NCBI RefSeq assembly: GCF_002831665.1
Contig: NZ_CP025118.1
Coordinates: 434,001 to 498,000 of the forward strand
Direction of reading: 5' to 3'
Source of the DNA: Lacinutrix sp. Bg11-31
GTDB taxonomy: Bacteria; Bacteroidota; Bacteroidia; Flavobacteriales; Flavobacteriaceae
DNA length: 64,000 nucleotides
Position numbers and translations under genes: made by a program. The notes beneath the pieces were generated by a model. That model had not been told where the DNA came from. It made no database searches and was given only the letters and a program-made list of their open reading frames with translations. Within the stretch, counting starts at the first letter, position 1. Each line of letters starts with the position of its first letter. Of the stretch, positions 1 to 64,000 are shown piece after piece.

Positions 1-1531
1 ACTGACTTCCGAAGTAAAGTATTTTATTACTAAAAGGATCAATGTTTATTGCAGAATTCCAATTAAAACGAAGCAATACTTCTGCATCAGGATGTGTTGG
101 TTGCACACCATAATTATTTCCTGTTTGCCAATCGTATCTACTTACGTATCCTTGCTGGCTCATGGTCCAACCATATCTCGAGTCGTCACGATCTGGAATA
201 ACATCAAAACCATCACCAAAACTAATTTCTTGCCAATAGCTATTTCTAATACCTTGCGCTTTCCAAACATAAGCTGGTCCTCGCCAAGAACCATTGTCTT
301 GCATACCTCCATAAACATTGTAAGGAAACTCATTATCCACGTTAATATGATAAAATTGAGCTACAGGCATATTGCCAATAAAACGCCAAGATTTCCCGCC
401 ATCTTTTGTAATATTCATGCCTCCATCGTTTCCGTCAATCATGAAATTTCCATTTTCAGGATGTATCCACCATGCATGATGATCTGGGTGCACACCATTA
501 CTAACACCATAGGCAGGCATTAATTGTTTAAAGTTTTTTCCGCCATCTTCACTCACATTAATGTAGGTGAAAACAGAATATACTCTGTTTTCATTTTGAG
601 GATCGACATAAATTTCAGAGTAGTAAAAAGGTCTGTTGCCAATATCGCTTTTATCATTAATTTTTTTCCAACTAAAACCACCATCTTCACTTTTGTACAA
701 TGCATTCTTTTTAGCTTCAACTAAAGCATAGATAATATTAGGCTTATTTGGAGCAATAGCTACACCAATTCTACCTAATTCTCCTTTAGGAAAACCTTCT
801 TTTTCAGTAATTTGTTTCCATGTTTTTCCACCATCGTGAGTAATATGTAAACCAGAACCTTTTCCGCCAGAATTAAAAAACCAAGGTTCACGTTTGTGCT
901 CCCAAAGCGTCGCAATTAATTTATTTGGGTTAGAAGGATCCATAACCAAATCTGCAGCTCCAGTTTTATTGTTTGCAAATAGAATTTTGCTCCAAGTTTC
1001 TCCGCCATTTGTCGTTTTATACACACCACGTTCACTATGTTCTCCCCAAGGACTGCCAATGGCTGCTGCATAAACTATATCTGGATTTGTAGGGTCTATA
1101 ACAACTCTGTGAATATGTCGTGTCTTTTCTAAACCCATAGATTTCCAGCTTCTTCCAGCATCTAAAGATTTATAAATTCCGTAACCTCCATTTAAACTAT
1201 TTCTAGGATTGCCTTCACCAGTTCCAACCCAAATAACACTAGGATTAGATTGTTGTATAGCAACAGAACCAATAGACGATGTAACTTCCTTATCGAAAAG
1301 AGGTTCCCATTTTATACCTCCAGAAATTGATTTCCATAAACCTCCAGAAGCTGTACCAACGTACATAATATCTGGATTGCTATGTACTGCATCAATAGCA
1401 GTTACACGACCAGACATTCCGCCTGGACCTATATTTCTTGGTTTCATGTTTTTTACTAAGTCCATAGAGAACTCTTGTGAAAACGCTGTGAAAGAGAGGA
1501 GTAATAAAAGTAGAAAGGATAGTTTTTTCAT
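1..1531 (-). CDS. BNR/VPS10-type beta-propeller exported protein (C-terminus off window)
   Basis: The minus frame is open from an ATG at 1531 to the left edge, so about 510 residues are visible and the C-terminus is missing. The protein begins with a signal peptide (MKKLSFLLLL, ending near FSQ). It then carries repeated BNR/Asp-box motifs of the S-x-D-x-G-x-x-W type, for example SLDAGRSW, TTNGGETW, THDGGKTW, SEDGGFSW and TKDGGKSW. Such repeats build sialidase/sortilin-like beta-propellers. Flavobacterial proteins of this type are usually named glycosyl hydrolase or VPS10/sortilin-domain protein and run to about 900-1000 residues. Substrate is unknown and no catalytic residue can be assigned. 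The gene is divergent from the VWA gene, with 97 bp between them. Plus-strand open frames inside it are shadows. Confidence 0.85.
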   Translation of the reverse strand, partial: MKKLSFLLLLLLSFTAFSQEFSMDLVKNMKPRNIGPGGMSGRVTAIDAVHSNPDIMYVGTASGGLWKSISGGIKWEPLFDKEVTSSIGSVAIQQSNPSVIWVGTGEGNPRNSLNGGYGIYKSLDAGRSWKSMGLEKTRHIHRVVIDPTNPDIVYAAAIGSPWGEHSERGVYKTTNGGETWSKILFANNKTGAADLVMDPSNPNKLIATLWEHKREPWFFNSGGKGSGLHITHDGGKTWKQITEKEGFPKGELGRIGVAIAPNKPNIIYALVEAKKNALYKSEDGGFSWKKINDKSDIGNRPFYYSEIYVDPQNENRVYSVFTYINVSEDGGKNFKQLMPAYGVSNGVHPDHHAWWIHPENGNFMIDGNDGGMNITKDGGKSWRFIGNMPVAQFYHINVDNEFPYNVYGGMQDNGSWRGPAYVWKAQGIRNSYWQEISFGDGFDVIPDRDDSRYGWTMSQQGYVSRYDWQTGNNYGVQPTHPDAEVLLRFNWNSAINIDPFSNKILYFGSQ

Positions 1532-1628
1532 TTTTGGTAAATTAGTTTGTATAAAGTTAAGAAACATAATCTTAAATAGATGTTAAGAGGTTTATTTAGA
1601 TGCTATTTTATCGTATTTTTATAGAGCA

Positions 1629-2756
1629 ATGAAAAAAGATAAATTACACAAAAAAGGTTTCGTGTTTAAACAATACGAAGCACCATCACAATCACCTTTC
1701 GAAATTCTTTTCGATATTTTTAAAGAGCTAATTACGCATACATCTGGAGATTTTGATGAAGCTATAGATTGGTTAAAAGAACTAGACAAAGAATACAAGC
1801 TTACTACTCCAGAATATACTATCGAAGATTTTATTGAAGATCTAAAAGCAAAAGGTTATATAAGAGACGAGATAAAACCAGATGGTAAAAAAGGCACTGG
1901 AATTACTGCTAAAACGGAACGCGCTATTAGGCAATCTGCATTAGATCAAATCTTTGGAAACATAAAACGTAGTGGAAGCGGTAACCATAAAAGTAAAGGT
2001 GTTGGAATAGGAGATGAGCACACAGGCGATTTTAGAAATTACCAATTTGGCGATAGTATGGATAAAGTGTCCATGACCGAAAGTCTTCGTAATGCCCAAA
2101 TTAATAACGGTATTGGTGATTTTAGATTAACGGAAGATGATTTGGTAGTGGAAGAAACCACACACAAATCGCAAATGAGTACTATTTTAATGATAGACAT
2201 TAGCCATAGTATGATTTTGTATGGTGAAGACCGTATCACTCCTGCTAAAAAAGTAGCCATGGCTTTAGCCGAATTAATTACCACACGTTATCCAAAAGAC
2301 ACCTTAGATATTTTAGTTTTTGGTAATGATGCTTGGCCAATTAAAATTAAAGATTTACCATATCTTAATGTTGGACCATACCATACAAATACAGTTGCAG
2401 GTTTAAAATTGGCAATGGATTTATTACGCAGAAAGCGTAATACCAATAAGCAAATTTTTATGATAACCGATGGGAAACCAAGTTGTTTGAAAATGCCAGA
2501 TGGTACTTATTACAAAGATAGTAACGGACTAAATCCATACATTACAAATAAATGTTATGCACAGGCACAACAAGCTAGGAAATTGCATATACCAATTACT
2601 ACTTTTATGATTGCTCAAGATCCATATTTACAACAATTTGTAGAAACGTTTACAAAAGCAAATCAAGGAAAAGCATTTTATACAGGCTTAAAAGGTTTAG
2701 GTGAAATGATTTTTGAAGATTATGAAACCAATAGAAAAAAGAGAATTAAAGGATAA
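1629..2756 (+). CDS. VWA domain protein, partner of MoxR-like ATPase
   Basis: A 375-residue protein with a C-terminal von Willebrand factor A domain (about residues 178-365). The metal-ion-dependent adhesion site is visible: DISHS (DxSxS) starting at residue 190, a Thr in HTNT, and TDGKPS with Asp281. The N-terminal half is charged and lacks a signal peptide or membrane segment, so it is probably cytoplasmic. The AAA+ ATPase 68 bp downstream makes this a classic MoxR/VWA pair. In such pairs the ATPase and VWA protein act together as a chaperone or metal-insertion machine on a client protein; the client cannot be told from sequence. It is transcribed away from the BNR gene. Confidence 0.88.
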   Translation: MKKDKLHKKGFVFKQYEAPSQSPFEILFDIFKELITHTSGDFDEAIDWLKELDKEYKLTTPEYTIEDFIEDLKAKGYIRDEIKPDGKKGTGITAKTERAIRQSALDQIFGNIKRSGSGNHKSKGVGIGDEHTGDFRNYQFGDSMDKVSMTESLRNAQINNGIGDFRLTEDDLVVEETTHKSQMSTILMIDISHSMILYGEDRITPAKKVAMALAELITTRYPKDTLDILVFGNDAWPIKIKDLPYLNVGPYHTNTVAGLKLAMDLLRRKRNTNKQIFMITDGKPSCLKMPDGTYYKDSNGLNPYITNKCYAQAQQARKLHIPITTFMIAQDPYLQQFVETFTKANQGKAFYTGLKGLGEMIFEDYETNRKKRIKG

Positions 2757-2824
2757 AAAAAAGTGAAAATTTGGAGTAAAAAAGAATAGCTTTTCTACTC
2801 AATTGAAAAAGATTTTAAAAAATT

Positions 2825-4291
2825 ATGGATATAAAAAATATAAAAACTTTAGGCGATTTAAAAAATACTGGATATAAAAGCAAATCGATTAAAGATGAAT
2901 TAAGAGATAATTTAATTGAAAAAATAAAGAATAAAGAAACAACGTTTGAAGGTGTTCATGGATACGAAAACACCGTAATACCTGAATTAGAACGTGCCAT
3001 TTTATCAAGACATAATATTAACTTGTTAGGTTTGCGTGGTCAAGCAAAAACACGTTTAGCGCGTTTAATGCTTAATCTGTTAGACGAGTATATTCCTTTA
3101 GTTGAAGGCAGTGAAATTAACGATGATCCATTACAACCAATATCACGTTTTGCTATTGAATTGATTAAAGAAAAAGGTGATGATACACCAATTACATGGT
3201 TACATAGAAGTGAGCGTTTTGCAGAAAAATTAGCAACTCCAGATGTAACTGTTGCTGATCTTATAGGAGACGTAGACCCAATAAAAGCAGCAAATTTAAA
3301 ATTGAGTTATGCAGATGATCGCGTGATTCATTACGGAATGATACCAAGAGCAAACCGTTGTATTTTTGTTATAAACGAATTACCCGATTTACAAGCCAGA
3401 ATACAAGTGGCTTTATTTAATATTTTACAAGAAGGAGATATTCAAATTCGTGGTTTTAAATTACGATTGAATTTAGATATGCAATTTATATTTACTGCCA
3501 ATCCTGAAGATTATACCAATAGAGGTAGCATTGTTACACCTTTAAAAGATAGAATTGGTTCACAAATTTTAACGCATTATCCAACAGATATTGAAACTGC
3601 AAAATTAATTACAGAGCAAGAGGCGAATTTAGATAAAGCACAATCTGAAGCAATACAAGTGCCAGAATTAGCAAAAGACTTATTAGAGCAGATTGTTTTT
3701 GAAGCACGTGAAAGCGAATATATAGATGCTAAAAGTGGTGTAAGTGCGCGTCTAAGTATTACAGCTTACCAGAACCTTTTAAGTACTGCCGAATTGCGAT
3801 CTCTAAAATCTGGGGATAAAAATACAATGGTACGTTTAAGCGATTTTATTGGTGTTATTCCAGCAATAACTGGAAAAGTAGAATTGGTTTACGAAGGAGA
3901 ACAAGAAGGTGCAGCACAAGTGGCTTTTAAATTAATTGACGAAGCTGTACAAAGTTTGTTTCCAGAGTTCTTTCCTGAGATTGAAAAATTAAAAAAACAG
4001 GAAGACGAAAGTCCTTATGATGATATTGTGTCCTGGTTCTTTAATAATCGTGATGGTTTTGAATTGTTGGACGATTTAAGTGATAAAGAATATAAAGCTT
4101 TATTAGATGCAGTAACTCCTTTAGATGATTTGTTAGGTAAATACCAACCAAATCTAGCAAAAGAAGAAAGCTATTTTATTAAAGAGTTTGTGCTTTGGGG
4201 ATTAGTACAGTATAAGCAATTAAGTAAGTACAGATTTACTGAAGGTATTCAGTTTAAAGATCCTTATGGGAGTTTTATAAGTGGAATATAA
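2825..4291 (+). CDS. MoxR/magnesium-chelatase-like AAA+ ATPase
   Basis: A 488-residue AAA+ ATPase related to MoxR and to the ChlI/BchI subunit of magnesium chelatase. The Walker A is GLRGQAKT at residues 69-76. The Walker B strand reads IFVINELPDL, with Asn184 where the family normally has Asp, followed by the expected catalytic Glu185. It is followed by a sensor-1-like segment (IFTANPEDYTN) and an arginine-rich GSQILTHYP region. The C-terminal third (about 300-488) is helical and not a known extra domain. It probably forms a ring that remodels a client with the VWA protein upstream. A strong bidirectional terminator follows. Databases often call this family magnesium chelatase; nothing here suggests tetrapyrrole synthesis. 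Confidence 0.87.
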   Translation: MDIKNIKTLGDLKNTGYKSKSIKDELRDNLIEKIKNKETTFEGVHGYENTVIPELERAILSRHNINLLGLRGQAKTRLARLMLNLLDEYIPLVEGSEINDDPLQPISRFAIELIKEKGDDTPITWLHRSERFAEKLATPDVTVADLIGDVDPIKAANLKLSYADDRVIHYGMIPRANRCIFVINELPDLQARIQVALFNILQEGDIQIRGFKLRLNLDMQFIFTANPEDYTNRGSIVTPLKDRIGSQILTHYPTDIETAKLITEQEANLDKAQSEAIQVPELAKDLLEQIVFEARESEYIDAKSGVSARLSITAYQNLLSTAELRSLKSGDKNTMVRLSDFIGVIPAITGKVELVYEGEQEGAAQVAFKLIDEAVQSLFPEFFPEIEKLKKQEDESPYDDIVSWFFNNRDGFELLDDLSDKEYKALLDAVTPLDDLLGKYQPNLAKEESYFIKEFVLWGLVQYKQLSKYRFTEGIQFKDPYGSFISGI

Positions 4292-4314
4292 TAATCTGAA
4301 TTTTTAATATATTT

Positions 4315-4352
4315 AAAAAGCGCATCATTAATTTTAATGATGCGCTTTTTTA
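4315..4352. terminator. Bidirectional intrinsic terminator
   Basis: A perfect 16-bp stem (AAAAAGCGCATCATTA) with a 4-nt loop and T-runs on both sides. It sits between the convergent AAA+ ATPase and hydrolase/OsmC genes and can serve both. Confidence 0.9.
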
Positions 4353-4353
4353 T

Positions 4354-5565
4354 TTAAACCAATTTAGTAACCACTTCGATATCGCTATGCAGTGTTTTAT
4401 GTACAGGGCATTTGTTAGCAATTTGAAGAACACGTAGTATTTGTTTATCGTCTAAATTTCCTTTTAGTTTAATCTCTCTACTAAAAGTATCTATTTGGAT
4501 TTCTTTAGTTTCATCGTTTTCTAAAATAGGAGTCGGTACTTTTGAGTGCGACGTGTGTACTTCTATATTTTCTAAATCCCAGCCTTTTCGTTTGGTGTAC
4601 ATCTGAACAGTCATTGCTGTACAAGCAGATAGTCCTGCGGAAACCAACTCGTAAGGCGAAGGCCCAAAATCGTTACCACCATAACTTGTAGGTTCATCTG
4701 CCATCATAGTATGGCTTCCTACTGTCATTTGCGTTGTAAAACCATCTTCAGCATCTAAACTTGCTACAGCTTGATGAGAAGTAGAAATAGTTTCTGTATT
4801 AGGAATAGAAATATAACGTTTTGCCCAAGTAGCAATTACACTTCCAACGTAAATAGAATCTTCTTTTCGCATTAATAAGTGATCTGCTCCATCAAGAGAA
4901 ACAAAACTTTTTGGATGTCTTGCTGAAACATAAATCTCTTCAGCATTTTCAATACCAACAGTCGCGTCTTGTGGAGAATGCATTACTAATATTGCTTTAC
5001 GTAAGTTTTTAGCAACGTCTGGTAAAGACTTCGTTTCTATATCATCTAAAAATTGCTTTTTTATTGTAAATGGTCTTCCTCCAATATTAACGTTGGCTTT
5101 TCCTGTAGTTTTAATTTCATCAACACTACTTTGTATTAAATTTTGAACATGTTTAGGGTTTGAAGGCGCTCCAATAGTTGCAACAGCTTTTATAGATTCT
5201 ATTTCTGCTGCTGCAAAAATTGCTGCTGCTCCACCTAAAGAATGTCCAATTAATAGGGTAGGAGCAGTATAGTTTTCTTTTAAATAATTTGAAGCACTAA
5301 TTAAGTCTTCTACATTTCCTGAAAAGTTAGTATTTTCAAAATCACCTTCACTTTCGCCTAAACCAGTAAAATCGAAACGTAACACTCCAAAGCCGTTAGA
5401 CGTTAATTCTCGAGTAATATTTTTTACTGCAGACAAGTTTTTATTACAAGTAAAACAATGCGCAAATATGGCGAAATTATGAGGATGTTGATTTATAGGA
5501 AGCTCTAATCTACCAACTAATTGTTGACTTTCAGCGTTAGTGAAATTTATTTTTTGAATATTCAT
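4354..5565 (-). CDS. Alpha/beta hydrolase-OsmC fusion protein
   Basis: Two-domain protein of 403 residues. Residues 1-250 form an alpha/beta hydrolase with nucleophile elbow GHSLGG (Ser109) and likely acid and base Asp200 and His229. Residues 270-403 form an OsmC/Ohr-type domain with the two expected redox cysteines, Cys315 (SACTAMT) and Cys386 (NKCPVHK). OsmC proteins reduce organic hydroperoxides through this thiol pair. The fusion is recurrent in bacteria and suggests hydrolysis of an ester or lipid coupled to peroxide removal, which is inference. No signal peptide is present, so it is cytoplasmic. It ends against the shared terminator and stands apart from the next upstream gene by 56 bp. 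Confidence 0.9.
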   Translation of the reverse strand: MNIQKINFTNAESQQLVGRLELPINQHPHNFAIFAHCFTCNKNLSAVKNITRELTSNGFGVLRFDFTGLGESEGDFENTNFSGNVEDLISASNYLKENYTAPTLLIGHSLGGAAAIFAAAEIESIKAVATIGAPSNPKHVQNLIQSSVDEIKTTGKANVNIGGRPFTIKKQFLDDIETKSLPDVAKNLRKAILVMHSPQDATVGIENAEEIYVSARHPKSFVSLDGADHLLMRKEDSIYVGSVIATWAKRYISIPNTETISTSHQAVASLDAEDGFTTQMTVGSHTMMADEPTSYGGNDFGPSPYELVSAGLSACTAMTVQMYTKRKGWDLENIEVHTSHSKVPTPILENDETKEIQIDTFSREIKLKGNLDDKQILRVLQIANKCPVHKTLHSDIEVVTKLV

Positions 5566-5621
5566 TTTGATGGTTTTTTTATTCAGTCGAAAAATATTTG
5601 TAGTCTTTCAAAATAAAGAAA

Positions 5622-6194
5622 TTACCACGTATTGCGAGATTTAATATTAGCCATGCAAAATTTTATTATTTCTGTAATTCTTTTCTCTTTTGTAGCTTCT
5701 CTTTTGGCTTGGTTTAACCAATACAAGTAATGTTTTCTATAGGAAGGCGCAAAGTTGTTATAATTTTCAAAAGCTTTAGAGTTTTTATTAAAAGCCAATT
5801 GTAATGCTTCTGGAATAATACCTTTTTCAACAGTGTCTAAAGCCGTCCAACTTCCGTTTTTCTTTCCGGTTTTTATAATTTCTAAACCTTTTTTATGCAT
5901 TAAGTCTTCGGCAAGTAAGGCTTTAATATGTCTTTTGTTTAATGCACTCCAAACGCTTTTAGGATTACGCTTACAGAAGTATTGTCTGCGTTTACCGTTA
6001 CCTAAACTTTTTACTGTAGAATCTATCCAACCATAGCATAACGCCACTTTTACGGCTTCTTCCCAACGCATACTTTCGTTTTTATGGTCAACTTTGTAAA
6101 AGATGAGGTAGATACCATTATCACTATCATGATTACTATGTAGCCATTCTCGCCATTCTGTATCAGATTTAAAATAGAGTTCTTCTAAATCCAT
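5622..6194 (-). CDS. YdeI/OmpD-associated family protein
   Basis: A 190-residue cytoplasmic protein matching the YdeI/OmdA family: the N-terminal W-x-x-W-L pattern, then VALCYGWIDSTVKS and RRQYFCKRNPKSVWSALN, and the C-terminal SYRKHYLYWLNQAKREATKEKRI segment (quoted in parts: SYRKHYLYWLNQAK, REATKEKRI). YdeI in Bacillus has been linked to cationic peptide resistance, but the biochemical activity of the family is not established. It starts only 2 bp after the M1 peptidase stop codon, so the two are probably one transcript. Confidence 0.82.
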   Translation of the reverse strand: MDLEELYFKSDTEWREWLHSNHDSDNGIYLIFYKVDHKNESMRWEEAVKVALCYGWIDSTVKSLGNGKRRQYFCKRNPKSVWSALNKRHIKALLAEDLMHKKGLEIIKTGKKNGSWTALDTVEKGIIPEALQLAFNKNSKAFENYNNFAPSYRKHYLYWLNQAKREATKEKRITEIIKFCMANIKSRNTW

Positions 6195-6196
6195 AT

Positions 6197-7843
6197 TTAG
6201 AGTACTTTTATATCTATATAAAAATCTCTATCTACTTTTATTTTAGCATTTTTAGACTTTAATTTTAATGTTTTATTTTCTGAAGAAGGTGTAATCCATT
6301 GTGATTCTCCATTAATTTCAATTTGAATTGACATTACAAAGTCATCAACAGTATTAGTCCATTTGTAGTTTAGTTTTTTGCCTTCAACTTTATATTCTAA
6401 AACAGGAATTTTTATACTTCTTAAATACTGATTAAAAAAACCTTTCAATTCCAAACCAGATTCTTCAGCTAAGCAGTCTTCAATTTGTTGTGTCGTTACA
6501 GTTTGGTGATAAAACTTAGAGTTTAAAGTGCGAAGCATTTGTCTCCATTTTTCGTCATCATTAACCATTTGACGTAAAGTATGCAGCATGTTTGCACCTT
6601 TGTAATACATGTCTCCAGAGCCTTCGTTATTAACGTTGTATTGTCCAATTAAAGGTCTATCGTTTTGTATGTTTTTTCGAGTACCAATAACGTAATCTGC
6701 AGACGCTTCTTTTCCGTAGTAAAAATCTAAGAAAATGTTCTCGGAATAGGCTGTAAAGCCTTCGTGAATCCACATATCGGCAATATCTATATTAGTAATA
6801 TTGTTAGCAAACCACTCGTGTCCAGCTTCATGAATAATAATAAAATCGAATTTTAAGCCTAATCCAGTTCCAGATAAATCTCGTCCTAAATAGCCTTTCA
6901 TATATTTGTTACCATAAGTTACAGAACTTTGGTGTTCCATACCTAAATATGGGACTTCTACTAATTTAAAGCTATCTTCATAAAAAGGATAAGGTCCAAA
7001 CCAATGTTCGAATGCTTTCATCATTTTAGGAGCATCTTTAAAATGTTCTTTAGCTTTTTCAAGATTATCTTTTAATACATAATAATTCATATCTAAATCA
7101 CCTTTCTCTCCTTTAAAAACTTCAGAGAAATTAGCATAGTCACCTATATTAATATTTACACCATAATTATTAATTGGGTTATTTACAAACCAATTAAAGG
7201 TTGTTGTGTTTTCTTTCTCATCAACACTTCTTAGCCTTCCGTTAGAGACGTTTGTTAAGCCTTTTGGTACGTTTACACTAATAAGCATACTATCTACTTC
7301 GTCGTACATGTGGTCTTTGTTTGGCCACCAGACGCTTGCTCCAAGTCCTTGACAAGACGAGGCTACAAAATGATTTCCGTTATTGTCTTTTTTCCAAGAA
7401 ATACCACCATCCCAAGGCGCTCTAACAGCTTCACGTGGTTTACCTTGGTAATATGCAATTACACTATTTATTTCGCCTATATTTTGTTGTTCTTTAAGTG
7501 TTACAAAATGTGCGTTTCCATCGTGTTTAATCTCTAATACTTTACCATTTTGAGTGACTTTAGTTAATTCTAAAGGATCTTGTAAATCGATTTGTAAAAC
7601 TTGATTCGGTTTTAAAACGGTATACTGAATCGTGTTTGTTCCAGAAATTGTTTTATCCTCAGGATTAACTTTAATATCTAAATGATAATAGGTTAAATCC
7701 CACCATTCGCGTTCTGTAGTAATACTGCCTCTAAGCGTGTCTTGTCTAGTAAAATTGTTTTTTTCTTGTAGTAAGCCTTGGGCTTGTGTTGTTATATATG
7801 GTGAAAGTACAAAGAAGAGTAGTAGGTAGATTGTGTTTTTCAT
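6197..7843 (-). CDS. M1 family zinc aminopeptidase, secreted
   Basis: A 548-residue metallopeptidase with a signal peptide (MKNTIYLLLFF, ending near TTQAQ). The gluzincin zinc site is complete: HEAGH at residues 338-342 and the third ligand Glu361 exactly 18 residues after the second His (IHEGFTAYSE). The substrate-binding G-M-E-H motif (LGMEHQSSVTYG) precedes it. M1 enzymes remove N-terminal residues from peptides. This one lacks the long C-terminal ERAP-like helical domain, as is common for short bacteroidetal M1 proteins. It probably acts in the periplasm or outside the cell in peptide scavenging. The upstream gap of 160 bp holds two terminators belonging to the fad operon. Confidence 0.92.
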   Translation of the reverse strand: MKNTIYLLLFFVLSPYITTQAQGLLQEKNNFTRQDTLRGSITTEREWWDLTYYHLDIKVNPEDKTISGTNTIQYTVLKPNQVLQIDLQDPLELTKVTQNGKVLEIKHDGNAHFVTLKEQQNIGEINSVIAYYQGKPREAVRAPWDGGISWKKDNNGNHFVASSCQGLGASVWWPNKDHMYDEVDSMLISVNVPKGLTNVSNGRLRSVDEKENTTTFNWFVNNPINNYGVNINIGDYANFSEVFKGEKGDLDMNYYVLKDNLEKAKEHFKDAPKMMKAFEHWFGPYPFYEDSFKLVEVPYLGMEHQSSVTYGNKYMKGYLGRDLSGTGLGLKFDFIIIHEAGHEWFANNITNIDIADMWIHEGFTAYSENIFLDFYYGKEASADYVIGTRKNIQNDRPLIGQYNVNNEGSGDMYYKGANMLHTLRQMVNDDEKWRQMLRTLNSKFYHQTVTTQQIEDCLAEESGLELKGFFNQYLRSIKIPVLEYKVEGKKLNYKWTNTVDDFVMSIQIEINGESQWITPSSENKTLKLKSKNAKIKVDRDFYIDIKVL

Positions 7844-7879
7844 TACTATTAAATTTTCTTCTAAATTAATGAAAAATAA

Positions 7880-7911
7880 AAAACCACTTCAATCTGAAGC
7901 GGTTTTTAACT
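7880..7911 (-). terminator. Intrinsic terminator, distal of two after the fad operon
   Basis: Stem ACCGCTTC/GAAGTGGT read on the minus strand with one G-U pair, an A/T-rich loop and a following T-run. The wobble pair favours use by minus-strand transcripts from the acyl-CoA dehydrogenase gene. Confidence 0.7.
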
Positions 7912-7944
7912 ATTAATTTAATTCTTAGGTTTTGTTTCGAATCA

Positions 7945-7979
7945 AAAAAAAGCCGTTTCTAATAAAGAAACGACTTTTT
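7945..7979 (-). terminator. Intrinsic terminator, proximal of two after the fad operon
   Basis: A 14-bp stem AAAAAGTCGTTTCT with a short loop, read on the minus strand with one G-U pair. It lies 25 bp after the acyl-CoA dehydrogenase stop codon and is backed up by a second hairpin about 35 bp on. Confidence 0.78.
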
Positions 7980-8003
7980 AACTATTTAATTAAAACTTAA
8001 TTT

Positions 8004-9806
8004 TTAGAAGCAATATTTACCTTCTTCTTTTACTTTCTCAGCAATCTCATTACGTAAATCAACGATATCTGGGAAGTTTGTATATTTTGTGAAACGTTTA
8101 AGTCCCATTAACATCATGCGTTGCTCATCTCCTTCAGCAAAAGAAATAACACTTTCTTTTCCTTTGTTTTCAATGATACTAACTGCATTATATAAATATA
8201 ATTTTGACATTGCTATTTGTACAGCTTGTTCTTTTTCGCTTGTACGTTTAGCATTTTTCTCAGTTCTTAAAATTGTAGATTCAGCCATATAGATTTCAAT
8301 TAAGATATCTGAAGCAGCAATTAATAACTGTTGGTGTTCTTCCATTTTTGGACCATATTTTTGAACAGCTGCACCTGCAACCATTAAAAATACTTTTTTA
8401 AGTCTACCAATAATTGCTTTTTCTTCTGAAAATAATTCAGAATAATCTGGTGTTTCAAAAGAAGGAATTCCCATTAACTCATTAGCTACAGCAGTTGCTG
8501 GTCCTAACAAATCAACGTGACCTTTCATTGCTTTCTTAACTAACATACCAACAGATAACATTCTGTTAATTTCGTTAGTTCCTTCGTAAATACGTGCTAT
8601 ACGTGCATCTCTCCAAGCAGATTCCATAGGAGTTTCTTCACTAAAGCCCATACCACCAAAGATTTGAATACCTTCATCTGCACAATTTTGTACATCTTCC
8701 GATACTGCTACTTTTAATATTGAGCACTCAATAGCATACTCTTCAACACCTTTAAGTTCTGCTTCCTGGTGTGTGTTTCCAGCAGCTTCACGTAAAGCGA
8801 TTCTATCTTCAATATTTTTTGCAGCTCTATAAGTTGCAGATTCACCAGCATAAGCATCAGTAGCCATTTTTGCTAGCTTCATTTTAATTGCTCCAAAATC
8901 TGCAATAGGTGTTTTAAATTGCTTGCGCTCCATTGCGTATTTTACGCCGTATGTTAAAATTCTACGTTGAGAATCTAAACAAGCAGCTGCTAATTTAATA
9001 CGTCCAACGTTAAGTGCATTCATGGCAATTTTAAAACCTTCGCCACGACCAGCTAACATATTTTCGATTGGTACAACTGTATCGTTAAAAAACACTTGTC
9101 GCGTAGAAGAAGCACGAATACCTAATTTGTGTTCTTCTTCACCCATTGTAATACCATTTGCAGCATCATTTTCTACAATAAAACCAGTAATATTTTTATC
9201 ATCTTCAAGACGAGCAAAAACAATCATTACTGTACAAAAACCTGCGTTTGAAATCCACATTTTCTGACCATTAATCTTGTAAGATTTACCGTCTTCTGAT
9301 AGTACAGCTGTTGTTTTTCCTGAATTAGCATCAGATCCTGCACCAGGTTCAGTTAAACAGTAAGATCCAAACCATTCTCCAGTAGATAGTTTTGGAACAT
9401 ATTTTTGCTTTTGAGCTTCTGTACCATATAATGTAATTGGCATAGTACCAATACCTGTATGTGCTCCAAATGCAGTACTAAAAGAACCAGTTCCTGAAGA
9501 AATATAATCACAAGTTAAAACTGTAGATACAAAGCCCATTCCTAATCCGCCATAAGCTTCAGGAACAGCTACACCTAAAAATCCTAATTCACCAGCTTTA
9601 CGCATAACTTCTTCTGTTAATGCATAATCTTTAGCTTCAAAACGAGGTTTGTGTGGTATAATTTCACGGTCGTTAAATTCCATAACCGCTTCCTTCATCA
9701 TGTTTTGTTCTTCTGAAAAATCTTCAGGAGTAAATACATCTTCACAATTTGTTTCCTTTACTAGGAACTGTCCACCTCTTAATAATTCTTTTTCTTCTGT
9801 TGCCAT
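8004..9806 (-). CDS. fadE: Acyl-CoA dehydrogenase (FadE-type, long form)
   Basis: A 600-residue flavoenzyme catalysing the first step of beta-oxidation, acyl-CoA to trans-2-enoyl-CoA. Visible are the FAD-binding YCLTEPGAGSDANS and WISNAGFC segments, an Arg-rich RKQFKTPIADFG motif, and IYEGTNEINRM, which carries the catalytic base Glu408. Residues about 440-600 form a C-terminal helical extension not found in short acyl-CoA dehydrogenases but usual in long FadE-like enzymes of Bacillus and Bacteroidota. It is the last gene of the marR-fadN-fadA-fadE series and is followed by two terminators. The order matches the Bacillus subtilis fadNAE operon. Confidence 0.94.
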   Translation of the reverse strand: MATEEKELLRGGQFLVKETNCEDVFTPEDFSEEQNMMKEAVMEFNDREIIPHKPRFEAKDYALTEEVMRKAGELGFLGVAVPEAYGGLGMGFVSTVLTCDYISSGTGSFSTAFGAHTGIGTMPITLYGTEAQKQKYVPKLSTGEWFGSYCLTEPGAGSDANSGKTTAVLSEDGKSYKINGQKMWISNAGFCTVMIVFARLEDDKNITGFIVENDAANGITMGEEEHKLGIRASSTRQVFFNDTVVPIENMLAGRGEGFKIAMNALNVGRIKLAAACLDSQRRILTYGVKYAMERKQFKTPIADFGAIKMKLAKMATDAYAGESATYRAAKNIEDRIALREAAGNTHQEAELKGVEEYAIECSILKVAVSEDVQNCADEGIQIFGGMGFSEETPMESAWRDARIARIYEGTNEINRMLSVGMLVKKAMKGHVDLLGPATAVANELMGIPSFETPDYSELFSEEKAIIGRLKKVFLMVAGAAVQKYGPKMEEHQQLLIAASDILIEIYMAESTILRTEKNAKRTSEKEQAVQIAMSKLYLYNAVSIIENKGKESVISFAEGDEQRMMLMGLKRFTKYTNFPDIVDLRNEIAEKVKEEGKYCF

Positions 9807-9865
9807 AGCTATATTATAATCTTGTTGTTCTCTTTTTTTATTAGTTTTTTGGGTTTGATTCTTTT

Positions 9866-11059
9866 TTAAGAAAGAAATTCAAATACTCCACAAGCACCTT
9901 GTCCAGTACCTACACACATTGTTACTGCACCATATTTACCTTGCATGTTTTGCTTACGCATTTCATCAAATAACTGTACAGATAGTTTTGCTCCTGTACA
10001 ACCTAATGGGTGACCAAGTGCAATAGCACCACCATTTACGTTAATAATATCTGGATTTAAGTTTAACTCACGAATAACTGCTAAAGATTGAGAAGCAAAA
10101 GCTTCATTCAATTCAATTAACGATAAATCATCTTGTTTTAAACCTGCTTGTTTTAATGCTTTTGGAATAGCCTTAACGGGTCCAATACCCATAATACGAG
10201 GCTCAACACCAGCAGCAGCATAGTTTACCATTCTTGCAATTGGCTCTAAACCTAGTTCTTTAACCATGTCTTCACTCATAACCATTACAAAAGCAGCACC
10301 ATCACTCATTTGAGATGAGTTACCAGCAGTAACACTTCCTCCAGCAGCAAATACTGCTCTTAGTTTTGCTAAAGCTTCTTTACTAGTTCCTGCTCGAGGT
10401 CCTTCATCTTTAGTTACTGTATAAGATTTTGTTGCTTTCTTTCCGTTAGCATCAATATATGTTTGCTCTACTTCAATTGGTACAATTTGATCTTGAAAAC
10501 GATTTTCAGCTTGCGCTCTTAATGCTTTCATATGAGAATTAAATGTAAATTCATCTTGATCTTCACGAGATATTTTGAATTGCTTTGCAACAGCTTCTGC
10601 AGTATTTCCCATTCCCCAATAATAATCTTCATGGCCTCCTTTTACAATAGCGTCATAATTTAATTCTGGTTTAAAACCAGTCATTGGGACACTACTCATA
10701 CTTTCAGCTCCACCTGCTATAATACAATCTGCCATTCCGGCTTGTATTTTTGCTGTTGCCATACCAATAGTTTCTACTCCTGAAGAGCAAAAACGATTAA
10801 CTGTTACACCAGGAACATCAACAATTTCTAATCCCATTAAAGAGATTAAACGCGCCATATTTAATCCTTGAGCACCTTCAGGCATTGCGTTACCAACAAT
10901 AACATCGTCAATACGTTTTGGATCTAAACCAGGCAATTCCTTCATCATGTATTTGATGGTTTCTGCTGCCAATTCATCTGTTCTTTTAAAACGGAACACG
11001 CCTTTTGGTGCTTTACCAACTGCTGTTCTATATGCTTTTACTATATATGCTGTTTTCAT
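9866..11059 (-). CDS. fadA: Acetyl-CoA acyltransferase (3-ketoacyl-CoA thiolase)
   Basis: A 397-residue thiolase, the normal length, which cleaves 3-ketoacyl-CoA with CoA to acetyl-CoA and a shortened acyl-CoA. All three active-site elements are present: nucleophile Cys91 (NRFCSSGVE), His350 (GHPLGCTGAK) and Cys382 (CVGTGQGACG). It lies between the trifunctional-type gene, 5 bp upstream, and the acyl-CoA dehydrogenase, 59 bp downstream, on the same strand, so it is part of one beta-oxidation operon. Confidence 0.96.
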   Translation of the reverse strand: MKTAYIVKAYRTAVGKAPKGVFRFKRTDELAAETIKYMMKELPGLDPKRIDDVIVGNAMPEGAQGLNMARLISLMGLEIVDVPGVTVNRFCSSGVETIGMATAKIQAGMADCIIAGGAESMSSVPMTGFKPELNYDAIVKGGHEDYYWGMGNTAEAVAKQFKISREDQDEFTFNSHMKALRAQAENRFQDQIVPIEVEQTYIDANGKKATKSYTVTKDEGPRAGTSKEALAKLRAVFAAGGSVTAGNSSQMSDGAAFVMVMSEDMVKELGLEPIARMVNYAAAGVEPRIMGIGPVKAIPKALKQAGLKQDDLSLIELNEAFASQSLAVIRELNLNPDIINVNGGAIALGHPLGCTGAKLSVQLFDEMRKQNMQGKYGAVTMCVGTGQGACGVFEFLS

Positions 11060-11064
11060 TTTTC

Positions 11065-13473
11065 TTAGTTTCTTAAAGGTTTCCCTTTGGTTAACATATG
11101 CTGAATTCTTTCCAAAGTTTTACGTTCTGTACAAAGCGAAAGGAAAGCTTCACGCTCTAAGTCTAATAAGTATTGTTCGGTAACTAAAGTTGGTTCAGAT
11201 AAATCACCACCAGCCATAACGTAGGCTAGTTTATTTGCAATTTTCATATCGTGTTCACTTATGTAGTTAGAATCTTTCATAGAATCTGTACCTACCATAA
11301 ACATCCCTAAAGCTTGCTTACCAAGAACTAATACATCGTTACGTTTTGCAGGTTGTGTATAACCAGCTTCTGCCATTAATTTAGCATGTGCTTTTGCAGT
11401 TGCTATTTGACGGTCTTTATTAACTACAACGATATCTTTTCCTTTTTGCATTAAACCTAAATCGAATGCTTCGTAAGCAGAAGTAGATACTTTTGCCATA
11501 CCAATAGTTAAAAAGTATTCTTGAAGTGTATTTAACTGCACATCACCTTTTCTAAAAGTATCTGATGCTCTTAAAGCCATTTCTTTAGAACCACCACCAC
11601 CAGGAATAACACCTACACCAAACTCTACAAGTCCCATATAAGTTTCTGCTGCTGCTACAATTTTATCTGCGTGTAGTGATATTTCACAACCACCACCAAG
11701 CGCCATTCCATGAGGAGCAGAAATTGTTGGGATTGAAGAATAACGCATACGCATCATTGTGTCTTGGAAATATTTAATAGCTGCGTTAAGCTCATCATAT
11801 TCTTGTTCGGCAGCCATCATAAAAATCATGCCTATGTTTGCACCAACCGAGAAGTTTGGACCTTGATTTCCAACAACTAATCCAGCAAAATCTTTTTCAG
11901 CCATATCAATAGCTTTATTTAATCCTGCTAAAACGTCACCACCAATAGTATTCATTTTAGATTGGAACTCTACATTAAGAATACCATCTCCTAAATCTTG
12001 AACAGAAACACCAGAGTTTTTGAAAACTTCGGTTGTTTTTCTAATATTATCTAAAATGATAAATGAATCTTGTCCAGGGATTTTTTCTTGTATTTTCTTC
12101 GGAATATCATAGCTATAAGTTGCACCATCTTGAATAGAGTAGAAGCTATCGCTTCCTGAAGCAACCATATCGTGCACCCAATCTGCAGGTTTTAAACCTT
12201 CAGCTTGCATCATTTCAATTCCTTTTTCAACACCAATAGCATCCCAGATTTGGAAAGGACCATGTTCCCAACCAAAACCAGCTTTCATGGCATCGTCAAT
12301 TTTGTATAATTCATCAGTAATTTCAGGAATACGGTTTGACACGTAAGCGAATAATGCAGAAAAACTTTTTCTGTAAAATTCTCCGGCTTTATCTTTTCCT
12401 TTTACTAATACTTTAAATCGGTCTGCAACGTGATCAATAGATTTTGTTAATTCTAAAGTTGCAAATTTTGCGCGTTTAGCTTCACGGTATTCTAAAGTGT
12501 TTAAGTCTAAAGTTAAAATTTCTTTTTTGCCTTCAGCTGAAACTGTCTTTTTGTAAAAACCTTGACCAGTTTTACTTCCTAACCATTTATTCTCCATCAT
12601 GGTATTGATGAAATCTGGCAATTTAAACAACTCTAAACGTTCGTCTTTAGGGCAGTTTTCTCTAATTCCGTTTGCAACGTGAACCAAAGTATCTAATCCA
12701 ACAACATCAACTGTTCTAAAAGTTGCTGATTTTGGACGACCAATTACTGGTCCTGATAATTTATCTACTTCTTCAACCGTTAAATCTAAATCTTTAACTG
12801 CGTGAAATAAACTTTGTATGCTAAAAATTCCAATACGGTTACCAATAAAGGCAGGTGTATCTTTAGCGATTACTGAGGTCTTTCCTAAGAATTTTTCTCC
12901 GTAACCATTTAAGAAATCTAAAACAGACGTATCTGTTTTAGGTCCAGGAATGATTTCGAATAATTTTAAGTAACGTGCAGGATTAAAAAAGTGTGTTCCA
13001 CAGAAATGCTTCTGGAAATCTTCACTACGTCCTTCGCTCATAAATTTAATTGGAATACCAGAAGTATTCGAAGTAATTAACGTTCCTGGAGTTCTGTATT
13101 TTTCTAATTTTTCGAAAACTTGTTGTTTGATATCGAGTCTTTCAACTACAACTTCCATAATCCAATCTACATCTTTTACTTTAGCGATATCATCATCTAA
13201 GTTTCCTGTAGTAATTCTATTTGCAAAAGATGCATTATAGAGTGGTGCAGGTTTAGATTTTATTGATGCTGTTAAGGCATCGTTTACTAATCTGTTTCTT
13301 ACAGCTTTGTCTTCTAAAGTTAATCCCTTTGCTTTTTCTTTAGAATTAAGCTCTCTTGGTACGATGTCTAATAATAAAACATCAACTCCAATGTTAGCAA
13401 AATGGCAAGCGATACCGCTTCCCATAATTCCTGAACCAATAATGGCTATTTTTTTTATTCTACGTTTGCTCAT
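11065..13473 (-). CDS. fadN: 3-hydroxyacyl-CoA dehydrogenase/enoyl-CoA hydratase (FadN-type)
   Basis: An 802-residue bifunctional enzyme for the middle steps of beta-oxidation. The N-terminal half is the NAD-dependent 3-hydroxyacyl-CoA dehydrogenase, with the dinucleotide motif GSGIMGSG near residue 13 and the FFNPARYLKLFEI region. The hydratase lies after it (about residues 490-690), with the oxyanion-hole segments around NFSVGANIGM and MALGGGCE and the VIPGGGGSKE segment. This dehydrogenase-then-hydratase order is that of Bacillus FadN and opposite to E. coli FadB. The gene begins 1 bp after the marR stop codon and ends 5 bp before the thiolase. Confidence 0.95.
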   Translation of the reverse strand: MSKRRIKKIAIIGSGIMGSGIACHFANIGVDVLLLDIVPRELNSKEKAKGLTLEDKAVRNRLVNDALTASIKSKPAPLYNASFANRITTGNLDDDIAKVKDVDWIMEVVVERLDIKQQVFEKLEKYRTPGTLITSNTSGIPIKFMSEGRSEDFQKHFCGTHFFNPARYLKLFEIIPGPKTDTSVLDFLNGYGEKFLGKTSVIAKDTPAFIGNRIGIFSIQSLFHAVKDLDLTVEEVDKLSGPVIGRPKSATFRTVDVVGLDTLVHVANGIRENCPKDERLELFKLPDFINTMMENKWLGSKTGQGFYKKTVSAEGKKEILTLDLNTLEYREAKRAKFATLELTKSIDHVADRFKVLVKGKDKAGEFYRKSFSALFAYVSNRIPEITDELYKIDDAMKAGFGWEHGPFQIWDAIGVEKGIEMMQAEGLKPADWVHDMVASGSDSFYSIQDGATYSYDIPKKIQEKIPGQDSFIILDNIRKTTEVFKNSGVSVQDLGDGILNVEFQSKMNTIGGDVLAGLNKAIDMAEKDFAGLVVGNQGPNFSVGANIGMIFMMAAEQEYDELNAAIKYFQDTMMRMRYSSIPTISAPHGMALGGGCEISLHADKIVAAAETYMGLVEFGVGVIPGGGGSKEMALRASDTFRKGDVQLNTLQEYFLTIGMAKVSTSAYEAFDLGLMQKGKDIVVVNKDRQIATAKAHAKLMAEAGYTQPAKRNDVLVLGKQALGMFMVGTDSMKDSNYISEHDMKIANKLAYVMAGGDLSEPTLVTEQYLLDLEREAFLSLCTERKTLERIQHMLTKGKPLRN

Positions 13474-13474
13474 C

Positions 13475-13930
13475 TTATTTTAAAGTATGTTCTTTTTGAT
13501 TGTATATTTTTTTGTTAGAAATCAATTCGCTAATTGTTTCTGTAACTTCTTGAAAGTGTTTTAGTTTTTCTTCAGAAACGTGTTCTTTTATGGTGTCATT
13601 AAAAGTTAATACACGATCTCGTGAATATTCTCTTTTTTCTCTTCCGAAGTCTGTTAAGTGAATAAGTACGCCTCTACCATCTTCTGGGTTTGGTTTACGT
13701 TCTATTAAACCAAGCTCGTCCATTTTTTTTAGAATGCGAGATAGACTAGTAGCTTCCATTCCCATAATAGGGCCTAAAGAAGTTGAAGGTGTTCCGTTTT
13801 CTGGATCGATACTAAGTAAAGTAAAACCAGTTGCCATAGTAGAGTCGAATTTGGCAGCTTCTTCATTATACATTTTATTTACTGCTAACCAAGTGGTACG
13901 AAGTAAATAGTCTATGGTTTTATCTTTCAT
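13475..13930 (-). CDS. MarR family regulator of the fad operon
   Basis: A 151-residue winged-helix protein. The MarR signature is clear: the recognition-helix region EATSLSRILKKMDELGLIER is visible as EATSLSRIL and KKMDELGLIER, followed by the wing NPEDGRGVLIHLTDFG. As first gene of the beta-oxidation operon it probably represses it and responds to acyl-CoA, as fatty-acid-sensing MarR/TetR proteins do elsewhere; the ligand is inference. A palindrome 45-64 bp upstream of its start overlaps the expected -33 region and is a likely autoregulatory operator. Confidence 0.92.
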   Translation of the reverse strand: MKDKTIDYLLRTTWLAVNKMYNEEAAKFDSTMATGFTLLSIDPENGTPSTSLGPIMGMEATSLSRILKKMDELGLIERKPNPEDGRGVLIHLTDFGREKREYSRDRVLTFNDTIKEHVSEEKLKHFQEVTETISELISNKKIYNQKEHTLK

Positions 13931-13958
13931 TAAAATTGAATTCGTTTGTTTAGGAATC

Positions 13959-13966
13959 CAAATATA
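13959..13966 (-). promoter_or_regulatory. Bacteroidota -7 box of marR-fad promoter
   Basis: On the minus strand the sequence reads TATATTTG, a match to the Bacteroidota -7 consensus TAnnTTTG. It lies about 29 bp before the marR start codon. The -33 position, 19 bp upstream, reads TGC rather than TTG and falls within the palindrome at 13975-13994. Confidence 0.5.
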
Positions 13967-13974
13967 GTGAAAAT

Positions 13975-13994
13975 TTATTATGCACGCATAGTAA
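13975..13994. promoter_or_regulatory. Putative MarR operator palindrome
   Basis: Inverted repeat TTATTATGC-AC-GCATAGTAA with 8 of 9 bases matching between arms and a core of ATGCACGCAT. It overlaps the expected -33 element of the marR promoter, the typical position for a repressor site. No binding data; assignment rests on symmetry and position. Confidence 0.5.
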
Positions 13995-14052
13995 ATTAAG
14001 AAATAAATACTATTTCTAGTGCTAATTTTAGGTTTATAAGGTTTTTTATAAT

Positions 14053-15828
14053 TTAACTCCTATAAATCTTATCATAAAGTTCTTGGTAGATTTCTGTAAT
14101 TACTTTTCGTTTCATTTTCATAGTAGGCGTAAGGTGTCCTCCATCTATAGACCAAACATCTGGTGTGAGCTCGAAACGTTTAACTTGTTCCCATTTACCA
14201 AAGTTTTGGTTGTACGTAGTAATATCTTTTTGAATACGATCTATTACTAATTGAGATGCTGAAATTTCGGTTTGAGATGTGCCAATCTTGTAATTTTTAT
14301 CATTAATCCAGCCTCTTATATATTCAAAATTAGGTTGGATAATAGCTGCTGGCATTTTTTCACCTTCACCAACGACCATGATTTGTTCTATAAAAAGCGA
14401 TTGTTTCATGTCATTTTCTAAAAGTGGTGGAATTACATATTTTCCGCCAGAGGTTTTAAACATTTCTTTTTTACGACCAGTAATTTTAATGAAACCGTCT
14501 GAATCTATTTCTCCTTTGTCTCCTGTATGGAAGTAATCACCAGTCATAACTTCTGCTGTTTTTACAGGGTCTTTAAAATAACCTAGCATTACGTTTGGTC
14601 CTTTAACTAATAACTCGCCATCTTCAGCAATTTTAACTTCTACATTTTTTATTGGTTTACCTACACTACCTACTCTAAAATGTTGGTTGGCATACATCTC
14701 TACTGAGATAACTGGTGAAGTCTCTGTAAGTCCATAACCTTGCATCACTTGCATTCCAGCTGCAGAAAACACTCTTGTTAATCTAGTTTGTAAAGCTGCG
14801 CTGCCAGAAACCATTGTATGTAGTTCGCCACCAAGTGCTTCGCGCCATTTGCTGAAAATTAATTTGTTCGCAATTTTTAATTGAAATTCGTACCAAGCTC
14901 CATTTGCACCATATGGTTCCCATTGTTCACCTAAACGAACTGCCCAATGAAAAAGTGCTTTTTTTATACCTGATAAATCTTCGGCTTTAGCCATGATTTT
15001 GTCGTAAACTTTCTCTAATAATCGTGGTACAACACTCATTAGGTTTGGTTTAATTTCTTTGGCATTTTCTCCAATTTTATCAATACCTTCTGCAAAGTAA
15101 ATAGTTGCTCCCGCATATTGATAAAGGTAGATTAGTACACGTTCGAAAACATGACAAATAGGTAAAAAACTTAATACTCTATTTTCTACATTGTCCATAA
15201 ACGGCAAACGATCTGAAGCGTCTAACGCATTACTTGTTATGTTATTATGAGAAAGCATTACTCCTTTTGGTTTTCCTGTTGTACCAGAGGTGTAAATAAT
15301 TGTTGCTAAGTCTGAAGGTAAGACCGCATCTTTTCTTGCTTGTACTTCATGTTGTGTACTTTCATCTTTACCTAGCTCGAATAATTCTGAATAATGTTTA
15401 CAACCTTCTATATGATTAAAAGAGTACACTTCTTTTACTTTTGTATTTGCTTGTACTTTGCGTACTTTTTTTAATACATCTATGTCTGATACAAAGCAAT
15501 AAATAGCTTCGCTATGGTTTAATACATATTCATAATCCTCGGCACTAATAGTTGGATAAATAGGAATGGTTTGCGCACCAGTTTGTAATACACCAATATC
15601 CATAATATTCCATTCGGTTCTATTAGTTGTGGAGATAAGTGCAATTTTATCATCTTTTTTAATTCCTATTTTTAATAAAGCTCGACTAACAGCATTGGCT
15701 TTGTCTATATACTCTTGGGTAGACATTGGTGTCCATTTTCCATCATATTTAGTTACTAAAGCGGCTTCTAGATTATATTTTTCTAGTTGATAATAAGGAA
15801 AATCGAAGAGGCGAGTTATTTCAGTCAT
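14053..15828 (-). CDS. Long-chain fatty acid-CoA ligase
   Basis: A 591-residue AMP-binding (ANL) enzyme that activates long-chain fatty acids to acyl-CoA. The phosphate-binding loop YTSGTTGKPKG, the adenine-binding GYGLTETSPV and the hinge region TGDKGEIDSDGFIKITGRKKE are all visible (last motif: TGDKGEIDSDGF, ITGRKKEMF). The FHTGD and long-chain-type insertions resemble the FadD15/ACSL group. It supplies substrate for the marR-fadNAE operon immediately downstream on the same strand, 122 bp away, but that operon has its own promoter. No membrane segment is evident; peripheral membrane association is usual for the family. Confidence 0.94.
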   Translation of the reverse strand: MTEITRLFDFPYYQLEKYNLEAALVTKYDGKWTPMSTQEYIDKANAVSRALLKIGIKKDDKIALISTTNRTEWNIMDIGVLQTGAQTIPIYPTISAEDYEYVLNHSEAIYCFVSDIDVLKKVRKVQANTKVKEVYSFNHIEGCKHYSELFELGKDESTQHEVQARKDAVLPSDLATIIYTSGTTGKPKGVMLSHNNITSNALDASDRLPFMDNVENRVLSFLPICHVFERVLIYLYQYAGATIYFAEGIDKIGENAKEIKPNLMSVVPRLLEKVYDKIMAKAEDLSGIKKALFHWAVRLGEQWEPYGANGAWYEFQLKIANKLIFSKWREALGGELHTMVSGSAALQTRLTRVFSAAGMQVMQGYGLTETSPVISVEMYANQHFRVGSVGKPIKNVEVKIAEDGELLVKGPNVMLGYFKDPVKTAEVMTGDYFHTGDKGEIDSDGFIKITGRKKEMFKTSGGKYVIPPLLENDMKQSLFIEQIMVVGEGEKMPAAIIQPNFEYIRGWINDKNYKIGTSQTEISASQLVIDRIQKDITTYNQNFGKWEQVKRFELTPDVWSIDGGHLTPTMKMKRKVITEIYQELYDKIYRS

Positions 15829-15890
15829 ACTTTTAATTGGAAGTTAGTAAGACTTGCAAAGTAAGGATTTTTAATTCTATTTCAAAGATG

Positions 15891-15921
15891 AAAAAAAAGG
15901 AGCTGTTAAAAACAGCTCCTC
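15891..15921 (-). terminator. Intrinsic terminator after the AraC-type gene
   Basis: Perfect 10-bp stem AGGAGCTGTT/AACAGCTCCT with a 3-nt loop, followed on the minus strand by eight T. The region 15829-16091 holds nothing else recognisable. Confidence 0.85.
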
Positions 15922-16091
15922 TGCTAATTGATTGATAGCAAGAATCTATGCTTTATATATAAGCTTATTTAATAACTAACTATTTTTAAATGAATCCCTT
16001 AACTTTCATTTAATTAAATAAATTTTACATAAATTCTAGGTAAATATAATTAGTTTAAATTAAACAAGGATGTAAAAAATCGTAATATCTA

Positions 16092-16892
16092 CTATTTTAA
16101 GTATTTTTTTATTAATTCGCTCTCATTTTTAAAGTAAGACTTAGGAGATTCGTTCATGAAGTACTTAAATTCTTTAGAAAAGTGTGAAATATCGTGAAAG
16201 TTATACATTTCTACTAAATCTTTAAATTTCAATTGCCTTTGCTCGTACATCTTCATTAATCTGCTAAACCTATATAGTCTAGCATATTTTTTTGGAGTTA
16301 AACCAACCATTTCTTTAAACTTGGTTTCTAATGTTTTTTGAGAAACTGGTATTTCTTCTAAAAGATCATTAATTGAAATTTGTCCATCTTTTTTGTTGAT
16401 AATAGCAATCGCTTTATCAACGTTTCTTGTATGGTTGTTTATTGTAAGTGGAAGTTTTTTTATATCAGATTCTAAGGCGTTAAGTGCTTCTTCTCCTTTT
16501 AGTTTTCTTAAAAAAAATGAATTTATTGTATTAAAAAGAGGCTTAGAAACCTCTTCTAATGGAATATGTTTATCATTAATTTGCGAAACATTTAATTGTG
16601 TAAGTTTATATAAAGTTGTTGGATGAAACATAATACCAGCGCATTCGCTCTCTATGTCTACATTTAAAGTATACGATTTTGTGGTCTGTCCAGAAATAAT
16701 AAGACCAGTACCATTATATGTTTTATTGGCAACAGTTAATTTGTGTAATCCTTTGTATGTATAAGCCATAGAGTGCTTTCCAAGAGGGAGCACTTTGTTT
16801 TGAAGTGGTAAAACTGATTTAGAGATTTTTAATTCAAAAAATTCATGTATGAGATTTGATGAATTCTTACTTTTATAAGCATTGTAAATCAT
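16092..16892 (-). CDS. AraC family transcriptional regulator
   Basis: A 266-residue regulator. Two helix-turn-helix units occupy the C-terminal 90 residues: SINDLLEEIPVSQKTLETKF and LKFKDLVEMYNFHDISHFSK, followed by the NESPKSYF segment typical of the AraC family. The N-terminal 150 residues are an AraC-associated sensing region with no specific match that I can name; it looks like the DUF6597-type cupin-like domain seen in short AraC proteins. Ligand and targets are unknown. It stands alone between purL and the acyl-CoA ligase gene. Confidence 0.88.
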   Translation of the reverse strand: MIYNAYKSKNSSNLIHEFFELKISKSVLPLQNKVLPLGKHSMAYTYKGLHKLTVANKTYNGTGLIISGQTTKSYTLNVDIESECAGIMFHPTTLYKLTQLNVSQINDKHIPLEEVSKPLFNTINSFFLRKLKGEEALNALESDIKKLPLTINNHTRNVDKAIAIINKKDGQISINDLLEEIPVSQKTLETKFKEMVGLTPKKYARLYRFSRLMKMYEQRQLKFKDLVEMYNFHDISHFSKEFKYFMNESPKSYFKNESELIKKYLK

Positions 16893-16973
16893 ATTTGTTG
16901 GTTGTAATTTATCAATTAGATAGCATTACAAAAATATATATAATCTTACTTACGATATTACAGAATCTCTTTT

Positions 16974-19900
16974 TTAACGTTTAGTAGTTTCAATCCATTT
17001 TCTAGCATTCACAAAAGCTTCTAACCAAGGTGATACTTCGTCTTTTCTGTTTTCCGGATAGTTTGCCCAATTCCATTGAAAAGTAGAACGTTCAATATGT
17101 GGCATCGTTACTAGGTGTCTTCCAGTTGTATCACAAAGCATTGCTGTGTTAAAGTCTGATCCATTTGGGTTATTTGGATACCCTTCATAACCATATTTAG
17201 CAACAATATTATATTGATTCTCTTCTTTTGGTAAGTTAAATTTACCTTCGCCATGAGAAATCCAAACACCTAAAGTAGTGCCTTCTAAAGTAGATAGCAT
17301 TATAGAGTTATTTTTTTGAATAGCTACAGAAGTAAACGAGCTTTCATGTTTTTTAGATTCATTATGAATCATTTTTCCATGTACATCGTGTTCTGGATTA
17401 ATAAGATCAAGTTCCATAAATAATTGGCAACCGTTACAAATACCAATAGATAAAGTGTCTTCACGATTAAAGAAATCGTTAATTACTTTATTTGCTTTCT
17501 CGTTGTACTTTATAGCTCCAGCCCAACCTTTTGCCGAACCTAAAACATCAGAATTAGAGAAACCTCCAACTGCACCTAAAAACTGAATATCTTCAAGTGT
17601 TTCACGACCAGATATTAAATCTGTCATGTGTACATCTTTAACATCAAAACCTGCTAAGTACATAGCATTAGCCATTTCACGCTCAGAGTTTGAACCTTTT
17701 TCACGAAGAATAGCAGCTTTAGGTCGTTTTCCGTCATTGCGAGGAGTTTGCGACGTGGCAATCTCTTTATTATGATGAGATTGCTTCACTGCGTTCGCAA
17801 TAACGTCCTCTAATTTTCCTGTAAAATGCTTAGGGAATATATATTTTAATGGCTGATTTTTATAATTGTTATAACGTGCTTCAGCTAAATTATTTGCAGT
17901 TTGCTTTTGGTCTAATAAGAAAGATGTTTTATACCAAACATCACGTAAACGTGATACTGTCATAGTGAAAACTTCAGTGTTATTAATAACGCTTAGCGTG
18001 TCGCTTTCTGTTACTTTTCCTATGTTGAAAAAATCTATGTTAGCATCTGCTAATACTTTTTCTATTGAAGCATCTTTAGATTGAAAAACAATACCTGCAT
18101 TTTCTGCAAACAATACTTTAAATGCATCTTTTTCGTTGATTGCTGTAATATCTAATTCAGCACCCAAATTGTTATCTGCAAAACATAATTCTAAAAGAGT
18201 AGTAATTAAACCACCTGAAGCAACATCATGTCCTGCAACAATTTGTTCTTCTTTTATTAATTTCTGAATGGTGTTAAATACCGTTTTTACATAATCTGCA
18301 CTTTTAACATTTGGTGTAGTATTTCCTATTTTATTATTGATTTGCGCAAAAGAACTCCCTCCTAATTCATAAGAATCTTGAGAAATATTAATATAATAAA
18401 TGTCTCCTTTTCCTTGTTTGAAAACAGGCTCAACAACTTTAGAAATAGCGTTACAATTACCAGCAGCCGAAATAATTACTGTTCCAGGAGAAATAACCTC
18501 TTCGTTAGGGTATTTCTGCTTCATAGAAAGTGAATCTTTTCCAGTTGGCACATTAATACCTAAATCTATAGCATATTCTGAAATTGCTTTTACAGCTTCG
18601 TATAAACGCGCGTCTTCACCTTCATTTTTACAAGGCCACATCCAATTTGCAGATAGCGATACACTTTGTAGCCCCTCTTTTAAAGGTGCCCAAATAATAT
18701 TTGTTAAAGCCTCTGTAATACTATTTCTACTTCCAGCGACAGGATTTATTAGTCCTGAAATAGGAGAGTGGCCAATTGATGTTGCAATACCTTCTTTACC
18801 TTTATAATCTAGAGCCATAACTCCAACATTATTTAATGGTATTTGTAGTGGTCCAACGCATTGTTGTTTTGCTACTTTTCCTCCAACACAACGGTCTACT
18901 TTGTTTGTTAACCAATCTTTACAAGCCACAGCTTCTAACTGTAATACTTGGTCTAAATAGTTATAAAAGTTATCTGTATTGTATGATATTCCACCATAGT
19001 TTCTATCTACAGTAATGTCGTTCATTATGGTTTTAGGAGAGCTGCCAAACATATCTTCTAAAGCTAAATCCATTGGTTTATCACCTTTGGTTTTAGATTC
19101 GAAAGTAAAACGGTGGTTTCCTGTAACTTCACCAACAGTATATATTGGAGAACGTTCGCGTTCTGCAATTTTATTTAAAGTATCTAAATGTTCTTCGGCA
19201 ATTACTAATCCCATACGTTCTTGAGATTCGTTACCAATTATTTCTTTTGCAGACAACGTTGGATCTCCAACAGGTAGTTTATCTAAATCGATTTTTCCAC
19301 CAGTATCTTCTACTAATTCACTTAAACAATTTAAGTGTCCTCCAGCACCATGATCGTGAATAGAAACAATAAAATTTTCTTCGCTTTCTACCATACCACG
19401 AACTGCATTTGCAGCACGTTTTTGCATTTCTGGATTAGAACGTTGTACAGCGTTTAGTTCAATTCCAGAGCTAAAAGCTCCAGTGTCTGCACTAGAAACA
19501 GCTGCTCCTCCCATTCCAATTCTGTAGTTTTCACCACCAAGAATTACAATTTTGTCGCCAGTTTTTGGAGTGTCTTTTAATGCTTGATCTGCTTTACCAT
19601 AACCAATACCACCAGCTTGCATAATTACTTTATCGAAACCAATTTTTCTAGCATCTTGTTCGTGTTCGAAAGTTAATACCGAACCACAAATTAATGGTTG
19701 TCCAAATTTGTTTCCAAAGTCTGATGCACCATTACTAGCTTTTATTAAAATATCTACAGGAGTTTGGTATAACCAATCTCTAGCTTCCATTTTTTGTTCC
19801 CAAGGTCTATTTTCTTCTAAACGAGAATAAGAGGTCATGTAAACAGCAGTTCCTGCTAAAGGTAAAGAACCTTTTCCACCTGCAAGTCTATCTCTAATTT

Positions 19901-20702
19901 CTCCACCAGCTCCAGTTGCAGCTCCATTAAAAGGTTCTACTGTTGTTGGGAAATTGTGCGTTTCTGCTTTTATAGAAATTACAGATTCGTAGTCTAATGT
20001 TGTGTAATAATCTGGTTTATCTGCTGTTTTAGGAGCAAATTGTTCCACTTTTGGGCCTTTAATAAAAGCCACGTTATCTTTATAAGCCGAAACAATATCA
20101 TTAGGATGTTGTTTTGCTGTTTCTTTTATTAATTTAAAAAGAGACGTTGGTTTTTCTTCACCATCGATAATAAAAGTACCATTGAATATTTTATGACGAC
20201 AATGTTCACTATTAACTTGAGAAAAACCAAAGACTTCAGAATCTGTTAATGATCGTCCTATTTTTTTTGAAACACCTTCTAGGTATTCAATTTCTTCATC
20301 GTTTAAAGCTAAGCCTTCTTGTTTGTTATATGCTGAGATATCCTCGATATTAAGAATTGGTTCAGGTTTAACATCTATAGTGAAAGAGTATTGATTTATG
20401 CTTTTGTATTGCTCAGAAATCATAGGATCGAAATCCTTGAAATCCTGCTTACAACTTTCAAATTCTTCAATTCTAATAACACCTTCTATTCCCATATTTT
20501 GGGTAATTTCTACAGCATTGGTACTCCAAGGTGTTATCATGGCTGCACGCGGACCAATAAAAAAAGCGTCTATAGACGCTGCATTTATTTTTGGTTGGTC
20601 GCCAAATAACCATATCAATTTTGAGATGGTTATAGTTGATAATTCTTTTGTTGCTTGAACAGCATATAGTTTACTGTTTTGGTTTCCGAAGAAATGAATC
20701 AT
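16974..20702 (-). CDS. purL: Phosphoribosylformylglycinamidine synthase (large, fused form)
   Basis: A 1242-residue single-chain FGAM synthase for step four of purine synthesis, converting FGAR, glutamine and ATP to FGAM. From the N-terminus: a PurS-like region, two AIR-synthase-type halves (LNDEEIEYLEG linker; HNFPTTVEPFNGAATG; DHGAGG) and a class I glutamine amidotransferase from about residue 993, with nucleophile Cys1089 (GICNGCQLF) and the HGEGKFNLP segment. Residues about 967-991 are foreign: a palindromic repeat is inserted in frame in the linker before the amidotransferase. A -7 like box TAAATTTG lies at 20734-20741 on the minus strand. Confidence 0.97.
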   Translation of the reverse strand: MIHFFGNQNSKLYAVQATKELSTITISKLIWLFGDQPKINAASIDAFFIGPRAAMITPWSTNAVEITQNMGIEGVIRIEEFESCKQDFKDFDPMISEQYKSINQYSFTIDVKPEPILNIEDISAYNKQEGLALNDEEIEYLEGVSKKIGRSLTDSEVFGFSQVNSEHCRHKIFNGTFIIDGEEKPTSLFKLIKETAKQHPNDIVSAYKDNVAFIKGPKVEQFAPKTADKPDYYTTLDYESVISIKAETHNFPTTVEPFNGAATGAGGEIRDRLAGGKGSLPLAGTAVYMTSYSRLEENRPWEQKMEARDWLYQTPVDILIKASNGASDFGNKFGQPLICGSVLTFEHEQDARKIGFDKVIMQAGGIGYGKADQALKDTPKTGDKIVILGGENYRIGMGGAAVSSADTGAFSSGIELNAVQRSNPEMQKRAANAVRGMVESEENFIVSIHDHGAGGHLNCLSELVEDTGGKIDLDKLPVGDPTLSAKEIIGNESQERMGLVIAEEHLDTLNKIAERERSPIYTVGEVTGNHRFTFESKTKGDKPMDLALEDMFGSSPKTIMNDITVDRNYGGISYNTDNFYNYLDQVLQLEAVACKDWLTNKVDRCVGGKVAKQQCVGPLQIPLNNVGVMALDYKGKEGIATSIGHSPISGLINPVAGSRNSITEALTNIIWAPLKEGLQSVSLSANWMWPCKNEGEDARLYEAVKAISEYAIDLGINVPTGKDSLSMKQKYPNEEVISPGTVIISAAGNCNAISKVVEPVFKQGKGDIYYINISQDSYELGGSSFAQINNKIGNTTPNVKSADYVKTVFNTIQKLIKEEQIVAGHDVASGGLITTLLELCFADNNLGAELDITAINEKDAFKVLFAENAGIVFQSKDASIEKVLADANIDFFNIGKVTESDTLSVINNTEVFTMTVSRLRDVWYKTSFLLDQKQTANNLAEARYNNYKNQPLKYIFPKHFTGKLEDVIANAVKQSHHNKEIATSQTPRNDGKRPKAAILREKGSNSEREMANAMYLAGFDVKDVHMTDLISGRETLEDIQFLGAVGGFSNSDVLGSAKGWAGAIKYNEKANKVINDFFNREDTLSIGICNGCQLFMELDLINPEHDVHGKMIHNESKKHESSFTSVAIQKNNSIMLSTLEGTTLGVWISHGEGKFNLPKEENQYNIVAKYGYEGYPNNPNGSDFNTAMLCDTTGRHLVTMPHIERSTFQWNWANYPENRKDEVSPWLEAFVNARKWIETTKR
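17732..17804. repeat. Palindromic interspersed repeat inserted in frame in purL
   Basis: The sequence opens with GTCATTGCGAGG and closes with TCGCAATAACG, with an inner stem GCAATCTC/GAGATTGC. This nested palindrome is the hallmark of the GTCATTGCGA-type REP/MITE-like element seen scattered in many genomes. It reads through in the purL frame as KQSHHNKEIATSQTPRND and keeps the downstream amidotransferase frame. No second copy was seen in this window. Confidence 0.8.
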
Positions 20703-20810
20703 TTTATAGTTGTTTGAGTTGTTTTTAAAAACACAAATTTAGGTTTTTTAGTTAGATTTTTTTACTAAAAATGACACTTAATTTTATAGTTATTCACGTG
20801 GTTATTAACC

Positions 20811-20848
20811 AAAAAAAAAGCAATTCGTTTAGAATCGCTTTTTTTATA
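20811..20848 (-). terminator. Intrinsic terminator after the endonuclease I gene
   Basis: Read on the minus strand, AAAAAGCGATTC pairs with GAATTGCTTTTT around a 5-nt loop with one G-U pair, followed by T-rich sequence. It is 15 bp past the stop codon of the gene at 20863-22701. Confidence 0.8.
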
Positions 20849-20862
20849 TATTTTATTAAAGA

Positions 20863-22701
20863 TTAGTCTTTCACTAATTTCTTAGAAATGCTTCCGTTAG
20901 GAGTTTCTAATTTGAGGATATAAACGCCTTTGTTTAATCTTGATACACTTACTTGTTTGTTAGCAGGAGTAACGTTTCCTTCTAAAATTTTCTTACCTAA
21001 TATAGAGTAGATTTCAAAACGAGTGTTTTCTTCTACTTCAATATTTAAAAGGTTTCCTTTAACAGGATTTGGATATATTTTAATTGTATTTAACGTAAAG
21101 TCTTCAATACTTAATGCAGAATAACACGTCCATGATAAATCATCAATTCTAACTCTGTTTGAGGCAGATTGGTTCTCTAAAACAACTGATACGTTTCCTG
21201 TTAAATTTATATTAGAAATAGTAGTAGTTGTACTAGTTGTATTATCGCCAGTATAAGGAATAGAACCAACAGAAGCGCCATTTACTTTAACATCAAAAGT
21301 TCCTGCAGATCCTCCAAAAGTTAATTGTGTTGTTACTGTAAGTTCACCAATACCTCCACTAATTGAAGGTGATGTTAAAGTTCCGTTTCTAATGCATATT
21401 GATCTTGTGTTTAATACTTGATCTGTTCTTGCGTCTGTTGCAGTCCAACCATTTGCAATACCATCTACTCCTGTCCAAGTTCTTGTGGCATAAGATCCTG
21501 CATTAACTGGTATGTTTTCGAAATCTTCATTTGTACAATTTGTTCCTGTTGCTCCTCCAGCAAGTGTTGTTGCAGTATCAGAAGCACTTAGGTTAGAGGT
21601 GTTGCCAGCAGCATCCTTTGCTAAAATAGTAAAGATATAAGTTGTTTCTGGGCTTAAACCTGTTACAGTAAACGTAGTTGTATTAGAGCTTGTGTTTACA
21701 TAAAAAACACCGTCAACATAAATATCGTAACTTGTTACAGCAGTATCATCTGTTGAGGCTGTCCAAGTTAAATCGACAGTACTTGCAGTTGGATTAGAAG
21801 CCACTAAATTTGTTGGTGTTGTTGGGTCTTGAGTATCTGGATTTGGATTCCAAATTAAATCTGCATATTCAGGATGGTCTACAAAAGGATTTGCGTTTCC
21901 TTGAAAATTAAATGCTGCATTATTTCTGTCTATTTCTCTTTGATCTACAGGATCTACGTTATTATGCCAATCTAATAATGTATCGATTGCCCAAGGAAAA
22001 AATACTTGATCGTTACTACCATTAAACATATCGAAACTTGTGTAGCCATTTATCGTGTTTTCGTAACGAGTGGCAAAGTATAATAAAGCTCTAGCAATAT
22101 CTCCTTTAAACTCATCGATAGGTTCAAAAACAACACCACTATATCCTGCTGCAGAACTTGTTCCTCTTTTAGAGCCATTAAGTGAAGTTAAATTTACAGA
22201 GCCTACATTTCCAAAAGGGAAACTTCCTCTGTAATTGTTCACTCTACAATCTGTTGGTATTACATGATGTATATCACTTTGCATTGGCAAAGCACTATTA
22301 AAAGAAGATTGAGGAACTAAATGTTCTCTATTATAGCAATCTCCTTCAGCATTTTGATTTCCACCTTCGTCTACATTATGCGTAAAGTTGTATGGATCTG
22401 TACCTAATGGGTTTTCAGAATACATATCTAAAACTGTTCCGTCGTTTTCGTATACGTTTCCAGATGAAACATTAACATCGGAATGTGTATCTACATAGCC
22501 TTGAGAGCCACTTACTCCAGAGCCATCGTATAATTGATCGTAAGTTCTAGCAGTATGCCCATTGGCTGTAATGTCTCTTAATTCTGTTTTTAAGGTAAAA
22601 CCTATTAAGCCATTTGCACTGTTGTAATAACCAGAAGGAATTTGCGCTATAGCAACAAATGTTGTTAGTAAAAAAGTTAATGTAAGGTAAAAGTGTTTCA
22701 T
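20863..22701 (-). CDS. Endonuclease I with FN3 domain and T9SS sorting tail
   Basis: A 612-residue exported nuclease. It has a signal peptide ending near FVAIAQ. An EndA/endonuclease I domain follows (about residues 25-270), with the His-Me finger pattern CYNREHLVPQSSF and HHVIPTDCRVNNYRG. A fibronectin type III domain lies at about residues 290-380 (PTTPTNLVASNP, TYIFTILAKDAAGN). A beta-rich region of unknown function covers about 390-525. The end is a T9SS type A sorting domain (IKIYPNPVKGNLLNIEV to KKLVKD). It probably degrades extracellular DNA for phosphate, nitrogen or biofilm turnover. It is close behind the methyltransferase gene, 18 bp, and may share its transcript. Confidence 0.93.
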   Translation of the reverse strand: MKHFYLTLTFLLTTFVAIAQIPSGYYNSANGLIGFTLKTELRDITANGHTARTYDQLYDGSGVSGSQGYVDTHSDVNVSSGNVYENDGTVLDMYSENPLGTDPYNFTHNVDEGGNQNAEGDCYNREHLVPQSSFNSALPMQSDIHHVIPTDCRVNNYRGSFPFGNVGSVNLTSLNGSKRGTSSAAGYSGVVFEPIDEFKGDIARALLYFATRYENTINGYTSFDMFNGSNDQVFFPWAIDTLLDWHNNVDPVDQREIDRNNAAFNFQGNANPFVDHPEYADLIWNPNPDTQDPTTPTNLVASNPTASTVDLTWTASTDDTAVTSYDIYVDGVFYVNTSSNTTTFTVTGLSPETTYIFTILAKDAAGNTSNLSASDTATTLAGGATGTNCTNEDFENIPVNAGSYATRTWTGVDGIANGWTATDARTDQVLNTRSICIRNGTLTSPSISGGIGELTVTTQLTFGGSAGTFDVKVNGASVGSIPYTGDNTTSTTTTISNINLTGNVSVVLENQSASNRVRIDDLSWTCYSALSIEDFTLNTIKIYPNPVKGNLLNIEVEENTRFEIYSILGKKILEGNVTPANKQVSVSRLNKGVYILKLETPNGSISKKLVKD

Positions 22702-22719
22702 GATAACTAATTTTTAATT

Positions 22720-23940
22720 TTAAGACTTCTTTTCTAATAATGCCATATAGAATCCGTCGAAACCAGATTCGTGAGATAATATTACTTTGTCTTTAACAAA
22801 GGTAAAATCTTTTCCGTTTTCCGATGTTAAAAATTTGTCAACTTGTTCATTGTTTTCAGATGGCAAAATAGAGCACGTAGCATATACTAACTTTCCTCCA
22901 GGTTTAACCATTCTAGAATACGAGTTTAAAATTTCTAATTGTGTCTTTTTAATTCTCTCAATAAATTCTGGTTGCATATTCCATTTTGCACCAGGATTTC
23001 TACGTAAAACTCCTAAACCAGAGCAAGGAGCATCTATTAAAACGCGATCTGCTTTATCGTATAATTTTTTAATTGGTTTGGTAGAATCAATCACTCGCAT
23101 TTCTATATTGTGAGCTCCAGCACGTTTAGCACGACGCTTTAATTCTTTTAATTTATTGTCATAAATATCCATTGCAATTATTTGGCCTTTGTTTTCCATT
23201 AAGGCAGCAAGATGCAATGTTTTTCCACCAGCACCTGCGCAAGTATCCACAACTTTCATTCCACCTTTTACATCAAGAAATTCTGCAACTAATTGAGAAG
23301 ATGCATCTTGAACTTCAAACCATCCGTTTTTAAAAGCTTCTGTAGTAAAAACGTTTCCACGTTCTGCAAGTTTTAAAGCATCTGGATAACCTTTTAATTC
23401 TTCGGTTTCAACGTCTAAATCAAATAATGCAGTTTTTAATTTTTCTTTAGTAGTTTTAAGAGTGTTTACTCTTAAAATAACATCAGCTTGTTGGTTAAGT
23501 GCGGTAGCTTCTTTGCTCCATACTTTTTCGCCTAATTCAGATACAATTAATTCATCCATCCAATCTGGAAAAGACTCTTTTATTTTTCTGATTTTAGACA
23601 ACTCATCAAAACGGCCTTTAATTTTTCTAGTTGGTGTACCTTCAAAATAAGTCCAATCTGGTAATTTTATACCTTTTAATGTCGCCCAAACAGCAAATAA
23701 ACGCCAAATATCGTCACGCGAAAAAGGCTCTTTTACATCTGCAATTTCAGCATATAAACGTTTCCAACGTACAATATCGTAAGTTGTCTCGGCAACAAAA
23801 CCACGATCTCTACTTCCCCAACGTTTATCTCGTTTTAAAAGTTGTTGTACTACTTTATCTGCATACTTGCCTTCGTTAAAGATTAATAATAATCCATCAA
23901 CAGTAGCAAAACATAAATTTCTGTGTAATCTCATTTTCAA
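22720..23940 (-). CDS. RsmB/NOP family RNA cytosine-5 methyltransferase
   Basis: A 406-residue SAM-dependent RNA m5C methyltransferase of the NOL1/NOP2/Sun class. The SAM-binding motif I DTCAGAGGKT, the catalytic Cys motif DAPCSGLGVLRRNPG and the second Cys in YATCSILPSEN are all present. The N-terminal 130 residues resemble the NusB-like part of RsmB, which suggests 16S rRNA C967 as target, although the exact position is inference. On the minus strand a TACCTTTG box at 23990-23997 matches the Bacteroidota -7 consensus and is a likely promoter. Confidence 0.9.
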   Translation of the reverse strand: MKMRLHRNLCFATVDGLLLIFNEGKYADKVVQQLLKRDKRWGSRDRGFVAETTYDIVRWKRLYAEIADVKEPFSRDDIWRLFAVWATLKGIKLPDWTYFEGTPTRKIKGRFDELSKIRKIKESFPDWMDELIVSELGEKVWSKEATALNQQADVILRVNTLKTTKEKLKTALFDLDVETEELKGYPDALKLAERGNVFTTEAFKNGWFEVQDASSQLVAEFLDVKGGMKVVDTCAGAGGKTLHLAALMENKGQIIAMDIYDNKLKELKRRAKRAGAHNIEMRVIDSTKPIKKLYDKADRVLIDAPCSGLGVLRRNPGAKWNMQPEFIERIKKTQLEILNSYSRMVKPGGKLVYATCSILPSENNEQVDKFLTSENGKDFTFVKDKVILSHESGFDGFYMALLEKKS

Positions 23941-23989
23941 TATTTAATCGAATTAAAAATCAAGTTATTTTGATGGCTAATCCAGCTTG

Positions 23990-23997
23990 CAAAGGTA
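23990..23997 (-). promoter_or_regulatory. -7 box of the RsmB-family gene
   Basis: TACCTTTG on the minus strand fits TAnnTTTG. It lies about 50 bp before the start codon at 23940; the -33 position reads TTC, a near match to TTG. Confidence 0.45.
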
Positions 23998-24061
23998 CGT
24001 TAAAAGTTTAATAGTTGAAGCGTTTAACTAAAGTGTTATCTTTTCAAAAAAAAATATTTTT

Positions 24062-24091
24062 ACGCAAGTTTTTAATTAGTATTGCATCTAA
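24062..24091 (+). promoter_or_regulatory. ECF promoter motif, site 1 (upstream of its own sigma gene)
   Basis: ACGCAAGTT, 13 bp spacer, GCATCTAA. The gap between CAAG and CATC is 16 bp, the usual distance in ECF promoters between the -35 AAC-type box and the -10 CGTC-type box. The sigma start codon follows after 31 bp. It is one of six sites in the window with identical spacing, which points to autoregulation. Confidence 0.82.
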
Positions 24092-24122
24092 ATACTATTA
24101 GTATAATTTTTAATTCTATTTT

Positions 24123-24701
24123 TTGACAGAAACCGAATTCATAAAACAATTAATAAATAAAAGCCAACTAGCTTATAGTATTCTTTTGGACGATTTTCAA
24201 CAAAAGGTATTTGCTACTTGTATTTCGTTTGTGCCTAATACTGAAGATGCGGAGGATATTGCACAAGAGGTTTTTGTAGAAGTGTTTAATTCTATACATA
24301 AGTTTAAAGGTGATTCTAAATTATCCACTTGGATTTATAGAATAACAACTAATAAATGTTTAGAGTTTATAAGAAAGAAAAATACAAAAAAACGTTTTGC
24401 TTTTTTGCAGTCTATTACAGGAAACGCAATACCAATGGACAAGACGGCATATTTTACAGAGATGAATCATCCCGGAGTTGTACTGGAAAATAAAGAAACA
24501 AGTGAAACTTTATTTTATGCAATTAACCAATTGCCCGAAGCACAGCGTGTTGTTTTTACGCTTAATAAAATAGATGGCAAGAGTTATAAAGAGATAAGTG
24601 AAATTACAAATAAAAGCTTGCCTTCTATAGAATCTTTAATGTTTAGGTCTAAAAAAAGTCTGCAAAAATTGTTAGAAAACTTTTATAAAAATAACAATTA
24701 G
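24123..24701 (+). CDS. ECF RNA polymerase sigma factor (module 1)
   Basis: A 192-residue sigma-70 family protein holding only regions 2 and 4, the ECF layout. Region 2 shows DAEDIAQEVFVEVF and the WIYRITTNKCLEFIR segment that contacts the -10 box. Region 4 shows LPEAQRVVFTLNKIDGKSY and the helix-turn-helix near NKSLPSIESLMFRSKK. The start is TTG at 24123; no ATG lies in frame before the conserved region. A bipartite ECF motif precedes it. The genes for a small single-TM protein and a Spy-like protein follow, so it heads a sigma/putative anti-sigma/sensor module and probably drives the local regulon at 24-36 kb. Confidence 0.92.
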   Translation: MTETEFIKQLINKSQLAYSILLDDFQQKVFATCISFVPNTEDAEDIAQEVFVEVFNSIHKFKGDSKLSTWIYRITTNKCLEFIRKKNTKKRFAFLQSITGNAIPMDKTAYFTEMNHPGVVLENKETSETLFYAINQLPEAQRVVFTLNKIDGKSYKEISEITNKSLPSIESLMFRSKKSLQKLLENFYKNNN

Positions 24702-24730
24702 CGCAAGTTTTTTATAAAACTCGCATCTAA
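24701..24730 (+). promoter_or_regulatory. ECF promoter motif, site 2
   Basis: GCGCAAGTT, 13 bp spacer, GCATCTAA. It begins at the last base of the sigma gene stop codon and ends 12 bp before the start codon of the 105-aa gene, so the predicted transcript has a leader of only a few bases. Confidence 0.82.
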
Positions 24731-24742
24731 TACAATATAGTA

Positions 24743-25060
24743 ATGAATACAAATATGAATATAAAAGATAACGTTAAAAAGACTTTAGAAGTCTTTGATA
24801 CAGTAGAGGTTGTAGAAACGCCTCCTTTTTTTAAGGACAAAACTATGCAGCTTTTATTTGCCGAAAAAGAGAAAACAGTATCTGTATCTATTTGGAGTTG
24901 GTTTACACCACAGTTACAATTAGCAACTTTAGCTTGTATTATTTTTGTTAATGTTTATGCCGTAAAACAAATAAATAGTTCTAAATACGAAGCGTCGATA
25001 ACAAGTTTTGCTTCAGATTATGGAATTACAGCAGATCAAGAATCTTCTATTTTAAATTAA
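24743..25060 (+). CDS. Small single-TM protein, putative anti-sigma factor
   Basis: A 105-residue protein that I cannot match to a named family. It has a charged N-terminus (about 1-50, with the ETPPFFKDKTMQLLF segment), one membrane helix at about residues 55-72 (LQLATLACIIFVNVYAV), and a short outside tail ending in DQESSILN. Size, topology and position directly after an ECF sigma gene resemble membrane anti-sigma factors, and the protein in the same position of module 2 (38218-38694) has the same arrangement. No zinc-binding HxxxCxxC motif is present. Role as anti-sigma factor is inference. Confidence 0.72.
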   Translation: MNTNMNIKDNVKKTLEVFDTVEVVETPPFFKDKTMQLLFAEKEKTVSVSIWSWFTPQLQLATLACIIFVNVYAVKQINSSKYEASITSFASDYGITADQESSILN

Positions 25061-25148
25061 TGATTAAAGAAGTACATTAAAAATATTGCCGCAAATAAAA
25101 ATGATTAATAAAATACATGCGATTATAAAAAAGTAATAAAAAAGACAC

Positions 25149-25625
25149 ATGAAAAAGAATAGCGTTTTATATATTCTCCTTTTAGTATTATTAATAATGA
25201 ATGGTTTTTTCTTATATAACTATTTAGGAAGACCAGAACATAAAAGACCAAAAGAAAATGGTGAATTTATTGTAAAAGCATTAGGGTTAAATGAGACACA
25301 ATTAAAGCAATTTAGGAGTGTAGAAAAAAATCATCACGACAGTATGAAAAATATTGGTGATAATGTTAAGGTTTATAAAGATGAATTGTTTCAAAAAATT
25401 TCAGCTTCAGAAGTTAATCAAGGTGAAATAGATAGCTTAATAAGATTAATTTCGGAAAAAGAAATTTTAAAAGAAAAAGCTATTTTTAATAGGCTTCGAG
25501 GTATTTATAATTTGTGTAATGCAGAACAAAAACAACGTTTTAGTAATATTATAAAAAAAGCACGTAGACCTGATGGACCTGGAGCAGAAGGTCCAAGAGG
25601 AGGAAGACCGAGCAGACCAGAATAG
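25149..25625 (+). CDS. Spy/CpxP-like ECF-associated sensor protein
   Basis: A 158-residue protein with an N-terminal membrane anchor (about 7-24, LYILLLVLLIMNGFFLY) and an all-helical periplasmic part. The pattern KALGLNETQLKQFRSVEKNH matches the LxLTxxQ start of Spy/CpxP/CnrX-type metal-resistance and chaperone proteins; flavobacterial members next to ECF genes are named sensors of ECF-type sigma factors. The last 20 residues are rich in Gly, Pro and Arg (DGPGAEGPRGG). It probably senses envelope stress or metal and signals through the small TM protein upstream. A paralog of identical length sits in module 2 at 37724-38200. Confidence 0.78.
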   Translation: MKKNSVLYILLLVLLIMNGFFLYNYLGRPEHKRPKENGEFIVKALGLNETQLKQFRSVEKNHHDSMKNIGDNVKVYKDELFQKISASEVNQGEIDSLIRLISEKEILKEKAIFNRLRGIYNLCNAEQKQRFSNIIKKARRPDGPGAEGPRGGRPSRPE

Positions 25626-25647
25626 CTATTGTTTACAGTAATATTTT

Positions 25648-25682
25648 AAAAGACCTTTATTTTATATAAAGGTCTTTTTTTT
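25648..25682 (+). terminator. Intrinsic terminator of sigma module 1
   Basis: Stem AAAAGACCTTTAT/ATAAAGGTCTTTT with a 5-nt loop and a long T-run, 23 bp after the Spy-like gene. It separates module 1 from the next ECF-promoted unit. Confidence 0.9.
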
Positions 25683-25704
25683 GTGCTTTATTTAACAAAA
25701 ACAT

Positions 25705-25734
25705 GCACAAGTTATTTATTTAGGTAGCATCTAA
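25705..25734 (+). promoter_or_regulatory. ECF promoter motif, site 3
   Basis: GCACAAGTT, 13 bp spacer, GCATCTAA: one mismatch from the consensus in the upstream box. The start codon of the EF-hand gene follows after 27 bp. The site lies directly behind a terminator, so it must serve a new transcript. Confidence 0.8.
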
Positions 25735-25761
25735 AAGTACATAACAAATAAAATTTAGATT

Positions 25762-26046
25762 ATGAAAAGTAACACATTTAAAACAGCAGTATTAGTTTTT
25801 GGATTAACACTATTAGTCGCTAATAGTTCTTTTGGTCAATCGCAAGACAGGCAAGAGAAAACGCCTCCAACATTTAGTAAACTACTAAAAGAAATGGATA
25901 AAAATGAAGATGGGAAGCTTGCAAAGGCTGAACTTAAAGGTCCGTTAAAAGAAGATTTCTCTAAAATAGATACAGACGAAGATGGTTTTATTTCTGAAAA
26001 AGAATTTAAAAAAGCACCAAAGCCAAAAAGAAAAGAAAGAAAGTAA
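25762..26046 (+). CDS. Secreted EF-hand calcium-binding protein, 94 aa
   Basis: A small exported protein with a signal peptide (ending near SFGQ) and two canonical EF-hand loops, DKNEDGKLAKAE and DTDEDGFISEKE, each with acidic residues at positions 1, 3, 5 and Glu at 12. The end is a basic KPKRKERK tail. Two paired loops form one calcium-binding lobe. It is the first gene after ECF site 3 and is followed after 41 bp by a CotH-kinase gene, so the two are probably co-transcribed. The same EF pair recurs fused to the YHYH protein at 29023. Confidence 0.88.
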   Translation: MKSNTFKTAVLVFGLTLLVANSSFGQSQDRQEKTPPTFSKLLKEMDKNEDGKLAKAELKGPLKEDFSKIDTDEDGFISEKEFKKAPKPKRKERK

Positions 26047-26087
26047 AAAATACTAATTAGCAGTTAAGTAAACCAAAAATAAACAGA

Positions 26088-27542
26088 ATGAAAAGATTAA
26101 AAAGAAACCTAAACCTATTTATAGTAGCAGTAACATTTGGAGCCACTATATTAACATTTAACGCCTGTGCTAGCGATGAAGATATTGCGACTGTAGTTGC
26201 AGAAGAGGAAGCGGCAGAAGAAGCAGACGATAGCGATTTTGTAGCAACAGATTGGACAGCAGAAACACATAGTAAAGATGCAGATCCTAATTTTGATGAA
26301 GTTTTTGAAGACAATGCTGTTAAAAGACTTGACATTGTAATAACAGAAACACGTTGGCAAAGTATGCTGGACGATATGACTAGTTTGTATGGAACGTTTG
26401 GTTCTGTGTCAGGAGGCCCAGGAGGAGGTCCAGGAGGTCCAGGTGAAACAGTATTAGATGAAGAAAATCCAATTTTTGTACCTGGAGAAGTATTTTATAA
26501 TGGTAAAGAATGGTATAGAGTTGGCGTTCGTTTTAAAGGGAATTCAAGTTTAAAAACAAGTTGGGAAAGTGGTATTTTAAAGCTGTCGTTTAAATTGGAT
26601 TTCGATGAGTTTGAAGATGATTATCCACAAATTGATAACCAACGTTTCTATGGCTTTAAAAAGCTAAGTCTTAAAAATAATTTTAACGATAAATCTATGC
26701 TTCGTGAAAAAGTAGCGACAGATGTTTTTAGAAATGCTGGTTTAGTATCTTCTCATGCCGCATTTTATACCGTTTATGTAGATCATGGAAATGGACCTGA
26801 ATATTTTGGGTTATATACTTTAGTTGAAGAAGTGGATGATACTGTTTTAGATGAACAGTTCTTGGACGATAATGGTAATTTATATAAGCCAGATGGAGAT
26901 GCAGCAAGTTTTGCCGCTGGAACTTATAATGAATCTGAATATGTAAAGAAAACAAACGAAGATGAAGATGATTTTTCTGATGTAGAAAGTTTATTATCAA
27001 TTTTACACGACGATACAAGAACTACGGATCCTGTAGCTTGGAGAACAAATCTTGATGCTGTTTTAGATACAGATGTATTTTTGAAATATTTAGCAGTGAA
27101 TACGGTTATTCAAAATTGGGATACTTATGGTAGAATGACACATAATTACTTTTTATATAATAATCCAGATACGAGTAAATTAACTTGGATTCCTTGGGAT
27201 AATAACGAGGCACTTGAAAATGGAAATATGGAAGGTTCTTTACCGTTAGATTTTTCAGGATTAAATGCTAGCGAATGGCCATTAATTGGTTATTTATATC
27301 AAGATTCTGTATATAAATCTCAATACGATACCTATGTTCAAGAAGTTGCTGATGGTGCGTTTAATGTAAGCACAATGCAGTCTACTTATTCTACTTATGC
27401 ATCATTAGTACAGCCGTACGCAATTTCGGAAATTGAAGGTTATACATTTTTAAATAATAGCTCAGATTTTCAAAGCGCAGTAAACGAACTTAATACTCAT
27501 GTTTCAGCAAGAGCAAGTGCCGTAAGTGATTATTTAAATTAA
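26088..27542 (+). CDS. CotH kinase-fold lipoprotein
   Basis: A 484-residue CotH protein. It begins with a lipoprotein signal (TFNAC, Cys27) and an acidic linker, then the CotH domain: RLDIVITETRWQSML, VGVRFKGNSSLK, KKLSLKNNFNDKSMLREKVATDVF (in parts KKLSLKNNF, SMLREKVA), HNYFLYNNPDTSKLTWIPWDNNEAL. Bacillus CotH is an atypical kinase that phosphorylates spore-coat proteins; in Bacteroidota substrates are unknown. A Gly-Pro loop (SGGPGGGPGGPGE) is inserted near residue 110, as in the second CotH gene here. It sits after an EF-hand gene under ECF site 3. Probable location is the outer membrane or surface. Confidence 0.9.
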   Translation: MKRLKRNLNLFIVAVTFGATILTFNACASDEDIATVVAEEEAAEEADDSDFVATDWTAETHSKDADPNFDEVFEDNAVKRLDIVITETRWQSMLDDMTSLYGTFGSVSGGPGGGPGGPGETVLDEENPIFVPGEVFYNGKEWYRVGVRFKGNSSLKTSWESGILKLSFKLDFDEFEDDYPQIDNQRFYGFKKLSLKNNFNDKSMLREKVATDVFRNAGLVSSHAAFYTVYVDHGNGPEYFGLYTLVEEVDDTVLDEQFLDDNGNLYKPDGDAASFAAGTYNESEYVKKTNEDEDDFSDVESLLSILHDDTRTTDPVAWRTNLDAVLDTDVFLKYLAVNTVIQNWDTYGRMTHNYFLYNNPDTSKLTWIPWDNNEALENGNMEGSLPLDFSGLNASEWPLIGYLYQDSVYKSQYDTYVQEVADGAFNVSTMQSTYSTYASLVQPYAISEIEGYTFLNNSSDFQSAVNELNTHVSARASAVSDYLN

Positions 27543-27578
27543 ATTAAATTATTTTTATTAAAATTTTGGTTGGTAGTA

Positions 27579-27616
27579 AAAGGCTCTATAATGTAAAAAT
27601 TATGGAGTTTTTTTTA
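27579..27616 (+). terminator. Intrinsic terminator after CotH gene
   Basis: CTCTATAAT pairs with ATTATGGAG (one G-U), followed by eight T. It closes the EF-hand/CotH unit. Confidence 0.65.
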
Positions 27617-27657
27617 TAAAAAAAGTAATTATGTGTCATTTTAAAGTAATGTAAAGA

Positions 27658-28407
27658 ATGAAGATATTCAGAAAACTTAGAAGAACTTTAATAGCTTCAG
27701 GTAAAACTAAAAGCTACTTAATTTATGCTTTTGGCGAAATCGTTTTAATTGTTATCGGTATTTTAATTGCCTGGAAAATTAATAGCCTAAACGAAATAAG
27801 AAAAAATAAAATTGTAGAACAAAAAATCTATCAAAGTTTAAACGAAGAGTTAGATTCTAATTTAAAAATTCTGGATTCTTCAATATACAGATATTCAGAA
27901 AATGTAAAAACCATTAGTAACACAATAAGAAATGTTGGTTTGCAGCCAGAAGAGATAACAACTCAATTAAAAAAGGATATTGTTTTACTTAACTATAAGC
28001 TAACTCAGTTACATGATGGTGCAATAAACTCTATAAATAGCACAAATAATTTTGAATTTATAGAAAGTGCAGTACTAAAACATTTAATAGCGTCTTACCC
28101 AAACGAGTTAGATAACTTTAATAGTCAAGAAGCTAAAATTGAAAACATTATTACTAACCGTTTAAAACCAGAAATAGAATTGCATGTTTCTTTATTAGAT
28201 ATTGTTTCTAATCGAGACATCGGCTTTAAAACAGCAAACTCTTTTTCGACACAATCTAATTATATTAACCTATTAAATAGCAGAGGCTATCAAAATGCCT
28301 TAGTCGATAGGTTAATACAAACAGAAATGCAATTAGCAAATAGTATTAGTTTAAGAGATAAAACAAAAACTATAGCATCTAAATTAAATGTAGAATTAGG
28401 TATTTAG
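27658..28407 (+). CDS. DUF6090 family membrane protein
   Basis: A 249-residue protein of the DUF6090 type: a short basic N-terminus (MKIFRKLRRTLIASGKT), then the family hallmark YAFGEIVLIVIGILIAWKINSLNE, a single TM helix at residues about 20-42 that flows into a long predicted coiled-coil/helical region. These proteins are frequent in flavobacteria and have no established function. It has no copy of the ECF motif upstream and is separated by terminators from neighbours, so it may be outside the regulon despite lying inside the cluster. Confidence 0.82.
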   Translation: MKIFRKLRRTLIASGKTKSYLIYAFGEIVLIVIGILIAWKINSLNEIRKNKIVEQKIYQSLNEELDSNLKILDSSIYRYSENVKTISNTIRNVGLQPEEITTQLKKDIVLLNYKLTQLHDGAINSINSTNNFEFIESAVLKHLIASYPNELDNFNSQEAKIENIITNRLKPEIELHVSLLDIVSNRDIGFKTANSFSTQSNYINLLNSRGYQNALVDRLIQTEMQLANSISLRDKTKTIASKLNVELGI

Positions 28408-28423
28408 AAAATGTAATAGTCTA

Positions 28424-28453
28424 GCGCAAGTTATTTTTAAATTACACATCTAA
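28424..28453 (+). promoter_or_regulatory. ECF promoter motif, site 4
   Basis: GCGCAAGTT, 13 bp spacer, ACATCTAA: one mismatch in the downstream box. Only 7 bp separate it from the ATG at 28461, so transcription would start at or next to that codon. Either the message is leaderless or the true start is the ATG at 28473. Confidence 0.78.
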
Positions 28454-28460
28454 ATATTAA

Positions 28461-29000
28461 ATGAAAACTAAAATGAAGAACAATAAATTAACATTTACAA
28501 TTTTTACATTACTATTAACTATAGGCTTATACGCACAAGGACCTCCAGGAGGAGGAGGTGGTAGAGGTGGAAAAGGTGGTGGGCAAAGAGGTGGACAACC
28601 GGATGCTTCAGAAATTTTATCAAAATTAGATACTAACAATGACGAGGTTATCGATAAAGATGAAGCTTCAAAAGATACAAGAGGAAAGATTGCTGAAGAT
28701 TTTGACGAGATAGATAGTAATGAAGATTCATTTATTGATCTTCAAGAATTAAAAGATTCTTTAAACAATAGATCAGGAAAAAAGAAACCTAAAAAAGTAT
28801 CTGCCGAGAAAATAATAAAAGAAGTTGATGATAATGGAGACGGCTTATTAAACGAATTAGAAGTTGCTGTAAAAAGAAAGCGAGAATTAACTAAGAATTT
28901 TCAAGAAATCGATACTAATAGTGATAACGAACTAGACCTAGAGGAATTAAAGGTGTTTTATGCTAAAGACGATAAACCAAAACGTAAAAAAAGAGATTAA
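28461..29000 (+). CDS. Secreted four-EF-hand protein with Gly-rich N-terminus
   Basis: A 179-residue exported protein: signal peptide ending near GLYAQ, a Gly/Arg-rich stretch (GGGGGRGGKGGGQRGG) and four EF-hand loops, DTNNDEVIDKDE, DSNEDSFIDLQE, DDNGDGLLNELE and DTNSDNELDLEE. All four keep acidic or Asn ligands at positions 1, 3, 5 and Glu at 12, so they should bind calcium, though position 6 Gly is kept only in the third. A second in-frame ATG at 28473 gives an equally good signal peptide and suits the promoter position better. The YHYH gene follows within 23 bp on the same transcript. Confidence 0.88.
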   Translation: MKTKMKNNKLTFTIFTLLLTIGLYAQGPPGGGGGRGGKGGGQRGGQPDASEILSKLDTNNDEVIDKDEASKDTRGKIAEDFDEIDSNEDSFIDLQELKDSLNNRSGKKKPKKVSAEKIIKEVDDNGDGLLNELEVAVKRKRELTKNFQEIDTNSDNELDLEELKVFYAKDDKPKRKKRD

Positions 29001-29022
29001 TTTTTTTAAAGAACTATTTAAA

Positions 29023-30135
29023 ATGAAAAATAAATTTTCAACAATTATTTTAGTAGCCGTTTTGTTTGGTTGTAATAGCCATAAAAATACTAGCATACAT
29101 ACTCATGATGAAGAGTATCATAGCCATGATGATGAAGCTTCAAATAAAGTGAGTAACTATTTTGCAGCTTATAGTTTAAAAGACGAAAGTTATGATACAA
29201 AAACAGAAGTTACTATTTCAGGTAACGAACGTATTATGATTACAAATTCGTTACCAAATCATGAAACGGGAGCGTTTCCAAATCAAGGCAACCCTAATAC
29301 TATTTCTGCTCAAAATCTAACATATACTTTTCCTTTAAATCCTAAATATACAGGAAATGCACAATGGATGAGAGAACCAGGAGTTGCCTTAAACGGTGTG
29401 AAATTTGAACCAGGAACAGCAGAGGTTGTAGAATGCGAAACAGGAGAGAATTATAGAGTAGAGGCTATACAAAATGTAATAGATTTAGGATTAGATTTTA
29501 ATCATGCACACGTGCAGCCAACAGGAGCATACCATTATCACGGTTCTCCAACGTCTATAATTAGTAAATTTGATACTGGTGAAGATTTAGTACATATAGG
29601 TTTTGCTCACGATGGATTTCCAATGTATTATTCTAAAAGTGGAAAATATAAGCCAAGTTATAAATTGCTAAATGGTAATAGGGATGGAGAAGATTGTACG
29701 TATACAGCACGTAAAACTATAGATATTTCTGTTGGAGGACATCATGATGGAACTTATGGCTCGGATTACGAATATGTTGATAGTTCTGGAGATTTAGATG
29801 AATGTAATGGTATTACAATTGATGGGAAATACATATATTTAGTAACAGAAGAGTTTCCTTATATAAGTCGTTGTGTAATGGGTGAAGTATCACAACAAGA
29901 GCAACAAGGAAGTGCTCAAGGCGGAAGAGGAGAAAGACCAAATACAGCAGAACTTATTAAGCAAATGGATGTTAATAAAGATGGGAAACTATCTAAAACA
30001 GAAGCAAAAGGACCATTAAAACAAGACTTTTCTAAAATAGATACTAATAGCGATGGTTTTATTTCTAAAGAAGAATTAGAAAAAGGAGCAAATGGTAATA
30101 GCAAAAGACCACAAGGCGGAAGAGCTCCAAGATAA
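29023..30135 (+). CDS. YHYH-domain lipoprotein with C-terminal EF-hands
   Basis: A 370-residue protein. I chose the ATG at 29023 because it gives a clean lipoprotein signal (LVAVLFGC, Cys17); a longer reading from 28960 would overlap the preceding gene. A His-rich stretch follows (HTHDEEYHSHDDE), which could bind metal. The YHYH domain spans about residues 60-270 and includes the name-giving GAYHYHGSP and HVQPTGAYHYH region. The C-terminus holds two EF-hand loops, DVNKDGKLSKTE and DTNSDGFISKEE, closely like those of the 94-aa protein at 25762. YHYH function is unknown. This fusion ties the EF-hand and YHYH families of the cluster together. Confidence 0.88.
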   Translation: MKNKFSTIILVAVLFGCNSHKNTSIHTHDEEYHSHDDEASNKVSNYFAAYSLKDESYDTKTEVTISGNERIMITNSLPNHETGAFPNQGNPNTISAQNLTYTFPLNPKYTGNAQWMREPGVALNGVKFEPGTAEVVECETGENYRVEAIQNVIDLGLDFNHAHVQPTGAYHYHGSPTSIISKFDTGEDLVHIGFAHDGFPMYYSKSGKYKPSYKLLNGNRDGEDCTYTARKTIDISVGGHHDGTYGSDYEYVDSSGDLDECNGITIDGKYIYLVTEEFPYISRCVMGEVSQQEQQGSAQGGRGERPNTAELIKQMDVNKDGKLSKTEAKGPLKQDFSKIDTNSDGFISKEELEKGANGNSKRPQGGRAPR

Positions 30136-30156
30136 TTTTTTTTAAAATAAAATAAA

Positions 30157-30186
30157 GCGCAAGTTTTATTTCTAAGTAGCATCTAA
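30157..30186 (+). promoter_or_regulatory. ECF promoter motif, site 5
   Basis: GCGCAAGTT, 13 bp spacer, GCATCTAA: a full consensus copy. The start codon of the YHYH lipoprotein follows after 33 bp. Confidence 0.84.
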
Positions 30187-30219
30187 ATAGAAAACAAACA
30201 AAATAATATACCCTTTTTT

Positions 30220-31047
30220 ATGAAAAACTTTTTTAAAATCACATTGTTTTTTGCTTTAATAGCTATCTCTATAGCTTGTACTAGCGACGACAGTAACTCA
30301 GATTCAGACGGTAGTACTGCTACTACTGCAAATACATTACATGAAGCATTTGCGGATTTTGATGCAAACAACTTAGATATCGTACTTAGTGGTGATAATG
30401 TTGTTATTCAATCTAATGGTATGCCAAATCATACCTCTCCATATTGGTCTAACACAACATCAAGAACAATAACAGGTCCTATGGGTAATACAATGACTAC
30501 GGTTTCAAGTTCAAATCATGTAAATTGGGTAGAGCCAACAGTTACAAGTCACGATCAAATGGCTCCTGGAAATATAGACGATTTTAATGGTTCTTACAGC
30601 CTAACAGTATCTGCAAATCCACAATTAGCATCAAGTTCAAGTACAACAGGACTAGGTCCAATTGGTATTGCAGTATCTGGAGCAATGATTTATAATGACG
30701 AAGAAGGACCAAATATTCCTTTAGACAATGCCGTTGGATCTTTAGATTATACAGCAGCTCACACAGGACCACAAAGTTACCATTACCATTTAGAAACTAA
30801 GGCTTGGTCTGAAGACGATGATGCGTTAATAGGTATAATTGCAGATGGTTTCTTTCTTTACGGAAGAAAATGTAACTCTACAGGAGCATATGCTACAGGT
30901 TTAGATGTTTCAGGTGGACATACAAGTACTACGCAGCATACAACAACAGCAGAGTATCACTATCATATTCAAAACGAATTATATTTAAATTCATATTATA
31001 TTTTATTCCCAGGTGATTATCAAGGAACTCCAAGTAACATTCAGTAA
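30220..31047 (+). CDS. YHYH-domain lipoprotein
   Basis: A 275-residue lipoprotein (signal with ISIAC, Cys20) followed by an acidic Ser/Asp linker and a YHYH domain. The motif GPQSYHYHLETKAW lies near residue 185, with a second histidine cluster HTSTTQHTTTAEYHYHIQ near the C-terminus. It lacks the EF-hands of its paralog at 29023. It is the first gene after ECF site 5 and its 3' end overlaps the next gene by 35 bp, so the YHYH, YwqK-like and SCO genes form a tightly coupled operon. Function unknown; histidine clusters and the SCO partner make a copper link plausible (inference). Confidence 0.88.
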   Translation: MKNFFKITLFFALIAISIACTSDDSNSDSDGSTATTANTLHEAFADFDANNLDIVLSGDNVVIQSNGMPNHTSPYWSNTTSRTITGPMGNTMTTVSSSNHVNWVEPTVTSHDQMAPGNIDDFNGSYSLTVSANPQLASSSSTTGLGPIGIAVSGAMIYNDEEGPNIPLDNAVGSLDYTAAHTGPQSYHYHLETKAWSEDDDALIGIIADGFFLYGRKCNSTGAYATGLDVSGGHTSTTQHTTTAEYHYHIQNELYLNSYYILFPGDYQGTPSNIQ

Positions 31048-31645
31048 GCTATTTTTAGCATTAAGCATTGTCTTATTTTTTTCTTGTAAACACAAGGAAA
31101 AGGATAATAATGCCATAAATAATACTGAGAATAATAGTGTTTTAATAGAAGTATTAAAACCTGAATTAATTTCCAAACCCAACATTGGGCTCATTTATTA
31201 TAACAATGAGCCCTTTTCTGGGATTTCTGTTTTAAATTATCCTAACGGAATTAAGGCTGAAGAAATTTTTTATGTTGAAGGTAAAAGACAAGGAAGTTAT
31301 AAAAAATGGTATCAAGATGAAACCTTAAGTTTTGAATCTTACTACAACAACGGATTGCAACATGGAACAACAAAAAGCTGGTGGAAAGACGGTAGAATTC
31401 GATCTGAAGCAAATCACCTAAACGGAAAAGTTAATGGCGTTCAAAAACAGTGGTATAAAGAAGGCATGTTGTTTAAAGAAATAAATATTGTAAACGGAAA
31501 AGAAGAAGGTTTACAACGCGCTTGGCGTAGAAATGGAAAATTGTATAATAATTATGAGGCAAAAAACGGACGAATTTTTGGCTTAAAAAGAGCAGGATTG
31601 TGTTATGAACTGGAAGAAGAAGTTGTACAAACAAAAAAGTTATAG
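31013..31645 (+). CDS. MORN/YwqK-type repeat lipoprotein
   Basis: A 210-residue protein with a lipoprotein signal (LSIVLFFSC) and five or so repeats of the pattern W-(Y/K)-x-(D/E/N)-G-x-(L/I)-x-x-E, for example KWYQDETLSFES, SWWKDGRIRSEA, QWYKEGMLFKEI and AWRRNGKLYNNY. Database names such as YwqK-family antitoxin derive from these MORN-like repeats; no toxin gene is present here. The only possible start is a GTG at 31013 within the YHYH gene, giving a 35-bp overlap and likely translational coupling. It overlaps the SCO gene by 41 bp. Confidence 0.82.
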   Translation: MIIKELQVTFSKLFLALSIVLFFSCKHKEKDNNAINNTENNSVLIEVLKPELISKPNIGLIYYNNEPFSGISVLNYPNGIKAEEIFYVEGKRQGSYKKWYQDETLSFESYYNNGLQHGTTKSWWKDGRIRSEANHLNGKVNGVQKQWYKEGMLFKEINIVNGKEEGLQRAWRRNGKLYNNYEAKNGRIFGLKRAGLCYELEEEVVQTKKL

Positions 31646-32285
31646 TTTACTGTTTTTAGTTTTCTTATTAATTTTTGCTTGTAACAATAAAACAGAAAAA
31701 ACAAGTAGAGTAGCAAGTTTGCCATTCTATAAAGACGCTACATTTACGCCATATTGGTTAGATGCAGGTAGTGATGAAGCAAAAGAGTTTCATAAAATAC
31801 CAGATTATTCACTAACTAATCAAGAAGGAGTAACAGTAACATCAGAAACGTTTAAAGATAAAATTTATGTAGCAGATTTTTTCTTTACAACCTGTCCAGG
31901 AATTTGCCCGAAAATGACAGCTAACATGTCTATTTTACAAGAAGAATTTAAAGATGATGATGAGATTCTATTATTATCACACTCAGTAACTCCAAAAATA
32001 GATTCTGTTGCAGCTTTAAAAGATTATGCAATTGCTAAAAATGTAAATAGTAGTAAATGGCATTTAGTAACAGGAGAGCGTAAAACAATTTACGATTTAG
32101 GAAGACAAGCTTATTTTGTAGAAGAAGATTTAGGAGAGCCAAAAACAGAAGACGACTTCCTACATACCGAAAACTTTGTGCTTATAGATAAAAACAAACA
32201 TATTCGTGGTATTTATAATGGGCTCAATAAAACTTCTGTACAACAACTTATAGCAGATATAAAGACTTTGAAAAAAGATAACTAA
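31605..32285 (+). CDS. SCO1/SenC family copper lipoprotein
   Basis: A 226-residue protein with lipobox Cys26 (LLIFAC) and a thioredoxin-fold SCO domain. The copper site is complete: Cys97 and Cys101 in FTTCPGICPKM and His187 in FLHTENF. SCO proteins deliver copper to the CuA site of cytochrome oxidase or act as thiol-disulfide reductases. No oxidase gene is nearby; the partners are YHYH and MORN lipoproteins under ECF site 5, so the client may be one of those. A second SCO protein is cut by the right edge of the window at 63643. Confidence 0.92.
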   Translation: MNWKKKLYKQKSYSLLFLVFLLIFACNNKTEKTSRVASLPFYKDATFTPYWLDAGSDEAKEFHKIPDYSLTNQEGVTVTSETFKDKIYVADFFFTTCPGICPKMTANMSILQEEFKDDDEILLLSHSVTPKIDSVAALKDYAIAKNVNSSKWHLVTGERKTIYDLGRQAYFVEEDLGEPKTEDDFLHTENFVLIDKNKHIRGIYNGLNKTSVQQLIADIKTLKKDN

Positions 32286-32308
32286 CTATTTTTTGAATTT
32301 ACTTCCCT

Positions 32309-32337
32309 AAGCTTCACGATTATGTCGTGGAGCTTTT
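32309..32337 (+). terminator. Intrinsic terminator after the SCO gene
   Basis: AGCTTCACGA/TCGTGGAGCT stem with a 5-nt loop and six T. The same hairpin, with small changes, recurs at 36557-36588 because it is the left end of the duplicated segment. Confidence 0.85.
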
Positions 32338-32373
32338 TTACTTTTATAGAAATTAAGAAAATCAAAAGAATAA

Positions 32374-33435
32374 ATGAAAAAGCTTTTAATTACCTTAGGT
32401 ATTGCAGTATCATTATTTTCATGTAAAAAAGATGAAGCAAAAAAAGAAGTTGTTTTTACTCCAAGAAATATTAGCGAAGTAGAGATAGGTGTATTGCTTA
32501 AAGATTCTACTTTAAATGTGAGAGCTATAGAAAAGGTTAAAGGTTATGAGGGATTGTTTTTCTTGACTTCTACAGGTAAGGGAGGAATGATAGGAGAAGA
32601 CGAAATTGTTTTTCCAATTGAAATAGATAATGATAATGAAAAATTAAATTTTAGAGCTTTTGCCAGTACTAATGAGGCTGGTTTTGCTCTATCTGTAGCA
32701 AGTCCTGCTTATTTATATAAAATAGGAGAAAACGAAACTTCAATTGTCTATCAAGAAGACCATGAAAAAGCATTTTACGACGCTATGGCTTTCTGGAACG
32801 ATAAAGAAGGTATTGCTATTGGTGATCCAACAGATAGTTGTTTAAGTATTATTATAACTAGAGATGGTGGAAACACATGGAATAAGCTGTCTTGCGATAC
32901 GTTACCAGAAGCAATAAAAGATGAAGCAGCCTTTGCAGCAAGTGATACTAATATTGCAATTGTAGGAGACGAAACATGGGTAGCAACAGGAGGAGGAGCA
33001 AGCCGTATAATGTATTCTCCAGATAAAGGTGAAACTTGGGAGGTTTTTAATACTCCAATTGTACAAGGTAATGGACCACAAGGTATGTATAGTTTAGATT
33101 TTTACGATAATAAAAACGGATTTGCAATAGGAGGAGATTATACAAAGCCAGCAGACAGTTCTGCAAATAAAATAAGAACTGCAGATGGTGGTAAAACGTG
33201 GCAATTAGTTGCACAAAACCAAAACCCTGGATATAGAAGTTGTGTACAGTATATTCCAGGAAGAGAGGCTAAAGAATTAGTTGCCATTGGTTTTAAAGGT
33301 ATAGACTATTCTAACGATGCTGGAGATTCTTGGAAACATTTAAGCGACGAAGGTTTTTATACACTTCGTTTTGTAAACGACAGTGTTGCTTACGCAGCAG
33401 GAAGCAAGAGGATTGCTAAATTGATTTTTAGGTAA
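32374..33435 (+). CDS. YCF48/BNR-like beta-propeller lipoprotein (intact copy)
   Basis: A 353-residue lipoprotein (signal with LFSCKK) built of Asp-box repeats such as ITRDGGNTWNKL, SPDKGETWEVF, TADGGKTWQLV and SNDAGDSWKHL. The fold resembles the photosystem II assembly factor YCF48, and flavobacterial homologs are often labelled oxidoreductase without evidence. The binding partner is unknown. It has no ECF motif upstream. A second, broken copy lies at 36625-37679; this copy is the only functional one in the window. Confidence 0.86.
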   Translation: MKKLLITLGIAVSLFSCKKDEAKKEVVFTPRNISEVEIGVLLKDSTLNVRAIEKVKGYEGLFFLTSTGKGGMIGEDEIVFPIEIDNDNEKLNFRAFASTNEAGFALSVASPAYLYKIGENETSIVYQEDHEKAFYDAMAFWNDKEGIAIGDPTDSCLSIIITRDGGNTWNKLSCDTLPEAIKDEAAFAASDTNIAIVGDETWVATGGGASRIMYSPDKGETWEVFNTPIVQGNGPQGMYSLDFYDNKNGFAIGGDYTKPADSSANKIRTADGGKTWQLVAQNQNPGYRSCVQYIPGREAKELVAIGFKGIDYSNDAGDSWKHLSDEGFYTLRFVNDSVAYAAGSKRIAKLIFR

Positions 33436-33446
33436 GTATAAAACAT

Positions 33447-33475
33447 AAAAAAAGCGGCCAATGGTTGCTTTTTTT
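33447..33475. terminator. Convergent terminator, left duplicate
   Basis: AAGCGGCC/GGTTGCTT stem with G-U pairs, flanked by A and T runs. An almost identical copy is at 37691-37719. Confidence 0.7.
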
Positions 33476-33479
33476 ATAA

Positions 33480-33761
33480 TTATCTTTTATTTTTTTCTCC
33501 TTTACGCCTGTTTTTAAACTCTTTAATCATTTTATATCTAAATGAACGTTCAGCATTTATTAGTTTAAGTATTTTTTTTGCAGACAATACGCCTTTAAGT
33601 TTACTGATGTAATCAATTTGAAGGTTGCCTTTAATTTCTTCTAATTTAGATGTTTTTTCTAGTAATTCTTTAGGCTCCTTTTCAGTGAATTTAGATTCTG
33701 CAGCTGTTTCGTTTAAATCATCTAAACAATCTTTTCCAGAATTAGAACATTTAAAAGGCAA
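33480..33761 (-). pseudogene. 5'-truncated duplicate of the Spy-like sensor gene
   Basis: The 93-residue frame matches the C-terminal ~85 residues of the intact 158-aa sensor at 37724-38200 (shared segments AAESKFTEKE, ISKLKGVLSAKKILKLINA, SFRYKMIKEFKNR). The first few residues, MPFKCSNSGK, come from unrelated flanking DNA. It lacks signal peptide and the N-terminal half, so it is a dead fragment made by the segmental duplication. Confidence 0.85.
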
Positions 33762-34183
33762 AGAACAAATAGACGCTTTATTTTTTAAATATATTTCTAA
33801 TAATTTGACATTAAAAGAAAGGTTATTAAGCTTTAAAATTAATTTATATTAAAGAAGGTTTAAACGATGGACATTCACATCAAAACAATTTCATTTTTAT
33901 ATTTAAAGGTAGTAGCTATAATGCTGTAAGAAATACAATAATGTTTAATCTTTATCATAATCAAAAGAATTACCATAACATTATATTAAAAGGAGATCAT
34001 CCTGAATACATAACGACTAAAGAAACTGACTCATTTATAATTAATGAGACACAAAATAATTTAAGAAATATTCTACTAAGCATTCTTGTATTGCTGTCTT
34101 TTTGTGTTTTAATAGCACTGTATTGGTTTAAGTTTAAAAAAACAATAAGTTTAACGCAAGTTTTTTTGAAATTCCGCATCTAA
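33736..34183 (+). pseudogene. Remnant of an unidentified membrane-anchored protein gene
   Basis: Directly past the duplication boundary the plus strand reads as protein in two frames: FPELEHLKGKEQIDALFF up to a stop at 33852, then, one frame over, KEGLNDGHSHQNNFIFIF through NTIMFNLYHNQKNYH to a TM helix (NILLSILVLLSFCVLIALYW) and a stop at 34183. It has no start and one frameshift, so it is a gene truncated at its 5' end. Family not recognised; the layout is an exported domain followed by a C-terminal anchor. Its tail overlaps ECF site 6. This accounts for the otherwise gene-free stretch 33762-34209. Confidence 0.6.
34154..34183 (+). promoter_or_regulatory. ECF promoter motif, site 6
   Basis: ACGCAAGTT, 13 bp spacer, GCATCTAA. 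The start codon of the second CotH gene follows after 26 bp. The site is intact although the gene remnant that it overlaps has decayed, which suggests selection on the motif. Confidence 0.82.
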
Positions 34184-34209
34184 AATCTAATAACATTAAA
34201 TTTTATAAA

Positions 34210-36534
34210 ATGAAACAACTAATTACTCTAATATTATTTTTACTCGTTTTTGTTAAAACGCATGCTCAAGATTTGTATGATATTAATACAATTCAAACTA
34301 TAGAAATAGTTTTTGCAGAAAGTAATTGGGATGCTTTGTTAGATGCAGAAAAAGCTGCAGATAATAATTATACAGAAGCAACCTCAGTAAGTATTAATGG
34401 AACTATTTACAACCAAGTAGGTGTAAAATATAAAGGAAATAGCTCTTATAATGCTAACCAAACAAAAAACCCATTTCATATAGAATTAGACACTTATGTC
34501 GACCAAGATCATCAAGGTTATAAAGATATAAAATTAGCGAATGTAATGTTCGATCCCTCTTTTGTTCGAGAAACTGTAGCTTATAATATTGTAAACCAAT
34601 ATATGGATGCTCCTCAAGCAAATTATGCAAATGTGTATGTAAACGGAATTTTAATAGGTTTATATACTAATACAGAAGCTATAACCAAAACCTTTGTAAA
34701 CAAGCATTTTAACTCTAACGATAATGCTTTTTTTAGCTGTAGTCCTCCAGATGGAGCAGGACCACAATCTACTAATTTTCCTAATTTAGCTTATTTAGGA
34801 ACTAATAGTTTTAGTTATGATGATGCTTATGAGATTAAGTCTGATGATGAAACTGATGCGACAATTGCTGTAGCACATTGGGATAATTTAATAGAATTAA
34901 CTAATGCTTTAGAGAGTGATATTACAAATATTGAAGCGGTTTTAGATGTAGATATGGCTATTTGGATGCTAGCTTTCGATAATGTCATGGTTAATTTAGA
35001 TAGTTACATTGGGCAATTTAAGCAAAACTACTATTTATATAAAGACGATAATGGTCGTTTTAAATCTATAGTTTGGGATTTAAATATGTCTTTTGGAACA
35101 TTTGGTCAAACTGGAGCAAGTGGAGGAGGACCTGGAGGAGGTGGAGGAGGAAATGGAAGTTTAAACTCTACTACAGATAAAGCACAGCTAGATCATTTAT
35201 TACATGATACAGATGCTAATTTTCCTTTACTATCTAAGCTTTTAGCAGTACCTACATATAAGAAGAAATATTTAGCACACTATAAAACTATTTTAACAGA
35301 GAATATCAGTAACTCTAGCTACTTAACATTAGCAAACGATTACCAAGCACTTATTACAACAGCTGTAACAGCAGATACAAATAAGTTTTATACTGACGCT
35401 CAATTTACGGGTAATATAAACACAGATTATAGTTTAGGAATGAATACTGCTTCGGGACTTACAAACTTAATGTCTGCTAGAAGTACATATTTATTATCAC
35501 AAATAGATTTTACAAATACGCAACCTAATATAACAGGAACTGTATCATCTACTACAACTCCAACAATAGGAGATACAGTAACAATAACAAGTACAGTTAT
35601 AGATACTAACACAGACGCAGTGTATTTCGGTTATAGAACAGATGAAACATTGCCATTCACTAGAATATTAATGTATGATGATGGAAATCACAATGATAGT
35701 GGATCTGGAGACGACATTTATGGTGTAGATGTTATTGTAGATACTGACTATATGCAATATTATATTTATGCAGAAAATAATAATATTGGTGCGTTTTCAC
35801 CAGCTAGAGCAGAGTACGAGTTTTATACAATTAATGCTACTTACACTACATTAACTGTAGGAGATTTAGTTATTAACGAAATTATGGCTGATAATGGAAC
35901 AACTATAGCAGATCAAGATGGAGAGTTCGACGATTGGATAGAGCTTTATAATAACTCATCTCAAACGCTTAGTTTAGATAATTTATACTTATCAGATGAT
36001 TCTACAGATCCGTTAGTATGGGAATTCCCTACAGGAACTACAATTGCACCAGATAGTTATTTAATTGTTTGGTGTGATAAAGATGAGGAACAAGTAGGTT
36101 TACATGCCGATTTAAAATTTTCTTCTGGAGGAGAAGAGGCTGTCTTATCTTATGCAGATGGTACTGTTATTGAAAGCATAACTTTTGGAGCGCAAACAGA
36201 AGATATGGGTTATGCAAGAATACCTAACGGAATTGGGAATTTTGTAATTCAAGCACCAACATATAATGGTAATAACGAATCGTTATCGGTTGATGATTTT
36301 AATTTACATAATTATTTAAAAGTTTTTCCAAATCCAACAAATGGGTTGTTAACTATTAAGAATTCGAATGTTTCAATTAATACAGTAGCTGTTTATAATA
36401 CTATTGGTCAGTTATTATATAAAAACAATTACTCAAATAGTAATCAAATAGAGTTAGACTTTTCTACGTACTCAAAAGGTATTTATATGGTTAATATTAA
36501 TAACACAACAACTTTAAAAATTGTAAGAGATTAA
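34210..36534 (+). CDS. CotH kinase + lamin-tail domain + T9SS sorting tail
   Basis: A 774-residue surface protein. Signal peptide to about residue 20 (THAQ). The CotH domain covers about residues 25-440, with VGVKYKGNSSYN, KLANVMFDPSFVRE, QNYYLYKDDNGRFKSIVWDLN and a Gly-rich loop (GASGGGPGGGGGGNG) near residue 305. A beta-sandwich linker (about 440-545) is followed by a lamin-tail domain at about 550-665 (VINEIMADN, DDWIELYNNSS, LYLSDD) and a T9SS type A tail (LKVFPNPTNGLLTIKN to LKIVRD). It is probably secreted and held at the cell surface. It stands alone between the two copies of the duplicated segment, under ECF site 6. Confidence 0.93.
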   Translation: MKQLITLILFLLVFVKTHAQDLYDINTIQTIEIVFAESNWDALLDAEKAADNNYTEATSVSINGTIYNQVGVKYKGNSSYNANQTKNPFHIELDTYVDQDHQGYKDIKLANVMFDPSFVRETVAYNIVNQYMDAPQANYANVYVNGILIGLYTNTEAITKTFVNKHFNSNDNAFFSCSPPDGAGPQSTNFPNLAYLGTNSFSYDDAYEIKSDDETDATIAVAHWDNLIELTNALESDITNIEAVLDVDMAIWMLAFDNVMVNLDSYIGQFKQNYYLYKDDNGRFKSIVWDLNMSFGTFGQTGASGGGPGGGGGGNGSLNSTTDKAQLDHLLHDTDANFPLLSKLLAVPTYKKKYLAHYKTILTENISNSSYLTLANDYQALITTAVTADTNKFYTDAQFTGNINTDYSLGMNTASGLTNLMSARSTYLLSQIDFTNTQPNITGTVSSTTTPTIGDTVTITSTVIDTNTDAVYFGYRTDETLPFTRILMYDDGNHNDSGSGDDIYGVDVIVDTDYMQYYIYAENNNIGAFSPARAEYEFYTINATYTTLTVGDLVINEIMADNGTTIADQDGEFDDWIELYNNSSQTLSLDNLYLSDDSTDPLVWEFPTGTTIAPDSYLIVWCDKDEEQVGLHADLKFSSGGEEAVLSYADGTVIESITFGAQTEDMGYARIPNGIGNFVIQAPTYNGNNESLSVDDFNLHNYLKVFPNPTNGLLTIKNSNVSINTVAVYNTIGQLLYKNNYSNSNQIELDFSTYSKGIYMVNINNTTTLKIVRD

Positions 36535-36556
36535 ATAAATTAATATTTTTATTTTG

Positions 36557-36588
36557 AAAAGCTCCACGATTATGTCGTGGAGCTTTTT
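36557..36588 (+). terminator. Intrinsic terminator after second CotH gene
   Basis: AAAGCTCCACGA/TCGTGGAGCTTT, perfect 10-bp core, with a T-run. It is the right-hand copy of the hairpin at 32309-32337. Confidence 0.88.
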
Positions 36589-36624
36589 TTATTTTTATAG
36601 AAATTAAGAAAATCAAAAGAACAA

Positions 36625-37679
36625 ATGAAAAAGCTTTTAATTACCTTAGGTATTGCAGTATCATTATTTTCATGTAAAAAATAGGAAGCAAAAAAAGAAA
36701 CTATTTTTATTCCTAGAGATATTAGCGAAATAGAAATAAGTGTGTTACTTAAAGATTCTACCTTAAAGGTTAGAGCTATAGAAATACTTAAAGATTATGA
36801 GTGATTATTTTTCTTGACTTCTACCGGAAAAGGAGGAATGATAGGAGAAGACGAAATTGTTTTTCCAATTGAGATAGATAGTGAGAATTAAATCTCAGAG
36901 CTTTTGCTACTACTAATGAAGCGGGTTTTGCTTTATCTGTAGAAAGTCCAGCATGTTTATATAAAATAGGAGAAAACTAAACGTCAATAGTTTACCAAGA
37001 AGACCACGAAAAAGCATTCTATGATGCTATGGGTTTCTGGAACGATAAAGAAGGTGTTGCCATTGGTAATCCAACAGATGGTTGTTTAAGTGTTATTGTA
37101 ACTAGAGATGGTGGAAACACATGGAGTAAATTGTCATGTGATGTGTTACCAGAAGCAATAAAAGACGAAGCAGCCTTTGCTGCAAGCGATACTAATATTG
37201 CAATTGTAGGCGACGAAACTTGGGTAGCAACAGGAGGAGGAGCAAGCCGCATAATGTATTCTCCCGATAAAGGTGAAACTTGGGAGGTTTTTAATACTCC
37301 AATTGTACAAGGTAATGGACCACAAGGGATGTATAGTTTAGATTTTTACGATAATAAAAACGGATTTGCAATAGGAGGAGATTATACAAAGCCAGCAGAC
37401 AGTTCTGCTAATAAAATAAGAACTGCAGATGGTGGTAAAACGTGGCAATTAGTTGCACAAAACCAAAACCCTGGATATAGAAGTTGTGTACAGTATATTC
37501 CTGGTAGCGCGGCAAAAGAATTAGTTGCCATTGGTTTTAAGGGTATAGATTATTCTAACAATGCAGGAGAATCATGGAAACATATAAGCGACGAAGGTTT
37601 TTATACACTTTGTTTTGTAAACGACAGTGTTGCTTACGCAGCAGGAAGCAAGAGGATTGCTAAATTGATTTTTAGGTAA
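36625..37679 (+). pseudogene. Broken copy of the YCF48-like lipoprotein gene
   Basis: The start and the first 19 codons are identical to the intact gene at 32374. Then TAG at 36682 replaces an Asp codon, TGA at 36802 replaces a Gly codon, a deletion near 36890 shifts the frame, and TAA follows at 36978. From 37029 to the stop at 37679 the frame is open (216 residues) and nearly identical to the intact copy. That open frame lacks the signal and N-terminal blades, so I treat the whole as a pseudogene. Confidence 0.9.
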
Positions 37680-37690
37680 GTATAAAACAT

Positions 37691-37719
37691 AAAAAAAGCG
37701 GCCAATGGTTGCTTTTTTT
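37691..37719. terminator. Convergent terminator, right duplicate
   Basis: AAGCGGCC/GGTTGCTT stem with flanking A and T runs, between the pseudogene and the sensor gene; duplicate of 33447-33475. Confidence 0.7.
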
Positions 37720-37723
37720 ATAA

Positions 37724-38200
37724 TTATCTTTTATTTTTTTCTCCTTTATGCCTGTTTTTAAACTCTTTAATCATTTTATATCTAAATGAACGTTCAGCAT
37801 TTATTAGTTTAAGTATTTTTTTTGCAGGCAATACGTCTTTAAGTTTACTGATGTAATCAATCTGAAGGTTGCATTTATTTTCTTCTAATTTAGATATTTT
37901 TTCTAGTAATTCTTTAGACTCCTTTTCAGTGAATTTAGATTCTGCTGCTGTTTGGTTTAAATCGTATAAACAATCTTTTACTTTATTATCTCTAAGTCTA
38001 TAACGTGCCTCTTCATTAGCATTATAAATTGGCCAAAAAGCTTGAGCTTCTTTAGTTGTTAGGTCTAATTGTTCTGTAATATGTGCTACTTTTAAAGCTT
38101 TTATTTTTTCTTTATTAGGTTTTTGTGCATGTATGCTTACCGATAGAAGCAAAGAAAAAACTGGGATGAGTATTGTTTTTATTGTTTTTATTGTTTTCAT
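37724..38200 (-). CDS. Spy/CpxP-like ECF-associated sensor protein (module 2)
   Basis: A 158-residue exported helical protein: signal peptide ending near SIHAQ, then HITEQLDLTTKEAQAFWPIYN, the LTxxQ/E-A-x-x-F-W pattern of Spy/CpxP-like proteins (quoted in part: LDLTTKEAQAFWPIYN), and a basic C-terminus (KNRHKGEKNKR). It has the same length and module position as the protein at 25149 but low sequence identity. It probably senses envelope stress or metal for the sigma factor at 38767. Its 3' part is duplicated at 33480. The preceding gene ends 17 bp away, so the module is one operon. Confidence 0.8.
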   Translation of the reverse strand: MKTIKTIKTILIPVFSLLLSVSIHAQKPNKEKIKALKVAHITEQLDLTTKEAQAFWPIYNANEEARYRLRDNKVKDCLYDLNQTAAESKFTEKESKELLEKISKLEENKCNLQIDYISKLKDVLPAKKILKLINAERSFRYKMIKEFKNRHKGEKNKR

Positions 38201-38217
38201 TTTTTGTTTATATTTTT

Positions 38218-38694
38218 TTATTCTGAATATAAGTCGTTAACATCAATATTCTCTAGATATCCATCTAATGCTTCGTCACTTATAGTGTAATCTATAAAAT
38301 TTGTTTCGCTTAACTCGCTATCTTGAAATAGAGAAAACAGGTCTCCTGTTTCAGTTTCATTAATTATATAGTTGTCTACCGTTGTTATATCTAAATCGTT
38401 AAATGATAAAGGTGAATTATCAAAAATATTTAAGCTGAAGAATAATACTAAAGCAGCTGCAATGCTTGAAACAAGAAACATATTCTTTTTAGAGAAAATA
38501 GAAATAACTTTAGTTTCTTTTTTAATTGAAACATTAAAGTTTTCTAGATAACCTTCTGGTGTTTTAAAACCAGAAGAGCTAACTAAACTTTTAAGTTTTG
38601 TTTCTGCTAAAATAGAATCTTCAAGTGCTTCAAAATAACCTTGAGGAACTTTAAAACCTGGATTTTTAACGTTATGTGAGTTTTCGTTTTTCAT
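38218..38694 (-). CDS. Single-TM protein, putative anti-sigma factor (module 2)
   Basis: A 158-residue protein with two copies of a G-F-K-x-P-x-G-Y-(F/L)-E motif in the cytoplasmic N-terminus (NPGFKVPQGYFEAL and SSGFKTPEGYLENF). A TM helix follows at about 70-88 (MFLVSSIAAALVLFFSL), then an acidic outside tail. This repeat motif is common in flavobacterial proteins encoded right after ECF sigma genes. No enzymatic or zinc motif is visible. Position between the sigma and sensor genes makes an anti-sigma role likely, but this is inference. Confidence 0.75.
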   Translation of the reverse strand: MKNENSHNVKNPGFKVPQGYFEALEDSILAETKLKSLVSSSGFKTPEGYLENFNVSIKKETKVISIFSKKNMFLVSSIAAALVLFFSLNIFDNSPLSFNDLDITTVDNYIINETETGDLFSLFQDSELSETNFIDYTISDEALDGYLENIDVNDLYSE

Positions 38695-38766
38695 GTTTAC
38701 TTTCCGATATATTGGAAACCTTTATCGTCGTTTATTACTATTAAGACTCTATAATTATTAAATAGT

Positions 38767-39309
38767 TTAATCATTAATTAAATATGCTTCAACTTTCTTT
38801 GTTGCAATATGGTATGATGCTTTTAAGGCACCTTCACTAGTGTCTAAAATTTTAGACATTTCCTTATATTTAATGTCCTGAAAGTATTTCATATTAAAAA
38901 CCATTTGTTGCTTTTCTGGCAATGTTGCAATTGCTTTTTGGAGCTTAAGTTGTATGGCATCGCCTTCAAAATAAACATCGGATTCCATATTGTTTATGGC
39001 TAGATCTTGTGCTTCTTGGTTTGTTATTTGTAAGCGTTTTGCATTTTTATTTATTAGAGTAATTGCTTCGTTAGTTGCTATTCTATAGAGCCACGAATAG
39101 AGTTTGCTTTCACCTTTAAAACCATCGATGCTTCTGTAAACCTTTATAAATGTATTCTGTAGCGCATCGTCTGCGTCGTCATGCGATTTCAAAATGTTTC
39201 TAATGTGCCAATACAATCGTTCTTTATATTGCGCTACAAGCTCTCTAAAAGCAGCGTCTTTATTGCCTTTAGCTTGTAGTTGAGATATAAGTTCAGTTTC
39301 TGTGGTCAC
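38767..39309 (-). CDS. ECF RNA polymerase sigma factor (module 2)
   Basis: A 180-residue ECF sigma factor with region 2 (DADDALQNTFIKVYRSI, WLYRIATNEAITLINKN) and region 4 (LPEKQQMVFNMKYFQDIKYKEMS, helix-turn-helix near DTSEGALKASYH; first motif in part LPEKQQMVFNMKYF). The start is GTG at 39309; an upstream ATG in frame was not found. It lacks the CGCAAGTT/GCATCTAA motif upstream, unlike the sigma gene at 24123, so it probably recognises a different promoter. It opens a three-gene module that mirrors module 1. Confidence 0.92.
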   Translation of the reverse strand: MTTETELISQLQAKGNKDAAFRELVAQYKERLYWHIRNILKSHDDADDALQNTFIKVYRSIDGFKGESKLYSWLYRIATNEAITLINKNAKRLQITNQEAQDLAINNMESDVYFEGDAIQLKLQKAIATLPEKQQMVFNMKYFQDIKYKEMSKILDTSEGALKASYHIATKKVEAYLIND

Positions 39310-39621
39310 TATATCGAATTTTCTTTTAGACTATTATAGTTTAATAAGGTTTAAAGTAAATGTATTTTTCTTTTAAAATGAATACTATTGATGATTTGTT
39401 TTTTCAGCTAAGCTTCAGACTTTGAAAGCATGTTTTTAAATTAATCCGTTTAAAAGATGTTTTTAAACGATTAAACACAAAAATATTTTGTTGGTAACTA
39501 TTATTTACATAAGTTTACTTTAGAAAATAATACTTATGTTTTAGATGCCCCAAATCTATACGTAAACGGAAAAAGGATAAACATTACGTTTATCCTTTTT
39601 TTATTTAGTGTCTTTTCTTGC
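39310..39621. other. Intergenic region upstream of sigma module 2
   Basis: 312 bp without a gene. It holds a terminator at 39570-39603, a 9-bp inverted repeat CGTTTAAAA-N5-TTTTAAACG at 39447-39469, and an 8-bp inverted repeat ACATAAGT/ACTTATGT at 39507-39539. No good TAnnTTTG box or ECF-type pair was found for the sigma gene. The inverted repeats could be operators or chance features of AT-rich DNA. Confidence 0.45.
39570..39603 (-). terminator. Intrinsic terminator after the ABC exporter gene
   Basis: Perfect 13-bp stem AAAAAGGATAAAC/GTTTATCCTTTTT with a 5-nt loop and T-runs; 19 bp past the ABC gene stop on the minus strand. Confidence 0.88.
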
Positions 39622-41448
39622 TTACTCAAAGCTTTGCATATCGACTAATTTTTTATAAATACCGTTTAAGGCAATAAGTTCGTTGTGTTTACCTTGTTCT
39701 GCAATTTCTCCTTTATGCATAACAATTATTTCATCTGCATTTTGAATAGTAGATAATCTATGTGCAATTACAATAGAGGTTCTGTTTTTCATCATGTTTT
39801 CTAGAGCAACTTGAACTAAACGTTCGCTTTCTGTATCTAATGCTGAGGTTGCTTCGTCTAAAATCATAATTGGAGGGTTTTTTAACACAGCTCTCGCGAT
39901 GCTTAAACGCTGTTTTTGTCCACCAGATAGTTTGTTTCCAGAATCTCCTACATTGGTTTCTATACCTTTAGGTAAGTCTTTAACAAATTCCCAAGCGTTA
40001 GCAATCTTTAAAGCATCTATAACTTGTTCGTCTGTTGCATTTTCTTTACCAATTAGAATATTATTTTTTACAGTGTCGTTAAATAGTATAGAGTCTTGAG
40101 TTACTAAGCCCATTAAAGATCTTAAAGACTTCTTAGTTAGGTCTTTAATATTCTCACCATCAATAGTGATTTTGCCTTCATTAACATCGTAAAATCGAGT
40201 AACAAGGTTTGCTATAGTACTTTTTCCACTACCAGATTGTCCAACTAAAGCTATAGTTTTTCCTTTATTAACGTCTATTGTAAAGTTTTTTAATACTAAT
40301 TGCTCTTCGTATTTAAAAGAGATATCTTCAATTTTAACACCTGTTATAAAATCGGATTTAGTTTTTGCGTTTGGACTATCTTTAATAGGGCTTTTTGCAT
40401 CAATTATTTCTAATACTCTAGCTGCTGCTGCATTACCACGTTGTACATTATTATTGGCCTTACTTAACGCTTTAATTGGTGTTAATATATTATATGCTAA
40501 TCCCATAAATGCTATAAATGAAGATCCAACTAAAGATTGATCTATTATAACCATACGTCCACCAAACCATAATAAACATGCAATTGTAATAATTCCTAAT
40601 AACTCGCTTAAGGGAGTTGCAATATTTTGACGATTCATCATTCTATTCGAAAAAATAAACGAACGATGCGTAGAGTTGGTGAATTTTGTATTAAAGATAC
40701 CTTCTGCATTAAAGCCTTTAATAATTTTTAAACCGTTTAATGTTTCTTCTAAAGTAGATAAAAAGACACCTTGTTCTTTTTGAACATCTGCAGATTGTTT
40801 TCTTAATTTTTTTGCAATAAGCGAAATAATAAAACCAGCTGTAGGTATAAAAATAAATACAAAAATGGTAAGTTTTACACTAATCGTTAGCATAATTCCT
40901 ATTGAAAAAATAACACTAAGTGGTTCTCTTACAATAATTTCTAGAACAGATAGAAACGAATTTTGTACCTCGTTAACATCTCCTGCAATTCTTGCCATAA
41001 TATCTCCTTTACGTTTTTCAGAAAAGAAACTAATTGGTAAGCTTACTGTTTTTTTGTAAAGTGCATTACGTAAATCTTTTAAGATTCCGTTTCTTAAAAA
41101 AGTACCGAAGTATAAGGCTAAATAATTGAATATGTTTTTTAGTAAAAAAACAATGATAACCATAAAAATAACTAAGGTTAGCGATTTTAATCTATCATCC
41201 TGTGCGTATTCTTGTATGGAATAATTAAAGCTGTCGCTAATGTAATTCCCAAGCTTGCTTAAACCATTATAAATAGGTTTTTTTTCTATTATTTCTCGTT
41301 CTTCGTTAAATAAAATATTTAACATTGGCATTAATACTACAAAAGATAGTGCGCCAAATAAAGCGTATAATGTATTGAAGAAAATGTTTAAATAGATATA
41401 TCGCTTGTATGGCAAGGCATAGACAAATATTTTTTTAAGATAATTCAT
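39622..41448 (-). CDS. ABC transporter, MsbA-like exporter (TMD-NBD fusion)
   Basis: A 608-residue half-transporter. Residues 1-330 are six TM helices of the type I exporter fold. The nucleotide-binding domain follows with Walker A GQSGSGKST, signature LSGGQKQR, Walker B IMILDEATSALD and the H-loop VIAHRLSTI. Homologs in Bacteroidota are annotated as MsbA-like lipid or drug exporters; the substrate is not shown by sequence. It is in a run of minus-strand envelope genes, 3 bp after the phosphohexomutase gene, so the two are co-transcribed. Confidence 0.93.
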   Translation of the reverse strand: MNYLKKIFVYALPYKRYIYLNIFFNTLYALFGALSFVVLMPMLNILFNEEREIIEKKPIYNGLSKLGNYISDSFNYSIQEYAQDDRLKSLTLVIFMVIIVFLLKNIFNYLALYFGTFLRNGILKDLRNALYKKTVSLPISFFSEKRKGDIMARIAGDVNEVQNSFLSVLEIIVREPLSVIFSIGIMLTISVKLTIFVFIFIPTAGFIISLIAKKLRKQSADVQKEQGVFLSTLEETLNGLKIIKGFNAEGIFNTKFTNSTHRSFIFSNRMMNRQNIATPLSELLGIITIACLLWFGGRMVIIDQSLVGSSFIAFMGLAYNILTPIKALSKANNNVQRGNAAAARVLEIIDAKSPIKDSPNAKTKSDFITGVKIEDISFKYEEQLVLKNFTIDVNKGKTIALVGQSGSGKSTIANLVTRFYDVNEGKITIDGENIKDLTKKSLRSLMGLVTQDSILFNDTVKNNILIGKENATDEQVIDALKIANAWEFVKDLPKGIETNVGDSGNKLSGGQKQRLSIARAVLKNPPIMILDEATSALDTESERLVQVALENMMKNRTSIVIAHRLSTIQNADEIIVMHKGEIAEQGKHNELIALNGIYKKLVDMQSFE

Positions 41449-41451
41449 TCT

Positions 41452-43182
41452 TTAGTTTAGTTTCAAATCATTAATGATATTATCAATCTTTGTTTCCAAT
41501 TGTTGTTCCGTTGCTTTAAAAGCAGACACATTGTCTAAAGTTGTATTTACACTTATATAGAACTTAATTTTTGGCTCTGTCCCGCTTGGTCTTAAAGCAA
41601 TTTTACTTCCATCCTCTGTATAGTAAATTAACACATTAGATTTGGGGATATCGATTGTAGTTGTTTCTCCTGTAACGGTGTTTTTTGAAACCGATAATTG
41701 ATAATCTTCAATTAAAACAACTTTAGAATTGTTTACTATTGTTAGCGGATTCTCACGAGCTTCAATCATCATTTGTTTTATTTCTTGTGCACCTTCAATT
41801 CCCTTTTTTGTTATAGAAATTAGGCGTTCTTTAAATAAACCATGTGCAACATAAAGCTTAATTAATTCTTGGTAAACACTACTGCCTTTCGCTTTTGCTT
41901 GAGCTGCAATTTCACATGCTAGTAAAGTGGCTGTAACGGCATCTTTATCGCGAACAAAATCGCCAACCATAAAACCAAAGCTTTCTTCTCCACCACCAAT
42001 AAAGTCTAGTTCTGGGAAGTCTTTAATCATTTTAGCAATCCATTTAAAACCGGTTAAACCAATTTTAGATTCTACGTTGTAAGATTTTGCTAAAACACTC
42101 ATCATTGGTGTAGAAACAATAGTACTTGCTATAAATTGTTTACCGTTTATTTTATCCTCATTTCGCCATTGTTTAAGTAAGAAATCCGTCATTAATAACA
42201 TGGCTTGATTTCCATTTAAAATAACAAGATTATTTTCTAAATCTCTAACAACAACACCCAATCTATCGCAATCTGGATCTGTACCAATTACTATATCGCC
42301 TTCGCTTTTATTTGCCAATTCCATTGCCATTTTTAAAGCCTCAGGCTCTTCAGGGTTTGGAGATACTACCGTTGGAAAATCGCCATTAGGTTCGCGTTGT
42401 TCTTCAACTATATTAACATTTGTGTAACCAGCACGTTTTAACGTTTCTGGTACTACAGTAATTGAAGTTCCATGAAGTGAAGTGAATACTAAGTTTAAAT
42501 TTTCTCTCGCTTCCGCGGAAGTATTAAAGCTTCCGTTTTTTACTGATGCATTAATAAAAACATCGTCAACTTCTTTACCTATATAATGGATTAACTCTTC
42601 ATTTGCATTAAATTTTATTTCTGCATAATCTAAATTATTAATAACATTAATAACTTCTCCATCTTGAGGTGGAACCAATTGTCCTCCATCTTGCCAATAT
42701 ACTTTGTAACCATTATATTCTGGAGGATTATGTGATGCTGTTAAAACAATACCACAGTGGCAGTTTAAATGTTTTAAAGCGAAAGATAATTCTGGAGTCG
42801 CACGAAGGTCTTCGAATAAAAAGACTTCAATATTATTTGCAGAAAACACGTCTGCAACCACTTTAGCTAAAGATTTGCTATTGTGTCTACAATCAAAAGC
42901 TATCGCAACTTTTAATGTTTCGTTTGGAAACACTTTATACAAGTAATCGCTAATACCTTGTGTGTTTTTTCCTAAAGTATATTTATTAATTCTATTAGTG
43001 CCAATTCCCATAACACCACGCATTCCACCAGTTCCAAACTCTAAATTTTTGTAAAATGATTCTTTTAGTTCTTTAGGATTTGTGCCTATAAGATCTTTTA
43101 TGTGTGATTGCGTGTCTTTGTCGAAAGCTGGAGTTAGCCAGGCATTGACTCTATTTAGTAATTCTGGTTCTATATGTATCAT
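41452..43182 (-). CDS. Phospho-sugar mutase (phosphoglucomutase/phosphomannomutase)
   Basis: A 576-residue alpha-D-phosphohexomutase that moves phosphate between C1 and C6 of hexoses. The four active-site loops are intact: the phosphoserine loop [13 protein letters not shown], the metal loop [10 protein letters not shown], the sugar-binding loop GGGEESFGF and the phosphate-binding loop [12 protein letters not shown]. Length and loop sequences fit the PGM2-like group. It supplies sugar phosphates for glycan and nucleotide-sugar synthesis, in keeping with the glycosyltransferase gene upstream. Confidence 0.94.
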
Positions 43183-43238
43183 AGTTGTAAATTAATAGAA
43201 TGTAAAAGTAAGCATTATAAAAAATTTGTAAAGTAGTA

Positions 43239-44204
43239 TTAGTTTGAATTTTGGCCTTTTAGGTTTAACTCTTCCTTTACTAAATAACGTTTTTTATTTT
43301 GTTTAGAGCGTAAAATTATTTCGCCCAAAAAGCCAGCAATAAAAAATTGAGTACCAATAATCATCGTCACTAAAGCAATATAAAACTGTGGTCTTTCAGT
43401 AATTAATCGTCCTGTTTTATGAAAAAACAGTTTGTCGATTCCTAAGTATACAGAAAAAACAAAACCAATAGCAAACATAATTACACCTAAAGCACCAAAT
43501 AAATGCATTGGCCTTTTTCCAAAACGAGATATAAACCATATGGTAATTAAATCTAGAAATCCATTGATAAAACGTTCCATTCCAAATTTAGTTTCTCCAT
43601 ATTTTCTAGCTTGATGTTGTACTACTTGCTCACCAATTTTGGTAAAACCAGCGTTTTTAGCTAAAACAGGAATATAGCGATGCATTTCTCCATTTACATC
43701 TATGTGTTTAACAACAACATTCTTATAGGCTTTAAGTCCGCAATTAAAGTCATTAAGGGTTACTCCAGATGTTTTTCTGGCAGCCCAATTAAAAAGTTTA
43801 GAGGGTAAGTTTTTTGTAAATTTATTATCGTAACGTTTCTTCTTCCAACCAGAAACAAGGTCAAAATGCTCTGTAGTAATTTTGTTGTAAAGCGAAGGTA
43901 TTTCTTCTGGATTGTCTTGTAAATCTGCATCCATAGTAATAATAACATCACCTTGTGCTTTTTCGAATCCAGCGTGCAAGGCTTGAGATTTTCCAAAGTT
44001 TTTTAAAAACCTTATGCCTTTTACATTGGTATTGGTTTTAGAAAGTGCGTCTATAGTCTCCCAAGAACCATCTGTAGAACCATCGTCTATAAAGATTATT
44101 TCATAAGAAAAACGATTGGATTGCATAACTTTTGCAATCCAATCGTGTAATTCTGTGAGTGATTCTTGTTCGTTAAGTAGTGGTATGACTACAGATATAT
44201 CCAT
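43239..44204 (-). CDS. GT2 family glycosyltransferase, DPM1/ArnC-like
   Basis: A 321-residue membrane glycosyltransferase. The GT-A domain starts at once (ISVVIPLLNEQESL), with IIFIDDGSTDGSW and the metal-binding DADLQD. The C-terminal 90 residues hold two TM helices (LFGALGVIMFAIGFVFSVYL and FYIALVTMIIGTQFFIAGFL). This layout is that of polyprenyl-phosphate sugar transferases such as ArnC or GtrB. The sugar donor is not predictable. The DUF4199 gene is 37 bp upstream on the same strand. Confidence 0.92.
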   Translation of the reverse strand: MDISVVIPLLNEQESLTELHDWIAKVMQSNRFSYEIIFIDDGSTDGSWETIDALSKTNTNVKGIRFLKNFGKSQALHAGFEKAQGDVIITMDADLQDNPEEIPSLYNKITTEHFDLVSGWKKKRYDNKFTKNLPSKLFNWAARKTSGVTLNDFNCGLKAYKNVVVKHIDVNGEMHRYIPVLAKNAGFTKIGEQVVQHQARKYGETKFGMERFINGFLDLITIWFISRFGKRPMHLFGALGVIMFAIGFVFSVYLGIDKLFFHKTGRLITERPQFYIALVTMIIGTQFFIAGFLGEIILRSKQNKKRYLVKEELNLKGQNSN

Positions 44205-44241
44205 GTATTATTTTGAAATTGATACTTCAAATATAAAACTA

Positions 44242-44772
44242 TTATGCGTTTTCTGGGTCTCTTTTAACTATTAAAGCTACAATAAGACCTATTACTGCTT
44301 GAATAATTAAAAATATAGCATTAGATTGTAATTGAGGTGCAATAGAAAATTGATTTTTTTGAGCTTCCATTTGTTCTACAGCTGTGGCAACAGCTTCTTC
44401 TGGAGCATTAAAACTACGCATCATTTGTACTGAGGCTTCAATTGTTTTTTCTTTTAAAGCTAATGCAGCTTCAGGATCAACAAAGTTAAAAATTATTATA
44501 CTTATAACCATACTAATTAATATTCCAATAGCAACAGTAATAAAGTAAGAACTAAAGGCTTCTTTAAAGGTAATAAAGCCGTTTTGCATTTTTTTAGATT
44601 TTAAAGCAGAAACTATTCCAAATGCAATAATTGCAATAAATAGTATTATTCCTAGCCACCATTTAGTTAAAAGTTCAAGATAAAGAGCATAACCTAAAAT
44701 GGTAGTAAGAGCCATTAAGCCTCCTAAATATAGGCCAAGATTAATTGCAGATGATTTTGTTGAAGTTTCCAT
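44242..44772 (-). CDS. DUF4199 family membrane protein
   Basis: A 176-residue integral membrane protein with four TM helices: about 12-30, 37-55, 75-95 and 145-165. The amphipathic segment between helices 3 and 4 carries the FNAPEEAVATAVEQMEAQ region. This matches DUF4199, a family confined largely to Bacteroidota that often lies next to DPM1-like glycosyltransferases, as here. Function unknown. Confidence 0.88.
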   Translation of the reverse strand: METSTKSSAINLGLYLGGLMALTTILGYALYLELLTKWWLGIILFIAIIAFGIVSALKSKKMQNGFITFKEAFSSYFITVAIGILISMVISIIIFNFVDPEAALALKEKTIEASVQMMRSFNAPEEAVATAVEQMEAQKNQFSIAPQLQSNAIFLIIQAVIGLIVALIVKRDPENA

Positions 44773-44885
44773 ATTTTTGTAGTTTATTAGTTAATTATAA
44801 TAGTTAGTTGTCAAAGATAAAAAAACGTTACAGAAATAAGTTTAAATTATTTTAAAAAAAATAGTGTAGGTTTGTAAAAAATAAC

Positions 44886-44893
44886 TAAATTTG
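44886..44893 (+). promoter_or_regulatory. -7 box of the L31 gene
   Basis: TAAATTTG matches TAnnTTTG and lies 36 bp before the ATG at 44930. The -33 position reads GTG, a weak match. This box is inside what a naive reading would take as the extended N-terminus of L31, which supports the ATG at 44930. Confidence 0.5.
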
Positions 44894-44929
44894 CACCTCG
44901 AATTTAGAATACAATTAAAGCATAAAGCG

Positions 44930-45181
44930 ATGAAAAAAGGTATACATCCAGAAAATTATAGACTAGTAGCATTTAAAGACATGTCTAACGAAGACGTCTT
45001 TTTAACAAAATCTACAGCAAATACAAGTGAAACTATTGAAGTAGATGGTGTTGAGTATCCAGTAGTTAAAATGGAAATCTCAAGAACATCTCACCCATTT
45101 TACACTGGTAAATCTAAATTAATAGATACAGCTGGTCGTATTGACAAGTTCAAAACTAAATACGCTAAGTTTAAAAAATAA
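44930..45181 (+). CDS. rpmE2: Type B 50S ribosomal protein L31
   Basis: An 83-residue ribosomal protein starting [20 protein letters not shown]. The CxxC zinc motif of type A L31 is absent, and the loop [21 protein letters not shown] (in part [16 protein letters not shown]) is typical of type B. I chose the ATG at 44930; an in-frame TTG at 44891 would add 13 residues that are not conserved and overlap the promoter. A terminator follows. Confidence 0.96.
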
Positions 45182-45200
45182 TTTAGCTTGCAACATATTA

Positions 45201-45235
45201 AAAAGCCTTTCATATAAAATGAAAGGCTTTTTTGT
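45201..45235 (+). terminator. Intrinsic terminator after L31
   Basis: Perfect 13-bp stem AAAAGCCTTTCAT/ATGAAAGGCTTTT with a 5-nt loop and T-run. Confidence 0.92.
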
Positions 45236-45323
45236 TTTCTACAATTATACTATTTTTGTTTAAACCTTAAGCTTTAAGAAAGAATAAGCAAAACTTTATA
45301 ACTTTCAACTTTTTAACTATATT

Positions 45324-46499
45324 ATGAATTACATTCTCTTTGATGGCCCAGCAAGAAATCAATTGTTGCCATTTACTTATACACGACCAGTTGCAGATAT
45401 TAGAGTTGGTATTTTAACCATTCGTGAAAAATGGGAAATGCATTTACTAGTAACTACAACAACTGTTACAGAAGATTATTTGTCTATAAAATGGCCAATG
45501 GTAGAGATGGAAGCTAACGTAATGATTAATGCTTCGTTTTGTCCAACCGAAACTTTGGTTGATAAGATTAAAAGCTTGAAACGAAATGAGGCGATTTTTA
45601 AAGGAGAAGAGGTTATTGCTTTTTTTACTGAAGAAGATCAAGAAGATATAGATTTATCAACATTTGATGCTATAGAATTTGACGAAGATGTAATTACAAT
45701 AGAACATACTTGGGATGTTTTTGCTAAAAACGGAGAGGCTATTGCTCAAGATTTCGAATTACTAACTAAAGATAGAGAATCTCAACCAATACCAAAGTCT
45801 AATAACATAATTGCTCCTGAAAATATTTTTATTGAAGAAGGAGCAAAGCTTGAATTTGCAACACTTAATGCAAGTACAGGTCCTATTTATATTGGAAAAG
45901 ATGCCGAAATTATGGAAGGCAGTGTAGTTCGTGGACCATTAGCTTTGTGTGAAAATGCAACTTTAAAACTTGCTACAAAAATTTATGGAGCAACTACTGT
46001 TGGACCACATTGTAAAGTAGGAGGAGAAGTAAATAATTCTGTTTTATTTGGGTATTCTAATAAAGGACATGATGGCTTTTTAGGAAATTCTGTAATAGGA
46101 GAATGGTGTAATTTAGGTGCAGATACTAATAATTCTAACCTTAAAAATAATTATGCAGAGGTAAGACTTTGGGATTACGATACAGAAGGTTTTGCTAAAA
46201 CAGGCTTACAGTTTTGTGGTTTAATGATGGGAGACCATAGTAAATGTGGTATTAATACGATGTTTAATACAGGAACAGTTATAGGTGTTAATGCTAATGT
46301 TTTTGGTAGTGGCTTTCCCAGAAACTTCATACCAAGTTATAGTTGGGGAGGAAGTAGTGGTTTTACTACTTACTTAACTAAGAAAGCATTTGAGGTTTGT
46401 AAAGTTGTAATGTCTAGAAGAACTTTAGAATTTACCGAAGTAGACCAATCTATTTTAGAATATGTTTTTGAGGAGACTAAAAAATTTAGAAGAGAATAA
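45324..46499 (+). CDS. GlmU-like sugar nucleotidyltransferase family protein
   Basis: A 391-residue protein annotated in Bacteroidota as GlmU family. It opens with NYILFDGPARNQLLPFTYTRP (in part FDGPARNQLLPFTYTRP), a diverged nucleotidyltransferase N-terminus. The C-terminal half is a left-handed parallel beta-helix of hexapeptide repeats (GPIYIGKDAEIMEGSVVRGP, FLGNSVIGEWCNLGADTNNS) as in acyl- and nucleotidyltransferases. The classic LxxGxGTRM loop of true GlmU is missing, so the nucleotidyltransferase activity is uncertain. A -7 like TATTTTTG box lies at 45251-45258. Confidence 0.85.
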   Translation: MNYILFDGPARNQLLPFTYTRPVADIRVGILTIREKWEMHLLVTTTTVTEDYLSIKWPMVEMEANVMINASFCPTETLVDKIKSLKRNEAIFKGEEVIAFFTEEDQEDIDLSTFDAIEFDEDVITIEHTWDVFAKNGEAIAQDFELLTKDRESQPIPKSNNIIAPENIFIEEGAKLEFATLNASTGPIYIGKDAEIMEGSVVRGPLALCENATLKLATKIYGATTVGPHCKVGGEVNNSVLFGYSNKGHDGFLGNSVIGEWCNLGADTNNSNLKNNYAEVRLWDYDTEGFAKTGLQFCGLMMGDHSKCGINTMFNTGTVIGVNANVFGSGFPRNFIPSYSWGGSSGFTTYLTKKAFEVCKVVMSRRTLEFTEVDQSILEYVFEETKKFRRE

Positions 46500-46538
46500 A
46501 TATATTTAATAAGTCTTTATTTATTAAATATATTTTTT
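46498..46538 (+). terminator. AT-rich hairpin after the GlmU-like gene
   Basis: Perfect 15-bp inverted repeat AAATATATTTAATAA around an 8-nt loop, then a T-run. The stem has no G-C pairs, so it is a weak terminator by usual rules but its perfection and position are suggestive. Confidence 0.5.
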
Positions 46539-46563
46539 TACATTGGTTACCCCAATTACCAAT

Positions 46564-47295
46564 ATGAAATTTATTTTTAAAAATACATTTAGATTTTCAA
46601 TTCTATATATAATTTTATATTTTTTAGATGCCCTTTTTAAGAATAATGATGCGTTATATTCCTATAGATATATTTCAAAAATATTATTAGGTTTAAGCTT
46701 ATTACTGTTTTATCTTTATAATACTTATCAAAAAGATTTTAATAAAAAGAGACTGGTTATTGCTGCCTTAAGTTTATTTGTTATTGGAAATTTTTTTTTT
46801 ATAACAGGAGACAATGGTAATATATTGCATTTTGTTATTGCAGCTTTATTATTTGTTATTGCCAAAATATGCTATTCTGTACGATTCTTAAATAATGAAG
46901 TTTTTATAATAAATAAATTAATTCCTTTTCTACTTTTCTGTTTTACTTATATGAGTATTATTATCTTTATGGTTTATAGTAATTTAGAAGGGTTTTTTGT
47001 GCCGCTACTCATTTATTTGTTTGTTTCAATGTTGTTAATGCAATTTGCTTATTTAAGAAAAAGAGAGGTTAACACTATTAGTTTTTGGCTAGTAATCATA
47101 GGAGTTGTGTCATTTATGCTTGCAGATAGTATTAACATACTTAAAATGTTTTATAATCCATTAATAGCTTACAATAAGATTACAGTTATGTTTTTTTATT
47201 GTTTAGCACAATATCTAATAGTCTTAGGGATTTTAAAAGAAACTAATAATAATAATAATAAAGAGAATCTCGATAGAAAAAATAAGTTAAATTAG
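46564..47295 (+). CDS. YhhN/TMEM86-like membrane protein, copy 1
   Basis: A 243-residue polytopic membrane protein with about eight TM helices. The pattern of the YhhN (lysoplasmalogenase-like) family is visible in FVIGNFFFITGDNGN, FVIAKICYSVRF and the C-terminal MLADSINILKMF and FFYCLAQYLIVLGILKE. The acidic residues in GD and ADS are those expected in the family. I prefer the ATG at 46564 to an upstream TTG at 46543. It is the first of three tandem paralogs. Activity as a lysoplasmalogenase is not shown for flavobacterial members. Confidence 0.72.
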   Translation: MKFIFKNTFRFSILYIILYFLDALFKNNDALYSYRYISKILLGLSLLLFYLYNTYQKDFNKKRLVIAALSLFVIGNFFFITGDNGNILHFVIAALLFVIAKICYSVRFLNNEVFIINKLIPFLLFCFTYMSIIIFMVYSNLEGFFVPLLIYLFVSMLLMQFAYLRKREVNTISFWLVIIGVVSFMLADSINILKMFYNPLIAYNKITVMFFYCLAQYLIVLGILKETNNNNNKENLDRKNKLN

Positions 47296-47362
47296 GTTTA
47301 AATTATTCTTTGTTTCCTTATTTTTTTTAAGAATATATTAATAAATAATTTTGAAGCTCAAA

Positions 47363-48064
47363 ATGCTTGACAATTTTTTCAATATTAAAAAACCATATTT
47401 TGTAACCGGTTATTTTTCAATTTTATTTATAGATCTTTTATGTAAATTATATTTGGATCCGATTCCATATAGATATATTACTAAATCACTCCTTATGATT
47501 TTATTAATAGTCTTTTATTTAAAAAATTATAATAAAAACGATAAAAAAAAGCACTATTTTACTTTTTTGGCTTTGTTTCTATTTTGGACAGCAAGTGTTA
47601 GTATAATTAATCATATTAATAATTTGAATTTTATTATTAGTATGTTGTTTTTTATTTTGGCTAAGATTATGTATTGTTTTCGGTTTACTAATAATAGGGA
47701 TTTTAAAATTTCAAGATTAGTGCCATTTTTAGCTGGAGGTTTTGTTTTTATGGTATCAGTTCTCTCTCTTATTTATAAAGGTTTGGGTGATTTTTTTATA
47801 CCAGTTTTAATCTACTTTTTTGTTTCCTTATTATTATGCATATTTGCTTATTTAAGAAAGGGCGATGTTAATACTAAAAGTTATAATCTTGTATTGATAG
47901 CTATGTTTTTTTTAATACTTTCTGAAGTTATTATGGGTGTAAAAACATATTATAGGCCACTTCCTTTTCAAAATATTTCTGTTATGCTTTTTTATGGGAT
48001 AGCTCAGTTTTTGATTGTTTACGGCATTTTGATTGAAGTGAAAATTGCTAAAGAAAACAGTTAA
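47363..48064 (+). CDS. YhhN/TMEM86-like membrane protein, copy 2
   Basis: A 233-residue paralog of the preceding gene, with the same TM layout and matching segments (PYRYITKSLLMILLIVFYL, FFILAKIMYCFRF, LICIFAYLRKGDVNT-type loop seen here as IFAYLRKGDVNTKSY, FYGIAQFLIVYGILIEV). The acidic residues that mark the first copy are changed: GD becomes the ASVSIINH region and ADS becomes SEV. The copy may therefore have lost enzymatic function. ATG at 47363 is preferred to a TTG at 47351. Confidence 0.7.
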   Translation: MLDNFFNIKKPYFVTGYFSILFIDLLCKLYLDPIPYRYITKSLLMILLIVFYLKNYNKNDKKKHYFTFLALFLFWTASVSIINHINNLNFIISMLFFILAKIMYCFRFTNNRDFKISRLVPFLAGGFVFMVSVLSLIYKGLGDFFIPVLIYFFVSLLLCIFAYLRKGDVNTKSYNLVLIAMFFLILSEVIMGVKTYYRPLPFQNISVMLFYGIAQFLIVYGILIEVKIAKENS

Positions 48065-48100
48065 TAAAAATTAAATTGTAGAATAAAAGAGACTAATGAT

Positions 48101-48673
48101 ATGGCTATTATAAAAGTTGTATTCATCAACAAACCTTGTTTTTCTATAGCATTTTTCATTATTTTGTTTTCAGATATTTTTGTAAAATTAAATTTTTGAA
48201 ACTGTGCTATAAAGGTTAATCACAAAACCATTAGTTGTTTTGTCTCTATTGTAATTTTTTTATTATTAGTAAGCTGTCTTAAGCTAGACGCTTTTATAAC
48301 AAACAGGGTTTTAAAATTCTTAGATTACTGCCTTTCCTTTTGGTATGTTTTATATATCTAATTTTTATTATGCTGTTAGTCTTAGGTAATTTAGGTGTAT
48401 TTTTCCCTACTATATTTATATTCGTGTTTAATAGTATTATTATTTGCTTATTTAAGAAAAGGAGCTATAAATAATAAAAGTTATACTATTATTTTAGTGA
48501 GTGTAACAATAGCCGTTTTATGTGAGAGTATTACATTAATATATTCTTTTTATTATAAAGAGTTTCCTTTTTACAAAAGATTAGTAATGATGCTTTATGG
48601 AATATCGCAATATTTTTTTATTACAGACTTAGTTGAAGAAGGGAGTCTAGAAAAAGATACAGTTACTCTTTAG
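48101..48673 (+). pseudogene. Decayed third copy of the YhhN-like gene
   Basis: From 48101 a short reading (MAIIKVVFINKPCFSIAFF, ending SDIFVKLNF then TGA) aligns with the N-terminus of copy 2. The middle is disrupted. From about 48300 RGFKILRLLPFLLVCFIYL aligns with RDFKISRLVPFLAGGFVFM of copy 2. After another frameshift near 48420, the open frame 48395-48673 carries LLFAYLRKGAINNKSY and the C-terminal helices. Several frameshifts and stops show a dead gene. Its end overlaps the 3' end of the peptide-binding protein gene by 11 bp. Confidence 0.82.
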
Positions 48674-50276
48674 TAACATGTTTTAACTCTAACATATTTA
48701 TAGGGTTTATGCCTAAATTATTTACATTCTGTTGTGTAAATCTAACGACTTCATCATAGTATAATGGAACAATAGGAGCTTCTTGCATAACTATACTATC
48801 CATTTTAGTATAAAGTATTTCTCTAGTTTTGGTGTTAGTTTCAGAAAATGATTGAGTATACAGCGTATTAAATTCTTCACTTTTAAAGTGCGTATAATTT
48901 GGGCCATTTGGTGCAAAATTATCACTATAATAAAGCGATAAGTAATTTTGAGCATCTGGATAATCTGCAACCCAACTGGCTCTAAATAAATCGAGTTTGC
49001 CATTTGCCTTAGCACCTTTTAAAGTAGATGCAGGAATAACATCTACATTAACTATTAAGCCTGTTTTTTGTAATTCTCGTTGTATATACTCGCAGAAATT
49101 TAAATAGTTACTTGTAGTTGTAATGGTTATTTCTGGAGTATTGATACCTGTTTCATTTTTAAATTGATTAATTAACTCTTTAGATTTGTCAGGGTCATAA
49201 GTGTAGCCAATATTAGCATTATAGCCAGGTAATCCTTTAGGTATAAAACCACCATTTGCAGGAATACCAATACCATTTCTCAAGTACGTCATCATTTTTT
49301 GCCTATCGAAACCATAATTTACGGCTTGTCTAATTAATTTCGATTGCATTTCTGGAACTTTAGAATCCATGTAAAATGCTAAATACTCAGTGTTTAAATA
49401 AGGTCCACGAATCAGGTTAATAGTTTTGTATTTTGCTCTTAACTCACCTTTACTTGTTAGTATATCGTCTTGATAAGAAGCGTCTAAAGAATTTAAAAAA
49501 TCTAAATTACCTTGAATAAATTGTAAAAATTCACTTTGTTTATCTGGTAAAAAAGTAATGGCAATAGCTTCTAAATATGGTAATTTTTTGCCTTTATCGT
49601 CTTTCTCGAAATAATTGTTATTCTTCCTAAAAACAAGTTTAATATTTTCTTCCCAACGTTTAAATTTAAAAGGTCCAGTGCCAATTGGGTTTGCTCTAAA
49701 ATCTGTTCCAAAGTGCTCTACAATTTCTTTTGGTACCACAGAGCAGTATTTCATGGTAAGTAAGCCTAAAAAAGCAGGAAATGGCTGTTTTAGTTTAACT
49801 ATAAAAGTACTATCGTTCTCTGCTGAAAAACGATCCACTTTATTTAAAACCCAACGACCAGAAGAAGCAATCTTTTTATCGATTAGTCTATTAAAACTAT
49901 ACTCGAAATCTGAAGCTTTTACTGTACGTGTAGAATCTTTGCCAAACAATTTGTGTTTGTGAAAATAAACATTGTGTCTAAGTGAAAAAGAGTAGGTGAG
50001 TGCGTCTTGAGAAACTGTCCAACTTTTAGCTATACTTGGTTGTACATTTAAAGCATTGTCCATTTGTACTAAACCATTAAATAATTGGTTTACAGCCCAA
50101 ATATCGGCATTGTCTTTAGCAAAAGCAGGATCTAGTGATCCAATATTTTTATGTTCGTTATATCTAAATACTTGGTTTAGATTATTTTCGTTTTTAGTAT
50201 TTCCGCAGGAAAAAAACAAAAAAAATAACAGTAAGAGTAGTATGTATTTAATAGTCGTATTAATATTTAAATCCAT
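48663..50276 (-). CDS. Peptide/oligosaccharide ABC transporter substrate-binding lipoprotein
   Basis: A 537-residue SBP family 5 (DppA/OppA-like) protein. Lipobox LFFSC (Cys24) is followed by YNEHKNIGSLDPAFAKD, the N-terminal family signature, and by TVSQDALTYSFSLRHNVYFH, ANPIGTGPFKFKRW and the RQAVNYGFDRQKM hinge region. No permease or ATPase gene is adjacent, so it must work with components encoded elsewhere or act alone. It is convergent with the YhhN-like genes. Confidence 0.93.
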   Translation of the reverse strand: MDLNINTTIKYILLLLLFFLFFSCGNTKNENNLNQVFRYNEHKNIGSLDPAFAKDNADIWAVNQLFNGLVQMDNALNVQPSIAKSWTVSQDALTYSFSLRHNVYFHKHKLFGKDSTRTVKASDFEYSFNRLIDKKIASSGRWVLNKVDRFSAENDSTFIVKLKQPFPAFLGLLTMKYCSVVPKEIVEHFGTDFRANPIGTGPFKFKRWEENIKLVFRKNNNYFEKDDKGKKLPYLEAIAITFLPDKQSEFLQFIQGNLDFLNSLDASYQDDILTSKGELRAKYKTINLIRGPYLNTEYLAFYMDSKVPEMQSKLIRQAVNYGFDRQKMMTYLRNGIGIPANGGFIPKGLPGYNANIGYTYDPDKSKELINQFKNETGINTPEITITTTSNYLNFCEYIQRELQKTGLIVNVDVIPASTLKGAKANGKLDLFRASWVADYPDAQNYLSLYYSDNFAPNGPNYTHFKSEEFNTLYTQSFSETNTKTREILYTKMDSIVMQEAPIVPLYYDEVVRFTQQNVNNLGINPINMLELKHVTKE

Positions 50277-50550
50277 AATTAATATTTTGCCTTCAAGTGT
50301 TGCTTATCAGTTTTAGTGTGTTGTCTTTTAACTTATTTGTAAAAAATGTAAGTTGTAAGTAAAACACGAATATTTAAATAAAGTTGGGAGTAAATATATA
50401 AATTCTAACCTAGGAATAAACTTAAAAAATTAGATTAAATACCAAAAAACAAAGCTATTACTTCTATTCTACGATCGAGTTTTTTAGTTTAATTAATGAG
50501 ATTGATTATTTTTTATTTATATTTAACATTAATAATTAAATTTTAAAATC

Positions 50551-51396
50551 ATGAAAAAAAACTACATTTTATTATTACTACTCGTTGCATTTGGTTTACA
50601 ACTTAATGCACAAACAGCTTGCTCGGTAGGTAACGATGCTCCTGTGTCTAGTATTGTATACACAAACCCTGAAAACAATAACCAAAATGTGGCATTCGAT
50701 TTCCCTGTTGACGCCTATACTCAGTTTGCTTTAACATCTATAACAGTTAAAATGGCTACTGCAGATTTGGCTACTCTAAACCCTACAGGAGATATTACTG
50801 TTTATAGTGAAGTAGGTGGTATTCCAGGTACTGTTGTAAGTTCAGAAACTATTACACCAACTGTGGTTACAGAAACTCCAATATCTACCTTTGCTATTTA
50901 TACTGTTACTTTTACTTTTACTACACCTGTAGTTTTAGATAATACAGCAGGAGCTACAGTTGCTAATTATTGGATAGGTTTTGTAATGGGTAATACAGTT
51001 AATGGAGATACAGGAGTTACAGCTGGTGCTCTAGTTGCAGGGCAAGCTTATGCTTCTAAAAGTGATACTACTGCTGGTGTTTGGGCTGTTACTACTACAG
51101 CACCATTATTAGATGGAACTTATACTTTTACAGGAACTTGTTTATTACTAGGCGTAGAAGAGTTTTCTCTAAATGATGTTTCAATATCTCCAAACCCAAG
51201 TAAAGATTTTATTAATATTAAGATGAATAACCCAAAAAGTATTGAAAAAGTAGAAGTGTTCGATATTACTGGGAAACGCGTTTTAAACTTTAATAATACT
51301 ACAAAAATTAACATTACTAACTTAGGTAATGGTGTATATATGTTACGTGTACAAACAGACAAAGGAAGCGTAACTAAAAAAATAATTAAAAATTAA
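50551..51396 (+). CDS. T9SS-exported protein with unassigned beta domain
   Basis: A 281-residue protein: signal peptide ending near LNAQ, a Thr/Val-rich beta-sandwich-like domain (about 22-200) with the segment DITVYSEVGGIPGTVV, and a T9SS type A tail (VSISPNPSKDFINIKM to KKIIKN). The domain resembles the jelly-roll modules found in many bacteroidetal surface proteins, but I cannot name a family. Function unknown. The 274 bp upstream hold no recognisable feature. Confidence 0.82.
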   Translation: MKKNYILLLLLVAFGLQLNAQTACSVGNDAPVSSIVYTNPENNNQNVAFDFPVDAYTQFALTSITVKMATADLATLNPTGDITVYSEVGGIPGTVVSSETITPTVVTETPISTFAIYTVTFTFTTPVVLDNTAGATVANYWIGFVMGNTVNGDTGVTAGALVAGQAYASKSDTTAGVWAVTTTAPLLDGTYTFTGTCLLLGVEEFSLNDVSISPNPSKDFINIKMNNPKSIEKVEVFDITGKRVLNFNNTTKINITNLGNGVYMLRVQTDKGSVTKKIIKN

Positions 51397-51416
51397 GTTA
51401 TTTATTTTTTAGAATA

Positions 51417-51450
51417 AAAGAGCGTTTTAACTAATTAAAACGCTCTTTTT
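51417..51450 (+). terminator. Intrinsic terminator after the T9SS protein gene
   Basis: Perfect 15-bp stem AAAAGAGCGTTTTAA/TTAAAACGCTCTTTT with a 4-nt loop and T-run. A -7 like TAATTTTG box for mtaB begins four bases later at 51454. Confidence 0.92.
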
Positions 51451-51480
51451 ATGTAATTTTGTGGCGTTTATTATATTTTC

Positions 51481-52806
51481 ATGAAACAAAAAAAAGTCGC
51501 ATTTTATACTTTAGGTTGCAAGCTTAATTTTTCTGAAACTTCTACAATAGCTAGAAATTTTAAAGATGAAGGCTTTGAGCGTGTAGATTTTTCTGAAACA
51601 GCAGATATTTATGTTATTAATACCTGTTCGGTTACAGAAAATGCCGATAAGCGTTTTAAAACCATAGTTAAGCAGGCACAAAAAGCAAATGCAGATGCTT
51701 TTGTAGCAGCAGTAGGTTGTTATGCACAGTTAAAACCGCAAGAATTAGCAGATGTTAATGGAGTAGATTTAGTACTTGGAGCAACCGAGAAATTCAAAAT
51801 TACAGATTACCTAAACGATTTAACCAAAAACGATTTTGGCGAAGTGCATTCTTGCGATATTAATGATGCCGATTTCTATGTTGGTAGTTATTCTATAGGA
51901 GACAGAACACGTGCCTTTTTAAAAGTGCAAGATGGTTGCGATTATAAATGTACGTATTGTACCATTCCTCTAGCACGAGGGATTTCTAGAAGTGACGAAT
52001 TAGAAAATGTAATAAATAACGCTAAAGAAATTTCTTCAAAAGGTATTAAAGAAATTGTATTAACAGGAGTCAATATTGGTGATTATGGTAAAGGTGAATT
52101 TGGCAATAAAAAGCACGAACATACCTTTCTAGAATTGGTGCAAGCCTTAGATAAAGTTGAAGGTATAGAGCGACTTCGTATCTCTTCTATAGAACCAAAT
52201 TTGTTAAAGAATGAAACTATAGATGTTGTAAGTAAATCTAGAGCATTTGTACCTCATTTTCATATTCCATTACAAAGTGGGCATAACGATATTTTGAAGT
52301 TAATGAAACGACGTTACATGCGAGAATTGTATGTAGATCGTGTTGCGAAAATTAATGAAGTAATGCCGCATGCATGTATTGGTGTAGATGTTATTGTTGG
52401 ATTTCCTGGTGAAACAGAAGAGCATTTTTTAGAAACATATAATTTTTTAAACACACTTGATATTTCTTATTTACATGTGTTTACATATTCTGAAAGAGAC
52501 AATACAGAAGCAGCAAGTTTTGAAACTGTTGTACCTAAAAATGTAAGAAGTAAACGTAGCAAAATGTTACGAGGTTTAAGCTCTAAAATGCGTCGTGCTT
52601 TTTACGAAAAACAAATAGGAACTTCTAGATCTGTTTTGTTTGAAAGTGAAAATAAGGCAGGCTATATTCATGGTTTTACCGAAAACTATGTAAAGGTAAA
52701 AGCACCTTGGAATCCAGAGTTAGTTAATACAATACACCAAGTTAATCTTACTAATATCGATGATGATGGATTGGTAAGGTTTGAGTTTGAAAACATAATG
52801 GCATAA
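51481..52806 (+). CDS. mtaB: tRNA t6A37 methylthiotransferase MtaB
   Basis: A 441-residue radical SAM enzyme that makes ms2t6A at position 37 of ANN-decoding tRNAs. The N-terminal UPF0004 domain has its three cluster cysteines (TLGCKLNFSE, NTCSVTENADKR, AVGCYAQLKP). The radical SAM motif CDYKCTYC lies at about residue 157, and the C-terminal TRAM-like segment (ENYVKVKAPW) closes the protein. The opening KVAFYTLGCKLN is characteristic of MtaB rather than MiaB or RimO. Confidence 0.95.
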   Translation: MKQKKVAFYTLGCKLNFSETSTIARNFKDEGFERVDFSETADIYVINTCSVTENADKRFKTIVKQAQKANADAFVAAVGCYAQLKPQELADVNGVDLVLGATEKFKITDYLNDLTKNDFGEVHSCDINDADFYVGSYSIGDRTRAFLKVQDGCDYKCTYCTIPLARGISRSDELENVINNAKEISSKGIKEIVLTGVNIGDYGKGEFGNKKHEHTFLELVQALDKVEGIERLRISSIEPNLLKNETIDVVSKSRAFVPHFHIPLQSGHNDILKLMKRRYMRELYVDRVAKINEVMPHACIGVDVIVGFPGETEEHFLETYNFLNTLDISYLHVFTYSERDNTEAASFETVVPKNVRSKRSKMLRGLSSKMRRAFYEKQIGTSRSVLFESENKAGYIHGFTENYVKVKAPWNPELVNTIHQVNLTNIDDDGLVRFEFENIMA

Positions 52807-52839
52807 AAAAAACTGAAATATTAGTTTCAGTTTTTTTTA
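52805..52839. terminator. Bidirectional intrinsic terminator
   Basis: Perfect 14-bp stem AAAAAAAACTGAAA/TTTCAGTTTTTTTT between convergent mtaB and the GNAT gene. Confidence 0.85.
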
Positions 52840-52859
52840 TGTCTTTAAAACCTTCTAAA

Positions 52860-53156
52860 TTAAATCCTTAATCCAACAGGGAGTAATTTCTTGTACTGTC
52901 TATTCTTTCGAATAAATTTAGCAATTTCAGGGTTTGTAGGTACAACACTTAAATTACGTTCTTCAATATTCTCAAACACTAATTTTAAAAAATCTGAAGT
53001 AAAATTTTCGTCTGTAATTTCTTCAGGAATAATTAACTTAGTTAAGAAGATTTTTCGTTCTTGCAAAGAATATTCAATCTTTGCAAAATGTTCTCCAATC
53101 TTTAATTCAAATTGACGTTGAAAATCATTGTCAACCAGTTCAGCAGCATCAGTCAT
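52860..53156 (-). CDS. YjdJ-type small GNAT N-acetyltransferase
   Basis: A 98-residue protein with the compact GNAT-like fold of the YjdJ/NATD1 family: FELKIGEHFAKIEYSLQERK, TKLIIPEEITDENFTSDFLKLVFENI (in part VIPEEITDENF-type segment at LIIPEEITDENF) and the C-terminal VVPTNPEIAKFIRKNRQYKKL. In well-conserved members the motif runs G-x-G-(I/V)-G-x-x-L in place of ITDENFTSDFL, so the acetyl-CoA loop is degenerate here. Substrate unknown. Confidence 0.7.
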   Translation of the reverse strand: MTDAAELVDNDFQRQFELKIGEHFAKIEYSLQERKIFLTKLIIPEEITDENFTSDFLKLVFENIEERNLSVVPTNPEIAKFIRKNRQYKKLLPVGLRI

Positions 53157-53278
53157 AATATAATAAGTTTAATTTATTGTTAAGGGAACAAATATAATGC
53201 CAGCTATTTTATAGCTTTACACATTGCAAAAATACGAAAACTTATCGTTAATTAGTTGTTAATCACTGTTAAATCCTT

Positions 53279-53941
53279 ATGAATCAAGACATAATACATG
53301 TTTATTTAATGCCTGGAATGGCAGCAAATCCATCGATTTTTGATAATATCTCATTACCAGAAAATCAGTTTCAAATGCATAAGTTGCATTGGGAGATTCC
53401 TATAAAAAACGAAACGCTAAGTAACTATGCCTTAAGGATGACCAAGAAAATAAATCATGAAAATGTAGTATTATTAGGCGTGTCTTTTGGTGGTATTTTG
53501 GTTCAAGAAATGAGTAAACATATTACTTTGCGGAAGCTTTTTGTGGTGTCTAGTGTGAAAACGAAACATGAGCTGCCAAAAAGATTTAAAGTGCTAAAAG
53601 CTACAAAAGCTTATAAATTGTTACCAACCCAATTAGCGAGTAATCTCGATTTATTAACTAAATTTTCGTTTGGAGATTTAATAAAGAAACGTATAGACCT
53701 GTATAAGAAGTATCTTTCCGTTAATGATAAGTACTATTTAGATTGGTCGATAGAACAGGTCATTAATTGGGAACAGGATGAAGTTATCCTAGAAGTAATT
53801 CATATACATGGAGAAAAAGATATGGTTTTTCCGCATCACTGTATAGAAAATTGTATTACAGTAAAAAATGGAACACATATAATGATAATAGATAAATACA
53901 AATGGTTTAACGAGAATTTACCTAAATTTATTTTAGAATAA
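53279..53941 (+). CDS. Alpha/beta hydrolase fold protein
   Basis: A 220-residue cytoplasmic hydrolase with the oxyanion region VYLMPGMAANPSIF, nucleophile elbow GVSFGG (Ser near residue 63) and a C-terminal His in NGTHIMI; the acid is probably the Asp of HGEKDMVF. The closest named group is small bacteroidetal alpha/beta hydrolases; no substrate can be proposed. The transglycosylase gene follows after 44 bp on the same strand. Confidence 0.85.
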   Translation: MNQDIIHVYLMPGMAANPSIFDNISLPENQFQMHKLHWEIPIKNETLSNYALRMTKKINHENVVLLGVSFGGILVQEMSKHITLRKLFVVSSVKTKHELPKRFKVLKATKAYKLLPTQLASNLDLLTKFSFGDLIKKRIDLYKKYLSVNDKYYLDWSIEQVINWEQDEVILEVIHIHGEKDMVFPHHCIENCITVKNGTHIMIIDKYKWFNENLPKFILE

Positions 53942-53985
53942 AGAAGAGTTTATCCGTAAATTATTATAATTTTATAAAAAACGAA

Positions 53986-54921
53986 ATGATGATGAAAATT
54001 GTACAAAAAGTATTAGCAGGAATTGGTCTTTTATGCTTAGGAGCATTATTTATAAACGCCTATCAAGAAGCGCCAACAGACGAGAATTTAGAAAAGAAAA
54101 TTATTAACGATTATAACGTTTATGCCTTGCAGGTTCCAGATTATTTGGACTTTGCTGGTGAACGCATGCCTTTACATAATCCAGATATTTTAGAACGTAT
54201 GGATAAAGAGTTATTGGTAAATACCTATTGGCAATCTAATGGTTTATTAATGTTTAAACGTGCACAAAAATATTTTCCTATAATTGAGCCTATTTTAGCC
54301 AAAAACGGAATTCCAGACGATTTTAAATATTTAGCAGTAATAGAAAGCGGATTAACAAATGCAAAATCTCCAGCAGGAGCAAGTGGGTTTTGGCAAATTA
54401 TGAAGGCAACAGGAAGAGAAAATGGATTGGAAGTAAATGCAAATGTAGATGAGCGTTATAACCTCGAAATGGCAACACAAGTAGCTTGCGATTATTTAAA
54501 AAAATCGAAAGAACGTTTAGGGTCTTGGACCAATGCTGCTGCTGCTTATAATGCTGGAAATTATGGTGTTTCTAAGCGATTAGACGCTCAGAAAGTTGAA
54601 AGTTATTACGATTTGCTTTTAGGACAAGAAACAGGTCGTTACGTATTTAGAATTATAGCTTTAAAAGAAATTTTATCTAACCCAACAAAATATGGGTTTA
54701 ACTTTAGGCAAAAAGATTTATATACAAACATTCCAACCTATAAAGTATCTGTAGATACTGCTGTTACAGATTTTGCACAGTTTGCAAAAGATATGGGTAT
54801 TAACTACAAAATTCTAAAAATTCATAATCCTTGGTTAAGAGAGAACAAGTTAAATAATGCTTCAAAAAAACAATATTTTATTGATATTCCAGAAAAAGGT
54901 TACTATTCTATAACTCCATAA
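53986..54921 (+). CDS. Lytic transglycosylase with SLT domain
   Basis: A 311-residue exported muramidase of the MltD/Slt type, starting with three Met and a signal anchor (VLAGIGLLCLGALFINAY). The catalytic Glu is in FKYLAVIESGLTNAKSPAGASG (in part AVIESGLTNAKSPAGASG), followed by FWQIMKATGRENGL and AAAYNAGNYGVSKRL. The C-terminal 75 residues look like a degenerate LysM-type region. It cleaves peptidoglycan glycan strands and makes anhydromuramyl ends. The cardiolipin synthase gene starts right after its stop codon, so they are one transcript. Confidence 0.93.
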   Translation: MMMKIVQKVLAGIGLLCLGALFINAYQEAPTDENLEKKIINDYNVYALQVPDYLDFAGERMPLHNPDILERMDKELLVNTYWQSNGLLMFKRAQKYFPIIEPILAKNGIPDDFKYLAVIESGLTNAKSPAGASGFWQIMKATGRENGLEVNANVDERYNLEMATQVACDYLKKSKERLGSWTNAAAAYNAGNYGVSKRLDAQKVESYYDLLLGQETGRYVFRIIALKEILSNPTKYGFNFRQKDLYTNIPTYKVSVDTAVTDFAQFAKDMGINYKILKIHNPWLRENKLNNASKKQYFIDIPEKGYYSITP

Positions 54922-56379
54922 ATGATAGAGTTTCTAAAAGATAATTGGTTTAAGTTAATTATTGTTATTAATTACTTGTTAGCTATTTCGGCAGCAATAA
55001 CTATTCTTTTTAGAAATACCAATCCTACCAAAACACTAACATATATTATTGTGCTAGTGTTTTTTCCGTTTGTAGGACTTTTAGTTTATTATTTATTTGG
55101 ACAAGAATATAGGAAGAACAAAATATTTAATCGCAAGAATATTCTCAATGAGAAAATTATAAAAACCCTTAACGATGAATTAAATCTTAATACAAAAGAA
55201 CTTCAAGAATTGGAAGACGATTTTTTAGAAGATAAAATAAAACTAGTAAAATTATTACAGAAAAGTGATAAAGCACCATTAACGCTATCTAATACAGTTG
55301 AGATTCTAAATAATGGCGAAGTTAAATTCAAACGCCTTTTTCAAGATTTGAATGCAGCAAAACACCACATTCACTTAGAGTACTACATTGTAAAAGATGA
55401 TGTTATTGGCTCAGAATTTTTAAATATCCTTTGCGATAAAGCAAGAGCAGGAATAGAAGTAAGGCTAAGTGTGGACGATGTTGGTGCAGATATTTCGCAT
55501 AAAATGAAAAACAAATTGATAGAGAGTGGTGTTCAGTTTTATTCATTTATGCCAGTTTTATTCCCGAAATTTACAGGAAGAATGAACTATCGTAATCACA
55601 GAAAAATTGCTGTTATCGATGGTGCTATTGGTTATTTAGGAGGTATAAATATTTCAGATTCTTATGTAAACAAGCCGGAGAAAGAAACGTATTGGAGAGA
55701 TACACATTTACGTATAGAAGGAGGAGCAATTGTAACATTACAAGCTCAGTTTTTTATTAATTGGGAATTTGTATCTGAGTCCAAAGTGAAAATTACCAGA
55801 GATTATTTCCCAAATGAATCGTGTAATGATAACGTTGCAGTACAAATAGCAGCCAGTGGTCCAGATACTGATTGGGCAAATATTATGGATGTTATGTTTT
55901 CTGCAATCACTTCTGCTGATGATTATATTTATTTAACAACTCCGTATTTTATCCCAAATGATGAATTTATCATGGCATTACAAATAGCATCACTTAGCGG
56001 AATAGAAGTAAAGTTGCTTATTCCAGACGAAAGTGATTCTTGGATTGCTAAACACGCAACAAATTCGTATTTAGAGCGCTTGTTTAAGGCTAATATAAAA
56101 GTATACCGTTATACCAAAGGTTTTATACACTCAAAAACAATGGTTGTAGACGATGTGTTTTCGACTATAGGGACCTCAAATATGGATTATAGAAGTTTTA
56201 AAATTAACTTTGAAATTAATGCAGTTATTTACGATAAACAGACAAGCGAAGACTTAAAAGCAGATTTTATAGCTGATTTAAGAAATGCTAAAGAGATGAT
56301 TCCTGAAGAATGGTCGAAAAGATCTAATTTTACAAAACTGAAAGAAGCTTATTGTAAACTTTGGGCTCCTTTATTATAA
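54922..56379 (+). CDS. cls: Cardiolipin synthase
   Basis: A 485-residue membrane phospholipase D family enzyme that joins two phosphatidylglycerols into cardiolipin. Two N-terminal TM helices are followed by a basic linker and two HKD motifs, NHRKIAVIDG in the first half and IHSKTMVVDD in the second. Paired motifs are required for catalysis, and both are complete. It abuts the transglycosylase gene without spacing and is closed by a terminator. Confidence 0.94.
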   Translation: MIEFLKDNWFKLIIVINYLLAISAAITILFRNTNPTKTLTYIIVLVFFPFVGLLVYYLFGQEYRKNKIFNRKNILNEKIIKTLNDELNLNTKELQELEDDFLEDKIKLVKLLQKSDKAPLTLSNTVEILNNGEVKFKRLFQDLNAAKHHIHLEYYIVKDDVIGSEFLNILCDKARAGIEVRLSVDDVGADISHKMKNKLIESGVQFYSFMPVLFPKFTGRMNYRNHRKIAVIDGAIGYLGGINISDSYVNKPEKETYWRDTHLRIEGGAIVTLQAQFFINWEFVSESKVKITRDYFPNESCNDNVAVQIAASGPDTDWANIMDVMFSAITSADDYIYLTTPYFIPNDEFIMALQIASLSGIEVKLLIPDESDSWIAKHATNSYLERLFKANIKVYRYTKGFIHSKTMVVDDVFSTIGTSNMDYRSFKINFEINAVIYDKQTSEDLKADFIADLRNAKEMIPEEWSKRSNFTKLKEAYCKLWAPLL

Positions 56380-56390
56380 GTTTTAAACAA

Positions 56391-56422
56391 AAAAAAGGCT
56401 CACGATAGTGAGCTTTTTTTGA
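56391..56422 (+). terminator. Intrinsic terminator after cls
   Basis: AAGGCTCAC/GTGAGCTTT stem with a GATA loop and seven T. Confidence 0.88.
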
Positions 56423-56449
56423 ATCTAATATTTTAACATAAGTCTTTGA

Positions 56450-57031
56450 CTATCTCGAAGCTCTTCTTTGCGCTCTCATAGAGCCGCCTTGTCCATAATG
56501 TTGTTTTGGAGCACCTTGAGCACGTTTCATATTTGCTTTCATTTCTTTAATTTGCTCTTTAAGCATATCATTCTTATCTAGTTTTTGAGCTTCATTAATA
56601 AGAATAGTCGCTTCTTGTTTTTTACGCTTAGAAAAAGCAATACCGGCTAAATTTAATTTTGCCATTGCCATATCTTGATCCATGCTTAAACCAAGAGTTA
56701 CAGCTTTTTTAAAGTGTTTTTCAGCAAGGTTCATATCAGATTGAGAAACCATGATACCTTGTAAGTAGTAAAAATAACCTTGTTGTTTAGTTACTAAAGC
56801 TGCTTCTGGGCTCTTAATTTTGTTAAGCCATTTTTGAGCGCCTGGAAAATCTTGTTTACGTAATTTTAAAAAGGCAAGTAAAATAAATTCATTTTTAAAA
56901 TATAGAAACACAAAAATGAGTGCTAAGAAAATAAGCATGATACCATTACCAATACCACCTTCTGTAAACTGCCATACAGCTGTTGCTAATATTAAACCTG
57001 CAATTATTAATTTAAAGACTTTATTATACAT
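56450..57031 (-). CDS. DUF2892/TPR-like membrane protein
   Basis: A 193-residue protein with two N-terminal TM helices (about 7-21 and 29-45; the first part resembles DUF2892) and a helical TPR-like region of about 100 residues (AQKWLNKIKSPEAALVTKQQ, MNLAEKHFKKAVTLGL, AMAKLNLAGIAFSKRKKQEA). The tail is basic and rich in Gly and Arg (GQGGSMRAQRRASR). Probably a cytoplasmic scaffold tied to the inner membrane. Function unknown. Confidence 0.75.
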   Translation of the reverse strand: MYNKVFKLIIAGLILATAVWQFTEGGIGNGIMLIFLALIFVFLYFKNEFILLAFLKLRKQDFPGAQKWLNKIKSPEAALVTKQQGYFYYLQGIMVSQSDMNLAEKHFKKAVTLGLSMDQDMAMAKLNLAGIAFSKRKKQEATILINEAQKLDKNDMLKEQIKEMKANMKRAQGAPKQHYGQGGSMRAQRRASR

Positions 57032-57334
57032 TGTAATACGTTTTTATTGTTTTTTTGAAATGCCTATTATGATTTATGCGTTATATTTATCATATAGGAG
57101 TGCAAAGAAACTCATTTTTTCTGAAATATGCATCGTTAAGAATTGGATTTGTGCTTCATTTTAGGCTTATTTTATTGCCAAATGCTTCATATTTAGAAAT
57201 AAAGCAATTCATAATAAAATATTTTTAAAATAAGGTTTGTGAAATAAAAAAGTCGTTGTATATTTGCGCTCAGTTTTAGGGGTCACCCAAAACAATTAGA
57301 AAGATTTTACAATTCAGATTTAAAAAATAAGAAA
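57032..57334. other. Intergenic region between DUF2892 and L34 genes
   Basis: 303 bp between divergent genes. Its right part holds the L34 promoter (57237-57266) and leader. The left 200 bp are AT-rich, with no open frame, motif or hairpin that I would trust. Confidence 0.5.
57237..57266 (+). promoter_or_regulatory. Bacteroidota sigma-A promoter of rpmH
   Basis: TTG at 57237-57239, 19-bp spacer, TATATTTG at 57259-57266: an exact match to the Bacteroidota consensus TTG-N19-TAnnTTTG. About 65 nt remain between the box and the ATG of L34. Confidence 0.8.
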
Positions 57335-57496
57335 ATGCCAAAAAGAACGTTTCAGCCATCGAAAAGAAAAAGAAGAAATAAACATGGTTTTAGAGAAAGA
57401 ATGGCTTCTGCTAATGGTAGAAAGGTATTAGCTCGTAGAAGAGCAAAAGGAAGAAAGAAATTATCTGTTTCAACAGAAACTAGACATAAAAAATAA
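57335..57496 (+). CDS. rpmH: 50S ribosomal protein L34
   Basis: A 53-residue, very basic protein starting [20 protein letters not shown] and ending TETRHKK, a full match to L34 with the conserved KRTFQPS and [16 protein letters not shown] segments. The ORF is below the usual length cut-off for gene prediction. A perfect terminator follows 23 bp after the stop codon. Confidence 0.97.
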
Positions 57497-57519
57497 TGAT
57501 TAACAATTGTTAATATTAT

Positions 57520-57552
57520 AAAGGCGTTACTTAGGTGTAACGCCTTTTTTTG
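57520..57552 (+). terminator. Intrinsic terminator after rpmH
   Basis: AAAGGCGTTAC/GTAACGCCTTT perfect 11-bp stem, 6-nt loop, T-run. Confidence 0.92.
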
Positions 57553-57596
57553 TGTCTAATTTTTACTATTTTTGCATCACATAATAAATTACTAAA

Positions 57597-60449
57597 ATGC
57601 CAAAAAATTCTAAATTAAAATCAATACTTATTATAGGTTCAGGACCTATTGTAATTGGGCAAGCCTGTGAATTCGATTACTCTGGAACGCAAGCATTACG
57701 CTCGCTTAGAGAAGACGGAATTGAAACTGTTTTAATAAACTCTAATCCAGCAACAATAATGACAGATCCTTCAATGGCTGATCATGTTTATTTGCTGCCT
57801 CTAACCACAAAATCGATAGTTAAAATATTAAAAGAACATCCTCATATTGATGCGGTCTTACCAACAATGGGAGGACAAACTGCTTTAAATTTATGTATTG
57901 AAGCAGACGAAAAAGGAATCTGGAAAGATTTCGATGTAGAAATTATAGGTGTTAATATAGACGCTATTAATATTACAGAAGATAGAGAGAAGTTTAGAGA
58001 GTTAATGCTTGCCATAGATATTCCTATGGCACCGCAAGCTACAGCTACTTCTTATCTAAAAGGGAAAGAAATTGCTCAAGAATTTGGGTTTCCTTTAATA
58101 ATTAGAGCCTCTTTTACTTTAGGAGGAGCTGGTGCTTCATTTGTGCATAAAGAAGAAGATTTTGATGAGTTATTAACGCGTGGATTAGAAATTTCTCCTA
58201 TCCATGAAGTTATGATCGATAAGGCCTTAATAGGTTGGAAAGAATATGAATTAGAGTTACTTAGAGACTCTAACGATAATGTTGTTATTATTTGTGCTAT
58301 TGAAAATATGGATCCAATTGGGATTCATACTGGAGATTCTATAACTGTTGCTCCAGCAATGACATTAAGTGATAAAACATACCAAAGAATGCGTGATATG
58401 GCAATCCATATGATGCGTAATATTGGTGATTTTGCAGGTGGTTGTAATGTGCAGTTTGCTGTAAGTCCAGATGAAAATGAAGATATTATCGCCATCGAAA
58501 TTAATCCTCGTGTATCGCGTTCTTCAGCATTAGCTAGTAAAGCAACAGGTTATCCAATTGCTAAAATTGCTGCTAAATTAGCTTTAGGCTATCACTTAGA
58601 CGAATTACAAAACCAAATTACAAAATCTACTTCTGCTTTATTCGAGCCTACTTTAGATTACGTTATTGTTAAAATTCCACGTTGGAATTTTGATAAGTTC
58701 GAAGGATCTGATAGAACATTAGGTTTACAAATGAAATCTGTTGGAGAAGTAATGGGAATTGGTAGAAGTTTCCAAGAAGCGCTTCATAAAGCAACGCAAT
58801 CTTTAGAGATTAAACGTAATGGATTAGGTGCAGATGGAAAGGGTTATAAAAATTACGATCAAATTATAGACAAATTAACCAATGCAAGTTGGGATCGTGT
58901 ATTTGCTATTTATGATGCGATACAAATGGGAATTCCATTAAGCCGTATTCATGAAATTACAAAAATTGACATGTGGTTTTTAAAGCAATATGAAGAATTA
59001 TATGTTTTAGAAAAAGAAATTTCAACCTTTACAATAGATACAATCCAAAAAGATTTACTTCTTGAAGGGAAACAAAAAGGTTATGGAGATAGACAAATAG
59101 CACACATGTTGGGCTGTTTAGAAAGTCAGGTTTATAATAAAAGAGAAGAATTAGGTGTTACTAGAGTTTATAAGTTAGTAGATACTTGTGCTGCAGAATT
59201 TGAAGCAAAAACACCTTATTATTATTCTACTTTCGAAAGTGATGTTGAAACTCCAGATGGTAAACGTTATGCAGATAACGAAAGTATAGTTTCAGATAAG
59301 AAAAAAGTTATTGTTTTAGGATCTGGTCCAAATAGAATAGGACAAGGTATCGAGTTCGATTACTGTTGTGTACATGGTGTGTTAGCAGCTGCAGAATGTG
59401 GTTACGAAACAATTATGATAAACTGTAATCCAGAAACGGTTTCAACCGATTTTGATATAGCAGACAAATTGTATTTCGAACCTGTATTTTGGGAACATAT
59501 CTACGATATAATTAGACATGAAAAACCAGTAGGTGTTATTGTACAGTTAGGTGGACAAACGGCATTAAAGCTTGCCGAAAAGCTATCTAAATATGGTGTT
59601 AAAATTTTAGGAACTAGTTTTGAAGCTTTAGATTTAGCTGAAGATAGAGGCTTATTCTCTAATATGTTAAAAGAAAATAATATTCCCTATCCAGAATTCG
59701 ATATTGCTACAACTGCAGACGAAGCAGCAGCAATTGCGGATGTTTTAGATTTTCCAATTCTAGTAAGACCTTCTTATGTACTTGGTGGGCAAGGCATGAA
59801 AATTGTAATTAATAAACAAGAATTAGAAGAGCATGTTGTAAGTTTATTAGCGCGTATGCCAGGAAATCAATTGTTACTAGATCATTATTTAGATGGAGCA
59901 ATTGAAGCAGAAGCAGATGCAATTTGCGATGGTGAAAATGTGTATATAATAGGAATTATGGAGCATATTGAGCCTTGTGGTATTCACTCTGGTGATAGTA
60001 ATTCTTTATTACCTCCTTTTAATCTAGGACCTTTAGTAATGCAACAAATTATAGATCATACTAATAAGATTGCTTTAGCTTTAAATACAGTAGGTTTAAT
60101 AAACATACAATTTGCTGTAAAAGATGATATGGTATATATTATAGAAGCCAATCCAAGAGCTTCTAGAACGGTTCCGTTTATAGCAAAAGCATATGGAGAA
60201 CCTTATGTAAATTATGCAACTAAAGTAATGTTAGGCGAGAAAAAAGTAACAGATTTTAATTTCAATCCACAGTTGAAAGGATATGCCATTAAGCAACCTG
60301 TTTTCTCATTTAATAAGTTTCATAACGTAAATAAAAAGTTAGGTCCAGAAATGAAAAGTACTGGAGAAAGCATATTATTTATAGATGATTTAAAAGACGA
60401 TGAGTTTTATAATTTATACTCACGTAGAAAGATGTATTTAAGTAAGTAA
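57597..60449 (+). CDS. carB: Carbamoyl-phosphate synthase large subunit (short form)
   Basis: A 950-residue synthase that makes carbamoyl phosphate from bicarbonate, ATP and glutamine-derived ammonia for arginine and pyrimidine synthesis. Two homologous ATP-grasp halves are seen: GSGPIVIGQACEFDYSG in the first and GSGPNRIGQGIEFDYCC in the second, each with its glycine-rich and metal-binding EINPRVSRSSALASK or EANPRASRTVPFIAK segment. The chain stops right after the second half (GPEMKSTGESILF to RKMYLSK), so the ~125-residue MGS-like allosteric domain of E. coli CarB is missing. A -7 like TATTTTTG box lies at 57567-57574. Confidence 0.96.
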   Translation: MPKNSKLKSILIIGSGPIVIGQACEFDYSGTQALRSLREDGIETVLINSNPATIMTDPSMADHVYLLPLTTKSIVKILKEHPHIDAVLPTMGGQTALNLCIEADEKGIWKDFDVEIIGVNIDAINITEDREKFRELMLAIDIPMAPQATATSYLKGKEIAQEFGFPLIIRASFTLGGAGASFVHKEEDFDELLTRGLEISPIHEVMIDKALIGWKEYELELLRDSNDNVVIICAIENMDPIGIHTGDSITVAPAMTLSDKTYQRMRDMAIHMMRNIGDFAGGCNVQFAVSPDENEDIIAIEINPRVSRSSALASKATGYPIAKIAAKLALGYHLDELQNQITKSTSALFEPTLDYVIVKIPRWNFDKFEGSDRTLGLQMKSVGEVMGIGRSFQEALHKATQSLEIKRNGLGADGKGYKNYDQIIDKLTNASWDRVFAIYDAIQMGIPLSRIHEITKIDMWFLKQYEELYVLEKEISTFTIDTIQKDLLLEGKQKGYGDRQIAHMLGCLESQVYNKREELGVTRVYKLVDTCAAEFEAKTPYYYSTFESDVETPDGKRYADNESIVSDKKKVIVLGSGPNRIGQGIEFDYCCVHGVLAAAECGYETIMINCNPETVSTDFDIADKLYFEPVFWEHIYDIIRHEKPVGVIVQLGGQTALKLAEKLSKYGVKILGTSFEALDLAEDRGLFSNMLKENNIPYPEFDIATTADEAAAIADVLDFPILVRPSYVLGGQGMKIVINKQELEEHVVSLLARMPGNQLLLDHYLDGAIEAEADAICDGENVYIIGIMEHIEPCGIHSGDSNSLLPPFNLGPLVMQQIIDHTNKIALALNTVGLINIQFAVKDDMVYIIEANPRASRTVPFIAKAYGEPYVNYATKVMLGEKKVTDFNFNPQLKGYAIKQPVFSFNKFHNVNKKLGPEMKSTGESILFIDDLKDDEFYNLYSRRKMYLSK

Positions 60450-60564
60450 AATAGTTTTTTATATAAAATGAGATAAGTGTAAGTTTTAACTAAAAACTTG
60501 CATTTATTTCATTTTTTTATTTTAAAAAGGTATTTTTTTTGTATTTTTAATAAAAAACTATTAT

Positions 60565-61194
60565 ATGATGAGAAAATTACTTTTTATTTTTTGTGCAATA
60601 AGCTCAATGAGTCTTAGCGCACAAGTCGAAACAATTACTATTGATTGGAGTTTTGGCTCTAATCCTAGTGCAACTGGCACTAATAATAATGCTGACAGAA
60701 CAATAGAGGTTGGAGACACAGTTGTTTGGGACTATTATGCCACAGGTACTCATACTGTTACTAGTAAAGCAGGAAGCACAGAAAGTTGGGATAGCGGTTT
60801 TATTGCATCTGGAGCAGGAGTGACTTATAGTAGAGTATTTACTTCAATAGGTACTAATCCTTACGAATGTACTCCACATCCAGGAAGTATGAATGGGACA
60901 ATTACAGTTGTTGCAGAAGGAATATTAAGTACTCCGCAATTTGAAGCACCAACAAAATTTTCAATATATCCTAACCCATGTAACGATGTTATGAATATTA
61001 ACATTCCTACGCTAACAGACAAAGGTTTACAACTTGAAGTTTTCGATGTTTTAGGTAAGAAAGTATATTCACAACTTTTAAGTGAGTTATCTTCTAGCGT
61101 TAATATAGCAAAGTGGAATAGTGGTTTGTATTTGGTAAGACTGTCGTCTCCAGATCAAGATATTACTTTAACTAAGCGATTTGTAAAACTTTAA
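60565..61194 (+). CDS. Cupredoxin-domain protein with T9SS sorting tail
   Basis: A 209-residue exported protein: signal peptide ending near LSAQ, a plastocyanin-like cupredoxin domain (about 25-115) and a T9SS type A tail (KFSIYPNPCNDVMNIN to KRFVKL). All four type-1 copper ligands fit: His in ATGTHTVTS, then Cys, His and Met in the C-terminal loop YECTPHPGSMNG (C-x2-H-x3-M). It probably carries electrons or stores copper at the cell surface. A weak relative of the ECF motif lies at 60477-60507. Confidence 0.9.
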   Translation: MMRKLLFIFCAISSMSLSAQVETITIDWSFGSNPSATGTNNNADRTIEVGDTVVWDYYATGTHTVTSKAGSTESWDSGFIASGAGVTYSRVFTSIGTNPYECTPHPGSMNGTITVVAEGILSTPQFEAPTKFSIYPNPCNDVMNINIPTLTDKGLQLEVFDVLGKKVYSQLLSELSSSVNIAKWNSGLYLVRLSSPDQDITLTKRFVKL

Positions 61195-61214
61195 TTATTA
61201 AGTTTTATAAAATT

Positions 61215-61250
61215 AAAAGAGTCTTCAATATAATATTGAAGGCTCTTTTG
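61215..61250. terminator. Bidirectional intrinsic terminator
   Basis: AAAAGAGTCTTCAATA/TATTGAAGGCTCTTTT with one T-G pair and a 3-nt loop, between convergent genes. Confidence 0.85.
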
Positions 61251-61254
61251 TTTG

Positions 61255-61809
61255 TTAAAAATTGTCAGGTAGCTCAATTTTAACTTTATACCCTTTTAAC
61301 TCATGTAAATAATCTTGATGTGAAAAATCTTGATGATCGAATTCTTCTTGTCTAGCCTTTTTAGTTTCTATTCGCTTAAGTGCTTTTAGGTAACGTTTTA
61401 CTTCGGTCTTATCGTTTAATATTAAACCAGGAACTTCAATTGATTTTCCATTATCATCTTTAGCTACCATTGTAAAGTAAGATGAGTTACAGTGTTTCAT
61501 TTTTCCTGTTTGTATATTTTCTGCTTCAACACGAATACCAACAACCATAGAGGTTCTACCAACATAATTAACAGAAGCTTTCATTGTAACTAGCTCTCCA
61601 ACTTCTATTGGATTTAAAAAATCTACAGTATCTACAGAAGCAGTTACACAATATGCTTTAGAGTGTTTACTAGCACATGCAAAAGCAATATTATCCATAA
61701 TGCTTAATATGTAACCTCCATGAATTTTTCCACTAAAATTAGAATGGGAAGGCTTCATTAATTCTGAAAGATTTATCCTCGAGCTATCAACTTTTCTATA
61801 ATTTGGCAT
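61255..61809 (-). CDS. Acyl-CoA thioesterase, hotdog fold
   Basis: A 184-residue YciA/BACH-like thioesterase that hydrolyses acyl-CoA to free acid and CoA. The hotdog signature GKIHGGYILSIMDNIAFACA carries the catalytic Asp of MDNIAF, and TASVDTVDFLNPIEVGELV fits the substrate-binding strand (quoted in parts: GKIHGGYILSIMDN, ASVDTVDFLNPI). A charged 45-residue C-terminal extension is added. The next gene ends 4 bp upstream, so the two are co-transcribed. Confidence 0.9.
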   Translation of the reverse strand: MPNYRKVDSSRINLSELMKPSHSNFSGKIHGGYILSIMDNIAFACASKHSKAYCVTASVDTVDFLNPIEVGELVTMKASVNYVGRTSMVVGIRVEAENIQTGKMKHCNSSYFTMVAKDDNGKSIEVPGLILNDKTEVKRYLKALKRIETKKARQEEFDHQDFSHQDYLHELKGYKVKIELPDNF

Positions 61810-61813
61810 GTTA

Positions 61814-62173
61814 TTATTCGTTATTAGATGTGTTTAATTCAACCTTAGAAACAAAATATTGTGTATCACCAAGCCAAAATAAAGATTTGTAGCGTTCAAA
61901 ATAAGTAAGTTTAACTAAACGACCTTGGTATTTGTTTAAGTCTTCAATAACTTTAGTTTCTCCGGCTTCTACCGAGAATTTGAAAATTTGAGCCTCACTA
62001 ACACCTTGGCTAATTTCTCCTTCCCAAGTTTTAAACAAAACGCCTTTACTGCTAAATTTCACCAATTCACCAGCACGAACACCTTCACTATAAGAGGCAT
62101 AATAGATAAAAGCAAAATAACCAGCTATTATAAGAAGTATTACTACAAATGTTTTAAATAAAAATTTCATCAT
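61814..62173 (-). CDS. Conserved membrane-anchored protein, unknown function
   Basis: A 119-residue protein with an N-terminal TM anchor (about 5-24, FKTFVVILLIIAGYFAFIYY) and a beta-rich outside domain (EGVRAGELVKFSSKGVLFKTWEG). Flavobacterial homologs are often mislabelled 6-phosphogluconate dehydrogenase, but no such domain is present. It sits between rmuC and the thioesterase gene with gaps of 12 and 4 bp, so all three are one operon. The start is one of two consecutive ATGs. Confidence 0.75.
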   Translation of the reverse strand: MMKFLFKTFVVILLIIAGYFAFIYYASYSEGVRAGELVKFSSKGVLFKTWEGEISQGVSEAQIFKFSVEAGETKVIEDLNKYQGRLVKLTYFERYKSLFWLGDTQYFVSKVELNTSNNE

Positions 62174-62185
62174 ATTGTTAGTTTA

Positions 62186-63580
62186 TTATTCGTCGATTTG
62201 AGCGCGTTTTATAATTTTTTCAGGTAGCGCTTTTTTTGCTTTTGCTCCTAGCTTTTTAATTTTTTCAACACTAGTAATAAGGTTTCCTTTTCCTTCTACT
62301 AATTTATTCATTGCAGCAGAATAATCTTTTTTAGCATCGTCAATTTTCTTTCCAACTCCAGTTAAATCAGTTACCAAGCCATGAAATTTATCGTATAAAG
62401 CACCTGCTTGACGCGCAATTTCAATGGCATTCTGTTGCTGTTTTTCGTTATTCCACATACTGTCAACGGTTCTTAAAGTGGCTAAAAGCGTAGAAGGTGT
62501 AACAATAACAATGTTTTTTTCGAAAGCTTTATTGTATAAAGAGTTATCTGCATTAATTGCTACTGCAAAAGCAGGCTCAATTGGTACAAAAAGTAATACA
62601 AAATCTGGGCTTTCTATATCGTATAAATCCTCATATTTCTTGTCAGAGAGTTGATCTACGTGTCTTCTAATAGAATTAATATGTGCTTTTAAATACGTTT
62701 CTCTATCCTCGTCTTCTGCGTTAACGTAACGCTCGTAATCTGTTAAAGACACTTTACTGTCAATAATCATTTTTTTATTGTCTGGTAAGTGTAGTACAAT
62801 ATCTGGTAATACTCTTGTACCATCTTCTCTAGTGAAATTTTGTTGTACAAAATACTCTCTGTCTTTTTCTAAACCAGATTTTTCAAGAACACGTTCTAAA
62901 ACTAGTTCTCCCCAATTTCCTTGCATTTTACTGTCGCCTTTTAAAGCTCTGGTAAGGTTGGTTGCTTCCTTCGTCATTTGTTGGTTTAAATCTTTTAAGC
63001 CTAACAATTGTTCTTTTAAAGCAGAATGCATACTTATACTTTCCTTTTGAGTATCGTCTACTTTCTTTTCGAATAGCTGAATTTTCTCTTGTAAAGGATT
63101 TAAAATGCTCTTTATATTTTCTTTATTCTGAAGTGTGAATTTTTCAGATTTAGCATCAAGAATTTTATTAGCAAGATTCTCGAAATCTGTTCGTAATCGT
63201 TTTTGTTGTTCTTCTAACTCTTCATCTCTTTTAAGATTAAGTTTTTGAAGGTTTTCGAATTCCGAATTTCTACGTGCTAATTCCGTATTTAAAAAGTCTT
63301 TTTCACGTCTAATATCTTCACGTTCAACTTCAATCTTAGAAATAGTTTCTTTTAATTCTGTTAACTGATTGTCGAAAGTTTGGTTTTGTTTTTGGTTCTC
63401 TGTTTCCGAAAACAGCTTGAAGTCGTTAAACTGTTGTTGTAAGTTATTATTGCGTTCTTCTAAAGTGCTTTTTTCGCTTTTACTTTTTAGTTTAGTAAAA
63501 AGCATTCCTAAATAACCACCAATAATGGCTGAAATTAATATAGCAAGAATAAGGATAATGTTGTCGTTCATGTAATACAT
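62186..63580 (-). CDS. rmuC: DNA recombination protein RmuC
   Basis: A 464-residue RmuC: an N-terminal TM anchor (about 5-25, ILILAILISAIIGGYLGMLF), a long coiled coil (about 30-170) and the conserved RmuC nuclease-like domain (MQGNWGELVLERVLEKSGL, DSKVSLTDYERYVN, FVLLFVPIEPAFAVAI). RmuC limits recombination at inverted repeats. An in-frame ATG three codons in, at 63571, is an alternative start. Confidence 0.93.
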   Translation of the reverse strand: MYYMNDNIILILAILISAIIGGYLGMLFTKLKSKSEKSTLEERNNNLQQQFNDFKLFSETENQKQNQTFDNQLTELKETISKIEVEREDIRREKDFLNTELARRNSEFENLQKLNLKRDEELEEQQKRLRTDFENLANKILDAKSEKFTLQNKENIKSILNPLQEKIQLFEKKVDDTQKESISMHSALKEQLLGLKDLNQQMTKEATNLTRALKGDSKMQGNWGELVLERVLEKSGLEKDREYFVQQNFTREDGTRVLPDIVLHLPDNKKMIIDSKVSLTDYERYVNAEDEDRETYLKAHINSIRRHVDQLSDKKYEDLYDIESPDFVLLFVPIEPAFAVAINADNSLYNKAFEKNIVIVTPSTLLATLRTVDSMWNNEKQQQNAIEIARQAGALYDKFHGLVTDLTGVGKKIDDAKKDYSAAMNKLVEGKGNLITSVEKIKKLGAKAKKALPEKIIKRAQIDE

Positions 63581-63642
63581 TGAATTTTATCAAAGATAAT
63601 TATTTTGATGAAAAATGTAGGAATGTAAAGAAAAGATATAAG

Positions 63643-64000
63643 CTAATTACGTAAGATTTTTATATCACTAATTATGCGTTTAACATCGTCATTATTAGTT
63701 CCATCATAAATACCTCGAATTTGCTTTTTTGTATCTACTAATATAAAATTTGGTGTGTGTATAAAATCTTGTAATCCTCCATCACCTTTCTCTACAACAG
63801 CAAAGTAGCTTTTACGAGCAAGATTATAGATGTGTTTTTTATTACCAGTTGTTACATTCCATTTAACATCTATAACACCTTTGTTTTTTGCATATTCGTG
63901 TAAAACGGGAACACTATCAATTGTTGGAGTTACAGATATTGATAGGAACATTACATCTGGATTATTTAAAAATGCCTTTTGAATTTTGAACATATTATTT
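63643..64000 (-). CDS. SCO1/SenC family protein (N-terminus off window)
   Basis: The frame is open to the right edge and reads NNMFKIQKAFLNNPDV, then MFLSISVTPTIDSVPVLHEY, the post-CxxxC part of SCO proteins, and FIHTPNFILVDTKKQIRGIYDG, which keeps the copper-ligand His. The Cys motif must lie beyond the window, so the ATG at 63993 is internal. It is a second SCO protein, similar in this part to the one at 31605, but in an ordinary context. The gap to rmuC is 62 bp on the same strand. Confidence 0.9.
   Translation of the reverse strand, partial: NNMFKIQKAFLNNPDVMFLSISVTPTIDSVPVLHEYAKNKGVIDVKWNVTTGNKKHIYNLARKSYFAVVEKGDGGLQDFIHTPNFILVDTKKQIRGIYDGTNNDDVKRIISDIKILRN

Follow-up and report, generated by a model that had tools for sequence, protein, structure and literature searches.

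An ECF sigma factor, its anti-sigma factor and autoregulated promoters together form a well-known kind of system, and ECF promoters take the form of two boxes, -35 and -10, at a fixed spacing. The CnrYXH gene order of the CnrH-CnrY-CnrX system of Cupriavidus metallidurans differs from the sigma/putative anti-sigma/Spy-like order seen in Lacinutrix sp. Bg11-31; for SigW and RpoE, the sigma gene adjoins a regulator gene, as appears to be the case in Lacinutrix. The one flavobacterial promoter map found, that of Flavobacterium psychrophilum, includes the SM6 promoters, likewise an ECF-type set in Flavobacteriaceae whose targets include a sigma/anti-sigma pair; in the portion of that paper available, SM6 is characterized by a CGT box in the -10 element and by T9SS component targets, whereas the Lacinutrix motif has a CATCTAA box and no T9SS component among its Pfam-annotated targets, and neither a CATCTAA class nor a YHYH/CotH regulon appears there (PMC9723704). 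The ECF regulons of B. thetaiotaomicron have TGTT-type promoters rather than the CAAG-N16-CATC motif, as far as the accessible part of that report goes (PMC12596196). Few mapped ECF promoters were found for the phylum Bacteroidota in the open-licence literature, which yielded no paper joining YHYH, CotH and sigma and nothing on point for the regulon. This agrees with a first-pass annotation of the sequence, which knew of no ECF group with such a promoter and a CotH/EF-hand/YHYH/SCO regulon; the promoter, the target set and the emphasis on feedback appear undescribed.

The window, a stretch of 64,000 nucleotides (C1:434001-498000 of the 3.665-Mb genome), contains six matches to RCGCAAGTT-N13-GCATCTAA with at most one mismatch, all on the plus strand (Table 1). 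The mismatches at sites 1 to 6 number 0, 0, 1, 1, 0 and 0, those of sites 3 and 4 falling in the upstream and the downstream box, respectively; the first-pass annotation had every coordinate, strand and mismatch right. By chance, 0.26 matches are expected in the window at up to 3 mismatches (100 dinucleotide shuffles; the largest count was 2 and none reached 6). Each site lies upstream of a gene start, as had been claimed, with 31 (to the TTG of the sigma gene), 12, 27, 7, 33 and 26 nt between the end of the motif and the next start codon, and site 2 shares one base with the sigma stop codon, the last base of TAG (TAG-CGCAAGTT). The DUF6090, MORN and SCO genes are without a site of their own and are located after genes having one. 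The true start of YHYH1 is probably the Met at 29023, and the YCF48-like gene possibly ends the YHYH2-MORN-SCO operon.

Table 1. Features of the sigma cluster (positions in the window).
Feature	Position	Strand	Evidence
Site 1, predicted promoter 5' of sigma gene (CAAG-N16-CATC)	24062..24091	+	motif match, perfect
ECF sigma factor, 192 aa, TTG start	24123..24701	+	Sigma70_r2 1.2e-16, Sigma70_r4_2 1.2e-14
Site 2, predicted promoter abutting sigma stop codon, ahead of anti-sigma/Spy-like pair	24701..24730	+	perfect match; locus conservation
Putative anti-sigma factor, 105 aa	24743..25060	+	position and conservation (alignment)
Spy/CnrX-like protein, N-terminal hydrophobic helix, 158 aa	25149..25625	+	
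Site 3	25705..25734	+	motif match, one mismatch
EF-hand protein EF1, probably exported	25762..26046	+	EF-hand_1 3.1e-10
CotH-kinase protein, lipoprotein-like N-terminus	26088..27542	+	CotH 1.2e-71
DUF6090-like protein	27658..28407	+	DUF6090 4e-04, below cut-off
Site 4	28424..28453	+	motif match, one mismatch
EF-hand protein EF2, probably exported	28461..29000	+	EF-hand_7 7.5e-15
YHYH1, YHYH plus EF-hand protein	28960..30135	+	YHYH 3.7e-54, EF-hand_5 1.2e-12
Site 5	30157..30186	+	perfect motif match
YHYH2, YHYH protein, lipoprotein-like N-terminus	30220..31047	+	YHYH 1.5e-10
MORN-repeat protein, start uncertain	31013..31645	+	MORN_2 7e-07, just below cut-off
SCO1/SenC-family protein	31605..32285	+	SCO1-SenC 1.7e-24
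YCF48-like protein	32374..33435	+	PSII_BNR 4.2e-11
Site 6	34154..34183	+	perfect motif match
CotH kinase with lamin-tail domain, T9SS sorting tail	34210..36534	+	CotH 5.1e-46, LTD 1.8e-18, Por_Secre_tail 3.7e-12

A search of the complete genome, proposed in the annotation as a check on random scatter, recovered the six cluster sites and zero others at up to one mismatch. At up to 3 mismatches, there were 25 matches, compared with 3 for a reversed control pattern: 6 at 0-1 mismatch (all in the cluster), 3 at 2 and 16 at 3. A different promoter class, the ACGCAACCTTT type, accounts for all 3 matches with 2 mismatches and for 2 of the 16 with 3; of the 14 left over, 11 are contained entirely in ORFs of at least 80 codons. 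Since there is no other site with one mismatch or fewer, and most of the weaker matches are internal to ORFs or belong to the other class, the regulon in its own genome would, as far as this motif shows, be confined to the cluster.

The second class, CAACCT-N14-CATCTA, found in the present analysis, has the same -10 element (GCATCTAA) and overall spacing as the cluster motif, and differs in its -35 element (CAACCT versus CAAGTT) and its target genes; it is likely read by another ECF sigma factor. With a -10 shared between classes, the cluster sites might themselves be read by a different ECF sigma factor encoded in this genome, the local sigma gene being merely a target: one CAACCT-class site precedes a small ORF and then a different ECF gene, and a third ECF gene lies in the window at 38770-39309. 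The distribution of the two classes makes this highly improbable. Orthologs of the cluster sigma factor occur in 25 of 199 family genomes (own included; 64-99% identity), the next best homologues having 51% and then 38% identity; 111 of the 199 genomes have some sigma match at E ≤1e-20, 86 of them beyond the 25 with orthologs. The closest named relative is Lacinutrix mariniflava (92% identity). The exact core GCAAGTT-N14-CATCTAA is present in 21 of the 199 genomes, namely, 20 of the 25 ortholog-bearing genomes versus 1 of the 174 others (Fisher p 7e-22, not corrected for kinship), whereas the CAACCT class occurs, as an exact match, in 88 of the 199, far above the 25 carrying the ortholog. The core follows this particular sigma gene rather than ECF genes at large, given the 86 further genomes with a weaker sigma match. 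At the sigma locus of the five ortholog genomes without the exact core, the longer pattern is present with 1-3 mismatches, and every one of the 25 orthologs has one or more sites when up to 3 mismatches are allowed. Exact-core matches total 47, against 6 matches in 6 genomes for the reversed control, and a pattern with the spacing one base off gave 19 matches versus 26 for its reversed form. Moreover, the site stays attached to the sigma gene even at 48-50% sigma identity, where L198 (0 mismatches), L200 and L202 (the last two at 48%) keep it after the stop codon; three Niabella loci in this identity range have no site after the stop codon.

By our count, 42 of the 47 exact-core matches are inside the sigma cluster. 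The others precede a sulfatase gene (L304), a di-haem MauG-type peroxidase gene (L090) and a 727-aa ORF (L305), lie within a coding frame (L087), or, in the single genome without the ortholog (L089), have only an 81-codon ORF downstream, some 310 bp on. Because the L058 and L060 clusters also contain sulfatase genes, and those of L076, L077 and L078 have a site (2-3 mismatches) followed by MauG-type peroxidase genes, the L304 sulfatase and the L090 peroxidase look like real regulon members.

For the spacing between the boxes, exact CAAG-N(k)-C(A/G)TC matches with k of 10-22 were counted upstream of the sigma gene and after its stop codon in a family set of 26 loci (the 25 orthologs together with L080, the 51% homologue, and without L081, at 38%), in 80 named loci and in 38 loci from across the phylum. 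After the stop codon, only k = 16 is enriched, at 24/26 family, 73/80 named and 13/38 phylum loci; any other k occurs at 0-2 loci, and shuffles gave 0.02-0.1. Upstream of the sigma gene, CAAG-N16-CRTC is found at 10/26, 27/80 and 8/38 loci, respectively, with other spacings at 0-2 loci except N15 (6/80). Among the five N15 matches listed, those of L175, L181, L184 and L191 correspond, by eye, to the opposite strand of one and the same small ORF nearby. A two-box promoter of fixed spacing thus accompanies the sigma locus, and its best conserved copy is site 2 at the sigma stop codon, which the first-pass annotation missed as such, and not site 1, which is optional. That annotation had argued from autoregulation that the sigma factor reads the motif; recognition of the motif is supported by the co-occurrence, and the upstream site that it stressed is the less conserved one. 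The two refuting conditions of the annotation that sequence can address, random scatter through the genome and lack of conservation at orthologous sigma genes, both came out in favour of its reading.

Upstream boxes were compared in 74 of the 80 named loci (at least 130 nt upstream, >60% identity), 69 of which have TTG as the sigma start codon. Site 1 is missing in 47 of these 74, and often a TAnnTTGY box, motif SM5 in the available part of PMC9723704, stands in its place: 25 of the 47 loci without site 1 have it, versus 3 of the 27 with site 1 and 23 of 563 regions upstream of other ORFs, in a second look among mutually related loci. The box examined before it, the housekeeping -7 element TAnnTTTG, was rejected as a replacement for site 1, occurring at 1/47 loci without the site versus 5/27 with it.

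The bipartite, conserved character of the motif and its location 5' of operons would also fit the operator of a DNA-binding regulator, the transcripts being made by the housekeeping sigma factor. We regard this as highly improbable: the motif is not palindromic, the short distance to the start codon at all six sites leaves scarcely any space, or none, for a second promoter, and the fixed N16 with a CGTC or CATC downstream box has the form of ECF -35/-10 promoters. The arrangement of sites around genes is in line with promoters read by the cluster sigma factor. The 80 named loci (1.50 Mb) contain 185 matches at up to 2 mismatches, 174 within clusters and 180 on the sigma strand, with zero in a shuffle control (one per locus); 6 fall inside an ORF, and 9 lack any ORF starting on their own strand within 400 bp. 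With up to 3 mismatches allowed, a site lies no more than 250 bp before the gene for the anti-sigma factor in 65/69 cases, EF1 in 33/41, EF2 in 8/14, YHYH2 in 40/66, YHYH1 in 12/29, CotH1 in 7/23, CotH2 in 2/31 and sigma in 28/80, and for SPY in 1/75, MORN in 0/64, SCO in 1/64, DUF6090 in 0/10 and YCF48 in 1/37. Sites tend to mark the first genes of units and rarely inner genes. The YHYH2-MORN-SCO operon (mostly with EF1) is divergent from the sigma gene in loci of Flagellimonas, Allomuricauda and Ulvibacterium, and in five of these loci (L171, L178, L186, L195 and L197) a reversed site faces the divergent operon; reverse-strand CAAG-N16-CRTC occurs upstream of the sigma gene in 7/80 named loci. 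Four loci with inverted effector genes (L169, L182, L187 and L079) have no reversed site at up to 2 mismatches.

Across the phylum, sigma homologues at E ≤1e-35 were found in 126 of 395 genomes. Wide regions were taken from 40 of these, picked for spread over genera, and 38 entered the spacing set (L283 and L284, in which the ORF caller gave no sigma ORF, were left out). The sigma gene, a short gene and a SPY-like gene follow in order at 32 of the 40 loci, by our reading. Of the 38 loci, 8 upstream and 11 downstream segments, and none of the shuffles, score 11-12 of 12 core positions, with a core chosen after some of the scored sequences had been viewed. Some distant Bacteroidota have a related promoter at the sigma gene, in most cases CAAG-N16-CGTC: the exact CAAG-N16-CRTC form is found at 16 loci (14 CGTC, 2 CATC). 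The other 22 have none at either place, so that loss or drift of the promoter would appear common at this distance. Outside the family, the YHYH2-MORN-SCO triad is present in L296, and in L287, the motif precedes a CotH gene followed by one other ORF and VTC and DUF4956 genes. Many sigma residue columns differ between loci with CATC and CGTC -10 boxes, a comparison confounded by kinship.

The sigma protein contains both regions 2 and 4, as expected of the ECF type (sigma-70 group IV), and scores 93 bits against superfamily TIGR02937 (cut-off 42.9). Its closest solved relatives are SigW (1.9e-28), RpoE (4.4e-28) and sigma-H (~1e-28), whereas CnrH is far weaker (1.7e-10); as a further difference from CnrH-CnrY-CnrX, no efflux gene was recognised among the annotated targets. 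The next protein has a single hydrophobic stretch (about residues 58-74, by eye). Because it has no significant Pfam, NCBIfam or PDB match (in the PDB sequence search, none at E up to 10), and hence no recognised anti-sigma domain like those of the SigW/RpoE regulators, we call it a putative anti-sigma factor. Unlike in SigW/RpoE, a separate promoter intervenes between the sigma and anti-sigma genes and is the most conserved one at the loci compared. In the Spy/CnrX-like protein, H62 is invariant and C123 nearly so (34 sequences).

From the motif and its spacing, from its co-occurrence with the sigma gene, and from operon logic and conservation, we propose, with a probability of roughly 0.88 for the sigma-promoter core and its feedback wiring, that the cluster sigma factor reads all six sites as the -35/-10 promoters (CAAG-N16-CATC) of a single ECF regulon. 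A signal in the periplasm or at the surface, possibly a metal or redox condition, would act on the Spy/CnrX-like protein, upon which the putative membrane anti-sigma factor would let go of the sigma factor. The freed sigma factor would transcribe the EF-hand, CotH, YHYH and MORN-SCO operons and, from the promoter at its own stop codon, more anti-sigma factor and sensor, making the response self-limiting; in Lacinutrix sp. Bg11-31, it would also transcribe its own gene via site 1.

The targets in the window (EF-hand, CotH, YHYH, MORN and SCO1/SenC proteins) mostly have exported or lipoprotein-like N-termini, by eye. YHYH2 has invariant His/Tyr positions across 28 sequences; a PDB sequence search gave no relative (best E 0.29), and structure prediction gave no fold (mean pLDDT 50.5). 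Relatives have further members, some without a site directly in front: MauG-type peroxidases (L076, L077, L078, L090 and L297, in the last adjoining MbnP), sulfatases, an arylsulfotransferase-like protein, and VTC, DUF4956 and DUF2490 with CotH. YHYH domains are predicted to be zinc-binding and hydrolases in the part of the source available (PMC7824862). MbnP/MbnH pairs are found beside methanobactin operons, and a 2013 paper states, in its accessible text, that data tying their close homologues to copper were then lacking (PMC3621798). Because zinc binding by YHYH is a prediction and the MbnP/MbnH homologues had no link to copper at that time, we treat a metal or redox signal as a tentative lead, less likely than not, and not a finding. 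Within the same regulon, the signal could instead be envelope protein stress, in the manner of Spy/CpxP, which we consider rather unlikely. More speculatively, and unlikely to hold in full, the sigma, short anti-sigma and Spy/CnrX-like module may be widespread in Bacteroidota and sense a metal, possibly copper, or an oxidant in the periplasm or at the surface; with an obligatory promoter making its own inhibitor, it would act primarily as a homeostat, with autoactivation confined to some lineages, controlling a surface metal-handling set (YHYH, SCO, MauG/MbnP, EF-hand, CotH and VTC) of mostly unknown functions.

The analysis provides a sharply predicted ECF promoter and a target list for a flavobacterial sigma group with homologues elsewhere in the phylum. 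Sharing a -10 element and differing at -35, the two promoter classes of this genome offer a natural test of how ECF specificities are separated. The YHYH, MORN-SCO, CotH with VTC/DUF4956 and EF-hand families, whose functions are unknown or poorly known, would be tied to one switch; their assignment could therefore come from a single deletion and a single RNA-seq experiment, and poorly understood surface proteins become testable as a single regulon.

The two copies of a direct repeat (88-90% identical) that spans the start of the YCF48-like gene enclose a segment with site 6, the last of the regulon sites, and the second CotH gene; this flanking arrangement suggests a duplication. Just past the cluster lies a second ECF sigma gene with two small ORFs, and at least 30 of the 80 named loci (counted by hand) have an ECF gene placed after the cluster in the same arrangement.

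At two loci, L063 and L287, CotH genes occur near VTC and DUF4956 genes with regulon sites close by, joined in L063, of the two, by a DUF2490 gene. In L297, from a different family within the order, sigma, the short gene and the SPY-like gene are followed by MbnP, di-haem MauG-type peroxidase and YHYH genes.

Another promoter class in the Lacinutrix genome, CGCAACCTTT-N12-CATCTA, has the -10 of the regulon sites and a different -35. It is represented by six sites with at most one mismatch; exact matches occur in 88 of the 199 Flavobacteriaceae genomes, the control pattern giving 0. Two sites flank a RecA-like ORF (identified by eye), one on either side, and downstream of one site come a small ORF and then an ECF sigma gene.

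Coordinates of the features (C1, contig of the Lacinutrix genome; L, further loci)
Feature	Location	Strand
Direct repeat, two copies	window 32334-32941 and 36585-37185	
Second ECF sigma gene, two small ORFs	window 37724-39309	-
CotH, VTC, DUF4956, DUF2490	L063:4621-6717	
CotH, VTC, DUF4956	L287:8311-12331	
MbnP, peroxidase, YHYH	L297:8219-11323	-
Second-class site	C1:117286	
Second-class site	C1:1081068	
Second-class site	C1:1635730	
Second-class site	C1:2761821	-
Second-class site	C1:2762992	
Second-class site	C1:2955179	-
Second promoter class	L022:1501-2551	

The TTG start of the sigma gene (window 24123) is kept in 69 of 74 named loci, and this conserved start may hold sigma translation low.
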